From Gemmata massiliana (GTDB lineage Bacteria; Planctomycetota; Planctomycetia; Gemmatales; Gemmataceae): 64,000 bases of DNA. The notes under the pieces are model-generated. The model did no database searches. It was not told where the DNA came from and saw only the letters and a list, made by a program, of their open reading frames with translations. A program made the translations under genes and the position numbers. The stretch spans positions 669,311 through 733,310 of the forward strand of contig HG799465.1 of NCBI GenBank assembly GCA_000531095.1, written 5' to 3'. Shown piece by piece: positions 1 to 64,000 of the stretch. Each line of letters opens with the position of its first letter. Within the stretch, counting starts at the first letter, position 1.

Positions 1-692
1 CTGACGCGCTTCGGCTTCCGCTTCTTCACGCCACCGTCCACGAACGCGGTACCGGTCGCGCCGACCAAAAGCAGCAGCGTCAGATAGAGCGGGAACTTCC
101 ACACGATCTTGAACGGGTTCTCGACTTTGCTCGCGTCCCCACCAAATTGCTTTGCCATCTCCTTTTCTTTCTCGGCCTCTTTCTTGATCTGCTGTTCGAT
201 GGGGAACCCGATCACGGCTTGAATGCCGACCACCCCGATTGCCCCGGCGCAACACCCGGCCACAACGAGCCGACGTGGGAGCCCCGGTCCCAGTACGATG
301 CCGAGCACTCCCCCGACGAGAATGAGGATCGGGAACAAAAACAGGATGACGCCCTTGCCGAGTTCGTCCGTCCCGTTGCCTTTGCCGGGAGGCGACCCCG
401 CCTTCAGCCCGGACTTCTCCACCTCGTCCATGAGCATTTTCAATTCGGGACTGGCGAAAGAATAACCGCCGGTCGCGATCTGAAGCCCACTCTGGGTAAT
501 AAGCGGGCGCGGACCCACCGAGGACACGGCTTTACCGGCACCTGCCTTCGCTCCGGGGATGGGGTCTGTGTCGAGATCGCCCAAGCCGTCCTTGGGCATG
601 ACGTATTGCACTTCGACCCACAGAAGAAAGAACAGGATCAGGCAAACAAACAATTGGATCGGTGAAAGGAGTCGAAGCGGGTTGAAATTCAT
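1..692 (-). CDS. Predicted four-helix membrane protein, 3' end outside window
   Basis: The reading frame opens at an ATG at 690-692 and runs leftwards off the window, giving at least 230 residues. It begins MNFNPLRLLSPIQLFV. Hydrophobic stretches lie at about residues 12-32, 113-137, 142-166 and 203-222, with a Gly/Ser/Lys-rich stretch before the second and a Lys/Glu-rich helix (about 175-190) between the third and fourth. This suggests an inner-membrane protein with two soluble segments. I do not recognise a family. There is no strong Shine-Dalgarno site, so the start is only probable. The plus-strand ORFs in this stretch are poorer and treated as shadows. Confidence 0.6.
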   Translation of the reverse strand, partial: MNFNPLRLLSPIQLFVCLILFFLLWVEVQYVMPKDGLGDLDTDPIPGAKAGAGKAVSSVGPRPLITQSGLQIATGGYSFASPELKMLMDEVEKSGLKAGSPPGKGNGTDELGKGVILFLFPILILVGGVLGIVLGPGLPRRLVVAGCCAGAIGVVGIQAVIGFPIEQQIKKEAEKEKEMAKQFGGDASKVENPFKIVWKFPLYLTLLLLVGATGTAFVDGGVKKRKPKRV

Positions 693-853
693 GGCAAGCC
701 TGCATGTCACTTCGATGCGAATTTTGAGGGTAGGAGCAACGTATCCCCGCGTGCGGCTCCCATCAATGACATTCGTGTCACTCGAACGGTCTGGGTAAAC
801 GTCACGGAAGCTTGTGAAAAAGTGTTCGAGTCGGTGCGACTTTGAGCACACGC

Positions 854-1933
854 TTACCCATCAATATCCCAAACAACAACGCGCCCGTTCTGCCCGCCGG
901 CTGCACAGGTGAGGCCGTCCGGTGCGAACGCGACCGAGTAGAGCGGCTTCTTGCTCCACTGAAACGATTGGCCCACACTCCCCGTGAGTGCATCGAGCGC
1001 GAGCGCCCGACCGTCCGCGAGCACCGCGCACAGCGTGCGCCCCGCGGGGTGGAACGCAAAATCATGGGCGTAGCCCAAAGTGTTCTTCGTTTGCCACGCC
1101 TTACCTTCTCCGAGCGGGCGCGCGAACAACCGCCCGTTGGCCAGCATCACCACCCACTTCGCGTCGGGACTAAATGCCACCCGCACCACGGACCGGTCGC
1201 GGAGTTTGCGCCCCTCCCACGGAAATGAGGCGAGCACGTTCTTCTGCTCCAAATCCGCGACGTGCAGTACCCCCTCGTTGCCACCGACCGCGAGTAGTCG
1301 ATCGTCCGCCGAAAGACTCGCCGTGGCCAATCGCTCACCCATAGGAAGCGTTAAGCTCTCCTGCCAACGGACATCGTAAATGCGTGCCTGATAGGGTTTA
1401 CCATTGAGAGGATTAATCTTCTCCTCCGTTCCCAACACATTGAACAGCGAAGCGATCGTGAACCTCACGACGTCTGGCACAAACCTACCGTGAACTACGA
1501 GGTTCCGAACGGCGATCAGTTCCGCACCATCGCGGGTGAACACCAACCCACCCGCCCCGTGCGGACAACTCAGTAGGCTCGGGTAAGATCGCGAGTCGGC
1601 TTCAGTTACAGCGAGTTCCTCAAAGAAAATGCTGGTGTCGTCGTACCCGAAGTGCTCAAACGCGATCAACTCGCGGTTTGGCGAGATTACTGGATCGGGA
1701 GTACGCTCACCCGATGACTCATAGAAGAGCCAGTCTGTGAACAATTCGCGCGCGGAGCCGGCCACACAGTCACAGACGTGCAGTTTATTGGTGAACCCGG
1801 TACGGCCGTCTTTAATCACCGTTTCCAGCCCGCACGACGCAACTAACTCAGCACCGTCCGCGCGAAATTCGAGCCGACGAACGACTTCAGCCGGTTTGCG
1901 TTTCGTCGGTAGACAAACTTGCAACTCGCGCAT
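854..1933 (-). CDS. WD40-repeat-like beta-propeller protein
   Basis: A 359-residue protein without a signal peptide. Several blades can be seen, each with the pattern F(S/H/A)PDG or SADD followed by LAVGG and a short strand. Examples are LSADDRLLAVGG, VAFSPDAKWVVM, AFHPAGRTLCAV and the last blade VAFAPDGLTCAAGG ending in VVVWDIDG. This is the WD40/YVTN propeller pattern, usually a protein-interaction scaffold in the cytoplasm. The N-terminal half is more divergent. It stands alone: its 5' side faces a long gap that holds a hairpin repeat about 210 bases upstream of the start. No enzymatic motif is visible, so the partner is unknown. Confidence 0.75.
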   Translation of the reverse strand: MRELQVCLPTKRKPAEVVRRLEFRADGAELVASCGLETVIKDGRTGFTNKLHVCDCVAGSARELFTDWLFYESSGERTPDPVISPNRELIAFEHFGYDDTSIFFEELAVTEADSRSYPSLLSCPHGAGGLVFTRDGAELIAVRNLVVHGRFVPDVVRFTIASLFNVLGTEEKINPLNGKPYQARIYDVRWQESLTLPMGERLATASLSADDRLLAVGGNEGVLHVADLEQKNVLASFPWEGRKLRDRSVVRVAFSPDAKWVVMLANGRLFARPLGEGKAWQTKNTLGYAHDFAFHPAGRTLCAVLADGRALALDALTGSVGQSFQWSKKPLYSVAFAPDGLTCAAGGQNGRVVVWDIDG

Positions 1934-2145
1934 CCGCGTTCTCCCTCAATCTCATTCAACGACGAGTTCGCACTCACCCCACCGGGCACATAAGTGTTGC
2001 GGAAGTACACGCAATAATTAAGCGATTACTCGCAGCGGGAGTGTTTGAGATGAAGGATACCGATAGGCCCGCGCACTGTTGAGCGCGGTTGTCATGGGTT
2101 GTAAAGTTGAGGGGAAATTTGCGCAACTTGCACGACAGAAAAAGA

Positions 2146-2230
2146 CCGCCCGGATCGGGGAAGCAAAGGCACGAGGCGGCCTCAACCCAATCCGGGCGGC
2201 GTCCCGAGGGCGAGCCGGGACAATTCGGCA
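2146..2230. repeat. Hairpin repeat, copy A
   Basis: The arms CCGCCCGGAT (2146-2155) and ATCCGGGCGG (2190-2199) pair perfectly around a 34-base loop. The loop and the following bases match copy B near 3.05-3.14 kb: GGCGGCCTCAACCC, then GTCCCGAG, then CCGGGACAA. The sequence between copies differs, but the pairing is kept. It lies 5' of the minus-strand WD40-like gene. Confidence 0.55.
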
Positions 2231-2473
2231 GGATCTCACAGTTAACGAACGACCGTGCGAATCCCGTGTCTTAGCGGGAGCGAAGCCCCTACAGTAGGCT
2301 AGACGTTATCCTAACGCAGACGCCTCGAAAGAACTAATGAGAATTCGCAGAGTGTTTCGCGACCACTGAAAATTGCGACTGCGGCGCGAATTGAGTTACA
2401 ACCGCGGCGAGAATCTTGGTGTTTATTAGGCTTTGCGCGTAAACCAGGTGTGAACAGAGTGTAATATTACATT

Positions 2474-2537
2474 AGATCGGCCGCGATTATCACACTGAAT
2501 GGGCGACAGTGTGATGATTTAGCGGCCGATCTTTTTT
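2474..2537 (+). terminator. Strong hairpin with T-run, no plus-strand gene upstream
   Basis: The outer arms AGATCGGCCGC (2474-2484) and GCGGCCGATCT (2522-2532) pair perfectly. Inner arms TCACACTG (2490-2497) and CAGTGTGA (2507-2514) extend the hairpin. Six T residues follow on the plus strand (2532-2537). This is a textbook intrinsic terminator for a plus-strand transcript, although the adjacent genes are on the minus strand. Confidence 0.6.
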
Positions 2538-2677
2538 GCGCGACCATTTCAATTACAGTGGCAATTTCGGGAACTGAGATTCCATTCCAAGAACGGTTTA
2601 CGTTCACGTCGCCAAGCCCAAACGAAGCTTCCAGCAGCTACACGTTCTGCAAAACCAACCTCACCTTTAGCGGTGTA

Positions 2678-2980
2678 TCAATACTGCTTTTGAATGGGCG
2701 GTTCCGACCGGAGGATCATGCCCCGTTCGTCCGCGGTCACGAAGTAGCTATTGGGAACCGTGGCCGATGCGTTTTCGCCGGTCCAGACGTTGACCCGGTA
2801 GTTGTCTCCCCACAGCGCACGGACCGATACCCTGAGCAACTGCTGCGGGCGCCCCAGAGCCGCGAGCACCCCGGCCCGAATCGTCTCTTCGCGCCAGTTG
2901 TCCCGCGATTCAACCGGGGACGGCACTTGAGCTTCTTCGATGGCTTGGGCCAAAGTCGCGGTCTGCGGCACTTGAGACAT
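2678..2980 (-). CDS. Small uncharacterised protein, 100 aa
   Basis: The frame begins MSQVPQTATLAQAIEE and ends in IQKQY. It has no signal peptide or membrane helix. It reads like a small alpha/beta domain: an N-terminal helix, a conserved-looking stretch ETIRAGVLAALGRP, then beta-rich LLRVSVRALWGDNYRVNVW and a final NSYFVTADERG. Codon use is like that of neighbouring genes, which supports a real gene. I do not recognise the family. The 5' leader carries copy B of a hairpin repeat, whose other copy also lies upstream of a minus-strand gene. Confidence 0.55.
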   Translation of the reverse strand: MSQVPQTATLAQAIEEAQVPSPVESRDNWREETIRAGVLAALGRPQQLLRVSVRALWGDNYRVNVWTGENASATVPNSYFVTADERGMILRSEPPIQKQY

Positions 2981-3050
2981 TGTGACCTCGATGTAAGCGA
3001 ACGTGTGCTCGGTACAAACAGTCGGTCGCGGCGAACAGGTGTATGAACCC

Positions 3051-3140
3051 GCCGGCTCGGGGGAGCGAGGGCGCGTGGGGCGGCCTCAACCCGACCCGGC
3101 TGGGGTTCCGAGTGGCGAACCGGAACAAATTCTCGGTGGT
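3051..3140. repeat. Hairpin repeat, copy B
   Basis: The arms GCCGGCTCGGG (3051-3061) and CCCGACCCGGC (3090-3100) pair with one mismatch. They are followed by GTTCCGAG and CCGGAACAAATTC, which match copy A at 2146-2230. Different bases in the arms keep the pairing, so the structure rather than the exact sequence seems conserved. Confidence 0.55.
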
Positions 3141-3290
3141 GTTCGGTGCGTCTTGGGCGGAGCGACGAGCGAGTTGGATCAGACAACTCAACCGTAGAAG
3201 ACGATTCGCGAGCTGGTTGAGATTTTACCTGATTTAGATGTTACGCAGTGCGGCATTTTGGGGCCTCGCATCGAGAACCAACTGCGCTAC

Positions 3291-3477
3291 ATGCGATGTG
3301 CCCCTGCGCCAGGATGCACGCCACGGGACCGCTCCACAGGCGCTCGCGACCTTGCGCAACGCCGTGATCTACCTACTCGCCACTGTTCCCGCTCGAACAC
3401 GCCCAGAAGCTCTCGAACAGCTTCAACTGCCCCCCGAACGCGCCCAGAAGCTTATCGGCATCTCCCAGCGCGAATAA
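3291..3477 (+). pseudogene. Transposase C-terminal relic, copy 1
   Basis: The last roughly 60 codons of a transposase-like frame remain: GTAPQALATLRNAVIYLL, then EALEQLQLPPERAQKLIGI and a stop. The same tail occurs at 21854-22012, and similarity continues a few bases past the stop (GGAAC, CCCTGC). The pattern of A-L-R-N-A followed by a hydrophobic run is typical of DDE transposase C-termini of the ISAs1/IS4 type. No catalytic domain is left upstream. I see no intact terminal repeat. It is an insertion-sequence remnant and unlikely to be translated into anything useful. Confidence 0.6.
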
Positions 3478-3591
3478 CGGAACAACCCTGCTCCCTATCT
3501 CTGCCGAGAAATCGTTGGGGTTGTGCGTTCGGAGCACCCACGGCATGATCCCGCCCGGTTCGCCCACATTTCTCCGACAAGGAGCGCGTGC

Positions 3592-6429
3592 ATGTCAGGT
3601 CGGACGGTCCCGCGATTCGTCCCGGTCGGGTTGCTCGCCGTAGCACTCGCCGCCCCCGCCGTGGCTCAAGAGGGAGGGTTCCAAGGCCCTCTCAACTCCG
3701 ATCCGATCCCAACACTGCACCCCGTTGCCCCGATGCCGCGGGCCAAAGATAGCCCTCGCCTCCGCGACTTTTACGGTTACGGGAGAAGGGGGAGTGACGA
3801 ACCGTGGGTGGAGGAATTACCGGCGAATACGCCGCCCCGGACCAAAGTCATCAATAGTCGCGACTTCCACGTCCAACCGAGCGGTGAATTTCAGGTACCG
3901 CTCAACAGCGACAACATGCTGCCGCCGCCCGCGAACAACACGCCCGGTTTCTACTGCGGCAGTGAGTTCACAATGGGGAGCAATCGCGCCATACGGGGAC
4001 ACGTTGCGCCGGCGCAACATGCGGTGCTCGTGATCGGTACGCGCGGGCTCGAACGCGCGGCTCTGCCCGCCGGTGTGCCGCAACTCGCGCAGTGCCAACA
4101 CGTACAAGCCAACACCGGCGTTTTCGTCATCCGGATCGGCGAAGCCGGCGGTTCCAGTCTGGTGACGCACGACGAACCGCAACTCCCGCCGTGCGAATCG
4201 ATCAACTGGACGTTCCCGATTCAGAACGTCGTGAAGGACAAGTACAACCACGAGGCGAAGCAGGCCGTCCTCACCCCGTTCGCGAGCGCGGCAACGAGCC
4301 CGCCCGCGAACACACTGAGCGGGACGTGGTACCGCGAACTACCCGGGATGGTGATCTCCGCGACCTTTACGAACGACGAACTGAAGCTGTGCATGGTTCA
4401 GGCCGCGGACGGGGACACCGCGACGTTCACGATCACCGCGCACTACACGCTGACGAAAGACGGGCTCGTGTACGGGGCCGTTACCGGCACCGATGCCGAT
4501 GTGAAGCGAAGCCCCACGAAAACGAACGCCGCGCAAGTCAACGCGGACTGGAGTGAAGTGTCGGCGCCACTGCAAGCGCTCGTGGACACGCCGTTCTCGT
4601 TCCGCACGAAGGCGACGTCGGCCGGCCTGATGGTGAGCGGTCTGAAGTGCGGTTCGCCGCTGAGCCGGGGCGAAGCGGATATGTTCGGCGGGATGTTCAA
4701 GTTCGCGAAGGACGGCCGCGTGCCGGCCCCGGTGCTACTGAACACGGGCGCGGGTAAGACGGACGTGTCCTTGGGGGCGGCTACAGGCCCAGTGGTAGGT
4801 CCGACGACGGGCAAAACTTGGAATGGCTACATATCCGATGAGCCCATCCCGGTTCCGCAAGCCGTAACGAATCCGCCGGATTGCCAGCGCGTCGGAATCG
4901 ACTTCAACTTCAACCCACCCGTGATGATTCCGCCGAAGCCGATTGGTGGCTCCTGCACGCTCCCAAGCCCGGTTATGCCCCCCGCGGCTGTGGGCACTCC
5001 GCCGCGGCCCGTGTGCGACACCGCCGTACCCGACACGATGAAGTCGCTGGTGTCGGAAGCGTTCGGCCAGATGCTGCGACAGAGCGGAGGTAGCTGCGTA
5101 GGCGAAGGGATGACGCTGCCCACACCGCGATACCTGGAGCACTACCCGCAATACTTCGCACCGGACCCGGCGTTCCCGCTCCCGCGCGAACTGGCGATGC
5201 AAGAAGAAGCAGAAAGCGCGGTGCGCCGAGCGGCCGCGACGACGGCGGCTCCCATGATTCCGGTCGCGTCCACAGAGCCGACCGCCAAACGGGGTGTCGT
5301 GGGGACGTGGTACCGCGACGTGGCGGGCAAGCAGTGCGTCGTGAAGGTGTCCCCGGACCACCTGACCCTCACCGTCCACGAGGCGGTCGAGGAGGACGGT
5401 AAGGTTTCGACCGCGAGCCTGATCTTCACCGCCGATTACCACATGGCCCGCGACGGCGTGACCGCGGTGGGCCTCATCACCAGCGTCGACGTCAGCTTCG
5501 AGGGCGACTTCCCGCAGGAAGACGCGAAACCGTTCTTCGAGATGCTCGGCGAGCTTCAAAAAGTCCTGGAAGACAAGCCGTTCGCTCTGACGTTCCGCCC
5601 CTACGGGGACGCGCTCGTCATCGGGAACGTGCGGATGCCGACGGTGTCGGACCGGATGGACGTGCAACCGGGCGGGTACATGGCCGGGCGCTACAAGAGC
5701 GCCGGCGACAAGCTGCCGAAACCGAAGCCGACCAAGATGACCGATCCGGCCCTCCGCCAGATGCCGGGCGCGCCGACTGCGGTACCGAGCCTGGCGATCC
5801 CGCCGGCTTCCGCGTACCCGCAACCGTACACGCAGCCCGGGGGCGTGTGCCCGCAGCCGTACAGCGTTCCGTTACCCGGAGGTACGTACCCACAACCGTA
5901 CAACACGCCACCCGCGTCGAACGGCGACCTGCTCCCGCCGCAGTCCCTCCCCGCTCCGCGAATCGTTCCGTCGAGCGGGTCGCAACCGGCCACACCGTCG
6001 GCACCCCAATCGAACCCGCCACTCATGAAGCAGCCGACCCCACCGGACCTGTCGTCTTTTGAGAAGAAGAAGCCGTCCGCGACCAAGATGGAACTGCCGC
6101 TGCCGCCCCCGCCAATCCCGTCATCTCGGGCCAACTTGACAGAAATGGTCGCACGTATGGCCAAAGAGATGGAAAGCCACAGGATTGCGTCGCGTGTTCG
6201 CATGCAACAATTGCGATACTCCTCGGGAGAGGGAGAAATATCCCCTCGGCGCCTCGAGGAATCAGAAGCCGCAAATGATCCGCAGGACATTCGTATTCAA
6301 CGATTGTTCTATCGATCAGATAACTACCCGGGTTTTTTCTTAATCGCCAACGAATGGCGCCGGTTTTGGTTTAATGACATCCCTTCCTCCTATTTCTCGC
6401 AGAAGCCCATTCATAGCGACATCGAATAA
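3592..6429 (+). CDS. Large secreted protein with two copies of a beta-rich domain
   Basis: The start is set at the ATG at 3592, preceded by AAGGAG and followed by a signal peptide (FVPVGLLAVALAAPAVAQ), rather than at the upstream in-frame ATG at 3523. The product is 945 residues. Two related domains both begin GTWYR, one near residue 245 and one near 570, each with about 150 residues and the pattern T-(A)-H/DY-T/H-x-(A/T)-(K/R)DG. A Pro-rich region near residue 745 carries three PQPY motifs. The last 80 residues include WRRFWFNDIPS, a tail motif I have seen in Gemmata-type proteins. Probably exported; function unknown. A perfect terminator hairpin follows. Confidence 0.75.
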   Translation: MSGRTVPRFVPVGLLAVALAAPAVAQEGGFQGPLNSDPIPTLHPVAPMPRAKDSPRLRDFYGYGRRGSDEPWVEELPANTPPRTKVINSRDFHVQPSGEFQVPLNSDNMLPPPANNTPGFYCGSEFTMGSNRAIRGHVAPAQHAVLVIGTRGLERAALPAGVPQLAQCQHVQANTGVFVIRIGEAGGSSLVTHDEPQLPPCESINWTFPIQNVVKDKYNHEAKQAVLTPFASAATSPPANTLSGTWYRELPGMVISATFTNDELKLCMVQAADGDTATFTITAHYTLTKDGLVYGAVTGTDADVKRSPTKTNAAQVNADWSEVSAPLQALVDTPFSFRTKATSAGLMVSGLKCGSPLSRGEADMFGGMFKFAKDGRVPAPVLLNTGAGKTDVSLGAATGPVVGPTTGKTWNGYISDEPIPVPQAVTNPPDCQRVGIDFNFNPPVMIPPKPIGGSCTLPSPVMPPAAVGTPPRPVCDTAVPDTMKSLVSEAFGQMLRQSGGSCVGEGMTLPTPRYLEHYPQYFAPDPAFPLPRELAMQEEAESAVRRAAATTAAPMIPVASTEPTAKRGVVGTWYRDVAGKQCVVKVSPDHLTLTVHEAVEEDGKVSTASLIFTADYHMARDGVTAVGLITSVDVSFEGDFPQEDAKPFFEMLGELQKVLEDKPFALTFRPYGDALVIGNVRMPTVSDRMDVQPGGYMAGRYKSAGDKLPKPKPTKMTDPALRQMPGAPTAVPSLAIPPASAYPQPYTQPGGVCPQPYSVPLPGGTYPQPYNTPPASNGDLLPPQSLPAPRIVPSSGSQPATPSAPQSNPPLMKQPTPPDLSSFEKKKPSATKMELPLPPPPIPSSRANLTEMVARMAKEMESHRIASRVRMQQLRYSSGEGEISPRRLEESEAANDPQDIRIQRLFYRSDNYPGFFLIANEWRRFWFNDIPSSYFSQKPIHSDIE

Positions 6430-6468
6430 CCATCAGGAATAGATCACTGCGAAGACGATAATGCACCG

Positions 6469-6515
6469 AAATGCCCCGGGCCGACGAAGCGCGACTTCGT
6501 CGGCCCGGGGCATTT
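6469..6515. terminator. Perfect 21-bp intrinsic terminator
   Basis: The arms at 6469-6489 and 6495-6515 are perfectly complementary over 21 bases, with a 5-base loop and T residues at the plus-strand 3' side. It ends the secreted-protein gene at 6429. The A residues at its left edge would also let it work on the opposite strand. Confidence 0.9.
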
Positions 6516-6618
6516 TTGGTAGGGCGTGAAGGTTACGTGAGGTCACGTCGAGCGCGTTGCCGTTTCTCCACATTGTGACGCATATTAACGTGACGCGAAC
6601 TCCTCCGGAGGAACGGGC

Positions 6619-6876
6619 ATGCTGCGCTGGTTCAAACGGCGACTCGCAAAGACCGATCCGCCGGTCGGCGCAGATGGTGCGCCCGTATCTCCACCGGAAC
6701 CAACGCAAGTCGAGATCCCGCACGACAAAATCGCGGCTCGCGCGGCCGAAATCTGGGACCGGAAGGGCCGACCGCACGACCAGGACGTACAGAACTGGAT
6801 GGAAGCCGAGGCGGAACTGCGATCCGAGTTCGCCACGAATTCCGCCCCCGAACCGCTGCCGCGAAAGCCGCGATGA
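6619..6876 (+). CDS. DUF2934 family protein
   Basis: An 85-residue protein with a good ribosome site (GGAGGA) ahead of the ATG. The middle matches the DUF2934 pattern: a helix with IAARAAEIWDRKG, then a histidine-aspartate turn and WMEAEAELR. This family is short, cytoplasmic and of unknown role. The N-terminus is basic (RWFKRRLAK) and could bind membrane or nucleic acid. Its stop overlaps the start of cbiQ by 4 bases (ATGA), so the two are translationally coupled. That makes it a possible accessory of the metal transporter, although the coupling could also be incidental. Confidence 0.8.
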   Translation: MLRWFKRRLAKTDPPVGADGAPVSPPEPTQVEIPHDKIAARAAEIWDRKGRPHDQDVQNWMEAEAELRSEFATNSAPEPLPRKPR

Positions 6877-7634
6877 CACTGGCGTTCCGTCACCGTCCGA
6901 TACCCGATTCCCCGCTCGCGCACTGGGACGCTCGCTGGAAACTCGCGGCCGCACTGCTGGCCGTCAGCGGATTCGCGGCCCTCGATCACCTGCTGCCGGC
7001 CGCCGTCGCGTTCGCGCTCGGCTTCTTCTTACTTGTGCTCGCACGCTTGCCCGGCGGGTGGGTGCGTTCGCGGCTGATCCTCTTCGCGTTCTCGGCGCTG
7101 CCGTTTCTGCTCGTGCTGCCGTTCACCCTGGACGGCCCCGGATGGGACATTGGTCCCGTTCACGTTTCCCTGCACGGTCTGGTCGCCGGGCTTGGGGTGC
7201 TCTGTCGCAGCCTCGCGATCGGGTGCTTCGCACTGCTCCTGATCGGCACCGCACCGCTCCACCATACGCTCGCGGCAGCACACAAACTGAAGGTGCCCGG
7301 CCTACTGGTGCAGCTCACGCTGCTCGCGTACCGTTACACCTTCCTGTTGGCCGAAGAAATGCGACGGCTCCGCGTCGCGATGCGCACACGCGGGTTCCAG
7401 ATGCGAGCCACGCGACACGGCTACCGCGCACTCGGCCACGCGACAGGCGCACTCCTCGTTCGCGGGTCGGAGCGCGCCGACCACGTCGCCGCGGCGATGC
7501 GCTGCCGCGGGTTCGATGGCACCTTTCACACACTTTCACGATTTCGTACTACGCCCACTGATATCATTTCCTTTGTGGCCCTCACCGCGGTGGTTACTGC
7601 TCTCGTGGCCTGGGATCGTTTGGTGCTGGATTGA
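6873..7634 (+). CDS. cbiQ: ECF/CbiQ-type transporter permease (cobalt/nickel or vitamin)
   Basis: A 253-residue integral membrane protein with about five hydrophobic helices (from residue 28 onwards and one at the C-terminus). The C-terminal half has the CbiQ hallmarks: LTLLAYRYTFLLAEEM, then two Arg-Gly coupling motifs, AMRTRGFQ and AMRCRGFDG, which dock onto the ATPase. In energy-coupling-factor transporters this T component links the ATPases to a substrate-binding S component. It is coupled to the DUF2934 gene and lies upstream of cbiO across a 580-base gap. No CbiM, CbiN or S protein is encoded nearby, so the substrate cannot be told. Confidence 0.88.
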   Translation: MTLAFRHRPIPDSPLAHWDARWKLAAALLAVSGFAALDHLLPAAVAFALGFFLLVLARLPGGWVRSRLILFAFSALPFLLVLPFTLDGPGWDIGPVHVSLHGLVAGLGVLCRSLAIGCFALLLIGTAPLHHTLAAAHKLKVPGLLVQLTLLAYRYTFLLAEEMRRLRVAMRTRGFQMRATRHGYRALGHATGALLVRGSERADHVAAAMRCRGFDGTFHTLSRFRTTPTDIISFVALTAVVTALVAWDRLVLD

Positions 7635-7652
7635 GGCGCCCCTCCGAATTGC

Positions 7653-7681
7653 TTGTAATCTTTTGTCCACTAGCGTATAAT
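7653..7681 (+). promoter_or_regulatory. Sigma70-like promoter in the cbiQ-cbiO gap
   Basis: TTGTAA (7653-7658) and TATAAT (7676-7681) are spaced by 17 bases. The stretch around them resembles a second promoter-like site at 53212-53241, including TTTTGT(C/T)CACT and GCGTATAAT. It could give cbiO its own transcript. Confidence 0.6.
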
Positions 7682-7712
7682 TTGGCGATTGGCTGGTGAA
7701 TCGGCCAGCTTT

Positions 7713-7742
7713 AGGCGAACGGCCGGTGTAAGCCGGCCGGTG
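7713..7742 (-). repeat. REP-like palindromic repeat, copy 1 (inverted)
   Basis: A 30-base unit containing GGCCGGTGTAAGCCGGCC. It is the reverse complement of the units at 7816 and 7978, with one difference. The sequence folds on itself through CCGGCCGG-type arms. Confidence 0.75.
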
Positions 7743-7815
7743 CGAGTAGCGAAGAGTTTTGGACAGGATTCACAGGATCAACCGGATTGAAAATCAGTAC
7801 GAGCCGAGAAGCTAT

Positions 7816-7845
7816 CACCGGTCGGCTTACACCGGCCGTTCGCCT
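7816..7845 (+). repeat. REP-like palindromic repeat, copy 2
   Basis: The unit starts CACCGGTCGGCTTACACCGG and ends CGTTCGCCT. The match to copy 3 extends upstream into GAAGC(T/C)ATCACC, so the repeated unit is about 37 bases. Confidence 0.75.
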
Positions 7846-7977
7846 GAGACACCGATGGGTAAACGAGCCGCGACCACAAGGGAGCGGTGCAGAGGCTCCC
7901 GAGTTGGGTGTGGTCGCAGAGAATCGGTGGTGCCTCCCGCTCCCTTGCGGTCTCGTTAAAGACGGCTCTGAAGCCAT

Positions 7978-8007
7978 CACCGGCCGGCTTACACCGGCCG
8001 TTTGCCC
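7978..8007 (+). repeat. REP-like palindromic repeat, copy 3
   Basis: The unit starts CACCGGCCGGCTTACACCGG and ends CGTTTGCCC. It has the same orientation as copy 2. Three copies within 300 bases mark the cbiQ-cbiO gap as a repeat cluster. Confidence 0.75.
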
Positions 8008-8082
8008 AGAACACTGAGAGTTACGCGGCGAGAAAATGGATGGAAGCGACGGAAAAACTGCTGTTTGGGCCGCGATTTTGGA

Positions 8083-8222
8083 GAAATGTTAGCAGTTGTT
8101 GGTAACTGAACCGGTACCCCCGAAAGACGCCCTAACGTCGATTGCCCAGAAATATCAGCGTTTCGTGCGTATCGCGTCCGAACTGTCGCTCTGGTAATCG
8201 GGGAATGTTAGCAAATGTTAGC
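8083..8222 (+). repeat. TGTTAGC element, copy 1
   Basis: A stretch of about 140 bases is bounded by ATGTTAGCAG (from 8088) and ATGTTAGCAAATGTTAGCC at its end. It contains AGAAATATCAGC and GCGTCCGAA. A similarly built stretch lies at 53306-53441. The cbiO start codon falls inside its last TGTTAGC unit. Confidence 0.45.
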
Positions 8223-9033
8223 CAGCAGTAATGCGGTCCCACGAACCGGCCTCCCGAATACCGAAATCGTCGCGTCCACCAAGCCACAGCCCGGAACTGA
8301 CTTGACCCACTCGGCACTGACCGCCCGGAACCTGTCTCACCGCTTCGCGGACGGTCGCGTTGCGCTCGACGGCGTCTCATTCGCCATTGAACCGGGCGAA
8401 TGCGTCGCCCTCGTCGGCCCCAACGGAGCGGGCAAAACCACGCTGTTTCTGCGGCTGTGTGGTGTGCTGCCGGGGAAACCGGGACAGGTTTCGGTGAGCG
8501 GACTCGACCCTGCGGTCCCCGAGCACCGGAAGAAGCTGCCCGAAGTAGTCGGCGTGGTGTTCCAGAACCCGGACGACCAGCTTTTCAGCCCCACGGTCGC
8601 GGAAGACGTCGCGTTCGGTCCGTTGAACATGGGGGCTACGGTCGCAGAAGCCAATGTGCGTGTGAGCGAAGCACTTGCGGCCGTGGGGATGACGGACGCG
8701 GCCGATCGCGTGCCGTTTCAGTTGTCGGGTGGGCAGAAGCGCCGAGCCGCGCTCGCGGGCGTGCTCGCGATGCACCCCTCGGTGCTGCTGCTCGACGAAC
8801 CGAGCATGTTCCTTGATCCACGCGGTCGGCGTGAACTGATTGGCGTTATTCGCGGGCTACCCGGTACGAAACTCATCGCAACACACGATCTCGACTTGGT
8901 GCTGGATTCGTGCTCGCGTGTGCTCGTGCTGGATGGCGGGAAGCTCGCGGCCGATGGCCCCGCCGAGAAACTATTGGCCGACGCTAACCTGATGGAAAGA
9001 CACGGGTTAGAGATTCCGTATCGACTACGGTAG
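8215..9033 (+). CDS. cbiO: ECF/CbiO-type ABC transporter ATPase
   Basis: A 272-residue cytoplasmic ATPase. All nucleotide-binding motifs are present: Walker [10 protein letters not shown] (about residue 68), Q-loop FQNPDDQ, signature LSGGQKRR, Walker B VLLLDEP and the H-loop THDLD. The FQNPDDQLF stretch is characteristic of CbiO/EcfA ATPases. It would form the motor for CbiQ upstream. The ATG at 8215 has no clear ribosome site and sits inside a repeated TGTTAGC motif. The conserved domain begins only near residue 33, so translation may begin downstream, for instance at a TTG near residue 30. Confidence 0.9.
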
Positions 9034-9149
9034 GTCCACGCAGTGCGGGTTCACCGGGAAGGGCCAGATTTCGGGAATTCGGACACTGTTTTTCGCATCA
9101 TATACTGAGCGAAACGTCGGTTACGTCACTTACACCACGATTCATCCTC

Positions 9150-9989
9150 ATGCCTTCCACCTTGCTTGCTGAGCCGCCGCTAAATCCGGTCCACGAGATC
9201 TTTCACGTGGACCGCGTCCTGAAGCCCGAGGAAATCACCCCGCCTCGAAAGCACAAGATCATCGCCGTTCTCCCGGCCTACAACGCGGAAAAGACGCTCG
9301 CCGCCACCATCGCAGACTTCCCCGTGGGGAGCGTGGACGAAATCCTCCTCGTCGACGACGGCAGCAAGGACAACACCGTCGCCATCGCACGCGAGATGGG
9401 CCTGACGGTCATCGTTCACGAGAAGAATACCGGCTACGGCGGCAATCAGAAGACGTGCTACCGCTACTGTTTAGAGCACGGCGCCGACATCGTGGTGATG
9501 ATCCACCCGGACTACCAGTACGATGCGCGGGTGATTCCGCACGCCTGCGGAATGATTGAGTTGGGTATCTGCGACGTGATTCTGGGCAACCGGGTGCGGA
9601 GCCGAGCCGAAGCGCTGAAGTGTGGGATGCCGTGGTGGAAGTACGTGAGCAACCGCGGGTTGACCGCGTTCGAGAACCTGATGCTCGGTCAGAACTTGGG
9701 TGAGTTCCACAGCGGGTTCCGCGTGTACCGCCGGAACGTGCTGGAAACGCTCCCGTTCGAGCGGAACAGCAACGACTTCGTGTTCGACACGGAGTTTCTG
9801 GTGCAAGCGGTCCACTTCGGGTTCCGGTTGGGCGATATCCCGGTTCCCGTGCGGTACTTCGACGAAGCCAGCCAGATCAACTTCCGCCGCAGCACGAAGT
9901 ACGGCATCCAGACTCTGACCACCGTCAACAAATACTGGATGAACAAGCTGAAGCTCTGGAAGAGCCCGTTGTTCAAACCGAAGGGATAA
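9150..9989 (+). CDS. Family 2 glycosyltransferase (dolichol-phosphate mannosyltransferase-like)
   Basis: A 279-residue GT-A enzyme. The nucleotide-sugar fold is visible as [12 protein letters not shown] (about residue 44), [11 protein letters not shown] (about 70) and [14 protein letters not shown], with MIHPDYQYD where the acidic metal-binding motif is expected. After it comes the acceptor region with HSGFRVYRR. There are no membrane helices, so it acts at the cytoplasmic membrane face and probably transfers a sugar to a lipid carrier or glycan. It is a single gene with its own start after a 116-base gap. The substrate cannot be read from sequence. The nearby MBOAT cassette suggests but does not prove a role in surface glycans. 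Confidence 0.85.
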
Positions 9990-10007
9990 CGGGCGCTGGA
10001 AAGCAGT

Positions 10008-10490
10008 TCACACGTGGGCGAGCCACGGCTTCGGGAGCGGTTCGAGGTCCGGTTCAACGAACTTGACCTTCGCTTCTTCGGAGAACAGTTGGGCCGGCGA
10101 GTAGTGGGCCAGGAGAGCCGAGAGGTTGCGGTCGAAGAGGTCGGGGTTGCGCTTGCGGAAGCTGGCGAACTTTTCTCCGGCTTCGGCCCGCATCGAGATG
10201 ACCCGAACGAACGCCGTCGTGATGGTTTCGTGGAAACCGATCGGCTTGGATTCGACAGCGGGTTCCGTGCTCGCATCGTCCGGCCGGGTCGCGCCGCACG
10301 GCCGGGATTCCTGGGCGATGAACGCGGCGTTCAGCTTCTTGATGCCGGTCCGCACCTTGCTCCGGGCGGTGCGGTAGTTGTCGGTCCGCGTCACGTAGAG
10401 CCACGCCATGCGAACGTGGGCCTCGTGCGTCCACTCCTCGCGGGTGATCGTGCGTTTTTCAAACTTGGTCAGGAATTCGCTGTCAGTCAT
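10008..10490 (-). CDS. Uncharacterised protein, tandem paralogue 1
   Basis: The start is placed at the ATG at 10488-10490, behind GGAGGAA, giving 160 residues beginning MTDSEFLTKFE. The in-frame start at 10640 lacks a ribosome site and its extension has no match in the paralogue. Conserved blocks shared with the next gene are WTHEAHVRMAWLY, the HET(I/V)T(T/V)AFV motif, RNPDLFDRNLSALL and YSP followed by EPDLEPL. The several His and acidic residues could make a metal or enzyme site, but I know no assigned function. It is probably an all-helical cytoplasmic protein. Confidence 0.75.
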   Translation of the reverse strand: MTDSEFLTKFEKRTITREEWTHEAHVRMAWLYVTRTDNYRTARSKVRTGIKKLNAAFIAQESRPCGATRPDDASTEPAVESKPIGFHETITTAFVRVISMRAEAGEKFASFRKRNPDLFDRNLSALLAHYSPAQLFSEEAKVKFVEPDLEPLPKPWLAHV

Positions 10491-10655
10491 CGGCGGTTCC
10501 TCCGAACGGGTGGTTGAGTGGACAAGTTTGTTGAGGGAGAGGTTCGCTCCCCCAATCACTCTTTCCCACCCATATACCCCATCAAATCGCGGGCCACCAT
10601 CTCCGTAGCGTAACAAAAGAACAGGTGCGATCGCGACCATCCCGAACGCAAGTTC

Positions 10656-11105
10656 TCACCCCAGCAGTGGTTCCAAATCGGGTTCCAGGAACTGCGTTCG
10701 GGCGGGTAGGGAATAAAGTCGTTCGGGTGAATAGTGCCGCAGAAGTGCCGAAAGGTTGCGGTCGAAGAGATCGGGATTGCGAGCGCGAAACGCGGCGAAG
10801 TCTTCGTTCGCTTTTACCCGCGACGCGATTACGGTCACGAATGCGACGGTAACAGTCTCGTGGTAACCGTCCAGCCCACGTGGATCTTTGGGCTTGGGCG
10901 GCCGATTCGGGTTCTCCAGTCGATCGCGATGGACGAACGTCGCGTTCAACTTCTGGATGCCGCCTCGCACGCGGTCGACCGCACCGGCTTTGGCTTCGAC
11001 CCGCATTAAGTACAGCCACGCCATGCGAACGTGGGCCTCGTGCGTCCAGTCGGTTCGCACGAGGCGGCATTCCTCGAATGCGGTCAGGAATTCGTCGTCG
11101 GTCAC
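10656..11105 (-). CDS. Uncharacterised protein, tandem paralogue 2
   Basis: I place the start at the GTG at 11103-11105. It has GGAGGG nine bases upstream and gives VTDDEFLTAFE, which lines up with MTDSEFLTKFE of the paralogue; an ATG lies further upstream. The product is 149 residues. It shares WTHEAHVRMAWLY, HETVTVAFV, RNPDLFDRNLSALL and EPDLEPL with the gene at 10008-10490, so the pair arose by tandem duplication. Between the conserved blocks the sequences have diverged a good deal, which suggests an old duplication or distinct roles. No function is known to me. Confidence 0.72.
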   Translation of the reverse strand: MTDDEFLTAFEECRLVRTDWTHEAHVRMAWLYLMRVEAKAGAVDRVRGGIQKLNATFVHRDRLENPNRPPKPKDPRGLDGYHETVTVAFVTVIASRVKANEDFAAFRARNPDLFDRNLSALLRHYSPERLYSLPARTQFLEPDLEPLLG

Positions 11106-11163
11106 GGGCTGAACCCTCCACGGGGAATTGTGGAGGGACATCGTGCTCATCGGAGTGGTTCGC

Positions 11164-12237
11164 CTACGTGATCTCCACGCCCACAGTGCCGTCCCGCACG
11201 TCGCCAATCTTCCATGCGGAGATGCCGTCCGTTGCCAGTTGCTTCACGATGCCGTCGACCGCGCTCGGGTCCGCGATGACAACGAAGCCGATGCCCATGT
11301 TGAACACGCGGAACATCTCGGCGTCGGCGACGTTGCCGCACTTCTGGAGCCACGTGAACACGGGCGCTGCGGGCCACGAGTTGCGGTTCACGTGGACGCG
11401 CTTGTCCGGCGGAAGAATGCGGCCGACGTTGTCCGGCAAGCCGCCGCCCGTAATGTTCGCCAGGCCATGAATCGCGTTCGCGTGTGCTTCGAGTAACCGA
11501 CGAACCGGCTTCACGTAAAGTCGCGTGGGAGTGAGCAGTTCCTCGCCCACAGTTTTGCCCAACTCCGGCACGTGATCGGTCACTTTCAGGCCGGCGGCCT
11601 CGAACACGACCTTACGCACGAGACTGTAACCGTTTGAGTGGACGCCACTTGATGCGAGGCCGATCACCGCGTCACCGGCGCGGATGGCTTGACCGTCAAT
11701 GACCTTGTCGCGTTCGACCACACCCGCGGCGAATCCCGCGAGGTCGAAGTCACCCGGCTGATAAAAGTCCGGCAGAATCGCGGTTTCACCACCCACGAGG
11801 GCGCACCCGGATTCGAGGCACCCGTCCGCGATTCCCTTAACGAGCTGCGAAGTGAGGTCGGGATCGTCCTTCGGCATCGCCAAATAGTCAAGGAACGTGA
11901 GCGGCTCGCCCCCCGTGCAGATGAGGTCGTTCACCGACATCGCGACCAAATCGATGCCCACGGTGTCGAATTTCCCCGCCATGCACGCGATCTTGAGCTT
12001 GCTGCCGACACCGTCGGTACACGTAATCAGCACCGGATTCGTGTACTTGCCCGCGAGCGAGAGATCGAAGAGGCTCGCGAACCCGCCCACGCCCTTTCCA
12101 CCCTTGCGCGCCGGGAACGGCGGTTGGATCACACCCGGGCGCTGGGCGCGCTTGATGTGCGCCTGAATGCCGGAAATGGTCTGCTCGTACTTATCGAGAT
12201 CTAAACCGGCCTTCTTGTAGTCCCACTGCTCGGACAT
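11164..12237 (-). CDS. purM: Phosphoribosylformylglycinamidine cyclo-ligase (AIR synthetase)
   Basis: PurM converts formylglycinamidine ribonucleotide to aminoimidazole ribonucleotide with ATP, the fifth step of purine synthesis in the cytoplasm. The start MSEQWDYKKAG at 12237 has AAGGGG upstream and matches the usual N-terminus; the longer frame to 12312 is not needed. Family marks are TDGVGSKLKIA (about residue 68), the SVNDLICTGGEPLTFLDY loop, GGETAILPDFY, SSGVHSNGYSLVR and ANITGGGLPDNVGRIL. The length of 357 residues is normal. No other pur genes lie in the window. Confidence 0.97.
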   Translation of the reverse strand: MSEQWDYKKAGLDLDKYEQTISGIQAHIKRAQRPGVIQPPFPARKGGKGVGGFASLFDLSLAGKYTNPVLITCTDGVGSKLKIACMAGKFDTVGIDLVAMSVNDLICTGGEPLTFLDYLAMPKDDPDLTSQLVKGIADGCLESGCALVGGETAILPDFYQPGDFDLAGFAAGVVERDKVIDGQAIRAGDAVIGLASSGVHSNGYSLVRKVVFEAAGLKVTDHVPELGKTVGEELLTPTRLYVKPVRRLLEAHANAIHGLANITGGGLPDNVGRILPPDKRVHVNRNSWPAAPVFTWLQKCGNVADAEMFRVFNMGIGFVVIADPSAVDGIVKQLATDGISAWKIGDVRDGTVGVEIT

Positions 12238-12475
12238 CGAAAACCCCTTCGCGCTCGTTTCGTTCGCCGCGGTCTGTCGGGCGAAACGGAAGCCGATGGC
12301 TGTGTACCGCAATTAATCCCGTTCCCCTGTATGTCTTAGGGAAGGAACCACGGCGCGGGTCTTTCCCCAAGACCCGGCATTGACCCACTTCTCATAATCC
12401 CGCTATAGTCCCCGCCCGCGGCGGGTCTCAGCGAGTTCCCCGTCCGCGCCAATGCGCAACCAAGGACGGTTGGTA

Positions 12476-14014
12476 ATGTCTCTGCTCGCATCGACTTCTC
12501 ACACAACTGCAACTGCGGAACCGGTGTACCAATCCGGGTTCGCGTACTTCCGTTGGCTCCACGACCTGCTGCCGGCCCCGTTCTTCCACACGCAGGCATT
12601 TCTCGCGTTCTTCGCGCTCGTGTTGCTCGTGTACTGGAGCATTCCGCGGCGCTTCGCGATGACGCGGATCTGGTTGCTCGTGGTCGCGAGCTTCCACTTT
12701 TACGCCGCGTGGAGCTACGAACTGGCGTTCCTGGTCACCGGGACGACGTTCGCGGACTACCTGTTCGGCCGAATGATGGGTTCGTCCGACCGACCACGGT
12801 TCCGCAAGCTGATTCTGTACACCAGCGTCGGCATGAACCTCGGGATTCTCTGCTACTTCAAGTACCGTGGGTTCTTCCTGAACGAACTGTTCGATGGGAT
12901 GCGGAAACTCGGCATGGAGCCGGGCTACGAGAACTTGAACCCGGCTGCGATCTTCATCCCGTTCGGTATCTCGTTTTACACGTTTGAAGCGATCAGCTAT
13001 GCGGTCGACGTGTACAAGCGGAAGATTCAGCCGGAAAAGAGCCTCCCGCGGTTCCTGCTGTTCATCCTGTTCTTCCCGCACCTGGTCGCGGGGCCGATCG
13101 TCCGCGCCGGTGACTTCCTCACGCAGACCCGGCGCCCGAAGCGGTGGAACTGGGTCCGTGTGCAGGTCGGGGTTCAGCTTTTCCTGGTCGGCGCGTTCAA
13201 GAAAATGGCGATCGCGGACCGGATGGCGATGTTCTGCGACCCGGTGTTCAAAGACCCGGAAGCATACAACTCGGTCGCGGTGTGGTTCGCGGTATTGGCT
13301 TACGCGATTCGCATTTACTGCGACTTCTCGGGCTATTCCGACATGGCCGTCGGCGCCGCGCACTTGCTCGGCTACAAGCTCATCAACAACTTCAACATGC
13401 CGTACCTGGCCACCAACGTGTCCGATTTCTGGCGCCGGTGGCACATCTCGCTCTCGTCGTGGTTGCGAGACTACGTGTTCATCCCCCTTGGCGGAAGCCG
13501 CGGGTCACGCTGGCTCAATTACCGCAACCTGCTCATCACGATGACGGTCGGCGGGTTGTGGCACGGCGCGGCCTGGGGGTACCTCCTGTGGGGATTCGCA
13601 CACGGCGCGATGCTCGTAGGCCACAAGCAATTTAAGGACTTCTGCGACGACAAGCCGCGGCTCACCGCGTTCCTGGAAACCGCGTTCGGCACGGGCCTGC
13701 GGATCTTCTTCACGTTCCTGTGCGTGAGCCTGTGTTGGGTCATGTTCCAGCCCGAGTTGAGTAAGGCATTCGCGATCTTCGAGAAACTGTTCCACATCCA
13801 GCGCGGGCTGAAGCTGGACATGAACAACCGCAGCCTGTGGTACACGGTCATCTTCCTGTTCGCGTGCCAGTGGCTCGTGAGGTCCGGCCTGTGGGCGAAG
13901 ATCTACCCGCGTTTGCCGGCCCCGGTGCTGGGCGTGGGCTACGCGATCTGCCTCTGCACCGCGCTCGTGCTGGCGCCGGACAACGGCACCACGTTCATCT
14001 ACTTCCAGTTTTAA
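12476..14014 (+). CDS. MBOAT O-acyltransferase (AlgI-like)
   Basis: A polytopic membrane enzyme of 512 residues. The start at 12476 has AAGGA nine bases upstream. The MBOAT signatures are NVSDFWRRWHISLS, where one histidine lies, and GGLWHGAAWGYLLWG, which carries the catalytic histidine. GPIVRAGDFL precedes them, as in AlgI. AlgI-type proteins move acyl groups, usually acetyl, across the membrane to a partner that puts them on an exopolysaccharide. Five SGNH-like membrane-anchored proteins follow on the same strand and are the likely partners. The actual polymer is unknown. Confidence 0.93.
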   Translation: MSLLASTSHTTATAEPVYQSGFAYFRWLHDLLPAPFFHTQAFLAFFALVLLVYWSIPRRFAMTRIWLLVVASFHFYAAWSYELAFLVTGTTFADYLFGRMMGSSDRPRFRKLILYTSVGMNLGILCYFKYRGFFLNELFDGMRKLGMEPGYENLNPAAIFIPFGISFYTFEAISYAVDVYKRKIQPEKSLPRFLLFILFFPHLVAGPIVRAGDFLTQTRRPKRWNWVRVQVGVQLFLVGAFKKMAIADRMAMFCDPVFKDPEAYNSVAVWFAVLAYAIRIYCDFSGYSDMAVGAAHLLGYKLINNFNMPYLATNVSDFWRRWHISLSSWLRDYVFIPLGGSRGSRWLNYRNLLITMTVGGLWHGAAWGYLLWGFAHGAMLVGHKQFKDFCDDKPRLTAFLETAFGTGLRIFFTFLCVSLCWVMFQPELSKAFAIFEKLFHIQRGLKLDMNNRSLWYTVIFLFACQWLVRSGLWAKIYPRLPAPVLGVGYAICLCTALVLAPDNGTTFIYFQF

Positions 14015-14090
14015 GTTTCGGGTATGACCTCGGTGGCGGCGGGCGGCACGTCTGCTCCACCGAGCGACACTTTGACCCGCGCTGCACCGG

Positions 14091-15239
14091 ATGGCGGCCC
14101 GTGACGTGAAGTTGACCTACCTCACCTTCGATTGGCTCAAACCCCTTCTCGCGAAGCGGTCGCGAACGCCTGTGGCACGCGGGTTCGCGCGCCGCGGAGC
14201 GGTTATCGCGGTTGTGGCCGGGGTGTTGGCGTTTGTCGTGATTCAAGCGGCGCTGTCGGGTGCCTCAGTCGTGACGCACTTGATCGCCGACCCAGTATAC
14301 GGGGACAAAGAGCGCCGGCTCAAGCGCCTCGAACGTGCGGCACCGGTCGGCGCGCCGCGTGTGATCCTGCTCGGTACCTCGCGCACCGGTTACGGGTTCG
14401 TTGCGGGGCGCGTGCAAGCCGCAGCGACGGAAGCCGGTTCGCCGGCCGTGGTGTTCAACTTTGGCGTTCCTGGCGCGGGACCAATCACACACCTGATCTA
14501 TCTGAAGCGCCTGCTGGCCGACGGCCACCGCCCGGACCTGCTCATTCTGGAAGTGCTCCCGCCGCTACTCGTGGAGCTGCCCGACGGTCCGTTTGAAGCG
14601 CGGATGCTCAAAGGCGATCTCCTCACGCGCGGGGAAATCAAAGCTGTAGACCGGTACGCGATGCCGACCGAGCGCCTGCGCCGGCAGTGGAGCGACGCGG
14701 CCCTCTCGCCTCTTTACGAGCACCGTTTCAAGCTAGTTGGTCGAATCTTCCCCAGTGCGCTGCCGTGGCAGCTCCGGTACGATTGGGGCCGCACCCCGGA
14801 CCCGAACGGCTGGAACGCTTCCGATGTCGAAACGGTTGGTGACGAGCAGCGCCAAAAGGGAATCGCGGGGGCGACGACCGAGTATCGCGATCTCTTTAAG
14901 CACGAACTCCCCGCAGGCCCATCCGTCACCGCGCTGCGCGACTTGCTGACGCTGTGCCGCAACGAACACATTCCCGTCGCGCTCGTGGTCCTTCCTGAAG
15001 CTACCACGTTCCGCGCACTTTATCCCGCATCAGTGGAATCGAAACTGGTGCGATTCTTTGCCGAACTGACGGCCGAATTCGGGTGCTCGTTCACCGATGC
15101 AAGAACCTGGATCACCGACGACGTGTTCCTCGATAATCACCACCTGCTGCGCACCGGGGCTACTACCTTCACTGACCGGCTCGCAGGGGACGTGATCCTC
15201 CCCTTCCTTCGCACGCGAAATTCGCGGGAGGGGCGCTAA
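14091..15239 (+). CDS. SGNH-like membrane-anchored protein 1 of 5 (acylation partner)
   Basis: A 382-residue protein with one N-terminal membrane helix (about residues 36-57) and an outside domain. SGNH-type marks are ILLGTSRTGYG (block I, catalytic serine) and the last block LDNHHLLRTGA with the Asp/His pair. The stretch PEATTFRALY lies between. These resemble AlgJ/AlgX-type O-acetyltransferases that accept acyl groups from an MBOAT partner. It lies 76 bases after the MBOAT gene. Its TAA overlaps the next ATG by one base. The reaction is inferred from context. Confidence 0.75.
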   Translation: MAARDVKLTYLTFDWLKPLLAKRSRTPVARGFARRGAVIAVVAGVLAFVVIQAALSGASVVTHLIADPVYGDKERRLKRLERAAPVGAPRVILLGTSRTGYGFVAGRVQAAATEAGSPAVVFNFGVPGAGPITHLIYLKRLLADGHRPDLLILEVLPPLLVELPDGPFEARMLKGDLLTRGEIKAVDRYAMPTERLRRQWSDAALSPLYEHRFKLVGRIFPSALPWQLRYDWGRTPDPNGWNASDVETVGDEQRQKGIAGATTEYRDLFKHELPAGPSVTALRDLLTLCRNEHIPVALVVLPEATTFRALYPASVESKLVRFFAELTAEFGCSFTDARTWITDDVFLDNHHLLRTGATTFTDRLAGDVILPFLRTRNSREGR

Positions 15240-16384
15240 TGGCGGTCGCCGCGCCCGCGATCCGGTTCCCGCGCCTGACGCAAATGGGTGCGGAACCATC
15301 ACGCCGTCTGTGCTTCGCCCACAGGCGGAAAGCACGCGGCGCAGCCCTCGCGGTCACATTTGGTTTCGCGGTCGCGTTGACGATTCAACTTGCAACCGGG
15401 TGGATCGCACGCACCGATCGCGTGCCGCTCAGCGATCCGCAATACAGCGATAAGCTCGCCCTGCTTCGCACGCATTCGGGCTTCGCGGGCGAGAACAACG
15501 GTCAGACGACGCTCCTGTTTCTCGGTAGCTCGCGCACGTTCGACGCGATCGATGCCGGAGCCCTCGGCTCGACCTTATCGCGCGATCTCGGCGCGCCCGT
15601 TGAGGCATTCAATTTTGCACACGCCGGCGCCGGACCGGTGACCACCGCGGTGTATTTGCGCCGGTTGCTGAAAGCGGGCGTGAAGCCGAGTGCGGTGGTA
15701 ATCGAAGTTCACCCGGCGTTCCTTGCGGCACAAACGTCACCGCCCCCGGAAGCGCGATGGCTTCACCCCGTCCGCCTGCGCCCGGACGAACTCGCGCTCG
15801 TGAGTGAACTCGGGCTTCCGATACCCACGCCCGCGACTCACGGCCCGCGCGGGTGGATCACACCGTGGCACGAGTACCGCGTTCAGTTACTCGATCGTTA
15901 TGCGCCCGTGTTTTCAGCGTTGCAGTTCCGTCTTGCGGAGCACGCGACCGATCCGCACGGTTTTGTGCGCGCTCCCGAAGTACCCGAGGCTCAGCGCGCC
16001 CGTTTACGCGAACTGACACGCAGACAGTATTCCGATTGCTGGGCCGACTACCACCCGGGCGGTAGCGGGGTGAAGGGTTTGCGCGACGCACTCGAAATCT
16101 GCCGCACCGCGGGCATTCGTGCGGCTCTGCTTATCACGCCCGAATCGACCGAGTTCCGCAGTTGGTTCCCAGAACCGGGGCGCTCGCAAATCGTGCCGCT
16201 TGTGTCCGAACTCGCGGGGGAGTTCCGCGTACCGTTCTTCGATGCTCGCACGTGGATCGCGGACGGGTTCCTCGGGGACGGCCATCACCTGAGTGGCCCC
16301 GGGGCGGACGTATTCACCGAGCGCCTCGGGCGCGAAAAGCTCGGTCCGTGGCTCCGAGAGTTCTGTCACGGAGGCGAGTCGTGA
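15239..16384 (+). CDS. SGNH-like membrane-anchored protein 2 of 5
   Basis: A 381-residue paralogue of the gene before it, starting with a one-base overlap (TAATG), so translation is coupled. One membrane helix lies at about residues 36-57. The motifs are LLFLGSSRTFDA, NFAHAGAGPVTT, PESTEFRSWF and GDGHHLSGPGA. All presumed catalytic positions are kept. The region between residues 150 and 280 is where the five copies differ most, which may set acceptor choice. It ends by overlapping the next gene through GTGA. Confidence 0.75.
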   Translation: MAVAAPAIRFPRLTQMGAEPSRRLCFAHRRKARGAALAVTFGFAVALTIQLATGWIARTDRVPLSDPQYSDKLALLRTHSGFAGENNGQTTLLFLGSSRTFDAIDAGALGSTLSRDLGAPVEAFNFAHAGAGPVTTAVYLRRLLKAGVKPSAVVIEVHPAFLAAQTSPPPEARWLHPVRLRPDELALVSELGLPIPTPATHGPRGWITPWHEYRVQLLDRYAPVFSALQFRLAEHATDPHGFVRAPEVPEAQRARLRELTRRQYSDCWADYHPGGSGVKGLRDALEICRTAGIRAALLITPESTEFRSWFPEPGRSQIVPLVSELAGEFRVPFFDARTWIADGFLGDGHHLSGPGADVFTERLGREKLGPWLREFCHGGES

Positions 16385-17523
16385 ACGCGACCTGCGCTCC
16401 GAATACGTCGCGAACGCGCCCCGGGACGCAACTCCGTGTCGTCGGGCTGTTCCGGACCCCCGATCGCGTCACGCGCCGAAGCCCGCGCCGCCCGTGGACC
16501 GCGTTAGGGTGGTTCGTCGCAGTCGCGCTGCTTTTGCACGTAGCGGCACTCGTGGCGCTCGACGCCTCTTGGCCGAACTTGCGCGATCCGGAATACGGGA
16601 AACGTGTTTCGCGTCTGCGCGAGCGCGTTGCCGAGAACCCGGGCCGCCCGCTCGCACTGGTATTCGGCTCGTCGCGAACGTGTATGGGTGTGAAACCGGA
16701 TTCGTGGGAGGACGCGCGACCCGGAACACCACATGACCCGCTCCTGTTCAACTTCGGAACGGTCGGAGCGGGACCGATTCAACAACTGATCGCGCTCCGG
16801 CGCGCGTATGCGGACGGGTTTCGCCCCGTGGTTGTCTTACTCGAATACTGGCCGCCGGTGCTCCGCCAGGATGGGTCGTTCGCGGAGCAGCACCGCGTCG
16901 GTCAGCGGTTGCGCTTCGATGATGTGCCGGTTGTTCGCGATTACTTCCGCGATCCCACTCGGACCGAGCGCTCGATGATTATCGCGCGTGCGAATCCGAT
17001 CTTCGCGAACCGGGAACGGTGGCTGGCGCTGGCGTCGCCCAAGTACCTCGCGATGAACCAACACGCCAACGTCCCCTGGAGGGAACTGGACCGTTGGGGG
17101 TGGTTGCCCGGAATGGACGTGCGCCCCGATGATGTGGAAACCCGGCGCCTGTTCCTCGATCACTACCGCCCAGACTACCGGCGCCAGTTCGCCGGGCACG
17201 CGATTCACCCGGACTCGGATCGCGCGCTGCGCGAGGCTGTTTCATTCGCTCGCGCGCAAGGAGCACGAGTTGGCTTCTTCTATCTTCCAGAATCGTCCGA
17301 GTTCCAGAGTTGGTATCCGCCGGCCGTAGAACGTGCCGCACGCGAGCACCTCACGAAACTTGTGGACGAATTTAGGGTTCCCGTGATTAATGCGCGGAAC
17401 TGGATGACAGAAGACCAGCTCGCGGACGGTCACCACCTGTCGCGCACCGGCGCGGGAGCGTTCGCCGCGCGGTTCGGCCGTGCCGTTAGTGCCGCGTTCC
17501 CCGCGCCCGGAGAGTCCCCGTGA
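16381..17523 (+). CDS. SGNH-like membrane-anchored protein 3 of 5
   Basis: I set the start at the GTG at 16381, which overlaps the previous stop by four bases (GTGA). It gives 380 residues, matching the other copies; a longer frame from 16162 would lie inside the previous gene. A membrane helix covers about residues 41-60. The motifs are ALVFGSSRTCMG, NFGTVGAGPIQ, PESSEFQSWY and ADGHHLSRTGAGAFA. The segment RDPEYGKRVSRLRE just after the helix is shared with copies 4 and 5, which group together more closely with it. Confidence 0.75.
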   Translation: MNATCAPNTSRTRPGTQLRVVGLFRTPDRVTRRSPRRPWTALGWFVAVALLLHVAALVALDASWPNLRDPEYGKRVSRLRERVAENPGRPLALVFGSSRTCMGVKPDSWEDARPGTPHDPLLFNFGTVGAGPIQQLIALRRAYADGFRPVVVLLEYWPPVLRQDGSFAEQHRVGQRLRFDDVPVVRDYFRDPTRTERSMIIARANPIFANRERWLALASPKYLAMNQHANVPWRELDRWGWLPGMDVRPDDVETRRLFLDHYRPDYRRQFAGHAIHPDSDRALREAVSFARAQGARVGFFYLPESSEFQSWYPPAVERAAREHLTKLVDEFRVPVINARNWMTEDQLADGHHLSRTGAGAFAARFGRAVSAAFPAPGESP

Positions 17524-18650
17524 ACCAAGCGCCCGGCGCATCGCCCCTGACTCGCTCACGGTTTGTTCCTCACTTGCGTAACCCCGTGATCGTACAAGCA
17601 TCCCCCTCGTCCGGGTCCAGTACCCGCCGGCGCGCCATGCGAACGGTGTTGTGGGGCGCGGTCGCACTTCTCGTCGCGAACGCGGTCCTGTCCGTTTCGG
17701 TTGAAACAGCACTACCGCAAGTGCGCGACCCGGAGTACGGCTACCGGCTCGTGCGCCTGCGGGCGCAGCAGCGCGCCCACCCGGACCGGCCGCTGGTGCT
17801 CGTGGTCGGCACGTCGCGCACGCAGAACGTGATCGACCCGTCGGCAATGGAGTTCCCGGACGAACCCGGATCGCCCCTCGTGTTCAATTTCGGGCAGTCC
17901 GGTGCCCGGCCGCCGCACCTGCGCCTGGCGCTCCAGCGCCTGTTCGACGACGGCGTGCGCCCGGCCGCGGTCGTGGTCGAAATTCTCCCCGGGACGCTCG
18001 CGTACCACGGGTCCGCCGACGACCTGTTCCGCGACCAGCCCGCGCGCCTCACCGCGACCGACCTGAAGCACCTGGAACCGTACCTCGACGACCCGGCCGC
18101 GCTCCGGCGCCGGTGGCTCGGCACCCGGGTGAACTCGTGGGAGGCGTTCCACATGACGATCCTCAGCCACCTGGCACCGGAGATCCAGCCGTGGCCGGAG
18201 CGCGTGGCGTTCCAGTGGACCATGACCGACGCGCGGGGGTTCAGCGCGTACCCGCAGACCGTTTCCCCCGCGGACCGCGAGCGCAAGCGGGACCGCGCGT
18301 TCGCCGGTTACGGGACCGCGGTCCGCGACCTCCACGTGCGCCCGCTTGCGGAGCGCGCGTTCCGCGACCTCGTGGGGGATTGCCGCGCCGCGGGCGTTCC
18401 GGTCGCGTTCTACTTCGCCCCCGAGTCGCCGATATTCCGAAGCTGGTACTCGCCCGAATCTCGGGAGACTCTGGGCGCGTTCGCGCGAATGCTGTCGGAC
18501 GAGTTGAGGTGTCCGGTATTTGACGCACCGACCGATTTCGCGGAAGAAGACTTCGCCGACGGGCACCACGCCCTGCGCCCCGCTGCGGCGCGGTTCAGTC
18601 GCGTGCTGGCGGACCGGTACCTCAAGCCGTGGCTCGAGTCTATTCGGTAG
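17520..18650 (+). CDS. SGNH-like membrane-anchored protein 4 of 5
   Basis: A 376-residue protein started by GTG with a four-base GTGA overlap with the gene before. A membrane helix covers about residues 41-60, followed by VRDPEYGYRLVRLR. The motifs are LVVGTSRTQNV, NFGQSGARPPH, PESPIFRSWYSPES and ADGHHALRPAA. Codon GC is higher than in copies 1 to 3 (third positions nearly all G or C), which could mean a younger copy or stronger expression. It is presumed to act outside the cytoplasmic membrane. Confidence 0.75.
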   Translation: MNQAPGASPLTRSRFVPHLRNPVIVQASPSSGSSTRRRAMRTVLWGAVALLVANAVLSVSVETALPQVRDPEYGYRLVRLRAQQRAHPDRPLVLVVGTSRTQNVIDPSAMEFPDEPGSPLVFNFGQSGARPPHLRLALQRLFDDGVRPAAVVVEILPGTLAYHGSADDLFRDQPARLTATDLKHLEPYLDDPAALRRRWLGTRVNSWEAFHMTILSHLAPEIQPWPERVAFQWTMTDARGFSAYPQTVSPADRERKRDRAFAGYGTAVRDLHVRPLAERAFRDLVGDCRAAGVPVAFYFAPESPIFRSWYSPESRETLGAFARMLSDELRCPVFDAPTDFAEEDFADGHHALRPAAARFSRVLADRYLKPWLESIR

Positions 18651-18679
18651 CACACTTAGTTCTTTCGCCAGGTTCGCTG

Positions 18680-19924
18680 ATGCCCGGTTCGCCGCGCTTG
18701 AATTCGCTGATATTGGGCCAACTGTCCCGCGCCGTCTCGTTCCGAGAGCGCCGCAACAGATTGGATCGACCACTCGAAAGCGGTGACGCTTCTCGGGAAC
18801 GGGTCGTTGCGGCCCGGTACCAGGAAGTTAAAACCGGCACCGCAGCCCCCCCCCGCGCACAGAGTGCGCCCCGCTCGGCGCGCACGAACCGGGGCCGGTC
18901 GGCCCGGGTCGCGCTGGGGATCGGGTTCGGACTGTTCGCGTTACTCACCGGCGCACTGACCATAGCATCAGAAACGGTAAAGCCGGAGCTACGAGACCCG
19001 GAATACGTGTACCGACTAAAGCACGTGCGAACGTGGCAGGCCGAGCGCCCCGAGCGCCCGCTGGTTCTGGTCCTCGGTTCGTCGCGTGCCCAAATGGGTG
19101 TCTCGCCCGCCGCGATGAACTTCCCGGACGAACCCGGCGCGCCGGTCGTCTACAACTTCGGGTACCGCGCCGCCCCGCCGCTCGTTTCGTGGCTGATGCT
19201 CGCCCGTGCCCTCGACGACGGTGTGAAGCCCCGCGCGGTGTTGCTGTTTGTCGGCCAAGCCGAAACGGTCACGGGCGGACCGGCCGAGGTGCAAGTCTGG
19301 CCGCGGCGCGACGGGCTTTCGGGGGCCGACCTCCGCCGACTCGCGCCCTACGAAGCGGGCGGCACGGAGCTGCGCCGCGCGCTCCGAACGGCGCGGATTA
19401 ATCCCTGGTCCGTGCGCTGGGACGCGATCGTCGGAGAGTTGGCCCCGGACATGCGCGCCGGGGCCGTGAAGTTCGAGAGCCGGTCGTGGGAGGAGATGGA
19501 TTCGTTCGGCTTCGTCCGGTTCCCGGTCGAGCACCTTTGGGAAACGAAGCGCGACCTGTTGCGGGAGAACGCACGCGCTCAAGCACGTGTGACCAACCGC
19601 AAGGACATCAGCGACATCTCGGACCGGGCGATACGCGACTTGGTGGCCCGGTGCCGCGCGGAGGGGATCGCGGTCGCGGTCGTGTGGGCACCCGAATCGC
19701 CGTGGTTGCGCGGGTTGTACTGCCCGTGTGCGCACGGGCGCATCGAGTACTACACCCATGTACTGGAAAGCGAGGTCGGGGTTCCGGTGTTCGCGGCCCC
19801 GACGCACTTCGCCGAAGAGGATTTCGTGGACGGCTACCACCTGACCCCGGACGGGGCCGCGAAGTACAGCCGGTGGTTCGCCGATACGCACCTCCGCCCC
19901 TGGTTGGCGAAGGCGCGCGAGTAG
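18680..19924 (+). CDS. SGNH-like membrane-anchored protein 5 of 5
   Basis: The start is uncertain. The ATG at 18680 gives 414 residues; a GTG at 18629, overlapping the previous gene by 22 bases, gives 431. Either leaves a longer N-terminal tail before the membrane helix (ALGIGFGLFALLTGALTIA) than the other copies have. The motifs are LVLGSSRAQMG, where the usual Thr after Arg is Ala, PESPWLRGLY, and VDGYHLTPDGA, where the first of the two His residues is Tyr. It is the most divergent member. The frame ends four bases before the convergent hydrolase gene. Confidence 0.72.
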   Translation: MPGSPRLNSLILGQLSRAVSFRERRNRLDRPLESGDASRERVVAARYQEVKTGTAAPPRAQSAPRSARTNRGRSARVALGIGFGLFALLTGALTIASETVKPELRDPEYVYRLKHVRTWQAERPERPLVLVLGSSRAQMGVSPAAMNFPDEPGAPVVYNFGYRAAPPLVSWLMLARALDDGVKPRAVLLFVGQAETVTGGPAEVQVWPRRDGLSGADLRRLAPYEAGGTELRRALRTARINPWSVRWDAIVGELAPDMRAGAVKFESRSWEEMDSFGFVRFPVEHLWETKRDLLRENARAQARVTNRKDISDISDRAIRDLVARCRAEGIAVAVVWAPESPWLRGLYCPCAHGRIEYYTHVLESEVGVPVFAAPTHFAEEDFVDGYHLTPDGAAKYSRWFADTHLRPWLAKARE

Positions 19925-19928
19925 CGGC

Positions 19929-20819
19929 TTACTTCTCGGCCTTGCCCAACAGGTCGCGGGCCTTCATCCAGTCGAGGAGTCGATCGGGCCACGTCTCGAC
20001 CGACTTCTCGCCGCCGGTCCACTTCGGGTCGCGGCCCAACCCGACCCCGTGCCGCCCCTTTTCGTAAATGTGCATCTCGATCGGCACGCCGGCCTTCTTG
20101 CACGCGAGGTAGAAGCGCACCGCGTTCTCGGGCACCACGGCCGTGTCCGCGCTCGTGTGGAACAGGAACGTCGGCGGGGTGTCCTTCGTCACCTGCTTCT
20201 CGTTCGAGTACAGCTCGATGAGTTTCGCGCCCGGGTTGTCGCCGAGCAAGTTCTTGCGGCTCCCGCCGTGCGTCACGCCGTCCTCCATTGAGATGACCGG
20301 GTACGCGAGGACCGCGAAGTCCGGGCGGCAGCTCTCCTTCTCGACGTCGTCGTTCTTCAACCCGCCCTTATCGAAGTGCGTGGCCGCGGTGCTCGCCAGG
20401 TGCCCGCCCGCCGAGAAGCCCATGATGCCGACGCGATTGGGATCGACGCCATAGTCCTTCGCCTTCGCGCGCACCAAGCGGATGGCGCGCTGCGCGTCCG
20501 CGAGCGGGGCCTCGCCGAGCGGACCGGGGCGGTCCTTCCCCACGATCCGGTACTTCAGCACGAACGCGGTCACCCCGGCCTTGGTGAAGAACTCCGCGAC
20601 CTGCTTGCCCTCGTGGTCGTCGGCCAGGAACCCGTACCCCCCGCCGGGGCACACAACGACCGCGGCCCCGTTGGGCTTCGCGGGCCGGTACGCGGTGAGT
20701 TCCGGTTTGTCGGTCGCCGAGTCCCCGACCGCGTGCGGCGCTTTGCCGGACCATAATGGGATCGGTTTCGGGGCGGGATCGGCCGCGACGAGCGCGAAAA
20801 GCAGAGGGGCACAGAACAT
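19929..20819 (-). CDS. Secreted alpha/beta hydrolase, acetyl-esterase/BD-FAE type
   Basis: A 296-residue protein with a short signal peptide (FCAPLLFALVAADPAP). The hydrolase fold is clear: oxyanion motif CPGGGYGFLA (about residue 57), nucleophile elbow GFSAGGHLAS (serine near 138), an acid in HTSADTAVVP and the catalytic histidine in KGRHGVGLG. Enzymes of this type remove acetyl or feruloyl groups from sugars such as xylan. It is convergent with the SGNH array and ends four bases away, so a link to acylated glycans is attractive but not shown. No paired transporter is nearby. Confidence 0.88.
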   Translation of the reverse strand: MFCAPLLFALVAADPAPKPIPLWSGKAPHAVGDSATDKPELTAYRPAKPNGAAVVVCPGGGYGFLADDHEGKQVAEFFTKAGVTAFVLKYRIVGKDRPGPLGEAPLADAQRAIRLVRAKAKDYGVDPNRVGIMGFSAGGHLASTAATHFDKGGLKNDDVEKESCRPDFAVLAYPVISMEDGVTHGGSRKNLLGDNPGAKLIELYSNEKQVTKDTPPTFLFHTSADTAVVPENAVRFYLACKKAGVPIEMHIYEKGRHGVGLGRDPKWTGGEKSVETWPDRLLDWMKARDLLGKAEK

Positions 20820-20894
20820 GCTCGGGAACTCCGCGTGGGAGGAACGGTGAGTGGGAGCGGTGGGAAGCGAACTTTTTTCCGCCAGGGTGAATCG

Positions 20895-20900
20895 TATAAT
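20895..20900 (+). promoter_or_regulatory. Probable -10 box of ssrA
   Basis: TATAAT lies 34 bases before the mature 5' end of tmRNA, in the sequence CGTATAAT that also occurs at the other two promoter-like sites of the window. The -35 box is poor (T-rich, near 20872). A precursor would be trimmed by RNase P. Confidence 0.5.
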
Positions 20901-20933
20901 ACCGGTGCCTATCGAAGGAGTAGGTAATTAACC

Positions 20934-21339
<406 letters not shown>

Positions 21340-21341
21340 CT

Positions 21342-21851
21342 GTTCGGATTTGCAGTATCTCGCAGATCGTCGCACGGAGTAGCGTAACTCGCTACTCCGT
21401 CGGCGTTTGCACTCCCCTCTTGCGACTCCTTGCTATTAGCTGCCGGAACCTGCTGTGCCGCATTTTGCGCTGGCTGTGCGCCGCTTTTTGCGCCGCCCTC
21501 CGGTACCCAGGTGGCGGCTCGCTCGAATGCGGATTCTGTCGGGTCGACGTAGTGGCGTAGCGCCACCGAAGGCGTGTTCCCGAGCCACTTCGTCACCGTT
21601 GCGAGTGGGAACGTTTGTGCGAGGTCCGACTCGCAACTCGCTCGAAGTGAGTGCCACAACCGCGGCCACGGATCGACTCCGGCACGGCGGATGATTTTCT
21701 CGAACGTGGTTCGGAGATTCGCGTTCACCCAGCCGTTCGGACCGTGTGCCCGTTGACGGTATTCGAGAGGAAGTACGAACATCGAACCTTCTTCCGCGTG
21801 CTCGAACGCCGTTTCGAGGTACGGGCGGAGCAACGGGAACAGCGGGATCAC
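21342..21851 (-). pseudogene. Tyrosine recombinase (integrase) C-terminal relic next to ssrA
   Basis: The frame holds the catalytic C-terminus of a phage-type integrase. It contains VIPLFPLLRPYLE, RLWHSLRASCESDLA with the His-x-x-Arg box, and WLGNTPSVALRHYV with the probable tyrosine nucleophile. The N-terminal domain and the first catalytic arginine are missing, because the sequence is replaced at about 21852 by a transposase relic on the other strand. The open frame runs on into tmRNA antisense (stop at 21054), which is common when an integrase gene lies against its own attachment site. It marks an old island insertion at the 3' end of ssrA. Confidence 0.8.
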
Positions 21852-21853
21852 TG

Positions 21854-22012
21854 CACAAGGGCGCCGCCCCTCAGGTTCTCGCGGCCTTGCGCAATGCCGT
21901 GGTTCATCTGTTGTCCGGAGTCCGGGCCAAGAATCACTCCGAGGCCATCGAACAACTTCAAATACACCCGGACCAAGCACAGGCGCTTATCGGCATCCCG
22001 CAAGGTGAATAA
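21854..22012 (+). pseudogene. Transposase C-terminal relic, copy 2
   Basis: About 52 codons remain: KGAAPQVLAALRNAVVHLL, then EAIEQLQIHPDQAQALIGI and a stop. It is the better kept counterpart of the relic at 3291-3477. It starts exactly where integrase homology on the other strand ends, so an insertion sequence cut the integrase and was then itself mostly lost. No DDE catalytic domain remains. Confidence 0.65.
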
Positions 22013-22062
22013 AGGAACGGCCCTGCCCGCTCAACACCGCCCCAAACAATAGGGGCACCCGC

Positions 22063-22088
22063 GCCCGGCATTCTTGTGTCGGGCGCTT
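22063..22088. terminator. Hairpin between transposase relic and DUF4340 gene
   Basis: GCGCCCGGCA (22063-22072) pairs with TGTCGGGCGC (22079-22088) through one G-U pair. There is no clear T-run, so it may only stabilise the 3' end of the DUF4340 operon transcript that comes from the right. Confidence 0.4.
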
Positions 22089-22134
22089 CGTATTAGTCGA
22101 TCGCGCCGCGCGAGGATCGCGGCGCCTATCTTGC

Positions 22135-25100
22135 CTATTTCTTCTGGATGTACGTCGCGCGGTCGCGCGTGAGCCGTGCGGTGTCCGCCGCAGAGAGAAC
22201 GAACACGTCGGTGCGGTTCTTATCGACCACGCGCGCGTACCGCTGTTTGTCGTTCGTGCCGCCGACCACGCCGCCGACTTCGAGTACGCGCTTGCTGCCG
22301 TCCTTGAACGTGACCGTGAGCGCCACTTCCGGCTTATCCAGTCCGAAGAGTTTCGGGTCGCCTTTTTCGTCCACCGCGAAACGCTCCACTTGAAGCGCGG
22401 TCAGACTGCCGAGCAGTTCCGTGATCGCGGGCACGCTGATCGCGTCGGTCGGGGCCGCGGCATCGGTCCACGCGGTCCCGTTCTTCTGGAGCGTGAAGGT
22501 CTTGTTACCGCGTGCGATTTCGATCGTCTCCGCCTGGAACGCATCGAGCGTCCACGGCTTCCGCGTGCGGTATTCTGCGAGCACCTTCCCGGTTTGCGGC
22601 GCGCCCAGCAGGGCTACCATGCCGTCTTTGCTGGCCCGCACGTGCACGCGGCCGTCCGGAGCCGTTTTGCCGACCAGGAGCGTGAGTACGGTCTTGTCGC
22701 CGTTGGTAACGGTCCAAGTCGCTTCCGGTTTATCGAGACCGAACGGTTTTAGGTCCGTGGGCTTCTCGGCTACCCAGTCGCTCGCGCGCAGTTTGCCGAG
22801 TTCGTTGACCAGGTCGTCGAGCGCGGCCTGTTCCGCGTCGGCCGTGATGGGGGCGGTGACCTTCCAGGTGCCGTTCACTTTGGAGAAGGTGACCTTCCGG
22901 TCGCCGCGTTCGAGCTGGAGCTTGTCCGCGTCCACGAACTTGACGAGCGTCCGGTCACGGAAGGAAACCGGTGCGGCGAGCAATTTTTGTGCGAGCGCGC
23001 CGCTCAGGACGCCCACGGTCGCGTCGGCACCTGCGGCCTCGATGGTGACGTAGCGGTCGCCGTCGGGTTTAGCGGCATCCACAGGTCGCCCCACACGCAG
23101 CACCTTCTGTTCGGCCTTCTCGCCCACGGTCAGGGTGATCGTCGCTTCGGGCGGTTCGAGGCCGTACTGCTTGAGAACGTCGTCCTTCTTGCCGAACGCC
23201 GCGACCTTTTCGGCCCGCAGCCGGCCGAGCGCCTCGGCGAGTTCGTCCATCAGCGGTTGATCGGCCTTCTGCTTGGCGGGCTTCACGACGTCCCACCCTA
23301 CGGCCGCACTCGGAGTGAGTTCGAGTTCCTCTTTGCCCTTCGTCCGCAGTAAGCCGTTCAGCGTGGCCGGATCGAACGCGAGGAGCGTGCGGTCGGCGAA
23401 CTCTAATTTGGTCCGCGCGAGTTGCGCGACCGCGGCCCCAGGAAGCACACCGACCGCTTTGCCGTCGTCCACGCGCACGAACCGCCCGCCGAGCACGTCG
23501 AGCTTCCCGAGCTGAATTTTGTGCGTGGTGGGTTTGTCACCGCCGAATGTGACGGTGAGCGTGAACGCAGGCTTGTCCAGTCCGAAGTCGGCCCACTTCA
23601 CCGCGTCGCCGTAGGCCGCGAGGCGCTCGACCGGGAGCGGTGAGAGGAGCGACACCAACTGACCAGCTGCGACCGTATCGACGGTGAACGCGGCGCCCTC
23701 GGCCTTCCACATACCCTTGTCGTCTTTTGCCAGAGTGACAGCGCTCTCGGGCTTTTCGCCGCTGATTTGGACCTTCGTAACCTTCGCGGTATCGAGGAAC
23801 AGCAAGTTCCGATCGAGCAGTGCGAGCGGCGACATTTGGACCGCGAACAGGTACCCGGGCGGAATCACGAACACGGGGGCGTTCGGCTCGTCGAGTTTCG
23901 CGTAGCGGTCGAACCCGCCGGGCGTAACGCCGCCGATGACGACGGTCCTCATCACGTTGCGTTCCGTGTCGCCGGTCTTTTCGGTGTAGGCGAACTTCAC
24001 CTTTGCGAGCGGCTTGTCGAAGCCGAACTTCGCCGGGTCGGTGGTGGAGAGGGCCTCGTACTTGGCCGCGTTCAATACGCCCAAACCGGTGAGTGCGGGT
24101 TGTGCGGTGACGAACGGGACCGGGGCCGTGAACGGACCGGAGAGCTTCCAGTTCGTGCCGTCTTTTGTGAGCGCGAACGAATCGCTCGGCGTGTCGAAAC
24201 GGGTGATCTCCGCGCTGGCGACCTTGTCCACCGGTACGTTCCACACTTGCAGCGGTAGTAACCCGAGCGGGCCGGCCGCGAGGCTCTCCGTGGTGGCCAA
24301 GGCGAGGCCGAACACGTTTCCGCCGTCGAGCCGCGCGAACACCTCAGTCGACTTACCCGGGCGCGGGCCGCCCACTTCGAGCTTGTACGTGCGGTCGTTG
24401 CCGAACGTGAGTTGAACCGTGAGCTTCGGTTTGTCGAGCCCGTATTCGGCCGGGTTCGTGGCACTTTCGGCGATGAACTCCGTGGCCTGAAGCCCGTTGA
24501 GTTGCCCGAGCAAGGTAGCCACGTTCGCCGAGTCGGTGTCGGACGCGACTGGGGCTGTGAGCTTCCAGGCGTCACCCGCTGGCCCCTTCTCTTGTTTCAG
24601 CGTGAAACCGAGCGGCCCGTCCACGCTCAGCGCGACGAGCTTCGCGTCCGCGGTGTCGAGCAGCTTGCGCCCGCGGTAAGCGATGGCCGGGCGCGTGAAG
24701 GTGGTGGAGACGCGCTCTGGGAATAGCTTGGGCGCGAGCCAGCCCGTCGCGTCAGGTGCGCCCGCGATGCGGTCGTCGGTGAGTGTGATGCGCGGCCAGC
24801 CTGTGAGTTGAAGGGGGAGTTTCCCCTTTGCGAAATCCGGTGCGCCGACGAGCAGCTTGTACTCTCGGGCAGGTGCTTCCGGCTCGCCCTCGGGACGCTT
24901 CTCGCGGGCTACAACGGTGATTATCGTCGTGGTCGCGGGCGCGAATCCGTACTTCGGGGGATCGGCCCGATAGAGATCGGTTGAGGAATCGCCGCGGAAG
25001 CCCGCGAGCCGGTTGACGAGTTCCTCGACGCGGGCCGTGTCCGCGAGCAGCGGGTTCGGCTTCTGGTCGATGAGCCAGCGGTCCTGCTTTTCGTCGTCCT

Positions 25101-26541
25101 TGGTCGCTTTCGGGTTCCCCGCCTTCTTGGTCAGCGCGATCGGCGGTTTGCCGGGGGCCGCGATCGTGACCGCTTGAACGTCTTCTGTGGCGAACCGTGC
25201 GACGGTCGAATCGGCCAGTTCGCCGGCCTTCGCGAACAGCCCGTCCAGTTTGTCGGCGGCGACGGTAAAGAGCTGCGAGTTGCCCTCGATTTGCGCGTAC
25301 CGGTACGTGGTCTGGACCTTGCGCGGAATGGTGCGCGGGGGCGTCCCCATTGGGCCGGGGATCGTCACCATTTCTTCGCGCTCGGTGACTTTCGCGGTGC
25401 CGCCGAACTTCACAGTAACCGTGCTCCCGTCCTTCAACCGCACGCTGACGGACTGCTTCGATTTCTTCAGGTCTTCGAGCGGGTTCGGAACGACTTCGGG
25501 GTGGAGCCGCGTGACCGCAGCCAGGAACGATTCCGCCGGTACCGCGAACTGGCGCGCGAGGGCGAACGGCTGATCGACCGTGTGTCCGCCCTGTCCGGCG
25601 GGCACGAAGTTATCGACCCACAGTTCCGGGATCGCGGTGAGAACTTGCTGAAGCTTCGTGGGGTCGACTCGATCGCGCACGGGGGCTTCGAGTGCCCAGG
25701 CGTCCGCGAGGCGGTCGGGCTGAACGGTCGCTTCTGCGCCCCGCGTGGTGACGGTAGGCGCCGGAGTCGGCGCGGTGCGTTTCAGGGTGAAGTTGCCGGT
25801 CGAGGGCCACGGCGTCAGGCCGAAGATCGTCGTGTTCTTGTTGGTGACTCGGATCTCCTCGATCGCGGCTCCGGGGAGCGTGACGGTAGTGGGGAGGCTC
25901 GGTTCCGGGGGCGCGCCGGGTTGCATGAGCGACGGGCCGCCCGCGATCTTGACGCGCTCCACGTCCGAGAAGAGTTGTCGGCGGCGGTACGCTTCGGCCG
26001 GTCGGCGCAGCACCGGCATCACGTCCGGTCCGAGCTTGAGCACCTCGTTGGCACCGTTCACGCGGACGAACGCGGCACGCGTGAACGCGGTCTCGCCGGC
26101 CCCCGGCTTGGGTTCGCCGCACTTGAGGACGTACTCTTTGCTGTTCGCGGTCACCTTAACGGTGAGCGGTTTCTGGTCGTCCGCCAGTCCGTAAGCCGCG
26201 AGGTTCGAGGTGTCGGGTAGGGCGATCGGCTGGAACCGGGTGCGCAGGTTCGCGAGCGCGCCGACGAGTTCGTCCACTTCAACGGAGCGGAGCGGCCAGT
26301 TGCCCGGCTGCGTCCACCCCTTGGCGCCCTTTTCGAGCACGAACGGTTCGCCGCCGACCGGTTGGACCTCGACGCGGGTCACGGTCGCGGGGGTGAAGTC
26401 GGTTTCGAGCGCGGTGAGTGCGGACGGGTCCGTGGGGGCGGGCTTCCGGCCGACGTTCGGCGCCCACGTGTCGCCCTTCCACAGCCACACGCCGGCGCCG
26501 GCCGCGAGGATCACGAGGACGAAGGTCGATTTCCAGTTCAT
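22135..26541 (-). CDS. Giant DUF4340 protein of the gliding-type ABC exporter operon
   Basis: A 1468-residue protein started at ATG 26541 (MNWKSTFVLVILAAGAGVWLW, one N-terminal membrane helix). The rest is built from about eight copies of a beta-rich unit. Each carries [YF]G[LF]xxP followed by a strand and a Lxx(V/L)G turn: YGLADDQKP, YGFAPAT, YGLDKPKL, FGFDKPLA, FGLDKPAF, YGLEPPEA, FGLDKPEA and FGLDKPEV. DUF4340 proteins are usually a few hundred residues and lie with GldG-like proteins. It is the last gene of the four-gene operon and would reach into the periplasm. Function unknown. Confidence 0.85.
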   Translation of the reverse strand: MNWKSTFVLVILAAGAGVWLWKGDTWAPNVGRKPAPTDPSALTALETDFTPATVTRVEVQPVGGEPFVLEKGAKGWTQPGNWPLRSVEVDELVGALANLRTRFQPIALPDTSNLAAYGLADDQKPLTVKVTANSKEYVLKCGEPKPGAGETAFTRAAFVRVNGANEVLKLGPDVMPVLRRPAEAYRRRQLFSDVERVKIAGGPSLMQPGAPPEPSLPTTVTLPGAAIEEIRVTNKNTTIFGLTPWPSTGNFTLKRTAPTPAPTVTTRGAEATVQPDRLADAWALEAPVRDRVDPTKLQQVLTAIPELWVDNFVPAGQGGHTVDQPFALARQFAVPAESFLAAVTRLHPEVVPNPLEDLKKSKQSVSVRLKDGSTVTVKFGGTAKVTEREEMVTIPGPMGTPPRTIPRKVQTTYRYAQIEGNSQLFTVAADKLDGLFAKAGELADSTVARFATEDVQAVTIAAPGKPPIALTKKAGNPKATKDDEKQDRWLIDQKPNPLLADTARVEELVNRLAGFRGDSSTDLYRADPPKYGFAPATTTIITVVAREKRPEGEPEAPAREYKLLVGAPDFAKGKLPLQLTGWPRITLTDDRIAGAPDATGWLAPKLFPERVSTTFTRPAIAYRGRKLLDTADAKLVALSVDGPLGFTLKQEKGPAGDAWKLTAPVASDTDSANVATLLGQLNGLQATEFIAESATNPAEYGLDKPKLTVQLTFGNDRTYKLEVGGPRPGKSTEVFARLDGGNVFGLALATTESLAAGPLGLLPLQVWNVPVDKVASAEITRFDTPSDSFALTKDGTNWKLSGPFTAPVPFVTAQPALTGLGVLNAAKYEALSTTDPAKFGFDKPLAKVKFAYTEKTGDTERNVMRTVVIGGVTPGGFDRYAKLDEPNAPVFVIPPGYLFAVQMSPLALLDRNLLFLDTAKVTKVQISGEKPESAVTLAKDDKGMWKAEGAAFTVDTVAAGQLVSLLSPLPVERLAAYGDAVKWADFGLDKPAFTLTVTFGGDKPTTHKIQLGKLDVLGGRFVRVDDGKAVGVLPGAAVAQLARTKLEFADRTLLAFDPATLNGLLRTKGKEELELTPSAAVGWDVVKPAKQKADQPLMDELAEALGRLRAEKVAAFGKKDDVLKQYGLEPPEATITLTVGEKAEQKVLRVGRPVDAAKPDGDRYVTIEAAGADATVGVLSGALAQKLLAAPVSFRDRTLVKFVDADKLQLERGDRKVTFSKVNGTWKVTAPITADAEQAALDDLVNELGKLRASDWVAEKPTDLKPFGLDKPEATWTVTNGDKTVLTLLVGKTAPDGRVHVRASKDGMVALLGAPQTGKVLAEYRTRKPWTLDAFQAETIEIARGNKTFTLQKNGTAWTDAAAPTDAISVPAITELLGSLTALQVERFAVDEKGDPKLFGLDKPEVALTVTFKDGSKRVLEVGGVVGGTNDKQRYARVVDKNRTDVFVLSAADTARLTRDRATYIQKK

Positions 26542-26612
26542 CTCGGTTACCAACAGGTGCCGGTGTTACGGCCCGGTGCGGGGCCAAGAGGACAGCACTC
26601 GCGAACTCACGT

Positions 26613-29231
26613 TTACCGCATCCGTCGGCGCATCATCGCGAGCAGCCCCGCGTAAGCCGCCACGAGGGGCAACCCGACGGCGGCCCCGAGTTGCCACAAG
26701 TTCTTCGCGCGATCGTCGAGTTCGACGCGCGGGTACTGCCACGCCGGTTGGTCCGACTTGGGCAGCCGGTCCTCGCGCGCGGTCAGCCAGTTGACCGTGT
26801 GGAGCAGCAATTTTTCCTGCGCGGGTTTCAGCTCTTGGCCGCTGAACAGGTGCCCGCTGCCGAACACGACCGTGCGCTGCGTGGGGCGCTCGATCTTGGT
26901 GGCCGCGACCGAGAGGCCGGCGGCCAGCATACTGTCCACCGGGGCGAGCAGCGCGGCGGCAGCTTCCTGACGCTCGTAGTCCTCGTCCACCCACGACGCG
27001 GGAATCTTGTTTTCGATCGCCACGCCGATCGAGAACGGGCCACGCTTTTCTTCGTCGCGCCCGCCCTTTTTCGGGTCATCGAGGGCGGTCGGTTCGTACT
27101 TGGGAGCGTACACCAGTGCCCGGCTCCCGTCCGGGCGCCGACCGACCCGCGGGTACGGTTGCAGTTCGCTCCAACTGTCGGCCGCGGTGAACGCGATTTC
27201 TCCGGCAAATGGTTGGAAGTGTTGCCAATCGGGGATGACCGAAACCGGGCGCACGGCTCGCAGTTGAATCCCGAACTTCTGGTTGGGCGCGTCCTGAACA
27301 ATGCGATCGTCGGTTTGAGCGGAGGTGCGCTCGGTGAGCCGGTACGCCGCGGCGATCGGGTTGAGTTTGAGTTGCGATTCGGAACTCAAGCTCCCAATTG
27401 TCAGCCGGGGCACACTGGACGCCCCGCCGCCGAACTGGTCACCGCGGGTGAGCGCCTTCGGTTCGCCGTCGAACAGGATCACCGAGCGCCCCAGATCGAT
27501 CCCGCGCTCGGCGAGCATCTTCTCAAGATCATCGGTCGCGTTCACGATTTCTTTCGCGAACTCTTTGTCGAACTCGTCTGCCGGCGCGCCCGGGGCGGTG
27601 GTCACTTGCGGGGTGATCGGCCCCAGGCACGCGAGCACCGGCTTGCCCTGCTTCATGAACGCCTTCACCACTTTCGCTTGTTCTTTACTGAGCGCGTGCA
27701 GGTTCGCTTCCACGCCCGGTCCCTTCATCGCGTCCTCGGTCGTGTACCGCGGGACGATGAGCAGGTCGACGTCGGCGAGTTGCTTCGTGAACTTCGCGCT
27801 CACGTCGGTCATGCGCCGGTCCTGGATCGGGCGCTCGTCCTTCATCGCCTCGGCGAGGCGCTTTTCTGCTTCCTGTTTCTTCTTGCTCGCTTCTTCGAGT
27901 TCGTCCTGGGCGCGTTTCAGCCTCTTGGCGAGGAGCGCGAGCAGCTCCGGTTCGCTGCCCTCGGTGATGGCCCCGCGCACGAACCGCTGGTAGAACGCTT
28001 TGCGCTCCTCCCAGGGGCGTCCCTTGATCTTCTCGACCAGCCCGCGAATGGCCTCGAATTGAGCTACTTCCGCGCGGGCGGAAACGGCTTCGGCCTCGGC
28101 GTCCTCGAATTCCCCCTCCAGGCGCTCCAGGGTGCTCTCTTCGCGCGTGTCCGCGGCCGGCTTGAGGTCTGTGAGCGCGCGGGCGCTGGCCCACCCCTTC
28201 TTCAGCACGATGTCGACGACGTCGAACCCCTGCTGGGTGAGCGACTGCTTCAGCCCGGCGAGGGTGAATCGCGTGTCGTCTGACCCGGTGGTGAGCAGTT
28301 CGTGAACGACGCACACCGCGACCTTGGGTCGGCGCTCTTGCACCGTGACGATGCGCCGGGCGAACGTCTCGATTCCCTGCGGGAGCAGCACGAGGTTGGC
28401 CCGCCCGCCGTTGGCTTCCTCGCTGGCGGTCTTGTCCAGTTGCATGAACTCGTTGAACGAGAGCCGCTGCACGCGCTTGTTCGCGTGGAAGAAGATGCTG
28501 TTTTCGGGGGCCGCGTTGAGGGCCGCGAGCAGTTCGGGTGCGTCCTTGGTGAGTGCGTCGCGCTCGCGCTGGTACCCGAACGCTTCGGTGTCCAGCACCA
28601 CCACTTTGAACTGCGGGCCGAGCGCGCGGAACCGGTCTACCAGGTCGCGCACCTTCTCTGTTACCTTCTCCTCGGCGGCCTTCGTGTACGAGTCACGTTG
28701 AGGGGCGACCCGGCCGAAGTTGTGCGTCTGGTGGACGACGATCGTGGTTGGTGAAGACGCCCGGAGTTGGCTTAATTCGTTCGTAATTTGCGCCGGCAGT
28801 GTGAACCGCTGGTCGCGGGTGGCGTCGAGCCGGCCGTAGTGCGAGAACGAGTAGACGTTCACGCACACGAGCAGCGCGACGGCTGCGACCGCGCCGATGG
28901 TAGCCGTCGTACTCGCGGCCGCGCGCCGCGTGGCGCCGAAGAGCAGTCCGAGGGCTTCGACCACCAGCGCGAGCGCCACCGCGCCCAGCCCGCCGACGAT
29001 CGCCCAGGACGCGAACTTCGCGAGTTCGCCGTGGGCGCCGGTGGTTCCGGCCTTGAGCACATCGGGTACCGACTGCCAGCCGCTCCACGATGTGAGGTCG
29101 ATTCGCGGGAGCGCAATCGAAGCGAGCGGCAGCCCGATCACGACCGCCATGAAGCCGGTGGCCCCGAGCGCGCGGATCAGGAACCGGAACCGGCTCCCCC
29201 AAGTCGTGCGTTGGCGTGAATCAGTAGCCAT
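26613..29231 (-). CDS. GldG-like protein of a gliding-motility-type ABC transporter
   Basis: An 872-residue protein from ATG 29231; the upstream frame to 29282 is not needed. Membrane helices lie at about residues 18-40, 65-90 and 100-122, and another near the C-terminus (LGAAVGLPLVAAYAGLLAMM) before RRRMR. The large outside part fits the GldG/ABC-2 auxiliary family (RFTLPAQITNELSQL near residue 140, QRDSYTKAAEEKVTEKVRDLVDRF later written with the typical DLVDRF pattern). A strongly charged coiled coil lies around residues 370-480. It follows the permease by about 50 bases and precedes the DUF4340 gene. Confidence 0.85.
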   Translation of the reverse strand: MATDSRQRTTWGSRFRFLIRALGATGFMAVVIGLPLASIALPRIDLTSWSGWQSVPDVLKAGTTGAHGELAKFASWAIVGGLGAVALALVVEALGLLFGATRRAAASTTATIGAVAAVALLVCVNVYSFSHYGRLDATRDQRFTLPAQITNELSQLRASSPTTIVVHQTHNFGRVAPQRDSYTKAAEEKVTEKVRDLVDRFRALGPQFKVVVLDTEAFGYQRERDALTKDAPELLAALNAAPENSIFFHANKRVQRLSFNEFMQLDKTASEEANGGRANLVLLPQGIETFARRIVTVQERRPKVAVCVVHELLTTGSDDTRFTLAGLKQSLTQQGFDVVDIVLKKGWASARALTDLKPAADTREESTLERLEGEFEDAEAEAVSARAEVAQFEAIRGLVEKIKGRPWEERKAFYQRFVRGAITEGSEPELLALLAKRLKRAQDELEEASKKKQEAEKRLAEAMKDERPIQDRRMTDVSAKFTKQLADVDLLIVPRYTTEDAMKGPGVEANLHALSKEQAKVVKAFMKQGKPVLACLGPITPQVTTAPGAPADEFDKEFAKEIVNATDDLEKMLAERGIDLGRSVILFDGEPKALTRGDQFGGGASSVPRLTIGSLSSESQLKLNPIAAAYRLTERTSAQTDDRIVQDAPNQKFGIQLRAVRPVSVIPDWQHFQPFAGEIAFTAADSWSELQPYPRVGRRPDGSRALVYAPKYEPTALDDPKKGGRDEEKRGPFSIGVAIENKIPASWVDEDYERQEAAAALLAPVDSMLAAGLSVAATKIERPTQRTVVFGSGHLFSGQELKPAQEKLLLHTVNWLTAREDRLPKSDQPAWQYPRVELDDRAKNLWQLGAAVGLPLVAAYAGLLAMMRRRMR

Positions 29232-29282
29232 GACGGTTTCGCGTTGTGTGTTTCGTGTTTCCCGGTGCCGCCAGCGGACCAC

Positions 29283-30266
29283 TTAACGGAGCCGGCGGGC
29301 TTCGAGCGAGCGCACGGTCAGGTAGAGGCAACACAGTGTCGCGGTAACGTAGAGCACGAGCGGGCGGGTGTCGATCACCCCGCGGGTGAAGTCGCGGCGG
29401 AAGTGTTCCGGCACGCTGACGTAGTACAGGAACGCGTCCCACTGGCTGCCCGAATCAACCTGCCATCTCAGTGCGGCCGGCAGAACGAACCCCAAACCGA
29501 GCAGGAGCGAAAGCATCCACGCGACCAACTGACTCTTCACCCAGCTCGAAACGAGCAGCCCCAGCGCGAGGAACATTGCACCAGCCAGGACCACGCCGAG
29601 GTACGACGTGAGTACCGGCATCGGGTCGATGTTCGCGGTGATGTGGACGAGGTGCCGGGCGTCCTTCGTGGCGTGCAGGTATCCGCCGGCGCCGGCCAAG
29701 CCCAACCCGAGTAACCCGAACAGCAGCACGAGCCACCCGTTCGACTCGAACCAGAACCCGAACTTGGCCGAAACGAGCAGGAAGATGCCCACGAGCAGCA
29801 TCACGGAGTAAAGTGTGAAGTTCCCCTGCCATTCCGCGCGGAGGTCGGCGAGGACGGGCACGTAGACCAGCGTCGTGGCCCACAGGAGCAGGTAGAAGGC
29901 GAAGCACGCGACGAACTTGGCCAGCACCACCTGCCAGTCGCGGATCGGGGCCGTGAGGAGCGATTCGAGTGTGCCGCTGCCGCGCTCTTCGGCGATCAGG
30001 CGCGACGTGATGATACCGGTGACCGCCGGGAACAGCCCCCAGAACAGCACCCCGGCGACCAGCGCGCCGGGCGGGTTCTCGGCCCCGCCGAGCATCACCT
30101 GCATCGGGTACTCGACGCCCTGCGGCCCCTTCTCGGTGAGCAACCCGACGACGAGCCAGAACAGCAACCCGTTCAGCACGAGGAAGCCGAACAGCGCGAC
30201 GTACCCGATCGGCCCCGTGAAGTACGCGGCGAACTCGCGGCGGATCAGACTGCACGTTGCTCGCAT
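29283..30266 (-). CDS. ABC-2 type permease, GldF-like
   Basis: The start at ATG 30266 has GAGGAA upstream and gives 327 residues; the longer frame to 30692 overlaps the ATPase gene and is rejected. There are about eight hydrophobic segments, with the typical start RREFAAYFTGPIGYVALF and the coupling stretch RLIAEERGSGTLESLLTAPI found in exporters of the ABC-2/GldF class. It pairs with the ATPase encoded just upstream. The C-terminal helices are followed by EARRLR. The substrate is unknown; in gliding bacteria this trio is linked to motility, but in planctomycetes it is probably an exporter of other cargo. Confidence 0.9.
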   Translation of the reverse strand: MRATCSLIRREFAAYFTGPIGYVALFGFLVLNGLLFWLVVGLLTEKGPQGVEYPMQVMLGGAENPPGALVAGVLFWGLFPAVTGIITSRLIAEERGSGTLESLLTAPIRDWQVVLAKFVACFAFYLLLWATTLVYVPVLADLRAEWQGNFTLYSVMLLVGIFLLVSAKFGFWFESNGWLVLLFGLLGLGLAGAGGYLHATKDARHLVHITANIDPMPVLTSYLGVVLAGAMFLALGLLVSSWVKSQLVAWMLSLLLGLGFVLPAALRWQVDSGSQWDAFLYYVSVPEHFRRDFTRGVIDTRPLVLYVTATLCCLYLTVRSLEARRLR

Positions 30267-30328
30267 TCGCTCGTTCCTCGCGACCGTCAGTGCTTGCTCA
30301 ATAGTTCGCCGTATACCCCGAACGCCGA

Positions 30329-31051
30329 CTAGATCCCTTCTTGCCCCGTGAGCTGCACGAAGATGTCTTCGAGCGGCTTGTTCCGGTGCCGCTTGCGCAC
30401 CGCCGCGAGCGACCCGTCCTCGACCACCTGGCCCTGGTAGATCACGATCACCGAGTCGCACGTCGCCTCGACCTCGCTCAGGATGTGCGTGGACAGTAGC
30501 ATCGTGTGGACCTCGCCGAGTTCGCGCATCAACTTGCGGGTCTCGCGGATCTGCGTCGGGTCGAGGCCCGCGGTCGGTTCGTCGAGGATGAGTACGGGCG
30601 GGTCGGCGAGGAGCGCGTCGGCCAACCCCACGCGCTGCCGATACCCTTTCGAGAGCGTGCCGATGATCTGCCGGCTCACGTCCTTGAGCCAACAGCGTTC
30701 AAGGACGAACCCGAGGCGCGTCTTGCACTCTCTTCGACTCAGGCCCTTCAGCCCGCCGCGGAAGCGGAGGTACTCGTCGACTCGCATGTCGGTGTAGAGC
30801 GGGCAGCTTTCGGGCATGTACCCGATGCGCCGGCGGGCCGCGATCGGATCCCAGAACACGTCCTTGCCGTCGATGGTGGCCTTGCCCGAACTGGCGGTGA
30901 GGAACCCGGCCAGAATCCGCATCGTGGTGGATTTGCCGGCCCCGTTGGGGCCGAGGAACCCGACCACCTGACCCTTCTCGACCTGGAACGACACGTCCCG
31001 CACGGCGTGGTACTCGCCGTAATACTTCGTCAGGTGTTCGACGACGATCAT
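30329..31051 (-). CDS. ABC-2 type transporter ATPase, GldA-like
   Basis: A 240-residue ATPase started at ATG 31051 with AAGGG upstream. The motifs are Walker A GPNGAGKSTT (about residue 37), signature LSKGYRQRVGLADALL, Walker B VLILDEPTAGLDP and H-loop STHIL. The signature LSKGYRQR is typical of GldA/CcmA-like exporters rather than importers. It is the first gene of the operon ATPase, permease, GldG-like and DUF4340, all on the minus strand, so the four products likely make one complex in the inner membrane. Confidence 0.93.
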   Translation of the reverse strand: MIVVEHLTKYYGEYHAVRDVSFQVEKGQVVGFLGPNGAGKSTTMRILAGFLTASSGKATIDGKDVFWDPIAARRRIGYMPESCPLYTDMRVDEYLRFRGGLKGLSRRECKTRLGFVLERCWLKDVSRQIIGTLSKGYRQRVGLADALLADPPVLILDEPTAGLDPTQIRETRKLMRELGEVHTMLLSTHILSEVEATCDSVIVIYQGQVVEDGSLAAVRKRHRNKPLEDIFVQLTGQEGI

Positions 31052-31151
31052 GTCGTGCCCTTCGTCTACTCGCGTGCGGCCGTCTGCTACACGGTTAAGG
31101 CGCGACACGAAACGCGGCAAGGGCGCGGGGCCGAGAGGTTACGGTGAAATG

Positions 31152-31193
31152 ACGCGGCCCGCGACAGTTTTGTGGACTCGTCGCGGGCCGTGT
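31152..31193. terminator. Hairpin at the 3' end of the small-gene pair
   Basis: ACGCGGCCCGCGAC (31152-31165) pairs with GTCGCGGGCCGTGT (31180-31193) with one G-T pair and a 14-base loop. There is no strong T-run. It lies between the end of the 64-aa gene and the start of the ABC ATPase operon, so it probably closes the former transcript. Confidence 0.5.
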
Positions 31194-31209
31194 GTGAACG
31201 AAAGTGCGG

Positions 31210-31404
31210 TTACTTCGCCGGTTCATCCCCGGTTGTTTGAGGCTCGTCGGCGGGCGGAAGCGACGGACTTCGCTCCGGGCGCCCCCGCCGTTCGCGCGTC
31301 TCATCTGGTGGAAGGGCTTGGACCGTGAAGCGGACCAAAATGGTATTAACGCTTTCGGTGTACGGAGAGCGCTGCCGTTGCTTTTTGGGGGCGTTGTCGC
31401 TCAT
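31210..31404 (-). CDS. Small charged protein, 64 aa, coupled to the gene before
   Basis: The start is ATG 31404 with GGGAGG upstream, overlapping the stop of the DUF6941-like gene by four bases (ATGA). It begins MSDNAPKKQRQRSPY and ends in a Pro/Glu-rich disordered tail. The middle VNTILVRFTVQALPP is the only likely strand. There is no recognisable domain. The coupling suggests it works with its partner or is an adaptor, but no function can be assigned. Confidence 0.6.
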   Translation of the reverse strand: MSDNAPKKQRQRSPYTESVNTILVRFTVQALPPDETRERRGRPERSPSLPPADEPQTTGDEPAK

Positions 31405-31790
31405 CGTATGACCTCCCGCAGAAGAAGCGTCGTGTCCGCCACCCATGCATTATCGCAGTACAATTCGACCAGATAAACCCCGGGTGATTCAAAAATGCAC
31501 CCTTCAAGGTTGACTGCTACTTGGAGCAGCGTGGTGCGGTCCGGGAATTGTAGAGGGAGGACGTTGGTGCTGTGGACGAGTTGAGAGTCGGAGGCCCGCC
31601 GGATATCAATATGAAACGAAACGCGCCCTAACCCACCGATGAGTTGTGCGAAGCAAGCGAATGACGGGTGAGTATGGGGATAATTGTGCGGACGAAGTGC
31701 GTTGAATAAGGCGTAGAGATTGGTCATCCCGCCTTCGGCATCAACTTCTTCGCACAGGTAAAGTGCCTTTGCGGCCGGAATCACAGCCAT
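31401..31790 (-). CDS. DUF6941-like uncharacterised protein
   Basis: A 129-residue protein, beginning with KALYLCEEVDAEGGMTNLYALFNAL, then SFACFAQLIGGLGRVSF in the middle and FESPGVYLVELYCDNAWV near the end. This alternation of strands with an N-terminal C-E-E motif matches, to my memory, the DUF6941 family, which is small, soluble and of unknown role. It is translationally coupled to the 64-aa gene after it. An IS5-type relic lies upstream, so the pair is in a disturbed part of the chromosome. Confidence 0.65.
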   Translation of the reverse strand: MAVIPAAKALYLCEEVDAEGGMTNLYALFNALRPHNYPHTHPSFACFAQLIGGLGRVSFHIDIRRASDSQLVHSTNVLPLQFPDRTTLLQVAVNLEGCIFESPGVYLVELYCDNAWVADTTLLLREVIR

Positions 31791-31812
31791 TGTAAGCCTC
31801 CCGCTGGACGAA

Positions 31813-31834
31813 ACTGGGGGCCGAAGCCCCCAGT
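31813..31834. terminator. Short perfect hairpin upstream of the DUF6941-like gene
   Basis: ACTGGGGGC pairs with GCCCCCAGT around the loop CGAA. It lies between the IS5-type relic and the start of the next gene and may be the end of the transposon remnant or a terminator of the transcript reading from it. Confidence 0.4.
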
Positions 31835-31847
31835 GCGTAGCTCACAC

Positions 31848-32126
31848 TTAGAAGCGGTGGCGTAATGAGGTCAGAGGAAACCGAAGCAAATGCAGGATCA
31901 ACGCCAAGCTCAGGTAACGTCGGCATCGGCTGCCCGAACCCCAACCCAACTCGCACGGCAAATCGTTCCATCGGATTCCGGTCCGGAGCACGAAGAGGAT
32001 TCCGGTAAGCACCTTGCGACGGTCCAACGGCTTGCGACCGGGGTGACGGAACCGACGACGTTTGGGGCGGGGCAAAAGCGGTTCGATTTTCACCCAGAGT
32101 TCGTCGGGTAGTAACGGCTTGGACAT
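31848..32126 (-). pseudogene. IS5-type transposase N-terminal relic
   Basis: The 92-residue frame begins MSKPLLPDELWVKIEPLLP and continues with RRFRHPGRKPLDRRKVLTGI, then FVLRTGIRWNDLPCELGWGSG. This is the DUF4096 N-terminal domain of IS5-family transposases. After WGSGSRC the expected sequence is lost and the frame ends in a run of unrelated residues. The DDE catalytic domain is missing. It sits between pnp and the small-gene pair; the hairpin at 31813 may be the old end of the element. Confidence 0.8.
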
Positions 32127-32201
32127 CGTTCAATCCTCCGAGGCGTTCCGGAGGAAGACGGTCGCGAAACCGATGCCGATCACTCATTACGTCACCGTTT
32201 C

Positions 32202-34460
<2,259 letters not shown>

Positions 34461-34524
34461 GGATGTGACCCTTTCCGTTTTGCCGGCAGGAGCGTCTCTT
34501 GGGTCGAAATACGTAGAATCGAGG

Positions 34525-34582
34525 AGTCGTAAAATCGAATCCGTGCGGCTAACGACGCGACCGTGATTGCGATTTTACGACT
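34525..34582 (-). promoter_or_regulatory. Long hairpin in the rpsO-pnp gap, possible RNase III site
   Basis: AGTCGTAAAATCG (34525-34537) pairs perfectly with CGATTTTACGACT (34570-34582), with a 32-base loop. It is in the intergenic leader of pnp, the same position where E. coli carries the RNase III hairpin through which PNPase controls its own expression. Confidence 0.55.
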
Positions 34583-34622
34583 TTCGACTGCACGACATTC
34601 AACGCACCGCTGTAAGGCGGAG

Positions 34623-34892
34623 CTATTTGCGGAGCCCGAGCTTACCGATAACCGCCAGGTAGCGGTTACGATCGGTCTGGCGCAAGTACTTGAGCAGGTC
34701 GGCACGTTGGCTGACCTGCTTCAACAGCCCGCGCCGGCTGGAGAAGTCCTTCTTGTGCGCCCGCATGTGCTCGGTAAGGGAGGTGATCCGCTTGGTGAGC
34801 AAAGCGATTTGCACTTCGGGCGACCCGGTATCCGTATCGTCCCGCCGGAACTGGGTAATGAGTCCGGACTTCTCTTCCTTCGTGATCGACAT
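34623..34892 (-). CDS. rpsO: 30S ribosomal protein S15
   Basis: A normal 89-residue S15 protein. Family marks are [12 protein letters not shown], the 16S rRNA-contacting stretch [13 protein letters not shown], the motif [16 protein letters not shown] and the end [20 protein letters not shown]. It binds 16S rRNA early in small-subunit assembly. The ATG is preceded by GGAGA. It stands first in an rpsO-pnp unit, and in several bacteria S15 represses its own message; no such fold is obvious to me upstream. Confidence 0.98.
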
Positions 34893-35180
34893 CGTCCCGG
34901 TCTCCGCTTCCTCCGCCGCGTCGCACTCCTGCCATCAGTTACGAAACGACGTTTACGTTACACACTCTTTCTGGATTTATGCAATGTACCGGCACCCGAC
35001 TAGGTGACAAGAGGGGAAAAATCGCCGCGGACCCGGTACTCCCCCTCACCTCCCGCTTGTTTCCTAAAAAGAGAGGGAGAATAAGACCCCAGACGAATTT
35101 TCCCCCGCCCGGTGTTGCCCAGAGAACCGGGACTGCTTTTGTACCCTCCCCGACGCCCCTCAAAACGAGGCCGATCCACG

Positions 35181-36302
35181 ATGCACCCCGCTTACGCCCT
35201 TTCCGACGCCGCGACCGTGTTCAGCCCGGCGCTGGTGTTCTTCCCGGAACTGATCCGCCAGAACATCGCGCGCGTGATCGAAATGGCCGGCGGACCGGCG
35301 CGCCTTCGACCGCACGTGAAGACGCACAAGACGGTCGAGATCGCGAAAATGCTCCTCGACGCGGGCGTGACCAAACACAAGTGCGCCACCATCGCCGAGG
35401 CCGAGATGCTCGCGAGCGCCGGCGCGCCCGACGTGCTGATCGCGTACCCGCTGGTGGGGCCGAACATCGAACGCGCGTGCGCCCTTATTCGCAAGTTCCC
35501 CGGCACGCGGTTCTCCGCGCTCATCGATGACCCGGACATGACCCGCGCCCTTTCTTCCGCCATGAAAGCGGCCGGGTTGGAAATCGGGGTCGTGCTCGAC
35601 CTGGACGTGGGGCAGCACCGCACGGGGATTGCGATCGGGGACGCGGCGCGGTCCTTGTACGAACTGGCCGGTTCGCTGCCCGGTCTGCGACCAGAAGGGT
35701 TTCAGCTTTACGACGGGCACAACAGCCAGCCCGATCGGGCCGAGCGCGAGAAGGCCGTGCGCGAGTTCATTCAGCCGGTGTTGGAACTGCGCGCGAAAGC
35801 GGAGGGGAAGGGGATTCCGGTTCCGCGCCTTGTGTGCGGCGGGACTCCGAGCTTCCCCGTTTACGCAGCCATGACGGACGTGCCGGGGATCGAGTGCTCG
35901 CCGGGTACGTTCGTGCTGCACGACGCGGGGTACGGGCCGAAGTACGCGGACCTTTCCGGCATCACTCCGGCCGCGGTGCTCGTGACCCGCGTGATTAGTC
36001 GGCCGACCGCGAACCGCGTGACGCTCGATCTGGGTAACAAGGCGGTCGCGGCCGACCCGGTGCTGGAGAAGCGCGTGACGCTGCTCGATTTCCCGGAGTA
36101 CAAGACCGTCGGCCACAATGAGGAACACCTCATCGTCGAAACGGCCGGCGCGTCCGCGTACAAGCCGGGCGACGTGGTTTACGCGCTTCCGGGGCACATC
36201 TGCCCGACGGTCGCGCTGCACAATCAGGTGCTCGTCGCGGAAGGTGGGAAGGTCGTGAGCCGGTGGGATGTGGCGTCGCGCGTCCGCGTGCTAACTGTGT
36301 GA
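35181..36302 (+). CDS. PLP enzyme, D-threonine aldolase / D-serine dehydratase type
   Basis: The start MHPAYALSDAATVFSPALVFF is at 35181; the upstream frame to 35112 has no support. The 373 residues make a fold type III alanine racemase-like enzyme. The lysine in HVKTHKTVEIAKM (about residue 50) binds PLP. The C-terminal PGHICPTVALHNQ supplies a His-x-Cys pair expected to bind the metal in DSD1-type enzymes. VCGGTPSFP and ECSPGTFVLHDAGY are family marks. The product would cleave or dehydrate D-hydroxy amino acids. It is divergent from rpsO and ends at a hairpin shared with a convergent gene. Confidence 0.88.
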   Translation: MHPAYALSDAATVFSPALVFFPELIRQNIARVIEMAGGPARLRPHVKTHKTVEIAKMLLDAGVTKHKCATIAEAEMLASAGAPDVLIAYPLVGPNIERACALIRKFPGTRFSALIDDPDMTRALSSAMKAAGLEIGVVLDLDVGQHRTGIAIGDAARSLYELAGSLPGLRPEGFQLYDGHNSQPDRAEREKAVREFIQPVLELRAKAEGKGIPVPRLVCGGTPSFPVYAAMTDVPGIECSPGTFVLHDAGYGPKYADLSGITPAAVLVTRVISRPTANRVTLDLGNKAVAADPVLEKRVTLLDFPEYKTVGHNEEHLIVETAGASAYKPGDVVYALPGHICPTVALHNQVLVAEGGKVVSRWDVASRVRVLTV

Positions 36303-36328
36303 GGTGCCGGGGGGGATGGCTGTGAGTG

Positions 36329-36354
36329 CCCGCGCGTTTCTGACAACGCGCGGG
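36329..36354. terminator. Bidirectional terminator between convergent genes
   Basis: CCCGCGCGTT (36329-36338) pairs perfectly with AACGCGCGGG (36345-36354) around a six-base loop. It lies between the 3' ends of the PLP enzyme and the DUF1080 protein genes. Confidence 0.75.
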
Positions 36355-36364
36355 TCGACGGGCT

Positions 36365-36997
36365 TCACTTCTTCGCGGGCAGCTCTTCGATCGTGATGTT
36401 CTTGTAGAAGACCTTCGCTTTCGCGCCGCCGTGGATCTGGAGCCCGATCACGCCGCTGCGCTCGACCTTGTCGTCGGCTTCCGTGTAGTCCACAGTGAGT
36501 GTGCCGTTGAGCCACAGCTTGATGTGCGGCCCCTCGCACCGGATCACGTACTCGTTCCAGTCGTCGTGTTTCACCAGCTTCTCGATCACGTCCTTCGCGG
36601 GCTTCGCGAGGATCTTGTTTCGACGGCTCTCGTCGTACAGCGCACCCCAATAGTCCTGGCCCGCATCGGCCTGGTAGCCGCTCACCTCGTGGTCGTTCGG
36701 AATGCGCTTGGTGCGGAACTGGACGCCCGCGTTGGCTTTTGCTTTCTCCCCAGTGAGCTTAAACGTGACCTTCAGCTCGAAGTCCGTGTAGGTCTTCTTC
36801 GTGCAAAGGAACTCGTTTCTCGGGACGACAGTATCGAGCGTCCCGCCGGTGATGCACCCGTCCTCGACCTTCCAGGTCTTCGCGGTGTCGCCTTCCCAAC
36901 CGGTGAGGTCTTTGCCGTTGAAGAGAGGGGCCGGCTTGTCGGCAGCAACGGCTGCGGTCGAAAAGGCTACAAGCAGTGTCGAAAGGAAGAGGCGCAT
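36365..36997 (-). CDS. Secreted DUF1080 (3-keto-disaccharide hydrolase-like) protein
   Basis: A 210-residue protein with a signal peptide (LFLSTLLVAFSTAAVAA). The DUF1080 marks follow in order: LFNGKDLTGWEG (about residue 25), WKVEDGCITGG, a YTDFELKVTF strand, NAGVQFRTKR, GYQADAGQDYWGALYDESRR, NEYVIRCEGPHIKLWLNG and GVIGLQIHGG. The fold is a concanavalin-like jelly roll that binds or hydrolyses carbohydrate; it is very abundant in planctomycetes. It acts outside the cytoplasm. It is a single gene and its substrate cannot be told from the sequence. Confidence 0.9.
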   Translation of the reverse strand: MRLFLSTLLVAFSTAAVAADKPAPLFNGKDLTGWEGDTAKTWKVEDGCITGGTLDTVVPRNEFLCTKKTYTDFELKVTFKLTGEKAKANAGVQFRTKRIPNDHEVSGYQADAGQDYWGALYDESRRNKILAKPAKDVIEKLVKHDDWNEYVIRCEGPHIKLWLNGTLTVDYTEADDKVERSGVIGLQIHGGAKAKVFYKNITIEELPAKK

Positions 36998-37052
36998 GCG
37001 ATTTCCTGCGGTTGGGAATAGTGTTCAGTGAACTACCAAGACGGGTGTCCCG

Positions 37053-37526
37053 CTATTTCGGTTGGCAGACTTGACATGTCATCTGATTTCCCCTGAGTTC
37101 GACCGTCACTGAAGGGCGGGGAGCGGACGGTTCTCCTTCCTTCCGCTCGAATACGACATACCCGTTATCGGGGTTAATGCCGTTCCGCGCGAGGTAGATG
37201 TCAGGTGTCCCATCCGGTGCGGTCGATCTTCGATCTTCGCGAGGAGCCCATCGGGAGAGATCGTAGCCGTCGAGAGCCAGCGCCTCTTTCGCCTTTTCCA
37301 CCGCGAGCACGTCAGTCAGATATGGCGGCGAATTGGCGATTTGAAAGGTGTGGACCGGTCCGAGCAGAGAGCTTTGAATAGTGCGGCTCACCCACCACGC
37401 GGCACCAACAACGAAGAGTGGGAGAACGAGTATTGCTGATACAAGGATCGCTCGGCGGAGTCGCTTCTTGTTGCTCACCTTGGAACTCCATCCGTCCGAA
37501 AGTAGCACTCTTAGCCGATCATACAC
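37053..37526 (-). CDS. Small membrane-anchored protein, unknown
   Basis: A 157-residue frame with one hydrophobic helix (AILVSAILVLPLFVVGAAWWV, about residues 26-46) and an outside domain containing SPPYLTDVLAVEKAKEALALDGYDLSRW and a late CQVCQ. The two cysteines three apart near the C-terminus could form a disulphide. I do not recognise the family. An in-frame GTG downstream (VSNKKRLRR) is an alternative start and would keep the whole membrane helix. It is a single gene between two unrelated genes. Confidence 0.55.
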   Translation of the reverse strand: MYDRLRVLLSDGWSSKVSNKKRLRRAILVSAILVLPLFVVGAAWWVSRTIQSSLLGPVHTFQIANSPPYLTDVLAVEKAKEALALDGYDLSRWAPREDRRSTAPDGTPDIYLARNGINPDNGYVVFERKEGEPSAPRPSVTVELRGNQMTCQVCQPK

Positions 37527-37671
37527 TACCGAATGCCCCCGAAGGTTGCATCAACCATCCGGCCTTGCGAGGGGCAACTATTCGCGCATGCGAAGACCGG
37601 CGCGTCTGTTAGCGAAGTGCGCAGAGGGGCGGCTGAAATTGGTCGGTGATGAGGTGGGCCGCTTTCGTGGT

Positions 37672-37708
37672 CGCGTCCGCAGTCTGAGTGACAGTAACTG
37701 CGGACGCG
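37672..37708. terminator. Perfect 11-bp hairpin after livF
   Basis: CGCGTCCGCAG (37672-37682) pairs with CTGCGGACGCG (37698-37708) around a 15-base loop, 16 bases beyond the livF stop. There is no T-run in the minus direction, so it may be a transcript-stabilising end or a factor-dependent terminator. Confidence 0.55.
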
Positions 37709-37723
37709 CCTCGTGGACCGATA

Positions 37724-38440
37724 CTACTCGCCCAGGTAGGCTTCGCGGATGCGCGGGTCGTGCAGCAGCACGTCGGCGCGGTCGGTGCAGGTGATGCGGC
37801 CGGTTTCCAGAACGTACCCGCGGTGCGCGACCTTCAGTGCCATACGCGCGTTCTGTTCAACTAACAGCACCGACATGCCCTGCTTGTTGAGTTCGCGAAT
37901 CACGTCGAAGATCTGAACCACGATTTGCGGGGCCAGCCCGAGCGAAGGTTCGTCGAGCAGGAGCAGCTTGGGCCGCGCCATGAGCGCGCGGGCGATCGCG
38001 AGCATCTGCTGTTCACCGCCGGAGAGCAGCCCGCCGGCCTGTGCCTGGCGCTTCTCCAGAATCGGGAACATCTTGTACGCTTTTTGGATGTCCTCGCGCA
38101 CGCCGTCGGGATCGGATCGCGTGAACGCGCCCATCTCCAGGTTCTCGCGCACCGTGAGCCGCGCGAAGATCTTACGGCCCTCCGGCGACTGCGCGAGCCC
38201 CAGACGCACGATGTTGTGTGCGGGGATACCGGCGAGGGACTTGCCGTCGAACGTGATGCCCCCGGCGCGCGTCTTCACGACCCCGGAGATGCACATTAGC
38301 GTCGTCGTTTTGCCGGCCCCGTTCGCCCCGATGATGGTGACGATCTCGCCCGGGTTCACCGTGAGCGAGAGCCGGTGCAGCACGTTGATCGGGCCGTACC
38401 CGGCCTCCAAGTTGTCGACGACCAGCAGGGGGGCACTCAC
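37724..38440 (-). CDS. livF: Branched-chain amino acid-type ABC transporter ATPase LivF
   Basis: A 238-residue ATPase started by GTG 38440 with a four-base GTGA overlap with livG; the longer frame to 39346 is a shadow of livG. The motifs are Walker A GANGAGKTT, AQSPEGRKIFARLTVRENL (typical LivF), signature LSGGEQQMLAIARALM, Walker B LLLLDEPSLGLAP and the EQN(A) segment VLLVEQNARMAL. It pairs with LivG to power uptake of branched-chain amino acids, amides or urea. It is the last gene of the operon. Confidence 0.95.
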   Translation of the reverse strand: MSAPLLVVDNLEAGYGPINVLHRLSLTVNPGEIVTIIGANGAGKTTTLMCISGVVKTRAGGITFDGKSLAGIPAHNIVRLGLAQSPEGRKIFARLTVRENLEMGAFTRSDPDGVREDIQKAYKMFPILEKRQAQAGGLLSGGEQQMLAIARALMARPKLLLLDEPSLGLAPQIVVQIFDVIRELNKQGMSVLLVEQNARMALKVAHRGYVLETGRITCTDRADVLLHDPRIREAYLGE

Positions 38441-39768
38441 GACACTTCCTCCTGCCCCAAGTACGCCTCGATCACCTTCGGGTCGCGGCTGATTTCGGCC
38501 GGCGTGCCCTCCGCGAGCTTCGTGCCGAAGTTCAGCACGGCTATGCGGTCGGAAATGCCCATCACGAGGTTCATGTGGTGTTCGATCAGCAGTACGGTGA
38601 TGCCGCGGTCGCGGATGCGGCGGATCAGTTCCATCAGGTCCACGGTTTCGCTGGGGTTCATCCCGGCGGCGGGTTCGTCGAGCAGTAGGAGCTTCGGCTT
38701 TGTGGCAAGCGCGCGGGCGATTTCGAGCCGGCGCTGGTCGCCGTAGGGGAGGTTCTTCGCGAGCTCGTTGTGCTTGCCCGCCAGCCCGACGAACGCGAGC
38801 AACTCGGCCGCTTCCTTTTCGGCTTTGGCCTCCTGGCGCCGGTGCCCCGGGGCGCCCAGGGCCATCAGTAACGGGTGCGAGGTCAGGGACCGGTCCAGCC
38901 CGATCAGCACGTTTTCCAGAACGGTCATCGCCTGGAAGAGACGGATGTTCTGGAACGTCCGGGCGATCCCCTGCTTGGAGATACCGTCCGGGGACCGGCG
39001 CGAGCGCCGCCAGACGACGAACGCGCCCAGTGTGCCGATCGCTAAGCCGCCCAGACACACAAACAGCGACACCTTCTGGTTGAACGCGATCGCGGTCCGG
39101 ATGCTCGCGAGCTTGGCCACGTCGGTTTCGTACTCGGCTTTGGTCTCGTAGTTGATGAGCACGCGCCGCGAGTCGGTAGCGAGCACGGTCACCGCGCCGG
39201 TCGGATCGGGTTCGGCGACGGCCGTGCCGTTGGCCAGTCCGAGGTAACCGTCGCGCCGGAGTTCGGCTTCGGACTGGGACCGCACCCGGGCGAGAATCCG
39301 CGACTCGTCGCCACTCGGTTTTCCGTCGGCCGTGAGCACCACCCACATTGATCCGCGCGGCATCTTCTCAACGACCAGGTCGCCGCGGATGTAGCCGAGC
39401 CCAGAAGTCCACGCCTTGTTCGGGGACCACTTACCGGCCACGGCCGGGCGCTTCACCGATGCGTACCAGAGCGATTCGACCCCGACGGCCGCCAGGAACG
39501 CGATCGCGGCCGTCACGACCCCGGCCAGCAGGCACCCCACAACGACTTTCCACGTAAACGGGCGCTCGGCGGAGTGCTCCTCGAACTGAACTCTCCCCTC
39601 GGTCGGGTGGTACAGACCGGTGATCGTGTTGAACACCGTGGTCTTACCGGCCCCGTTCGGGCCGATCAGGGAGAAAATCTGTCCGGGCTGAACCTCCAGA
39701 TCCAGCGCGTTCACGGCGGTGATTCCACCGAACCGCATCGTCAAATTCGATAGCCGGAGGATGGCCAC
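38437..39768 (-). CDS. livG: LivG-type ABC ATPase with a large membrane insertion
   Basis: A 443-residue protein, where LivG is usually about 255. Residues 1-63 are a normal start with Walker [10 protein letters not shown] (36-44). Residues 267-443 are a normal end with TFQNIRLF, signature LPYGDQRRLEIARAL, Walker B LLLLDEPAAGMNP and IEHHMNLVM. Between them about 200 residues replace a short loop. These hold two clear membrane helices (about 74-97 and 233-253) around a soluble domain of about 135 residues ending near VSLFVCLGG. One reading frame continues through, with normal codon use, so this is a designed insertion rather than a fusion error. An ATPase anchored this way is unusual. Confidence 0.9.
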   Translation of the reverse strand: MAILRLSNLTMRFGGITAVNALDLEVQPGQIFSLIGPNGAGKTTVFNTITGLYHPTEGRVQFEEHSAERPFTWKVVVGCLLAGVVTAAIAFLAAVGVESLWYASVKRPAVAGKWSPNKAWTSGLGYIRGDLVVEKMPRGSMWVVLTADGKPSGDESRILARVRSQSEAELRRDGYLGLANGTAVAEPDPTGAVTVLATDSRRVLINYETKAEYETDVAKLASIRTAIAFNQKVSLFVCLGGLAIGTLGAFVVWRRSRRSPDGISKQGIARTFQNIRLFQAMTVLENVLIGLDRSLTSHPLLMALGAPGHRRQEAKAEKEAAELLAFVGLAGKHNELAKNLPYGDQRRLEIARALATKPKLLLLDEPAAGMNPSETVDLMELIRRIRDRGITVLLIEHHMNLVMGISDRIAVLNFGTKLAEGTPAEISRDPKVIEAYLGQEEVS

Positions 39769-39799
39769 GGTGGCAGGTCTCGTGTCGTGGGTGGTCGGT

Positions 39800-40918
39800 T
39801 TAGTGGGTGGGTGTAGCCGGTGCGGGTGCGGCCGGCGCGGGCGGGTCGCAGGCGTGCAGTTCGGCCTTCACGCGCGAGGACGGCAGCAACCCCTCCGGGC
39901 GGAACCGCATGACCAGGATCAGGGCGAAGCCGAATACCATGAGCCGGTAGCTGGAGAACGTCAGGAACGGGCTACCGGAGGGATTCAATTTGAACTGCTG
40001 GATGTAGCGGTCGGCGGCGGGGGCGAAGATCCCGTCGAACCCGTACACGAGGATCACGCCCAGCACGACCCCGGCGCGGTTCCCCAATCCGCCGAGGATC
40101 AGGCAGCACAGGACCGTGATCGAGCGCTGGAACGAGTAGGTATCGGGGTCGGCCGTGTTCCCCAGCCGGAGGGCGTAGAGTGCGCCGGCGAGTCCCGCGA
40201 TTCCGGCCCCGAGCGCGAACGCCGCGAGTTTCAGGCGCGCCGTGTTCAACCCCATGCATATGGCCGCGAGTTCGTCCTCGCGCAGTGCGACCCACGCCCG
40301 GCCCAAACGCGAGCGCTCGACGTTCCGCAGCAGCAGTAGAACCAGCCCCAATACCAACAAACAGAGGTAGTAGTAGTACCGATAGTCGGCGGACCAGTCG
40401 CCCTTGAGTCCGGGCACGTCCGGTTGCGGGATCGGGTTCAGTCCCTTCGTGCCGTTGGTGATTTCTTCGAGGTTTCGCAGCGCGAACCGTGCAACCTCAC
40501 CGAACCCGAGAGTCACGAGTGCGAGGTAGTCGCCGCGGAGCCGGAGGATCGGGGCGCTGGTCACAACGCTCACCAGCGCGGCCACGGTGAACGCGACCAC
40601 GACCGCGATCAGCACGCCCGTTCCGGCCGGGAGCTGGGTGCCGAGCTTGAACGGGTACGCCGGTACCAGGAGGATGCCGACGACATAGGCTCCGAGCCCG
40701 AAGAACGCGGCGACCCCGAGGTGCAGTTGGCCGGCGTAGCCGACCACGACGTGCAACCCCAGTGCGAGAACCGCAATGATGAACAGCGTGGTGAATTCCG
40801 CCCCTACGGTGGCTTTGAACAGCGCGTCGGCCTGTGTGCCCAGCCCCGGAATCAGCGGGTACAGGGCGAACAGAACAATCGCTACGAGATCGAGGGGGAT
40901 TTGCTGGAGCCGGGTCAT
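39800..40918 (-). CDS. livM: Branched-chain amino acid-type ABC transporter permease LivM
   Basis: A 372-residue permease started at ATG 40918, which overlaps the livH stop by four bases (ATGA). About ten hydrophobic helices are present. The family stretch VVGYAGQLHLGVAAFFGLGAYVVG and the later NGTKGLNPIP, RSLGRAWVALREDELAA-type LGRAWVALREDELAA and RPEGLL near the end are typical LivM features. The C-terminal 30 residues are a Pro/Ala-rich tail. It forms the membrane channel together with LivH. The 31 bases to livG are normal for an operon. Confidence 0.95.
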   Translation of the reverse strand: MTRLQQIPLDLVAIVLFALYPLIPGLGTQADALFKATVGAEFTTLFIIAVLALGLHVVVGYAGQLHLGVAAFFGLGAYVVGILLVPAYPFKLGTQLPAGTGVLIAVVVAFTVAALVSVVTSAPILRLRGDYLALVTLGFGEVARFALRNLEEITNGTKGLNPIPQPDVPGLKGDWSADYRYYYYLCLLVLGLVLLLLRNVERSRLGRAWVALREDELAAICMGLNTARLKLAAFALGAGIAGLAGALYALRLGNTADPDTYSFQRSITVLCCLILGGLGNRAGVVLGVILVYGFDGIFAPAADRYIQQFKLNPSGSPFLTFSSYRLMVFGFALILVMRFRPEGLLPSSRVKAELHACDPPAPAAPAPATPTH

Positions 40919-41922
40919 ACCTTCTCCCGCGTGCGCGACCCGAGCAACCCGGTGGGCCGGAACACCAAGATGACGATCAGGATCACGAACACCAGCGCGC
41001 TGGTCCATTTCTCCCCGATCAGGGCGCTGCCGAAGGACCGCGTCAGCCCGATGAGGATGCCGCCCAGGACCGCGCCCGGGATGTTGCCGATCCCGCCCAG
41101 AACGGCCGCGGTGAATGCGTACAGCCCGTTCTGGAACCCGATCTGGAAGCTGATGGTGCGCACCGAGAGCGCGTAGATCACGCTCGCGACCCCGCCGAGC
41201 GCGCCGCCGATCATGAACGTGGCCCCGATGACCCGGTCCACGTCGATCCCCATGAGCCGGGCGGCCGTCGGGTTCTGGGCCGTGGCCCGCATCGCCTTGC
41301 CCAGCGGCGCGTACTTCACGAACAGCGTCAGTGCGATCATGATGGGCACGGTGACGCCAATAATCATCGCGTCCTTGACCGTGAACCGGAGTGTCGAGTC
41401 CGCGCCCAACAGGTTACGGCTCGGGTCGAGTTGCGCCTCGAACCCGGGGAAGTTGCGGTCGGCCGGGGCCGGAACCGACTGCCCGTTTTCCGGCACCAGG
41501 GCGTTCCAGAACATCCCCAGGTTCATGAAAACGAAGCTGACCCCGATCGCGGATACGAGCGGGGCTAGTTTGGGAGCGTTCCGGAGTGGTTTGTAGACGA
41601 CCCGGTCGACGGACCAGTTCAGCGCCGCACAAAAGAGCGGGACAACAATCAGCATCGTTCCGCACCCGAGCAGGACCATTCCCAGCCCGGCGCCGGAGGC
41701 GGCGTTCCCGGTCAGCCCGAGCGCGGCGAGTACGGTCAACCCGCAGAACGTGCCGAGCATGAACAGGTCGCCGTGGGCGAAGTTAATGAGTTCGATGATG
41801 CCGTACACCATCGTGTAGCCGAGGGCGACGAGTGCGAACAGCGCGCCCATCGCGAGCCCGTCGAGGACGGCTTGCAGGTACGGCTGAAGGGCAGCGTCGG
41901 CAAACAGAACCGGAAACCCCAT
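40915..41922 (-). CDS. livH: Branched-chain amino acid-type ABC transporter permease LivH
   Basis: A 335-residue permease started at ATG 41922. The family stretches are DGLAMGALFALVALGYTMVYG, ELINFAHGDLFMLG, MRATAQNPTAARLMGID and the C-terminal GGIGNIPGAVLGGILIG. It has about eight to nine helices. The product pairs with LivM in the inner membrane. A perfect hairpin lies in the 86 bases between livK and livH, which would allow the binding protein to be made in larger amounts than the membrane parts. Confidence 0.95.
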   Translation of the reverse strand: MGFPVLFADAALQPYLQAVLDGLAMGALFALVALGYTMVYGIIELINFAHGDLFMLGTFCGLTVLAALGLTGNAASGAGLGMVLLGCGTMLIVVPLFCAALNWSVDRVVYKPLRNAPKLAPLVSAIGVSFVFMNLGMFWNALVPENGQSVPAPADRNFPGFEAQLDPSRNLLGADSTLRFTVKDAMIIGVTVPIMIALTLFVKYAPLGKAMRATAQNPTAARLMGIDVDRVIGATFMIGGALGGVASVIYALSVRTISFQIGFQNGLYAFTAAVLGGIGNIPGAVLGGILIGLTRSFGSALIGEKWTSALVFVILIVILVFRPTGLLGSRTREKV

Positions 41923-41972
41923 TCGTCCCCCGGGCGGGTGCGGTGGCAGGTGTGCGTGCGGTGGGAACAGAA

Positions 41973-41999
41973 ACGGGCCGGGAATAATGCCCGGCCCGT
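41973..41999 (-). terminator. Hairpin between livK and livH (partial terminator)
   Basis: ACGGGCCGGG (41973-41982) pairs perfectly with CCCGGCCCGT (41990-41999) around AATAATG. It lies right after the binding-protein gene and before the permease, a place where partial termination is common in importer operons. Confidence 0.65.
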
Positions 42000-42008
42000 G
42001 AGCCGGGA

Positions 42009-43289
42009 TCAGCCCGGTGTGTCGAGGCGCTTGACGAACTTGAAGGCCCCGTTTTCGACCGTGCTCCCGGTCATCTCGGTGAGCGTGGTGTCTCCGTTCT
42101 CGTCGAAGGACCACTTGCCGAGGGCGCCGTCGAAGTCCTTGGTCTTGAGGCACTCGGCCAGTACCGCGGCCCGGTCCTTCTTCCCGGCCCGCTTGATCGC
42201 TTCCACGGCGACCTTCCCGGCCTCGTAGCCGTAGATCGCGTACCCTTCGGGGTCTTTGCCGTACTTCGCCTTGTATTTCTCCACGAACTCCTTGGCCTTC
42301 CCGCTGACCCGGTCCGGGGGCGGGCCGCCGAACGTCACGAAGCATTTGAGTGTCTTGAACAGTTCCGCCCCGGCCGACTGAATGAAGGCCAGTTCGTAGC
42401 ACCCGTCCGGGACCATGAGCTTGGACCCGCCGAGGCCGTTGCCGACCATGTCCTTCGCGATCTGCCCGGCCTTCGTTTGCGACGTGCCGCCGAAGTACAC
42501 CAGGTCGGGCGTGCCGAACCCCTTGACCTTCCGCATCAGCCCGACGAAGTCGTTCTGCTTGACGTCGATGCTCTCCTGCTGGCCGAGCACCTTGATCCCG
42601 ATCTCCCCGCACCGCTCCTTGAACAGCGTGGCGACGCCGCGCCCGTACACCTCGTTGTCGTCCAGCACGGCGACCGTCTTCACGCCCATCGACTTCGCCC
42701 AGTCCGCCCCGAGGCGCGCTTGCAGGTCGTCCGCCGGGACGACGCGGGTGAAGTTCACCTTGCCCGTCGGCCGGTACACTTCCGGTTCACCCGGGTCGCC
42801 TTTGCCGGGCTTGGTGAACCCAGGCCAGGTCACGGCGGGGCTGATCATCAGCACGCCGGCCTTGTTCAGAATGGGGGCCGAGATCTTCGCGGCGCCGGAG
42901 TTGTACGGCCCGATGAAGGCCATCACGTCCGCGTCCTTTACAGCCTGGTCCGCGTTGGCGGTTTCGCGCTCTGGGGTCCACTTGCCCTCGGCCGGGGTCG
43001 CGTCGTCCAGGTCGAGGTACTCGATGGCGAACTCGCCGGCCTTGTTGTCGGCCTCGTCGAACGCCATCTTGATGCCGTTCACGATGGTGTCCGTTTGCCC
43101 CTTCGCGCTACCGGTGCGCGGGAGGCTGGAGATGATCTTGACGGTATTGCTGCTGCCGGACGTGTTCGACCCGCACCCGCTGGTCCCGAGCAGGATACCC
43201 GTCGTCGTGATCCCGCCGAGCGCGAGGAACCTGCGGCGATCGACCGGGCGCGCCTGAGCCTTGTTTTGTTCGGCTTCGCGATTCTTCAT
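42009..43289 (-). CDS. livK: LivK-type substrate-binding lipoprotein
   Basis: A 426-residue periplasmic binding protein for the LivHMGF importer. The N-terminus has a twin-arginine-like RRRFLALGG followed by a lipobox-type GTSGCGS, so it may be exported folded and lipid-anchored. The binding-protein fold is seen as [56 protein letters not shown] and YFGGTSQTKAGQIAKDM. The ligand is not predictable; branched-chain amino acids, amides or urea are all handled by this class. It is one of two copies next to each other. Confidence 0.9.
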   Translation of the reverse strand: MKNREAEQNKAQARPVDRRRFLALGGITTTGILLGTSGCGSNTSGSSNTVKIISSLPRTGSAKGQTDTIVNGIKMAFDEADNKAGEFAIEYLDLDDATPAEGKWTPERETANADQAVKDADVMAFIGPYNSGAAKISAPILNKAGVLMISPAVTWPGFTKPGKGDPGEPEVYRPTGKVNFTRVVPADDLQARLGADWAKSMGVKTVAVLDDNEVYGRGVATLFKERCGEIGIKVLGQQESIDVKQNDFVGLMRKVKGFGTPDLVYFGGTSQTKAGQIAKDMVGNGLGGSKLMVPDGCYELAFIQSAGAELFKTLKCFVTFGGPPPDRVSGKAKEFVEKYKAKYGKDPEGYAIYGYEAGKVAVEAIKRAGKKDRAAVLAECLKTKDFDGALGKWSFDENGDTTLTEMTGSTVENGAFKFVKRLDTPG

Positions 43290-43436
43290 GACGAACCCCT
43301 CGTTGGTGTCAGAGTGTCGATCAAGCCAGAATGTAGGCCCGGACCCCGAACTCGTCTAGCTAACCGCTTGCGCCGGTTGGTTCTTCGGGGCGCGGGCCGC
43401 CGAAGATTCAGAGCCCCGAACCGGCGGTGTATTCCC

Positions 43437-44642
43437 TTACTTCGTGCCCATGACCTTGACCGCGCGGAACTTCCCCTTTTCGATGCGTGCCACGGTCAGC
43501 GGTTGCAGCGTCGTGTCGCCGTCGGTGTCGAAGCTCCACTTGCCGAGCACGCCCTTCGAGAAGTCCTTCGTTGATACGACCGCCTTGCGCACCGCTTCGC
43601 GGTCTTTCTTGCCGACGGTGCGGAGTGCCTCCAGTACCACAGCCGCGGCCTCGTAGCCATACACCGCATAGGGCTCCGGGTCTGCCTTGTACTTTTCCTT
43701 GTAGCGTTTCACGAAATCAGCCCCGGCGCCCTTGAGTCGCGCCGGGTCGATTCCGCCGACGGTGATGAAACACTTCATCGCGTCCAGCGTTTCGGCCCCG
43801 ACTCCATTCACGAAGTCCAACTCGTAACAGGCGTCGGGCGCCAGGAACGGGCAGTTCACCTCTTCGGCGTGCATTGTTTTTGCGATGGCCGCCCCGCCGC
43901 TGATTGTCGTGCCGCCGAAGTACACGAGGTCCGGGGCGGCCGCCTTGATCTTCTTCACCAGCGGTTGGAAGTCGCGCTGAGTCGGCGCGACGCTCTCGTG
44001 CCCCAGCACCTTCACTTTCAGCTCTTCGCACCGCGACTTGAAAGCCGTCGCGGTGCCCAAACCGTAAAGTTGCTTATCGTCGATCACGTACACGCTCTTG
44101 ATCTTCAATTCTTCGACCGCGAAATCGGCGGACAGTGGACCCTGGCTGCCGTCCTGCGGGCACACGCGGCAGAACGTGATCTTCTTGCCGGGGCGGTACT
44201 TGTCCGGTTCGTCCGCGTCGGACGCAGGGCCGCCCCTAGTCAGCCCGGGGTAGGACGCGGCTGGTGAAACCTGCACCAATCCGGCCCGGTTCAAAATGGG
44301 GGCCGAGATCCGCGCGGCGCCCGAGTTGTACGGCCCGATCACGGCCATCACGTCTTTGTCTTCGACCGCTTCTTCGGCAATCCCCTCTTCCTTTTCGGGC
44401 GCCCACGTGCCGGTTCGCGGCGTTGCGTCGTCGCGATCCAGGTACGTTACCTCGAACGGCAACACTTTCTCGAAGTCCGCGAGCGCTAGTTTGATCGCGT
44501 TCACGATGCCGTCGGTTTGTCCTTTTGCGCTGCCGGTTCGAGGTAGGCTCGAAACGATTTTCACCTTTTCTTTGGGCGCGGCTGCGAGCGTACCCGAGCT
44601 ACCGACCGCGAGCGCCGTGGAGAGAAACGTGCGCCGATTCAC
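43437..44642 (-). CDS. Second LivK-type substrate-binding protein
   Basis: A 401-residue paralogue of the livK gene after it. It shares [44 protein letters not shown] and [18 protein letters not shown]. It has a Sec/Tat-like signal ([14 protein letters not shown]) and no lipobox cysteine, so it is likely soluble in the periplasm. Two binding proteins for one transporter usually widen the substrate range. It starts with a four-base ATGA overlap with dtd, so it is made in step with a translation-quality enzyme, an odd pairing. Confidence 0.9.
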
Positions 44643-45100
44643 GACTGGGCCTCCATTTGCGCGGGCGAATCCAGCACAAACGTCACCGGGCCATCGTTGA
44701 CCAGTTCGACCTGCATATCGGCCCCGAATCGCCCCGTCGCGACGGGCACGCCGAGCAGTTTCAGCGCCGTAACAAACGCTTCGTACAGCGGTTCCGCCAC
44801 GGCCGGCTGCGCCGCGCCGATGAAGCTCGGGCGCCGGCCCTTCGCGCAGTCGCCGTAGAGCGTGAACTGGCTCACGACCAGCACCGAGCCGTTGACGTCT
44901 TGCACCGACAGGTTCATTTTGCCGTTGGCGTCGTCGAACGCACGCAAGTTCGCAACTTTTTCCGCGAGCCAGTCCACGGCCTTCTGCGTGTCGTTGGGGC
45001 CGACGCCGAAGAGCACGAGCCAGCCGTGAGCGATTTCGCCGACGGTCGATTCGGTTACTACGACTTTAGCCCGACGGACTCGTTGAAGTACGGCGCGCAT
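44639..45100 (-). CDS. dtd: D-aminoacyl-tRNA deacylase
   Basis: A 153-residue DTD enzyme that removes D-amino acids (and glycine from tRNA-Ala) from charged tRNAs. The family marks are [15 protein letters not shown], the SQFTLYGD active loop (about residue 78), KGRRPSF and the cross-subunit [12 protein letters not shown], with the Gly-Pro pair that rejects L-amino acids. Length is normal. The stop overlaps the start of the second livK gene by four bases, so dtd leads the transporter operon. Confidence 0.96.
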
Positions 45101-45217
45101 TGGTGGGGGGGCGAAGTTTGTGTGCGGAGAGGTGGATGTGATTGAGGGTATCAGTCCGGGGCGGGGGCCGCCAGCACCCGCGCCGATTTCCGTCGTATTT
45201 TGTGCGCCCTGAACGCG

Positions 45218-45859
45218 CTAACCGTTCGCGCTTGCCGCGCCCGATTGCCGGCGCTTGCGCTCCTCGCGTTCTTGCGAGACTGTATCAACCTGACAACGTT
45301 CATCTTCTTTCCGCAGAGTTTCGGCACTCGGGCGCCCGGCCCAGTATTGCCGCGGCGCGAGGTCGTTTTCGCGTCGAATGACGCCGAGATCGATGGCAAT
45401 GCAGTGCCCCAATTGGGCGTGCTCACGTGCGACAGTGATCGTGTCGCAGTAATGGACGTTCTCGCGACAGCCGTTACAAAGCCGCACGCTCGTGTTTTCG
45501 GTCGGAGCCATTTCGTCCCAACGTTTATCGCAAACGAACTCGAACAGTGGTCGGTAGTGCCAAAGTGAACCAACCGGGGCGCGCTTCGCGGGGCACCCCT
45601 CGAGCTTCATCCAACTCACGACCGCGAGCCAGTCGGTCGGTAACTGTGCGGCCAATGGCTGGAGTTCTTTCCGTCGCGCTTCGATTTCGTCTGTGGTGTT
45701 GCCGGTGGTTTTGAATCGGACTGTTGTGCGAAGGAATTGCGCCTTGAGTTTGCTTTCGGCGTCGCCTTGCTCATCGAGCCAGTCGGCGAATACGAGTCGG
45801 GTCGTATCGTCGGCCGGGCTTTCGAGCACTTTGGCCAGGAAACTCTCTTCATCAGACAT
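45218..45859 (-). CDS. TIGR02996-type protein with Cys-rich middle
   Basis: A 213-residue protein. The first 40 residues match the TIGR02996 repeat-companion domain seen in large planctomycete families: SFLAKVLESPADDTTRLVFADWLDEQGD. The middle LWHYRPLFEF is followed by CNGCRENVHYC, with several cysteines that could bind zinc, then a variable tail rich in Glu/Arg. It is cytoplasmic. Members of this family are common in Gemmata-type genomes but their role is unknown. It is a single gene, divergent from the next PLP enzyme. Confidence 0.75.
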   Translation of the reverse strand: MSDEESFLAKVLESPADDTTRLVFADWLDEQGDAESKLKAQFLRTTVRFKTTGNTTDEIEARRKELQPLAAQLPTDWLAVVSWMKLEGCPAKRAPVGSLWHYRPLFEFVCDKRWDEMAPTENTSVRLCNGCRENVHYCDTITVAREHAQLGHCIAIDLGVIRRENDLAPRQYWAGRPSAETLRKEDERCQVDTVSQEREERKRRQSGAASANG

Positions 45860-46005
45860 GATGCGCCTCCTGATTGTGTTGAAACGACTCGGACATGGAA
45901 AAGTGCGTCTCTCGCCGCGGGTGGTTCACCTCTTTGGCTGGCCGCGCCGTGTGCGTTCGCGGTAGGTTGGTGGTGCCGACACCATCACGCTTGAGGAGCG
46001 TTTTC

Positions 46006-47166
46006 ATGTCCACCGATCACGCGCAGGGGTTCAGCACGCGGGCCATTCACGCGGGGCAGGACGCGGACCCCGCGACCGGGGCGACCGTCGTGCCGATCTA
46101 CGCGACGAGCACCTACACCCAAGCCGCGCCGGGCCAGCACAAGGGCTACGAGTACAGCCGCAGCGGGAACCCCACGCGCACGGCGCTCGAAACGGCCCTC
46201 GCCTCTCTCGAAGAAGGCGAGCGCGGGCTCGCGTTCGCGTCGGGGCTTGCTGCCACAACTGCAGTGTTCGGGGCGCTCCTGCGGCCCGGGGACGAAGTCG
46301 TCGCGTCCGCGGACCTCTACGGCGGCACGTTCCGGTTGCTCGACAAGGTGTTCAAGCCCTGGGGCCTGGTCGCGAAATACACCGACGATTCTTCGGCCGC
46401 GGGCTTCGAGAAACTCATCACACCGAAGACGAAGCTCGTCTGGATCGAAACGCCGACCAACCCGCTGCTGCAAGTCCTCGATATCGCCGCGCTCGCCGAA
46501 GTGAGCCACAAGCACGGGGCCAAGCTCGCGGTCGATAACACGTTCGCGTCGCCGTACTTGCAGCGCCCGCTCCGGCTCGGGGCGGACCTCGTGATCCACA
46601 GCACGACCAAGTACCTCGGCGGGCACTCGGACGTGGTGGGCGGGTGCGTGGTGGGCGCGAAAGACCTGCTCGACCCGATCAAATTCTACCAGAACGCGGC
46701 GGGCGGGGTGCCGGGGCCGTTCGACTCCTATCTCGTGCTCCGCGGACTGAAGACGCTCGCGGTACGCATGGACCGCCACTGCGCGAATGCGATGGAGCTT
46801 GCCCCCTGGCTGAAGGCGCACCCGGCCGTTGCCAAGGTTTACTATCCGGGGCTTGCCGATCACCCCGGGCACGCGATCGCGGCGAAGCAGATGAAGTCGT
46901 TCGGCGGGATGATCTCGCTGAAGTTGCACGGTGGCATCCCCGCAGCGCAGCAGTTCCTCACGCGCACGAAACTTTTCAGTTTGGCAGAGAGCCTGGGCGG
47001 TGTGGAGTCGCTCGTGTGTCACCCCACGACGATGACGCACGCGAGTATCCCGAAGGACGTGCGCGAGGCTCGCGGCGTTGATGACGGGCTGATCCGGCTG
47101 AGTGTGGGGATCGAGGACGTGGCCGATCTGCGTGCCGACCTCGAACGCGCTCTCGCCACGGCGTAA
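46006..47166 (+). CDS. Cys/Met-metabolism PLP enzyme (cystathionine gamma-synthase/lyase family)
   Basis: The start MSTDHAQGFSTRAIHAGQD at 46006 has GAGGAG upstream; the longer frame from 45895 is rejected. The 386 residues have the PLP-dependent trans-sulphuration fold: YEYSRSGNPTRTALE, AFASGLAATTAV, DLYGGTFRL, the PLP lysine in HSTTKYLGGHSDVVGG and a C-terminal HPTTMTHAS. Sequence alone does not separate gamma-synthase, beta-lyase, gamma-lyase or homocysteine synthase. It acts in the cytoplasm in cysteine and methionine interconversion. It is followed by a methyltransferase on the same strand. Confidence 0.9.
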   Translation: MSTDHAQGFSTRAIHAGQDADPATGATVVPIYATSTYTQAAPGQHKGYEYSRSGNPTRTALETALASLEEGERGLAFASGLAATTAVFGALLRPGDEVVASADLYGGTFRLLDKVFKPWGLVAKYTDDSSAAGFEKLITPKTKLVWIETPTNPLLQVLDIAALAEVSHKHGAKLAVDNTFASPYLQRPLRLGADLVIHSTTKYLGGHSDVVGGCVVGAKDLLDPIKFYQNAAGGVPGPFDSYLVLRGLKTLAVRMDRHCANAMELAPWLKAHPAVAKVYYPGLADHPGHAIAAKQMKSFGGMISLKLHGGIPAAQQFLTRTKLFSLAESLGGVESLVCHPTTMTHASIPKDVREARGVDDGLIRLSVGIEDVADLRADLERALATA

Positions 47167-47239
47167 TTTTTGGCCGGCGCCGGACGGTTCGCGGATTAGC
47201 TCTCGGAACCCGCGAACCCAATCTCCCTTGGAGAACCGG

Positions 47240-48313
47240 ATGTCGACCGCGCCCGACGCCGACAAGATAAAGATTTTTGCCGAGAAGATGATCGGTGTGC
47301 TGAACCACTCCGTGCTCGCACTGATGACCTCGCTCGGGCACCGCACCGGGCTGTTCGACGCGATGGGGCGCCTGACCGCGCACGCGACGTCGGCCCAGAT
47401 CGCGCTCGAAGCCAAACTCAACGAGCGCTACGTGCGCGAGTGGCTCGGTTCAATGGTGACGGGTGGCGTGGTCGAGTACGACGTCGATGCGCACACGTAC
47501 CGGCTCCCGCCCGAGCACGCAGCGCTCCTCACGCGGGCCGGAACGCCGAGCAACATGGCCACGTCCGCTCAGTGGATGGCGGTGCTCGGTTCGGCCGAGG
47601 ACGCGCTGGTGGAAGCGTTTGCGCACGGGCGCGGTGTGGAGTACGGCGCGTACCACCGGTTCCACGAAGTAATGGCCGAAGAGAGCGCGCAGACGGTCGT
47701 TGCCGCCCTCCACGAACACATTTTGCCGCTCGTCCCCGGACTCACCACGCGCCTCGCGGCTGGTATCCACGTGCTCGACATCGGGTGCGGGTCCGGACGG
47801 GCCGTTATCGCGTTGGCGCGGGCGTTTCCGAACAGTTGGTTTACCGGGTACGATCTCTCGCCCGAGGCAATCCGCGTGGCCCGCGAAGAGGCCGCCCGCC
47901 AGGAGCTGAAGAACGTGCGGTTCGAGGACCGCGACCTGTCCGCGCTCGGCGAAATCGCGGCTTACGATTTGGTGACCTCGTTCGACGCGATCCACGATCA
48001 GTCGCAACCTGCCCGCGTGCTGGAGAACGTCCGCACCGCGCTCCGCCGGGGCGGGGTGTTCCTGATGCAGGAGATCGCCGGATCGAGCCACCTCGCTGGC
48101 GACATGAAGCACCCGCTCGCGCCGTTCCTCTACGGCATCTCGTGCATGCACTGTATGTCGGTGTCGCTGGCCTACGGCGGCCCCGGACTGGGCGCGATGT
48201 GGGGGAAGGAGCGCGCCCAAGCGATGCTCCGCGAGGCCGGGTTCGACCAAATTACGGTGAAAGAACTGCCGCACGACTTAATCAACTACTACTACGTCGC
48301 CCCGGTCGCTTGA
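47240..48313 (+). CDS. Class I SAM-dependent methyltransferase with winged-helix N-terminus
   Basis: The start MSTAPDADKIKIFAEK at 47240 has GGAGA upstream; the product is 357 residues. Residues 20-110 (NHSVLALMTSLGHRTGLFD, then REWLGSMVTGGVVEYD) resemble the Rv2258c-like winged helix that precedes many methyltransferase domains. The SAM fold follows with VLDIGCGSGRAVIAL (about residue 175), GYDLSPEAIRVARE and LVTSFDAIHD. The target is unknown; this class methylates small molecules or proteins. Its 3' end overlaps the convergent GNAT gene by 22 bases. Confidence 0.85.
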   Translation: MSTAPDADKIKIFAEKMIGVLNHSVLALMTSLGHRTGLFDAMGRLTAHATSAQIALEAKLNERYVREWLGSMVTGGVVEYDVDAHTYRLPPEHAALLTRAGTPSNMATSAQWMAVLGSAEDALVEAFAHGRGVEYGAYHRFHEVMAEESAQTVVAALHEHILPLVPGLTTRLAAGIHVLDIGCGSGRAVIALARAFPNSWFTGYDLSPEAIRVAREEAARQELKNVRFEDRDLSALGEIAAYDLVTSFDAIHDQSQPARVLENVRTALRRGGVFLMQEIAGSSHLAGDMKHPLAPFLYGISCMHCMSVSLAYGGPGLGAMWGKERAQAMLREAGFDQITVKELPHDLINYYYVAPVA

Positions 48314-48942
48314 GTGGCGAGGGACGTGCTCGGTTCGCGGAGCAACTCCCAGTTCGGCAGGCCGCCCGGGAGTTCGGTGCGGCCGACCAGCGCGAACCCG
48401 AGTTTCTTGTAGATCGCGACGTTCGCTTCCGGCATGGTTTCCAGATAGACCGGCGTCCCGGTGCGGTCGGCGGACTCGAAGATGGGCCGCATGACGGCGC
48501 GGCTCAACCCCCGTCCTTGTGCTTCTGGCCGCACGCCGAGCAGGTGGACGTACCAGTGCGGTCGGGCGCCCACGTGCTTTTCGCGCGTGGAGTCGAACCA
48601 CGGGCCGAGGCGCAGGAACCACAGCCCCGAGCGCCACCGGAGCCGCACCGCGAGCGACAGCACGCCGCACCGCACGTACTCCCATTCACTCGGCCACTCG
48701 CTCCCGGGCGGCAGCGCGCAGACGACCGCGGCGCGGTCGCGCGTGGCGAACACGACGCCCGTTCGCACCGCGATGCGGAACAGGAACCGCGCGAACGCTT
48801 CGGCCGCCCACCGCCGGCGCGCGGCGTCCGGGCACAGCGCGGTGAGCAGGTCGTAGTTCGCGAACGCGGCGCTCAGCGACGCCACCGCGACCCGTTCGTC
48901 GCGCCGGGTGAGTTGGTCGACAATAACTTCGTTCGGCGTCAC
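48292..48942 (-). CDS. GNAT family acetyltransferase
   Basis: I use the GTG at 48940-48942 as start, overlapping the stop of the molybdopterin oxidoreductase gene by four bases (GTGA); the protein has 216 residues. The GNAT motif A is VHLLGVRPEAQGRGLSRAVM with the Q-x-x-G-x-S turn that binds acetyl-CoA, followed by LETMPEANVAIYKKLGFALVG. It acts in the cytoplasm. The coupling to an oxidoreductase hints at a shared pathway, but the acceptor is not evident. It converges with the methyltransferase gene. Confidence 0.85.
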   Translation of the reverse strand: MTPNEVIVDQLTRRDERVAVASLSAAFANYDLLTALCPDAARRRWAAEAFARFLFRIAVRTGVVFATRDRAAVVCALPPGSEWPSEWEYVRCGVLSLAVRLRWRSGLWFLRLGPWFDSTREKHVGARPHWYVHLLGVRPEAQGRGLSRAVMRPIFESADRTGTPVYLETMPEANVAIYKKLGFALVGRTELPGGLPNWELLREPSTSLATQATGAT

Positions 48943-51059
48943 AGCGCGGTCACTTCCACGAGGTTGTCGAAGAACGTCGCGCCGCCGCCGAAGTCGGTCG
49001 TCGCGGTGCTCGTGGTGGAGTTGCAGTTCGCGCCGTCGTCGGTGAACTTGCGCCACCACAAACCCAGCGACACCACTACGCCGGGCTTCACGCTTTCTGC
49101 AATGATTGCACGGGCACGGAAGCGACCGCGGCCGTTGAACACGCGCACCATTTGACCGTCGGCGATGTTACGCCGGGTCGCGTCGGTCGGGTGGATCTCC
49201 AGCGTGCGCTCGCCCGCGGACTTGCGGAGCGTGTTCACGTTCACGAACGTCGAGTTGAGGAACGACGACGCGGGCGGCGTGAGCAGTTGCAGCGGGTACT
49301 TCGCGGCCAGTTCGGGCTTTGTCTGCGGGTCTTCGTGCGGCGGGGCGTAGTACGGGAGCGGGTCGCGCCCGGCGCGGGCCTCGCGCTCCGAATAGAGTTC
49401 ACACTTCCCTGAAAGTGTCGGGAACTCGCCCGTAGCAAACGGCGCCCAGTTGGACGGGAGTTTCAACCGCACGGGGCCAGCCTTCGTGTCGTCGAGGGTA
49501 ATGCCGGTCATTGCTGTGGGTTCGGGCGGATTCTCGCCGTCTCGGATCGATCGACGGGCGATCTCCTCGTCGCTCTCCTCGAACAGTTCCGGCTCGAACC
49601 CCATCGCCCGCGCGAGCAGGCGGAACACTTCCGTGTTCGGCTTCGCTTCGCCGAGCGGCGCGATTGCGGGATTGTTCGCCTGGACGTACAGGTGCCCGTA
49701 ACTGCTGTGGATGTCGAAGTGTTCGAGCTGCGTGGTCGCGGGGAGCACGATGTCGGCGAAGTCCGCGGTATCGGTCTGGAACTGGTCGTGGACCACCGTG
49801 AAGAGGTCTTCGCGGGCCAGCCCCGAGAGCACACGCGACTGGTCCGGGTTCACCGCGGCAGGGTTCGAGTTGTACACGAACAGTGCTTGAACTGACGGGC
49901 CGGGAAGCTCTCCGTGAAGGGCTTCGGCGAGGTTCACCATGTTGATGGTGCGCGTGTTCTTTGGCACCAAGTCGGGGCGCATCAAATAGTTGTCGTCGAA
50001 CGGGTACGCCTTGCTCGTACTGAGGAGCGCCCCCGCGCCCGGGTAGCGCCAGTCACCGGTCAGCGCCGGGAGGCAAACGATGGTGCGCACGGCCATTCCG
50101 CCACCGCCGTGACGCTGGAGCCCGTAGTTCAGGCGGATCAGGGCCGGGCCACCGAACAACTCTTGCGATCGGGCGTATTCGCGTGCGAACCGCTCGATCT
50201 CTTCGACCGAAAGTCCGGTGATGTACGCGACCTTCTCGGGCGGGTACTCGTTTAGCGCCCGGGTGCGCAGTTGCTCCGCTCCGACGCAGTGATCGTTCAG
50301 GTACGCATCGTCCTGCCACCCCTCGCGGAAGATGATGTGCATCACCCCCAGCGCGAGTGCCGCATCGGTGCCCGGACGAACCGGAATCCACCAGTCGGAT
50401 TTTGCGGCGGTGGGCGACTTGTACGGGTCGATGGTGACGATCTTCGCGCCGCGCTTCCGTGCCTCGTGCTCGATCTTCCAGAAGTGAATGTTCGTGACGG
50501 CGGTGTTCGACCCCCAGTTCACGATGTACCGGCTGTTCACCGCGGCTTCCGGGTCGGTCACCGCGCGCGTGCCGAGCGTCACGTCGCACCCTACCGCGCC
50601 CGCGGTCGCGCAGATGGTGCGGTCCAGCAAGCTCGCGCCGAGCCGGTGGAAGAACCGCCGGTCCAGGCTCGAATACATCAGCTTGCCCATCGTGCCGGCG
50701 TAGCTATAGGGCAGAATCGCTTGCGGGCCGTCTTCGGACGCCGCGATCGCGCGGAACTTCTCCGCGATGGTGCGAATCGCTTCGTCCCATGAGATCCGCG
50801 CGAACTTCCCCTCACCCTTCGGGCCGATGCGCTTCATCGGGTAGAGGAGACGGTCCGGGTGATACACCCGTTCGAGATAGTTGGACACTTTCTGGCACAG
50901 GAATCCCTTCGTAAACGGGTGCTCCTTGTCGCCGCGGAGGTCGACCGCGCGCCCGGTTTCCTGGTCCACGGTTACCACGATGCCGCACGTATCGGGGCAG
51001 TCGTGCGGGCAGACCGCTTTCACGGTGCGGACCAGACCGAGTTCGCGCTTTGTGCTCAT
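48939..51059 (-). CDS. Molybdopterin oxidoreductase with an N-terminal Fe-S site
   Basis: A 706-residue enzyme of the DMSO reductase superfamily, started at ATG 51059. Cysteines 17, 21, 25 and 55 (CPHDCPDTC then GFLCQK) bind a 4Fe-4S cluster. The molybdopterin domains follow with ILPYSYAGTMG, NWGSNTAVTNIHF, IDPYKSPTAAKSDWW and the C-terminal LQLLTPPASSFLNSTF. In the usual ligand position there is ICATAG, with no Cys/Sec/Ser clearly assigned, as in YyaE/biotin-sulphoxide-type members. There is no signal peptide, so it is cytoplasmic. The electron donor and substrate are unknown. Confidence 0.9.
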   Translation of the reverse strand: MSTKRELGLVRTVKAVCPHDCPDTCGIVVTVDQETGRAVDLRGDKEHPFTKGFLCQKVSNYLERVYHPDRLLYPMKRIGPKGEGKFARISWDEAIRTIAEKFRAIAASEDGPQAILPYSYAGTMGKLMYSSLDRRFFHRLGASLLDRTICATAGAVGCDVTLGTRAVTDPEAAVNSRYIVNWGSNTAVTNIHFWKIEHEARKRGAKIVTIDPYKSPTAAKSDWWIPVRPGTDAALALGVMHIIFREGWQDDAYLNDHCVGAEQLRTRALNEYPPEKVAYITGLSVEEIERFAREYARSQELFGGPALIRLNYGLQRHGGGGMAVRTIVCLPALTGDWRYPGAGALLSTSKAYPFDDNYLMRPDLVPKNTRTINMVNLAEALHGELPGPSVQALFVYNSNPAAVNPDQSRVLSGLAREDLFTVVHDQFQTDTADFADIVLPATTQLEHFDIHSSYGHLYVQANNPAIAPLGEAKPNTEVFRLLARAMGFEPELFEESDEEIARRSIRDGENPPEPTAMTGITLDDTKAGPVRLKLPSNWAPFATGEFPTLSGKCELYSEREARAGRDPLPYYAPPHEDPQTKPELAAKYPLQLLTPPASSFLNSTFVNVNTLRKSAGERTLEIHPTDATRRNIADGQMVRVFNGRGRFRARAIIAESVKPGVVVSLGLWWRKFTDDGANCNSTTSTATTDFGGGATFFDNLVEVTAL

Positions 51060-51191
51060 GGGGTTCCGTGGGGCGGGTGGTACCGTGTTTTGTATTCGGG
51101 ACACCGGCCCGAATGGTCGAGTTCACGAATTCCGCGCGCCGCGCTGGCCTTTATGCCCCTCTGTGGCTTTCGGTCGTCGATCCGCCCGCGC

Positions 51192-51226
51192 CTACGAAAC
51201 CTTCGTTTCCTCGGTGATTATTGGGG
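51192..51226. repeat. Palindromic repeat, copy 1
   Basis: The 35-base unit begins CTACGAAACC and ends TGATTATTGGGG. It matches the unit at 52224-52258 in about 28 positions. A CGTAG follows at 51230, pairing with the leading CTACG. Confidence 0.55.
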
Positions 51227-51240
51227 TAGCGTAGACGTAG

Positions 51241-51270
51241 ACGGGGTAGACACGTAGATGCCGGCGCCGG
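51241..51270 (+). other. Degenerate copy of a tmRNA 3' segment
   Basis: ACACGTAGATGCCGGCGC and flanking bases match the part of ssrA at 21272-21300 nearly exactly. A degenerate counterpart of the T-arm (CGGGGTCAATC) follows, but the acceptor stem is gone. It is not a functional RNA gene. It could be an old attachment-site copy. Confidence 0.5.
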
Positions 51271-51379
51271 TAAAGAGCGGGGTCAATCAGCGCAAGCTTT
51301 GGCACGTGCAGCGAGGTATCCAGTTCTTGCAAACGCGGATGGATTGAATTTACTCCCGAGCAATACCAGGGGCGATTGT

Positions 51380-51655
51380 ATGGCTTCGGCATCAAGATTA
51401 TATGGTTCAATATTGACTGTGGTGATTGTGTCGATCATCGCCTGGTTGTCTGTGATTGTTGCGGCTTGCTTTTTGCTTCGCGAGCCAACAACGAGAACTG
51501 AGGAGGACAGGCAAGTCGTACATTTGAAACCTGCGCGGCCCGCCCCTTGGCGAGATACGCGACTTTTGATCGGTTCCACGTCTGTCGCATTTTTTGCGGC
51601 AGTTGCCGCAGGCGTGTGGCGGTACACTTCTCCACGAGACCGATCTGAAAATTGA
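51380..51655 (+). CDS. Small two-helix membrane protein, unknown
   Basis: The frame gives 91 residues from ATG 51380 (MASASRLYGSILTVVI). Two hydrophobic helices are clear: ILTVVIVSIIAWLSVIVAACFLL (about residues 10-33) and LLIGSTSVAFFAAVAAGVW (about 66-84), with a charged linker between them. There is no family I recognise and no strong ribosome site. Lower GC than the neighbouring genes and its place among repeats suggest recent arrival. It is supported mainly by the two helices. Confidence 0.45.
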   Translation: MASASRLYGSILTVVIVSIIAWLSVIVAACFLLREPTTRTEEDRQVVHLKPARPAPWRDTRLLIGSTSVAFFAAVAAGVWRYTSPRDRSEN

Positions 51656-51864
51656 TTGAGTGCCAACGAGCAGATGGCGCTCGTACCTGCCACTTTCGCA
51701 CACGGAGTCGCCTCGCTACTCCGCCAGCGCTTGTACTTCGTTCTTGTTCCGGAACGTTCGGCACCGCCTGTTCCGTTTGTTGGTGGGCCGTATGAGGGGC
51801 ACGGACTCGATTTGTATTCTAGAGTTGCTACCGTTGCGTTTTGCGCTTCTGGAGGAATTCTCCC

Positions 51865-52050
51865 GTGACCATCGGCGCTCAGTATTCGCCCGTGTTGGCA
51901 CTGCTCCAGTCGGTAGCGGGCTCCGCGTCGCCGGTGCTTGCTCAGGCGGCTGCCGCGCCGCCCGTGAGCCCGGAGATGGCCATCCTCTTGGGTGCTGCCG
52001 CGGCCGGCATCGACACGCACCTCGGGCAGACTATCGACGTACTGGCGTAA
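51865..52050 (+). CDS. Small Ala-rich protein, 61 aa
   Basis: Translation from GTG 51865, preceded by GGAGGA, gives 61 residues starting VTIGAQYSPVLALLQ. The sequence is rich in Ala and Pro with SPVLAQAAAAPP and a later MAILLGAAAAGIDTHLG, so it may be a membrane-associated peptide. I do not recognise it. The good ribosome site is the main support. Confidence 0.4.
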   Translation: MTIGAQYSPVLALLQSVAGSASPVLAQAAAAPPVSPEMAILLGAAAAGIDTHLGQTIDVLA

Positions 52051-52223
52051 CCACCCGACAGATGCGCGGGCAGAGCAACCGAATAGCCGTGATCCGCTCG
52101 GCTAACTCACCGAATTGGCCTCTCTTCTTTGAGGCCGTCACCTCTTCTCGATTTCCAGTTCAGCACGAGGGAAGCGATCGACTTCGGGCGCGGGCTTATA
52201 GCATGCTGGGCGCTCGTCTACGT

Positions 52224-52258
52224 CTACGAAACCCTCATTCTCCGGATGATTATTGGGG
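52224..52258. repeat. Palindromic repeat, copy 2
   Basis: The unit matches the one at 51192. Here it lies in a larger perfect inverted repeat: GTCTACGAA (52222-52230) pairs with TTCGTAGAC (52260-52268). It is 39 bases before the stop of the DUF1275 gene on the minus strand and could also act as its terminator. Confidence 0.6.
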
Positions 52259-52296
52259 CTTCGTAGACGAGGCGAGAGCGTGGAACTACTCGTGCG

Positions 52297-53106
52297 TCAC
52301 CGGCCCGACTGAGCGCCCGCCATCACCGGTTCGGCCGCAGGTGGCGGATCGGCCGGGACGCTCTCCTCGTGGTCCGGAAAGTCGCTCGGCCCCCACGCGG
52401 GGATGAAGCTCAGTCCGGCTGCCATCAGGACACCAACGGCCGGGACGAAGAACGCGAGGTACCCCGTGGCCCCGGCGAGCGGTAGAGCGAGGCCGGCTCC
52501 GGCGACGAACGCGAACACTTTCCCACTGCGGAGGAGCACCCCCCGTAGGGCCGCCCGGCGGTCGTCCCCTTTTGTGAAATAGGCAACGCCGAGGTGAATC
52601 CCGAGGTCCGTTGCCGGCCCCGTCAGGTGCGTGGTTCGCACGGCCAGTCCGGTACTCGTCGCCACGGCCGCGTTCTGAAGCCCGGACGCGAACGCCAGGA
52701 GCGAGAGCAGAACAAACGGTGGCTCGGTTGTGACCGCCCCGCCGAACGGACCGAACACCCCAGTGAGACCGGCCAGAGCGACCCCGGTCAGCGTCAGGGC
52801 GACGATCACGAGTGGCGTCGCCCAACGAGGGGGTTTGCCTCGAGTGACCCGGGCCTGGAGCGCGAGGACCGAAGCCATCGCCCCGAAGATGAAGCTCAGT
52901 ACGACCACGGCATATTCCAGCGCGATCCCGGCGTGGGGCCACTCCAGTCCGAGCCGGGTGGCGGTACCGGTCACGTGGGTCACGTACTGTTCGCACGCCA
53001 GGAACGCGAGTCCGTTTACCATGCCGGAGGCGCCTGCGAGGAGCAGCCAGCTCGGGGTGTGGCGCGCGGAGAAAATCGTGTCGGGCGTATGGAGGACGTA
53101 GGGCAT
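52297..53106 (-). CDS. DUF1275 (YoaK) family membrane protein
   Basis: A 269-residue protein with about six helices. The DUF1275 signature is the pair ASGMVNGLAFLACEQYVTHVTG near the N-terminus and GLQNAAVATSTGLAVRTTHLTGPATDLG in the middle, which are inverted-repeat halves of the fold. The C-terminus ends in a Pro/Ala/Glu tail outside the membrane. The family is widespread but has no assigned function, though a transport role is suspected. It is a single gene on the minus strand, away from any operon. Confidence 0.85.
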   Translation of the reverse strand: MPYVLHTPDTIFSARHTPSWLLLAGASGMVNGLAFLACEQYVTHVTGTATRLGLEWPHAGIALEYAVVVLSFIFGAMASVLALQARVTRGKPPRWATPLVIVALTLTGVALAGLTGVFGPFGGAVTTEPPFVLLSLLAFASGLQNAAVATSTGLAVRTTHLTGPATDLGIHLGVAYFTKGDDRRAALRGVLLRSGKVFAFVAGAGLALPLAGATGYLAFFVPAVGVLMAAGLSFIPAWGPSDFPDHEESVPADPPPAAEPVMAGAQSGR

Positions 53107-53211
53107 CAGTGCATCTCGCGAGTAAGCGCTATGGGTTTACCGCCGGGGGCAGGTGCGGCACCTGGTGGGAACGGCGCAGTGGTTCCCCGTAGACCGGCAG
53201 GGAGAGTTTTC

Positions 53212-53241
53212 TTGTATTTTTGTTCACTTCTTGCGTATAAT
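53212..53241 (+). promoter_or_regulatory. Promoter-like site, similar to the one at 7653
   Basis: TTGTAT (53212-53217) and TATAAT (53236-53241) are 18 bases apart. TTTTGTTCACTTCTTGCG between them matches the 7653 site closely. No gene on the plus strand follows within 1.7 kb, so its use is unclear. Confidence 0.45.
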
Positions 53242-53305
53242 GGCTCGTTGCTATTCGGGGGCACGGTTTCGCACCCCGCGTCGATCGATGGGGGAACCGA
53301 ACGGG

Positions 53306-53441
53306 AGAGAATGTTAGCCAAATGCACCCGCCGCGAACCGGCAACCAGAACGCGAATTTTCTTGAAATACCAGCAGTTGGCGAACATTGCGCAGCCCCGA
53401 ATTTGTTCCCGCGTCCGAAAACGTTAGCAAATGTTAGCGGT
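53306..53441 (+). repeat. TGTTAGC element, copy 2
   Basis: It begins GAGAGAATGTTAGCC and ends CGTTAGCAAATGTTAGC, with TTGAAATACCAGC and GCGTCCGAA inside. Copy 1 at 8083-8222 has the same parts in the same order and about the same spacing. Confidence 0.45.
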
Positions 53442-53445
53442 GCCC

Positions 53446-53946
53446 CTACACCAGCGCCGGCGGGGTTACGCGGACGACTTTGACCGGCGTCGCGCGGGCG
53501 AGTCGATCGGCCAAACTGCGCCCGAATCCGCGAAACAGCCCCGGGCGCGGGCCGCCCATCACGATCAGGTCCACCGCCGATTCGTCCGCGTACCGAGCGA
53601 TCTCCGCGACCACGTCCCCGGTGCGGACTTCGAGCCGGAGTTCGATCGGCCCGATCCACTCCGGGTGGATCTCGGCCCGCAGGCGCTCCAGTTGCAGGGC
53701 ACGTGCGGCGGCCGGGTTCGCGGGGGGCAACGGCTTCCCGCTGCTCACGTGCTCGGCGGCGCGGTGCAGCAAGCGGATCGCGTCCAGTCCCTGGTACTCG
53801 TCCTCGCTCTCCGCGGGCAGCACGTGGAGCAGGGAAACGGTCGCCCCGGACCCGAGTGCGGCGGCGAAAGCAACGCGGTACGCGGCCCGGCACTCGGCGC
53901 GGAAATCCGTTGGCACCAACACGTGCGAATACAGGTGCTCGGTCAT
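53446..53946 (-). CDS. Universal stress protein, UspA family
   Basis: A 166-residue single-domain UspA protein from ATG 53946 (MTEHLYSHVLVPTDFRAECRAAYR); the longer frame to 54108 is not supported. The first strand is HVLVPTDF, and the ATP-binding loop VMGGPRPGLFRGFGRSLAD fits the G-x2-G-x9-G-(S/T) pattern, followed by TPVKVVRV. UspA proteins bind ATP and act in stress survival. It is a single gene next to the 53.2-kb repeat elements. The paralogues of the usual two-domain type are not nearby. Confidence 0.88.
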   Translation of the reverse strand: MTEHLYSHVLVPTDFRAECRAAYRVAFAAALGSGATVSLLHVLPAESEDEYQGLDAIRLLHRAAEHVSSGKPLPPANPAAARALQLERLRAEIHPEWIGPIELRLEVRTGDVVAEIARYADESAVDLIVMGGPRPGLFRGFGRSLADRLARATPVKVVRVTPPALV

Positions 53947-54999
53947 ATGCGGCCCCAATGAATGATTGAGTGAAACGAAAACGCTCCCGCGCCGACCGAG
54001 AGCGGTCGGTGCTGCGACGATCGGCGCTGGAGTGCGATGTTGTGGGGGAGCTGTGAGGCCGGCGCGAGCGCAGAATGACGTACCGGATCGGTTGCGCTTA
54101 ATGCGCAAAACCGGTCCGTGAAACTGCTAGGCGCGCGGGTGCGAAGGCTTTAACAGCGCAGTGGTGCGCAGTGGCCGTTGGGGAGCGAGTGATTGGAGTG
54201 GTGGGAGAGAGAGTCGGAAGTGTTCGGTCGGGGGAGGGGAGTTACTGCGAGCGGTGATCCGGTCCACGTCGCTCGACCCGTGCTCGGGTGGTTCGGTGCG
54301 ACCGGGGCCGAACAGACTACGGCCTCTTTGAGTACCTCGGCCGCTTCGCTCGAAACGTCTTCGGGCGCCCCACCGTTGGTGCTCGCCCCTGCCAACACCA
54401 GAAGCAGAATGATTTTATAAGCAACGAATCGGGCGGCGGCGATGAGGTGTGTGGGGAGTCGCGGGTCGCGTGGCGGTCGGAAGTAAGTTCGGACGAGGAG
54501 GGGCATGCGCGTCTCAGTTCGGTTCCGAGTTCCAGACGCGACACTGGTCGCAGCTTGTACATTCTTAGCGCCGCACCGCCGTATGTCAACCCGGAGAGCA
54601 GAAGGGCGTGCGCGGGATCGGTCGCAGAAGCTCGATATCGTCCGCGCGAGTACCGCGAGTTCATCCCAAGTGTCCGACTTTCCCCGCGGGAACTGTCCGT
54701 TCGCGCCGGAGCTTACCGCGAGCATTCACTCGCCCACGCGGTGCTCAACCGGTCTTCACGGCCCGTCGAGGAGTTCCCCCACGATCCAACGATTCGGGTA
54801 TGATAACCTATGCGTCGTATTAACAGCGCGGTGGGGGATAGCGAGAAGACAGTTCCGATCGGCCCCGCCGGGCCGAATTCGTGGTAAAAATTACGAACTG
54901 CTCTCTTGCTCTCGCCGATTGCGCCGACCAGATTATCACGCATGACCCCGCCGCGTTGCCATGCCAGCGGGTGCCGTACCGGGCCGAAGGACACCATCA
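53947..54999. other. Long gap with no secure gene
   Basis: Several overlapping short frames exist on both strands but none has family features. The only one I would keep open is 54150-54506. The rest, including the plus-strand frame at 54505-54945, is of Arg/Ser/Thr-rich shadow type. No repeats or hairpins of note were seen. Confidence 0.4.
54150..54506 (-). CDS. Doubtful small protein with a hydrophobic segment
   Basis: From ATG 54506 the frame codes for 118 residues. It begins MPLLVRTYFRPPRDPR, has a hydrophobic stretch (FVAYKIILLLVLAGAS) that could be a membrane anchor or signal, and a tail with an acidic patch (APEDVSSEAAEVLKEA). No ribosome site is visible. The codon use is only fair. 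It may be a lipoprotein-like gene or chance; I give it low weight. Confidence 0.3.
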   Translation of the reverse strand: MPLLVRTYFRPPRDPRLPTHLIAAARFVAYKIILLLVLAGASTNGGAPEDVSSEAAEVLKEAVVCSAPVAPNHPSTGRATWTGSPLAVTPLPRPNTSDSLSHHSNHSLPNGHCAPLRC

Positions 55000-56589
55000 A
55001 TGCCGGCACCCGCCACCGTGCCCGACTTTCTGGAACTGGTCCGCAAAGGCGGACTCGTGCCGGACAAGAAACTCAACGACCTCCTCGGTCGTCACCAAAC
55101 CACGGGCACACCACAGACGATCGACCAGGCGGCCGCCGCCCTCGTGCGCGACGCGCAGCTCACGTTCTTCCAGGCCAAACAGCTCAAACTCGGGCGCTAC
55201 AAGCGGTTCACCATCGGTAGCAAGTACCGGCTCCTCGAACTCATCGGGGCCGGCGGCATGGGGGCGGTGTATTTGTGTGAACATACGCTCATGAAACGCC
55301 TCGTGGCGCTCAAGGTGCTGCCCGTCGAGAAGCTCGAAGACCCCTCGAACCTGGACCGGTTCTACCGTGAGGCCCGCGCGGTCGCGGCGCTCGACCACCC
55401 GAACATCGTGCGCGCCTACGACATCGACCAGTACGAGAAGCTCCACTTCCTCGTCATGGAGTACGTGGACGGTGCGAGCCTTCAGGAGATCATCGCGCGC
55501 CACGCGACCGAGAAGAAGCTGTTCGACCCGGTCCGCGCCGCGCACTACATCGCGCAGGCCGCGGTGGGGATGCAGCACGCGCACGAACTGGGGATGGTTC
55601 ACCGCGACATCAAGCCGGGGAACCTGCTACTCGACCGCACCGGCGTAATCAAAGTTCTCGACATGGGGCTGGCGCGGTTCTTCAACAAGCAGCAGGACAG
55701 CGTGACCGAGAAGTACGACGACAAGTGCGTGCTCGGCACCGCGGACTACCTCGCGCCGGAACAGGCCGTGAGCAACATCGTGGACGTGCGCGCGGACATT
55801 TACTCGCTCGGCGGCACGCTCTACTTCATGCTGACCGGGCAGACCCCGTTCCCGGACGGGACCATCGCGGCGAAGCTGGTCGCGCACCAGACGAGCGAGC
55901 CGCGCGCGGTAGAGGAGTTCCGGTCCGACGTGCCGGCCGGGGTGCTGGCCGTTCTGCGGAAAATGATGGCGAAAGACCCGATCGATCGGTACCAGGAACC
56001 GATCGAAGTGGCCGAGGCGCTGGCGGAATGGGCCGAAGCCCCGCTCGGTCTGCCGCCGGAAGTGGAAATGCCGGTGCTGTGCCCCCTCGTGCGGGAACTG
56101 GCCGGTCCGCCGGCACCGGACCGTTCGGGTGCGTCCCCGCCGTTGGCGCGTGTTCTGTTCGGCCCTGGGAGAGGGGTGTTCGCGCGGTCCGGGGAGAGTT
56201 CGATCCGGAGTCGGTCGCGCGCCCCCGGTTCTGGCGGGACGGCGAGTGCGGCCGCGCTCCCTCCAAATCCGACGGCCGCAAATGCCCGGTTCCGCTCGGG
56301 TGCGGACACACCCGTGAACGGGCCGATTTCTACCGGGCGCGCGAGCGCCTCACCAACGGCCCCGATTCCGGGGCGCCAGAAACCGGCTTCGAGCACCGCC
56401 AAGAAGCGCCCGGCGCCGACGGTCGAAGCCGCGACCGTACCGGCTCCGGCCCGTTCGCGCGTCTGGTTGATTGTCGCGATCGCACTTGTGGTCGCGGTCC
56501 TTTTCGTAGTCGGTATGGTCGTTGCTTATCAGGTCGGCAAGGGCGCCAAAGAAGCGAATGCGCCTGCGGACTCGGTTCGGCCGATGTGA
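55000..56589 (+). CDS. Ser/Thr protein kinase, tandem copy 1
   Basis: The start at 55000 is preceded by GAAGGA and aligns with the paralogue; 529 residues. An N-terminal domain of about 70 residues (FLELVRKGGLVPDKKL, FFQAKQLKLG) precedes the kinase. Kinase motifs: GAGGMGAVYL, the lysine in ALKVLPVEKL, HRDIKPGNLLLD and the metal site DMGLAR, where DFG would be usual, then GTADYLAPEQ. A Pro/Ser/Arg-rich linker leads to one membrane helix (VWLIVAIALVVAVLFVVGMVV) near the end. The kinase thus lies inside and almost nothing outside. Confidence 0.92.
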   Translation: MPAPATVPDFLELVRKGGLVPDKKLNDLLGRHQTTGTPQTIDQAAAALVRDAQLTFFQAKQLKLGRYKRFTIGSKYRLLELIGAGGMGAVYLCEHTLMKRLVALKVLPVEKLEDPSNLDRFYREARAVAALDHPNIVRAYDIDQYEKLHFLVMEYVDGASLQEIIARHATEKKLFDPVRAAHYIAQAAVGMQHAHELGMVHRDIKPGNLLLDRTGVIKVLDMGLARFFNKQQDSVTEKYDDKCVLGTADYLAPEQAVSNIVDVRADIYSLGGTLYFMLTGQTPFPDGTIAAKLVAHQTSEPRAVEEFRSDVPAGVLAVLRKMMAKDPIDRYQEPIEVAEALAEWAEAPLGLPPEVEMPVLCPLVRELAGPPAPDRSGASPPLARVLFGPGRGVFARSGESSIRSRSRAPGSGGTASAAALPPNPTAANARFRSGADTPVNGPISTGRASASPTAPIPGRQKPASSTAKKRPAPTVEAATVPAPARSRVWLIVAIALVVAVLFVVGMVVAYQVGKGAKEANAPADSVRPM

Positions 56590-56749
56590 CCGGTCCCGTC
56601 AAATCTGGTTCCGCTCGGTGCGATTCGGGAATCCGTAACCCTGGAGTGCCGCCGTACACTATACTTATGGCGGTCCTGCGCCCAGATTCTGGTTATTCCG
56701 GCGCCGGACGCTTGGTTCGCCCCGCCCGGTTTCGCGCCGGAGATGTTCC

Positions 56750-59260
56750 ATGCCCGCACCGACAACCGCGGACGAGATCCTGGACCTCGTCCAGAAAAGC
56801 GGCCTCGTTGACGAGGTCCGGCTCCGGAATTACGTCCAGAAGTTGCGCGAATCCGACGCGATCCCCGCCGACCCGACCAAAATCGCGCAGATCCTCGTCC
56901 GCGATGGGGTGCTGACCTACTTCCAAGCCGAGCAACTCCTGCAAGGTAAATACAAGCGGTTCAGCCTCGGCAAGTACAAGGTGCTGGAGAAGTTGGGTTC
57001 CGGCGGCATGGGTACAGTGTTCCTGTGCGAACACAAACTGATGCGCCGCCGGGTCGCGGTGAAGGTGCTGCCGATCTCCAAGGGCGGCGACAAGGCGAGC
57101 CTGGAGCGGTTCTACCGCGAGGCCCGCGCGATCGCGGCCGTGGACCACCCGAACATCGTGCGCGCCTACGACATCGATCAGGACGAGAACCTCCATTTCT
57201 TGGTTATGGAGTGGGTGGACGGGATCAACCTTCAGGATCTGGTCAAGAAGTTCGGGCCACTCGACCCGACCCGCGCGTGTCACTACGCATACGGCGCCGC
57301 GATCGGGTTGCAGCACGCTCACGAGATGGGGCTGATTCACCGCGACATTAAGCCCGGGAACATCCTGGTGGACCGGTTCGGTGTGGTGAAGGTGCTGGAC
57401 CTCGGGTTGGCGCGCCTGACGCACGACACCGAAGACAATCTGACGCGACTGCACGACGAGAACGTGCTCGGGACCGCCGATTACCTGGCGCCCGAGCAGG
57501 CGATGGACAGCCACACGGTGGACATCCGGGCGGACATTTACGCGCTCGGCGCGACGATGTACTTCCTGCTCAGCGGCAGCCCGCCGTTCCCCGAAGGGTC
57601 GGTGGCCCAAAAGCTGATCTGGCACCAGAACCGCACCCCGCGCCCGCTCCGCCAGCTCCGCGCCGACGCCCCCGACGAACTCGTCGCGGTCGTCGAGCGC
57701 ATGATGTCGAAAGACCCCGCCCGGCGCTACCAGACCCCGGCCGAGGTGATGGCGGCACTGGCCGGTTGGGTGACCACGCCGATCCCGCCCCCGGCCGAGC
57801 GCGAGATGCCCACCCTGTCGCCTGCCGTGGTCAATGCCGCGGGCGGGCGCGGAACCGGCCTTTCGCCGGCTCTGACGAGTTCCACGTCGACGGGCGGCTT
57901 TAACCGCTCGAACCCGGCCCCCAGCCCGCCCACGTTCACCACCGCCGCGACCGTTATCACGGGATCGACCCCGCGCCCGGCCCCCGCACCGCCCCGTACC
58001 GAGCCGGCCGCGGTGTGGGCCAACCTCGAACAAGAAACGCAAGACCAGGCCCGCAGCGACACCGAAAAACCGGAACCGATCGAGCTCCCGATCCCCGAAG
58101 AGGAAGAGCGCCCGTCGCGCGTCGGGCGCAAGAAGCCCGTGGGGGCCGGTACCGGGAAGATCGTGCTCTTGGCCTGTGTCTGCGCGCTCGTTTTTGTCGC
58201 GGTGGTCGCGACCGCGTACTTCGTGTTTTTCAACCGCTCGACCCAACCCACGGCGCCCGCGACGGGACCGGGGACCGGTCCCAAAAGGATCACGGTCTCG
58301 AAAGCGGGCGGCGAAAACGCGGTCGGCTCGCTCCGCGAGGCGCTCCAGAAGGCCGGACCCGGCGACATCATCGTGATCGCCGAACCGAAGCTCGTCGAAT
58401 CCACGATCCGGCTCGACAGCAAGAAGCACAAGGATCTCACCATCGAGTCCGCGATCGAGAGCCGCCCCGCCGTGATCGAGTTCGCGTCGAGGGGCGGAGC
58501 GATGTTCGACGCGAGCAACGTCGAGGGCTTTCGCCTGCGCAACGTGGAATTCGATGGGAAGGGGCAGGCCGAGATCGGGCTACAGGTGAACGGTACCTCG
58601 CCCGGGGCCGCGGTCGAGAACGTAACCCTGCGCAACGTGCAGAAGACGGGGATTCACCTGTGGCACATTGCGGGCGCCGCCGGGCGCCCGGTGACCCTTG
58701 ATCGGGTGCGCACTATTCTCCCGCCCGAGAGCGAGGCCGGGGTGCTGTTGTACGCAACCACCGTGGACAACAAGTTCCTCACGATCAAGAACAGCCGTTT
58801 CGAGGGACCGGGACGCTCGGGGATTCGCATCGACGGGCCGATTACCGATTTCGAGGTCACCAACAACCGATTTTATAACTTGGTCGGCGCCGGGGTCGTG
58901 TTCGTCCGTCCGCTCGGGCGCCCGTCCCGGGGCACGTTCGCGAACAACACGTTCTACCAAATGCCCGTCGGGTTTCTGTTCGAGTGCCCCGGGGCCGAAC
59001 TCGGAGTGTATGACCTCAAGATATCACTGAACTATTTCGCGCGCATCCCGGACCTGCTCAAAGTACAGGGGCCGATCAAATTTGGGGCGCCCGACAATTT
59101 CTACGAACCGAACTCCGGTCCCGGGAGCCCGGGGCTCCTTTCGACCAAACTCGATGCGCCGAAGTTGCCCGATCTGCCGAACCCGAACGACGACGCGGCG
59201 TTCCTCCGGTTCCCCACGCCCCCCCCAATGGCCGGCGCGAGCCGCGTCGGAGCGCATTAG
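56750..59260 (+). CDS. Ser/Thr protein kinase with predicted beta-helix ectodomain, tandem copy 2
   Basis: An 836-residue protein. The N-terminal domain (ILDLVQKSGLVDEVRL, YFQAEQLLQGKYKRF) and kinase (GSGGMGTVFL, AVKVLPI, HRDIKPGNILVD, DLGLAR, GTADYLAPEQ) are closely related to copy 1. After a Pro/Thr-rich linker and a membrane helix (IVLLACVCALVFVAVVATAYFVFF, near residue 475) comes about 330 residues of short repeated strands such as NVEGFRLRNVEFDGKG, AVENVTLRNVQKTGIHL and KNSRFEGPGRSGI, typical of right-handed parallel beta-helices. It could sense a polymer outside and signal inwards. Confidence 0.92.
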   Translation: MPAPTTADEILDLVQKSGLVDEVRLRNYVQKLRESDAIPADPTKIAQILVRDGVLTYFQAEQLLQGKYKRFSLGKYKVLEKLGSGGMGTVFLCEHKLMRRRVAVKVLPISKGGDKASLERFYREARAIAAVDHPNIVRAYDIDQDENLHFLVMEWVDGINLQDLVKKFGPLDPTRACHYAYGAAIGLQHAHEMGLIHRDIKPGNILVDRFGVVKVLDLGLARLTHDTEDNLTRLHDENVLGTADYLAPEQAMDSHTVDIRADIYALGATMYFLLSGSPPFPEGSVAQKLIWHQNRTPRPLRQLRADAPDELVAVVERMMSKDPARRYQTPAEVMAALAGWVTTPIPPPAEREMPTLSPAVVNAAGGRGTGLSPALTSSTSTGGFNRSNPAPSPPTFTTAATVITGSTPRPAPAPPRTEPAAVWANLEQETQDQARSDTEKPEPIELPIPEEEERPSRVGRKKPVGAGTGKIVLLACVCALVFVAVVATAYFVFFNRSTQPTAPATGPGTGPKRITVSKAGGENAVGSLREALQKAGPGDIIVIAEPKLVESTIRLDSKKHKDLTIESAIESRPAVIEFASRGGAMFDASNVEGFRLRNVEFDGKGQAEIGLQVNGTSPGAAVENVTLRNVQKTGIHLWHIAGAAGRPVTLDRVRTILPPESEAGVLLYATTVDNKFLTIKNSRFEGPGRSGIRIDGPITDFEVTNNRFYNLVGAGVVFVRPLGRPSRGTFANNTFYQMPVGFLFECPGAELGVYDLKISLNYFARIPDLLKVQGPIKFGAPDNFYEPNSGPGSPGLLSTKLDAPKLPDLPNPNDDAAFLRFPTPPPMAGASRVGAH

Positions 59261-59448
59261 GCCGGGGCCGTTTTGAGCGCGCTAAGCCGCGCCACAATTT
59301 CCAGATCTCGCAGCGCGCCGCTGGAGACAGGAACCGTGCGGCACCACCCACATCCGGCCTTGTAACGGTCGCGTTTTCGTTCGGGCTACGACTGAACCGT
59401 GGCCGCTCCAACACCACCTAAACCGTAAGGCCGCGCAACGCGCGCCGA

Positions 59449-60159
59449 TTGACACGGGGGAGATATGATCCGGTTCGCATTCGCCGTAGCTTTGGGGCGC
59501 TCTTCGTGCCACGAGCGGGGGCACAGGACGTGGACGCCATCGCCGGTAAGCGGGTCGTGTTTCTCGGCGACAGTATCACACAGGCCGGCGGGTACGTAGC
59601 GTTCACAACGTACTACCTCGAAAAGCTGTACCCGAAGAAGGACTTCGACATCCTCGGGCTCGGTCTCGCGAGCGAGACGGTATCGGGGCTGAGCGAAGAC
59701 GGGCACGCGGGCGGTCAGTTCCCCCGCCCGTGCCTGTTCGAGCGCCTCGGGCGCGTGCTGGAGAAGGCCAAGCCGGAGGTCGTGGTCGCGTGCTACGGGA
59801 TGAACGACGGGATCTACCTCCCGCTCGACAAGGAGCGGATGGCCGCGTTCCAGAAGGGGATCACGAAACTGATCGAACAGTGCAAGGCCGCGGGCGCGAA
59901 GCAGATCGTCCTCGTTACCCCGCCGATCTACGACGCGGTGCCGAAGGGCACCGAGGTCGACTACGACGCGGTCCTGGCCGAGTACGCGAAGTGGGAAACG
60001 GGCCTGAAGGTTCCCGGGGTCCGGGTGATCGACCTACACACCGCGATGCGGAAGGCGCGCGACGGGCGTACCGAGCCGTTCTCAAAGGACAAGGTACACC
60101 CGGGCGACGACGGGCACCTGCTCATCGCCCGAACGGTCCTCACCGCACTCGGGGTTTAG
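59449..60159 (+). CDS. SGNH/GDSL hydrolase, probable frameshift in the signal peptide
   Basis: The 236-residue frame carries VVFLGDSITQAGGY (block I), GLGLASETVSGL, a GMNDG block III and KVHPGDDGHLL with the catalytic His/Asp. It should be a secreted esterase. The listed frame starts at TTG 59449 with a poor N-terminus. A better start, ATG 59465, gives MIRFAFAVALG in another frame, and adding one G in the run GGGG at 59494-59497 would join it to ALFVPRAGAQ, a perfect signal peptide with an Ala-Gln cleavage site. Either one base is lost in this strain or in the read, or the gene is damaged. Confidence 0.8.
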   Translation: MTRGRYDPVRIRRSFGALFVPRAGAQDVDAIAGKRVVFLGDSITQAGGYVAFTTYYLEKLYPKKDFDILGLGLASETVSGLSEDGHAGGQFPRPCLFERLGRVLEKAKPEVVVACYGMNDGIYLPLDKERMAAFQKGITKLIEQCKAAGAKQIVLVTPPIYDAVPKGTEVDYDAVLAEYAKWETGLKVPGVRVIDLHTAMRKARDGRTEPFSKDKVHPGDDGHLLIARTVLTALGV

Positions 60160-60168
60160 GTTCATAAC
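60159..60168 (+). repeat. Left target-site duplication of the ISAs1-type element
   Basis: GGTTCATAAC directly abuts the left terminal repeat. The same ten bases directly abut the right end at 61352-61361. The stop codon of the SGNH hydrolase ends at the first base of this copy. Confidence 0.9.
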
Positions 60169-61351
60169 CAGGGCGTGCGCACTTTATTGGGCCGTAATTC
60201 CTGGGATAACTTGCAATAGGTAGTTGTCATCCCAACCGGCCTTCATGCGCCGCGTTTTGGTGCTGCCTTTGGTCTTGGCGCGCTTCAGGAGCGACACGGC
60301 CACGCGCCGGAGCATCCCCAGGTTGGCCCCCGCGTGGCCGGTTCGGGCACGGCTGTCGTCCTCTCGGAACGCCACATCCAGTACCCAGTGCAGCCCATTC
60401 TCGATGCCCCAATGGTTCCGAATGTAACCGGCTAGCACCGCCGCGCTCACGCGCAGGCGGGTGATGTAATAGTGCCCGGTGCCCTCGTTCTTCTGACCCT
60501 TTACCCGGCGCTCCCGGCACACCAGCGCCACCGCGCCCACATCCGACCAACCATCCGGGTCTTGGACCACCGTTACATACCGCTCTTCCTCGCGCCCGTG
60601 ACCCACACCCGCCTCGGCCGCCATGTCGAACACGTCGGCCACGGCGTCGTGCAACCCCTTCTGGTTCCCCTTCACGCACACCACGTACTCACCGCCCTGC
60701 TTGCGGATTTGCTCGATTGTCGCCTTCTGGCACCCGGCCGCGTCCAGTGTCACCACCGCGCCGTTGAGATCCAGGGCCGCCAGCAGGTCGGGCACCGTGG
60801 TGATCTCATGTCCGCCCTCGGGCACCGACCGCTGGCCCAGGATCAGGCGGCTCTCGGTCGCCCATGCGCTAACCAAGTGCAGGCACCCGGTGAACGTGTC
60901 CTGGGCCGACGCCCGCGCGCTCTTGCCATCGACCGCGATGTGGGTCAGCCCGGTCGAGTCGCACAGCTCCGACATCCAGCGCCCGAACCGGTCCGCGAAC
61001 GCATCGGGATCGAGTTTGGCGAACACGCGCTCGAACGTGTCGTGGCTCGGAACCCCGTGGGGTAGCGCCAGGAACCGCCGAAAGAAGTCCTCCTTACTCT
61101 GGCCGTACTCGGCGATCTCCTCCCACCCGTCGGCCCCGGCGATCACCGCGCACGTGGCGATCACCAAGATGTCGGTGAGCTTGTGGAGCTTGTTGGCGGT
61201 TTCGATCCGAGGGTCGGGTACGTCCGCGAACACCGTGGTCAGTGCAAGGGGCATCGGGCATCCTCCTGATACCCTCGGTGTAGACGTAAACGCCTATATC
61301 GTCAGCAGTTCATAGTGCGCACGCCCTGCCGTTCATAGTGCGCACGCCCTG
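60169..61351 (-). mobile_element. Complete ISAs1-type insertion sequence
   Basis: The 1183-base element is bounded by CAGGGCGTGCGCACT (60169-60183) and its exact complement AGTGCGCACGCCCTG (61337-61351), with a ten-base target duplication outside. It carries one transposase gene. The right end contains a second copy of the terminal sequence (61314-61328) in a 23-base tandem unit that begins GTTCATAGTGCGC. The left end has only one. Confidence 0.92.
60184..61254 (-). CDS. ISAs1 family transposase
   Basis: A 356-residue, apparently intact transposase. The N-terminal domain DPRIETANKLHKLTDILVI and CAVIAGADGWEEIAEYG are the DUF4338/H-repeat-like start of ISAs1 enzymes. The catalytic acids are found in HIAVDGKSAR (first Asp), VTLDAAGCQK (second Asp) and NHWGIENGLHWVLDV (Glu). 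The frame has no stop or frameshift and fills the element nearly from end to end, so this copy may still be mobile. It differs from the two transposase relics elsewhere in the window. Confidence 0.95.
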   Translation of the reverse strand: MPLALTTVFADVPDPRIETANKLHKLTDILVIATCAVIAGADGWEEIAEYGQSKEDFFRRFLALPHGVPSHDTFERVFAKLDPDAFADRFGRWMSELCDSTGLTHIAVDGKSARASAQDTFTGCLHLVSAWATESRLILGQRSVPEGGHEITTVPDLLAALDLNGAVVTLDAAGCQKATIEQIRKQGGEYVVCVKGNQKGLHDAVADVFDMAAEAGVGHGREEERYVTVVQDPDGWSDVGAVALVCRERRVKGQKNEGTGHYYITRLRVSAAVLAGYIRNHWGIENGLHWVLDVAFREDDSRARTGHAGANLGMLRRVAVSLLKRAKTKGSTKTRRMKAGWDDNYLLQVIPGITAQ

Positions 61352-61361
61352 GGTTCATAAC
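61352..61361 (+). repeat. Right target-site duplication of the ISAs1-type element
   Basis: GGTTCATAAC, identical to the left copy at 60159-60168. Identical duplications suggest a recent insertion. Confidence 0.9.
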
Positions 61362-61511
61362 AGGCTCTAGTGATTGACAACCAGTCCGGCGACCTCGCGC
61401 ACGTCAGTGACGAAGTCCACACGGTCCGCTCGCTCACCCCGGACTCCGACGCCGTCGGCCGGGTTCTCTCGCTGTAGTCCACGTTCTTCTCGCGGCCCGA
61501 TCGGATCCGTT

Positions 61512-62432
61512 GTGGGTCGCGGTCGGGCCGTTTCCATTCCCTTCCCGTTGGAGGTACTTGCCACGACGACCGCAACGGCAGTCCCGTTCCCCCTCGCCGC
61601 CGGAACGCGGCTGCTGGGCGAGGTGATCTCATGGACCTGCTCCGGGGTGAGCGTCACCTACGCCGCCCTGGTCGCTGCTCTCACCGACGCTGAACTGGAC
61701 GAGGGCGTCGCCCGCGAGCTGGCCCCGAAGCACGCCTTCACCCGCGCGTGCAAGAAGCTGTGTGACCGCCGCATTATCCGCCAGGTGGCCGAGGACGAGG
61801 GCACGGTTAAGTTCCAATTCACCCAGGAGTCCCGCGACGGCGACCGCTTCGAGTACACGCTGGAGACGCTCCTCACCCTCGACAAGAAGACCGGGGCGGT
61901 GACGTGCGACCTGCCGGGCCTCGCCACGCTCGCCCAGGAGGAACTGAACCGGGCGATCGACGACCGCAGCGGGGCCGACGTAACTCGCGTGATCCAGAAG
62001 CTGTTCGACCGGCACGCCGACCTCTTCCCGGTGCGCCCGCAAGGCGGGGCCTATTTCGTGCCGGAGCGGCACGTGGCGTTTGTGGACAAGGTGCAGGCGA
62101 TGCTCGGTCGGCTCAACGGCCAGATCCTCCGGTTCCCGGTCCCCGCGGGGACGGCCGAGGGCGACCGGAGCGTGAAGGACGCGGTGGCCGCAGGGCTCGC
62201 GGCCCTGATCGACGAGCACCGCAAGGCGGTCGCGCAGTTCGGGAGCGACACCCGCGACGACACACTGAAGCGGGCCACCGAGAAGATCCGCTCGACGCAG
62301 TTCAAGGTCCAGGCGTACGCGGAGTACCTGCTTGACGAGAAGGGGCGGCTGGATCGCGAACTGTCGACCGCCCGCGACGAATTGCGGCAGAAGGTCGAGC
62401 GGCTCGCCACGGAGCCGACCGCGACCGCGTGA
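61512..62432 (+). CDS. Accessory coiled-coil protein, DUF6744-like
   Basis: The open frame reaches back to 61374, but its first 45 residues are a Ser/Arg/Pro-rich run without protein character. I take the GTG at 61512 as an approximate start; the conserved part may begin even later, near 61560 behind GGAGGT. The protein contains GTRLLGEVISWTCSG, a helical DNA-binding-like KLCDRRIIRQVAEDEG and a long C-terminal coiled coil (RKAVAQFG to LRQKVERL). I think it belongs to the DUF6744-type proteins that turn up in phages and plasmids, with moderate certainty. It opens a coupled cassette. Confidence 0.6.
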   Translation: MGRGRAVSIPFPLEVLATTTATAVPFPLAAGTRLLGEVISWTCSGVSVTYAALVAALTDAELDEGVARELAPKHAFTRACKKLCDRRIIRQVAEDEGTVKFQFTQESRDGDRFEYTLETLLTLDKKTGAVTCDLPGLATLAQEELNRAIDDRSGADVTRVIQKLFDRHADLFPVRPQGGAYFVPERHVAFVDKVQAMLGRLNGQILRFPVPAGTAEGDRSVKDAVAAGLAALIDEHRKAVAQFGSDTRDDTLKRATEKIRSTQFKVQAYAEYLLDEKGRLDRELSTARDELRQKVERLATEPTATA

Positions 62433-62503
62433 GTGTTCGCACCCGTCTCGAAGGCCGGGCCGCACGGCCCGTTCACTCCCGCCACCCCAACCCGGAGATC
62501 GAC

Positions 62504-62827
62504 ATGACTACCGGCGTGGCCCGTGCCCGCGACCGGACAGTCTTGTTCCTGACCACTCCCGCCCTGTGGCCGTGCTGGCCGTTTCTCCCCGTCGTCCGCC
62601 GCACCAGTGGGCGGGAAGAACTGGGCGTGGTGTTCGACGCCCGGTCGGTGTGCGGGCGGACCGGCTTCTCGGCCTGCGTGTTCCTGACCAACGTGTTCGC
62701 CCTGCCGCCCACCATCGACGAGTTCTTCTTGCTCTCCCGCCAAGCCTGCGACTCGGCCGACGAGCTGTTCGACGGCGGCTGGCAGGTGGATCGACTTTCG
62801 ACTCATCCCCGGAGGTTACAAACGTGA
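62504..62827 (+). CDS. Small accessory protein, 107 aa
   Basis: ATG 62504 has CGGAG upstream; the frame can also be opened at GTG 62429, overlapping the gene before. The stretches WPFLPVVRRTSGREELGVVF, CVFLTNVFALPPTIDEFF and DELFDGGWQVDRL look conserved rather than random. I have no family name. It has no membrane helix. It ends with a GTGA overlap with the sliding-clamp-like gene, so the two are made together. Confidence 0.6.
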   Translation: MTTGVARARDRTVLFLTTPALWPCWPFLPVVRRTSGREELGVVFDARSVCGRTGFSACVFLTNVFALPPTIDEFFLLSRQACDSADELFDGGWQVDRLSTHPRRLQT

Positions 62828-64000
62828 TTGCGATTCCACACGGGTTGTGCCGGGCGTTCCCGGCTCTGGCCCGAAAGTGCGTGTCCGGTGGGCCGGCACC
62901 TGCTGTCGTGTTCGAGGCGAAAGGCGGGACGCGGACCGTCTGGGTGGAGACCGACGACGCGGCCCTCGCGTACACGGCCCCGACGGAGGGTAGCGACGAG
63001 GTGCTCGTGGCCCCGATGGCCATGCTCGAAGCTGCTGCGGGGCCGGGCGGTGAGCCTGTCGAGTTGTGCGTGGGATCGAAGCTCAAGGGCGAGGACCGGT
63101 GGTCCGAGCGCGGTGTTCCGAAATCCCACCCGTTCGAGGCGATCCTGCCCGGCAAGCAGCACCGACCGCCCGACGCGCCGGAGGCGTGGCACGCGGTCCC
63201 GATCGCGTTCCTCGCGGCTCTGCACGAGTGCGGCCGGCCGGCGGCGAAGGACGCCGGGCGTTTCTCTTTGACCCGCGTGCAGCTCAGGGGCAAGGCGGGT
63301 CAGGTAGTCGCCACCGATGGACGCACCGCACTCCTCCGCGGTGGATTCTCACTCCCGTTCACAGAGGACGTGCTGGCCCCGGCACTCCCCGTCTTCGGGA
63401 CTCGCGAGTTAGTCGGCGAGCGGGCGGTGCGTCTCGGGCGTACCACGACGCACCTGATCGTGGCCGCCGGGTCGTGGCGCGTGTTCCTGCCGATCGACAA
63501 GACCGGCCGCTACCCGGATGTCGCCGGTGTTGTGCCGCGCAACGCTCCCACCACCGTGGCGATCGACGACCGGGACGCCGCCGAACTGATCGAGAAGTTG
63601 TCGGGCCTGCCCGGCGGTGAGGCCGACCACCGCCCGGTCGCTCTCGCCGTCGACAGCGGATTCGTCGTCCGGGCCGGCGAAGAGAAGAGCGAGAAGATCT
63701 GCGAGGTGCGGCTGCGCCATTCGACTGCGAACGGCCCCGGCGTCCGGGCGGTGATCGACCGGCGCGTCCTGGGCCGTGCCCTCGCGCTCGGCTGCCGGAC
63801 CGTTCGCCTCACTCCTGACAAGCCGGTCGTGTTCGAGCGCAAGGACACGACCCTTCTCACCGTGGCACTCGATCCGGCCCTCGCGGTCGGGCCGAAGCCT
63901 GATACCAACCCCACCATCACCAACACCAGAAACAACAAGGAGACTGCCGTGAAGAGCGAGACGAACGGGCACCCGCCCAACGGCCGGCACGACCCGCCGG
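62824..64000 (+). CDS. Divergent DNA sliding-clamp-like protein, 3' end outside window
   Basis: The frame starts at GTG 62824 with GGAGG upstream and stays open to the window edge (over 390 residues). The middle FSLTRVQLRGKAGQVVATDG followed by RTALL is the pattern of the central domain of the beta clamp (DnaN). YPDVAGVVPRN and VIDRRVLGRALALG then resemble the stretches that follow in DnaN. The overall similarity is weak, so it is a distant relative and not the replicative clamp. A clamp relative in an accessory cassette suggests element-encoded replication or a DNA-end process. An in-frame ribosome site and GTG at 63949 lie near the end of the visible part. Confidence 0.55.
   Translation, partial: MIAIPHGLCRAFPALARKCVSGGPAPAVVFEAKGGTRTVWVETDDAALAYTAPTEGSDEVLVAPMAMLEAAAGPGGEPVELCVGSKLKGEDRWSERGVPKSHPFEAILPGKQHRPPDAPEAWHAVPIAFLAALHECGRPAAKDAGRFSLTRVQLRGKAGQVVATDGRTALLRGGFSLPFTEDVLAPALPVFGTRELVGERAVRLGRTTTHLIVAAGSWRVFLPIDKTGRYPDVAGVVPRNAPTTVAIDDRDAAELIEKLSGLPGGEADHRPVALAVDSGFVVRAGEEKSEKICEVRLRHSTANGPGVRAVIDRRVLGRALALGCRTVRLTPDKPVVFERKDTTLLTVALDPALAVGPKPDTNPTITNTRNNKETAVKSETNGHPPNGRHDPP

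Follow-up and report, generated by a model that had tools for sequence, protein, structure and literature searches.

The general view of sliding clamps is that AAA+ loaders of a single family handle them and that one cleft for binding partners is conserved among them. We evaluated a locus with a clamp-like gene at the right end of a 64,000-nucleotide stretch of Gemmata massiliana (hereafter the window), and compared it with the closest described systems. For the clamp itself this is DnaN, with which the cassette protein shares a three-domain fold, detectable sequence homology and the TD motif, while differing in its separate clade, a lost cleft arginine and a C-terminal tail some 90 residues long. 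Among protein families its best match is to the phage processivity factors of PHROG 947, and its fold is near that of viral DnaN models, yet at the sensitivity of our searches neither phage records nor viral contigs yielded a clamp of the cassette type.

For the genes beside the clamp, one of the closest described systems is RavA-ViaA, a chaperone pair of E. coli. In the cassettes, too, MoxR and VWA genes lie side by side or almost so, and they match the corresponding NCBIfam models (at locus L006, MoxR to RavA with E 2.8e-48 and 165.2 bits, VWA to ViaA with E 1.7e-18 and 67.1 bits), but far under the curated cut-offs (681 and 500, respectively) and with a DUF6744 protein added in the loci that we read. 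The same combination of MoxR, vWA and a third component characterizes the MoxR-vWA ternary conflict systems, which are known from planctomycetes according to the available text of Kaur et al. 2020 (PMC7159879); in cassette relatives the third component is DUF6744, while all that the window retains is DUF6744 and the end of the VWA gene. Neither clamp nor dnaN occurs as a word in the main text of that paper. VMAP, iSTAND, FtsH and beta-propeller domains were likewise not among the Pfam matches (E 5) of ten L006 proteins, a search that could miss distant forms and that for MoxR covers the best 25 of 28 families. Finally, jumbo phages carry a MoxR plus metallopeptidase-vWA pair, for which virion assembly is proposed in the available text of PMC7824862; one of our loci (L048) encodes a comparable pair, a MoxR-like AAA with a DUF2201 metallopeptidase-VWA, and adds a DUF6744-like protein and a clamp. 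In the literature searched, we found neither a published pairing of a clamp with an AAA+ remodelling machine nor any publication on DUF6744.

The window holds the right half of a mobile cassette

What survives in the window is the right half of a cassette acquired by horizontal transfer, its left side having been truncated by an insertion sequence (Table 1). This element, with an intact transposase (Pfam PF13808, E 2e-33; PF01609, E 1e-21), occupies the place where MoxR and the greater part of the VWA gene would be expected, and it has 26 match places across the genome including itself, mostly partial, three short ones being 100% identical. Counting its stop, what is left of the VWA gene aligns over 37 columns with the corresponding gene ends of L037 and L038 at 94.6% identity; identity to that of L006 is 78.9%.

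Table 1. Features of the cassette remnant and the adjoining insertion sequence, in window positions
Feature	Position	Strand	Remarks
Insertion sequence	60168..61330	(-)	Bounds set by recurring matches across the genome (query 9-1171 of window:60160-61373)
Transposase ORF in insertion sequence	60184-61254	(-)	356 aa; DDE_Tnp_1 with DDE_Tnp_1_assoc
VWA (ViaA-like) gene remnant	61367..61477	(+)	Last 36 codons + stop; adjoins insertion sequence
DUF6744 gene	61374..62432	(+)	PF20529, E 8.8e-9, above Pfam cut-off
Small protein (SML)	62429..62827	(+)	Homologous part from about 62504
Divergent sliding clamp	62824..64000	(+)	GTG start; runs past window to 64173, 449 aa

The first-pass annotation, made from the sequence alone, had called the product of the first of its three coupled genes DUF6744-like, and the Pfam match bears this out. 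Its reading frame opens at 61374 and can be aligned with relatives (89–90% identity to L083, L084 and L086) only from about 61563, where the window copy reads ACG and the relatives ATG, so that the start of this gene is doubtful. The small protein is 85–89% identical to its nearest relatives at the same cassette place and has no family in Pfam or PHROG. The GTGA overlap proposed for the last two genes is real, the SML stop TGA lying within 62824–62827, and the cassette does outrun the window as supposed: the clamp frame ends in a second GTGA overlap with a next gene, which is frameshifted.

These damages raise the possibility that what remains here is a relic in decay that no longer has a function, a reading compatible with any view of the intact cassette. 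The missing engine (the MoxR-VWA-DUF6744 machine), the altered DUF6744 start and the frameshift after the clamp all fit, as does the replacement of the engine by an insertion sequence, which is paralleled by an IS66 element in the engine place at L039. Against this, all 449 codons of the clamp form an unbroken frame, whose dN/dS of about 0.3 (window versus two relatives) resembles the 0.33 of those relatives versus each other, an argument that is weak because most of the divergence may predate the truncation. On balance we consider a functionless relic rather unlikely.

Evidence for movement comes from other copies and from host genes. The same genome bears a second, engine-bearing copy (contig C3) lying between tyrosine (PF00589) and serine (PF00239, PF07508) recombinases. 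Recombinases of both kinds stand beside the cassette at L006, and at L043 there is a serine recombinase, followed farther out by a homologue (L151, 78%) of the integrase of L006. Beside the window copy no site-specific recombinase was identified, Pfam having been applied for such enzymes at a minority of loci. The cassette moves horizontally and is patchily distributed, since the clamp is 76% identical to that of genome G013 as against 67% for host DnaN, and since genome G008, with a host DnaN 98% identical, lacks the cassette. In G008 the right flank is matched at 93% from L005:12901 and a left-flank gene lies 2.8 Mb away; with the flanks so rearranged, a clean empty site was not obtained.

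A very divergent DnaN-type clamp

The likeness of the product from 62824 to the beta clamp, which the first-pass annotation considered its weakest part, is confirmed: by fold model and profile homology this product is a predicted three-domain, very divergent DnaN-type sliding clamp. The model (pLDDT 84.9, pTM 0.81) places three clamp domains in one chain over residues 1–351, and it superposes on solved DnaN (6fvn_D; Z 27.8, rmsd 2.8 Å over 337 residues), with DnaN as top matches and beta-clamp entries throughout the best 50 listed. At the profile level, a set of 15 planctomycete clamps from which DnaN was excluded (A2) finds solved DnaN with a best E of 2.8e-8, and hhalign to four DnaN gives 96.4% (E 1.4e-9); another profile (A1) matched the PDB strongly and is unused as evidence because it contained a DnaN. 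The PHROG match is to phrog_947, ‘DNA polymerase processivity factor’, at E 3.5e-8. Other searches illustrate the divergence: the window clamp has no Pfam match and no NCBIfam match at E 0.01, curated DnaN model TIGR00663 included, a PDB search with one clamp sequence did not find DnaN, and an HMM of 33 DnaN at E 1e-4 matched 2 of 16 scanned cassette clamps (L038 and L119).

A duplicate of the host dnaN was ruled out, as cassette clamps form one separate clade (100/100 support) and the host gene, the only one found with TIGR00663 in this genome, lies elsewhere. The window clamp shares 13–18% identity with 30 host DnaN. The arginine of the TDxxRL cleft motif is present in all 30 host DnaN and all three plasmid DnaN and in none of 17 cassette clamps, three of which (L049, L053, L055) keep the leucine; the corresponding E. 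coli residues, Arg176 and Leu177, are part of subsite I (PMC11139829, in the text available). Calculated pI is 8.2–9.4 for five clamps with a type I engine (see below) versus 5.2–5.5 in three host DnaN, and 5.0–6.6, that is, not basic, for three type II clamps. Beyond the clamp domains, the tail reads as helical from its sequence. The clamp also evolves faster than DUF6744 (dN/dS about 0.3 versus about 0.1), unlike what is expected of a core replication gene.

An altered cleft would suit a clamp that acts as competitor or decoy against the host or a rival replisome, the engine then being an unrelated passenger. Near the tail end, each of the 11 type I rows from Gemmataceae in A2 carries QLNL, QLGL, ALNL or NLNL, resembling the clamp-binding motif QLNLF of Pol V (PMC11139829, in the text available), through which this tail might attach to the clamp of the host. 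The remaining four A2 rows lack the motif, however, and the final Phe is absent in all. Engines do occur without a nearby clamp (L106, L107, L108, L110), as a passenger might, but the recurrence of upstream AAA+ engines of three kinds, described below, makes a pure passenger unlikely. Taken together, we view the decoy as improbable.

Cassette order and three kinds of engine

Neither of the outcomes that the first-pass annotation had named as refuting its reading occurred: the model shows the clamp fold, and the gene order recurs in other genomes. Relatives conserve the order MoxR AAA+, VWA, DUF6744, small protein, clamp and two membrane-type proteins (the last by crude hydropathy), some copies having a DnaQ-like exonuclease upstream and recombinases at the ends. 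We evaluated 27 clamp loci whose flanks measure 7 kb or more, these being the loci fetched and no random sample. In 23 of them (from 16 genomes, several copies in some), a same-strand AAA+ gene lies no more than 7 kb upstream, and none of the 27 has one downstream. MoxR-VWA-DUF6744 (type I) accounts for 14 of the 27; a PF00004 AAA protein (8/8 by Pfam) with an unrelated 329-aa protein (type II) for eight; and another MoxR-like AAA with the DUF6744-like and DUF2201 proteins of L048 (type III) for one. The 329-aa protein was considered as a distant DUF6744 and rejected (hhalign probability 0.2–0.3%). The DUF6744 model (pLDDT 52) was too poor for a fold search. Clamp and engine recombine, which disfavors a tightly co-adapted pair, because L042 is 90% identical to the window in DUF6744 and 89% in the small protein, and just 48% in the clamp.

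These neighborhoods also bear on defence, which the first-pass annotation had offered beside a mobile replicon and a phage-like module. In a MoxR-vWA ternary conflict system, foreign replication forks would be sensed or captured by the clamp, with the engine as switch and with nucleases or membrane-type proteins as effectors. The L006 MoxR matches Pfam bpMoxR (E 6e-47), a family named for such systems, which are reported from planctomycetes (PMC7159879, in the text available); two membrane-type proteins follow the clamp; and a PD-(D/E)XK nuclease lies downstream in type II loci L049, L054, L055 and L115. Among ten proteins scanned with PADLOC, the DEDDh exonuclease matches PDC-S48 (E 3.6e-29) and a PAPS-like protein matches SspD (E 1.3e-13), whereas DUF6744 (PtuA, E 0.0026) and MoxR (mad8, E 4e-4) match weakly and the clamp, small protein and VWA have no model at E 0.01. 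A defence system is also less expected near viral packaging or replication genes, near which the MoxR-VWA-DUF6744 triad stands in some viral loci, though phages may carry conflict systems too. We regard defence as unlikely, while not negligible.

The triad on plasmids and viruses, and a proposed function

The triad was present in all nine DUF6744 plasmids read (13 were listed; one Streptomyces and three Nocardia farcinica plasmids were left out), in a Moorella phage, on which we found no literature, and in all ten viral loci found with MoxR. Listeria plasmid pLIS16, reached via MoxR, was set aside, with no VWA or DUF6744 annotated beside MoxR and an HMM scan without DUF6744. A dnaN gene is present on five of the nine triad plasmids searched, next to the triad in both Alicyclobacillus plasmids and 5.5, 6 and about 15 kb away in the other three, and none was found on the B. 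laterosporus plasmid, two Streptomyces plasmids, one Nocardia plasmid or the Moorella phage. Set against 362 of 72,556 plasmids, five of nine gives p 4e-10, which we do not count as evidence, with differing searches, unmatched sizes and kin counted apart. In viral loci, a DnaN-like gene occurs in L195 and a clamp-loader gene in L193, L194 and L196, as also in planctomycete L110; one of ten viral records gave a DnaN match, below the curated cut-off; clamp and loader are both absent near the triad in 6 of 10, and PHROG and PDB sequence searches gave no sign of a second clamp beside the loaders of L193 and L196.

The suggestion to look on plasmids thus succeeded for the triad and not for the cassette-type clamp, which had no match in the phage records, plasmids and viral contigs at those searches' sensitivity. 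Such negatives are weak because tblastn found no DUF6744 in phage records while an HMM detected it in the Moorella phage; similarly, DUF6744's own patterns found nothing in viral contigs, though a MoxR query then gave the ten loci.

The triad on plasmids, a phage and viral contigs, some with replication genes, favors the mobile replicon and phage-like suggestions over defence, and we tentatively prefer, with somewhat less than even confidence, a module for the DNA metabolism of mobile elements in which an AAA+ machine attends to a private clamp. In intact relatives the cassette comprises an engine of RavA-like MoxR, ViaA-like VWA and DUF6744, followed by SML, the private clamp and the membrane-type proteins. 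The clamp would be placed on element DNA as a platform poorly recognised by host clamp-binding motifs, and the MoxR-VWA-DUF6744 machine would remodel (load, open or strip) the clamp or its complexes. What we infer is a clamp that encircles DNA, an engine that acts on this clamp, and a role in replication rather than conflict. With the engine gone from the window locus, the remnant clamp could be serviced only in trans, for example by the C3 copy. The membrane-type partners would suit an effector role too.

Extending this, we speculate, with low confidence, that MoxR-VWA-DUF6744 is a machine dedicated to remodelling sliding clamps in phages, plasmids and integrative elements, giving a second AAA+ pathway of clamp handling besides the DnaX/RFC loaders, and that the paired clamp is orthogonal and unusable by host clamp-binding proteins. 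The cassette clamps form a deeply separate clade that has lost the cleft arginine and stands repeatedly behind three kinds of AAA+ engine. Were the engine to act on this clamp, the two would form an orthogonal clamp system, and either way DUF6744 gains a testable context.

Truncated cassette and its engine-bearing second copy

The three reading frames reported by the first-pass annotation (coupled genes for a DUF6744-like protein, a small protein and a beta clamp-like protein beside an insertion sequence) were present as described, with the GTGA overlap of the last two confirmed and a second GTGA overlap joining the clamp to the next gene. Its statement that the cassette outruns the window was borne out by the sequence to the right, which completes the clamp and adds two membrane-type genes, the first frameshifted in this copy. 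Upstream, the final 36 codons and stop of a VWA gene lie between insertion sequence and DUF6744, and this remnant is 94.6% identical to loci L037 and L038. In L038 and other complete type I loci (MoxR-VWA-DUF6744), a MoxR gene precedes VWA, in some with a PAPS-reductase-like gene intervening, whereas in the window the insertion sequence occupies the MoxR/VWA place. At the place of the DUF6744 ATG in L037, L042 and L006, this copy reads ACG. We regard truncation of this copy as extremely likely. The insertion sequence family has 26 match places, itself counted and mostly partial, in this 9.27 Mb genome of 22 contigs.

An engine-bearing second cassette on contig C3 of the same genome (67% DNA identity) encodes tyrosine integrase, GP88, DEDDh exonuclease, MoxR, PAPS-like protein, VWA, DUF6744, small protein, clamp, membrane-type protein and serine recombinase. 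Its PAPS-reductase-like protein, a kind seen only in some type I loci, has matches both to the DNA phosphorothioation protein SspD (PADLOC E 1.3e-13) and to phage PAPS reductases. Locus L039 resembles the window in its loss, with an IS66 transposase upstream of DUF6744 and both MoxR and VWA absent.

Positions of features (G000, own genome; other G and L labels, searched genomes and fetched loci)
Feature	Sequence	Position	Remark
Two tandem serine/threonine protein kinase genes	Window	54961-59260	By reading of the sequence; in the second, a transmembrane-like stretch is followed by a long C-terminal part
TTCATAGTGCGCACGCCCTG motif	Window	61309-61351	Twice, 3 bases apart, right end of insertion sequence
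Cassette remnant	G000, contig C4	730822-733310	
Stretch aligned to C3 cassette	Window	61524-63998	
Clamp ORF	Window and beyond	62824-64173	
Second membrane-type gene	Right of window		Ends near 65550
Clamp tail end with motif	L005	9400-9484	Window equivalent 64089-64173
PAPS-reductase-like gene	L006 (G000, C3)	4963-5826	
Stretch with phage capsid gene	L039 (G016)	13501-19145	PF05065, E 7.6e-56; few kb from IS66-altered cassette
Short clamp-loader-like AAA+ gene	L110 (G055)	6670-8379	Directly before DUF6744-like and MoxR-like genes

A divergent clamp

The only confident family match of the window clamp was PHROG 947 (E 3.5e-8). A search with a profile of 15 planctomycete relatives reached solved chains of DnaN (best 7rzm, E 2.8e-8), and hhalign against four DnaN gave 96.4%. 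Judged by sequence, the relationship to DnaN is distant: a single-sequence PDB search with the window clamp did not find DnaN, and of the 16 cassette clamps scanned with an HMM of 33 DnaN, 2 were matched at E 1e-4. The clamp likeness held up in structure prediction: the model of residues 1-392 reached pLDDT 84.9 (residues 360-392 below 50), the matches listed by Foldseek and VIA-align were DnaN, and viral DnaN was among the matching viral models. We regard a clamp fold as virtually certain. Host DnaN is single-copy by TIGR00663 and located elsewhere in the genome. A tree was built from DnaN of 30 hosts and 3 plasmids together with 17 cassette clamps; it placed the cassette clamps in one group (100/100 support) on a long stem, and the program warned of long branches.

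TDxxRL was read in 33 of 33 ordinary DnaN rows, whereas cassette clamps keep the Arg in 0 of 17 and the Leu in 3 of 17. The parts available of PMC11139829 place E. coli Arg176 and Leu177 in subsite I and name only Gly174 and Val344 as non-conserved in the pocket. All 15 profile rows carry a tail past about residue 360, and near its end 11 Gemmataceae rows read QLNL, QLGL, ALNL or NLNL, much as QLNLF, the motif by which Pol V binds the clamp, begins (PMC11139829, in part). From this likeness, the tail motif is a possible docking peptide for self or host clamp.

Engines, spread and movement

Among 33 full-length cassette clamps in fetched loci, picked for spread and contig size rather than at random, 27 had 7 kb upstream, and a same-strand AAA+ gene lay within that distance in 23 (from 16 genomes) and downstream in none. 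The recurrence of gene order asked of the first-pass reading was found: MoxR-VWA-DUF6744 preceded 14 of the 27 clamps. Another eight followed a PF00004 AAA protein (8/8 by Pfam) accompanied by an unrelated protein of 329 aa; a PD-(D/E)XK nuclease lay downstream in three of the eight (L054, L055, L115). L048 had another MoxR-like AAA with DUF6744-like and DUF2201 metallopeptidase-VWA proteins. No such AAA+ gene was found at the remaining four: L049, and the window, L039 and L041, which retain all or part of DUF6744. At L116 the PF00004-type engine is combined with a membrane-type protein of the type I kind (31% identity).

A clamp match occurred in 25 of 59 genomes, own genome counted, with up to six rows each; DUF6744 occurred in 13, 11 of these also with a clamp match (Fisher p 7e-4, uncorrected for relatedness). 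Comparing the two match tables placed 16 of 22 DUF6744 rows within ~2 kb of a clamp row. In the other six, all fetched, contigs end soon after DUF6744 (L109, L111), or the clamp is missing after MoxR-VWA-DUF6744-small protein (L106, L107) or beside the L048-type engine (L108, L110). The downstream genes of L106 and L107 (361 and 432 aa) read alike, the first with a weak restriction-endonuclease match (E 0.023), and such clamp-free loci suggest that the payload of the engine may vary. A single scan of named genomes gave 15 loci; Gemmataceae bacterium CJuql4 and Planctomycetes bacterium Pan216 are among the relatives. No clamp is present in G008, the genome nearest by host DnaN (98%), yet G013 (host DnaN 67%) has one 76% identical, which fits horizontal transfer; we consider the cassette very probably horizontally mobile.

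Plasmids, viruses and a proposed role

One tblastn query placed DUF6744 on 13 plasmid records; in all nine that were read, MoxR and a VWA-type gene lay close by. Five carry dnaN, adjoining the triad in both Alicyclobacillus plasmids, 5.5 kb away in that of Brevibacillus marinus, and 6 kb and ~15 kb away in two of Rubrobacter; none was found on the other four. The plasmid DnaN (n=3) fall outside the cassette-clamp group, suggesting that the pairing of clamp and engine may have arisen repeatedly. Moorella phage MTATph1 has the order DUF6744-MoxR-VWA, with no dnaN match found. A MoxR scan of viral contigs yielded 10 loci, all with VWA and DUF6744 close by (L190-L192 seem near copies of each other, as do L193-L194). 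Neighbours scanned with PHROGs included a terminase (L187; weakly L188, E 2.3e-6), major head protein (L193), DnaB helicase (L189), RecE and replication initiator (L190), DnaN-like protein (L195) and short clamp loader (L193, L196; L194 by identity), the last of the same kind as in planctomycete L110.

Clamps, MoxR-vWA pairs and phage DnaN each have precedents. Our literature search, which missed most subscription papers and leaves novelty unproven, found no paper naming DUF6744 and none with MoxR, vWA and sliding clamp beyond PMC7824862, where, in the parts available, the three occur together but in separate sections. Where MoxR-vWA pairs have been studied, a peptide of the substrate is captured by the vWA domain, and the MoxR ATPase remodels and releases the substrate (PMC7159879, in part). 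By analogy, the cassette's MoxR-VWA machine would have the clamp, alone or in a complex, as its substrate and DUF6744 as a putative adaptor. Against the clamp as substrate stand the engines without clamps and, at L042, recombination between small protein and clamp, and direct action of the engine on the clamp is a tentative reading that we hold somewhat doubtful. For the cassette as a whole, we lean modestly towards a replication-type role rather than one in conflict.
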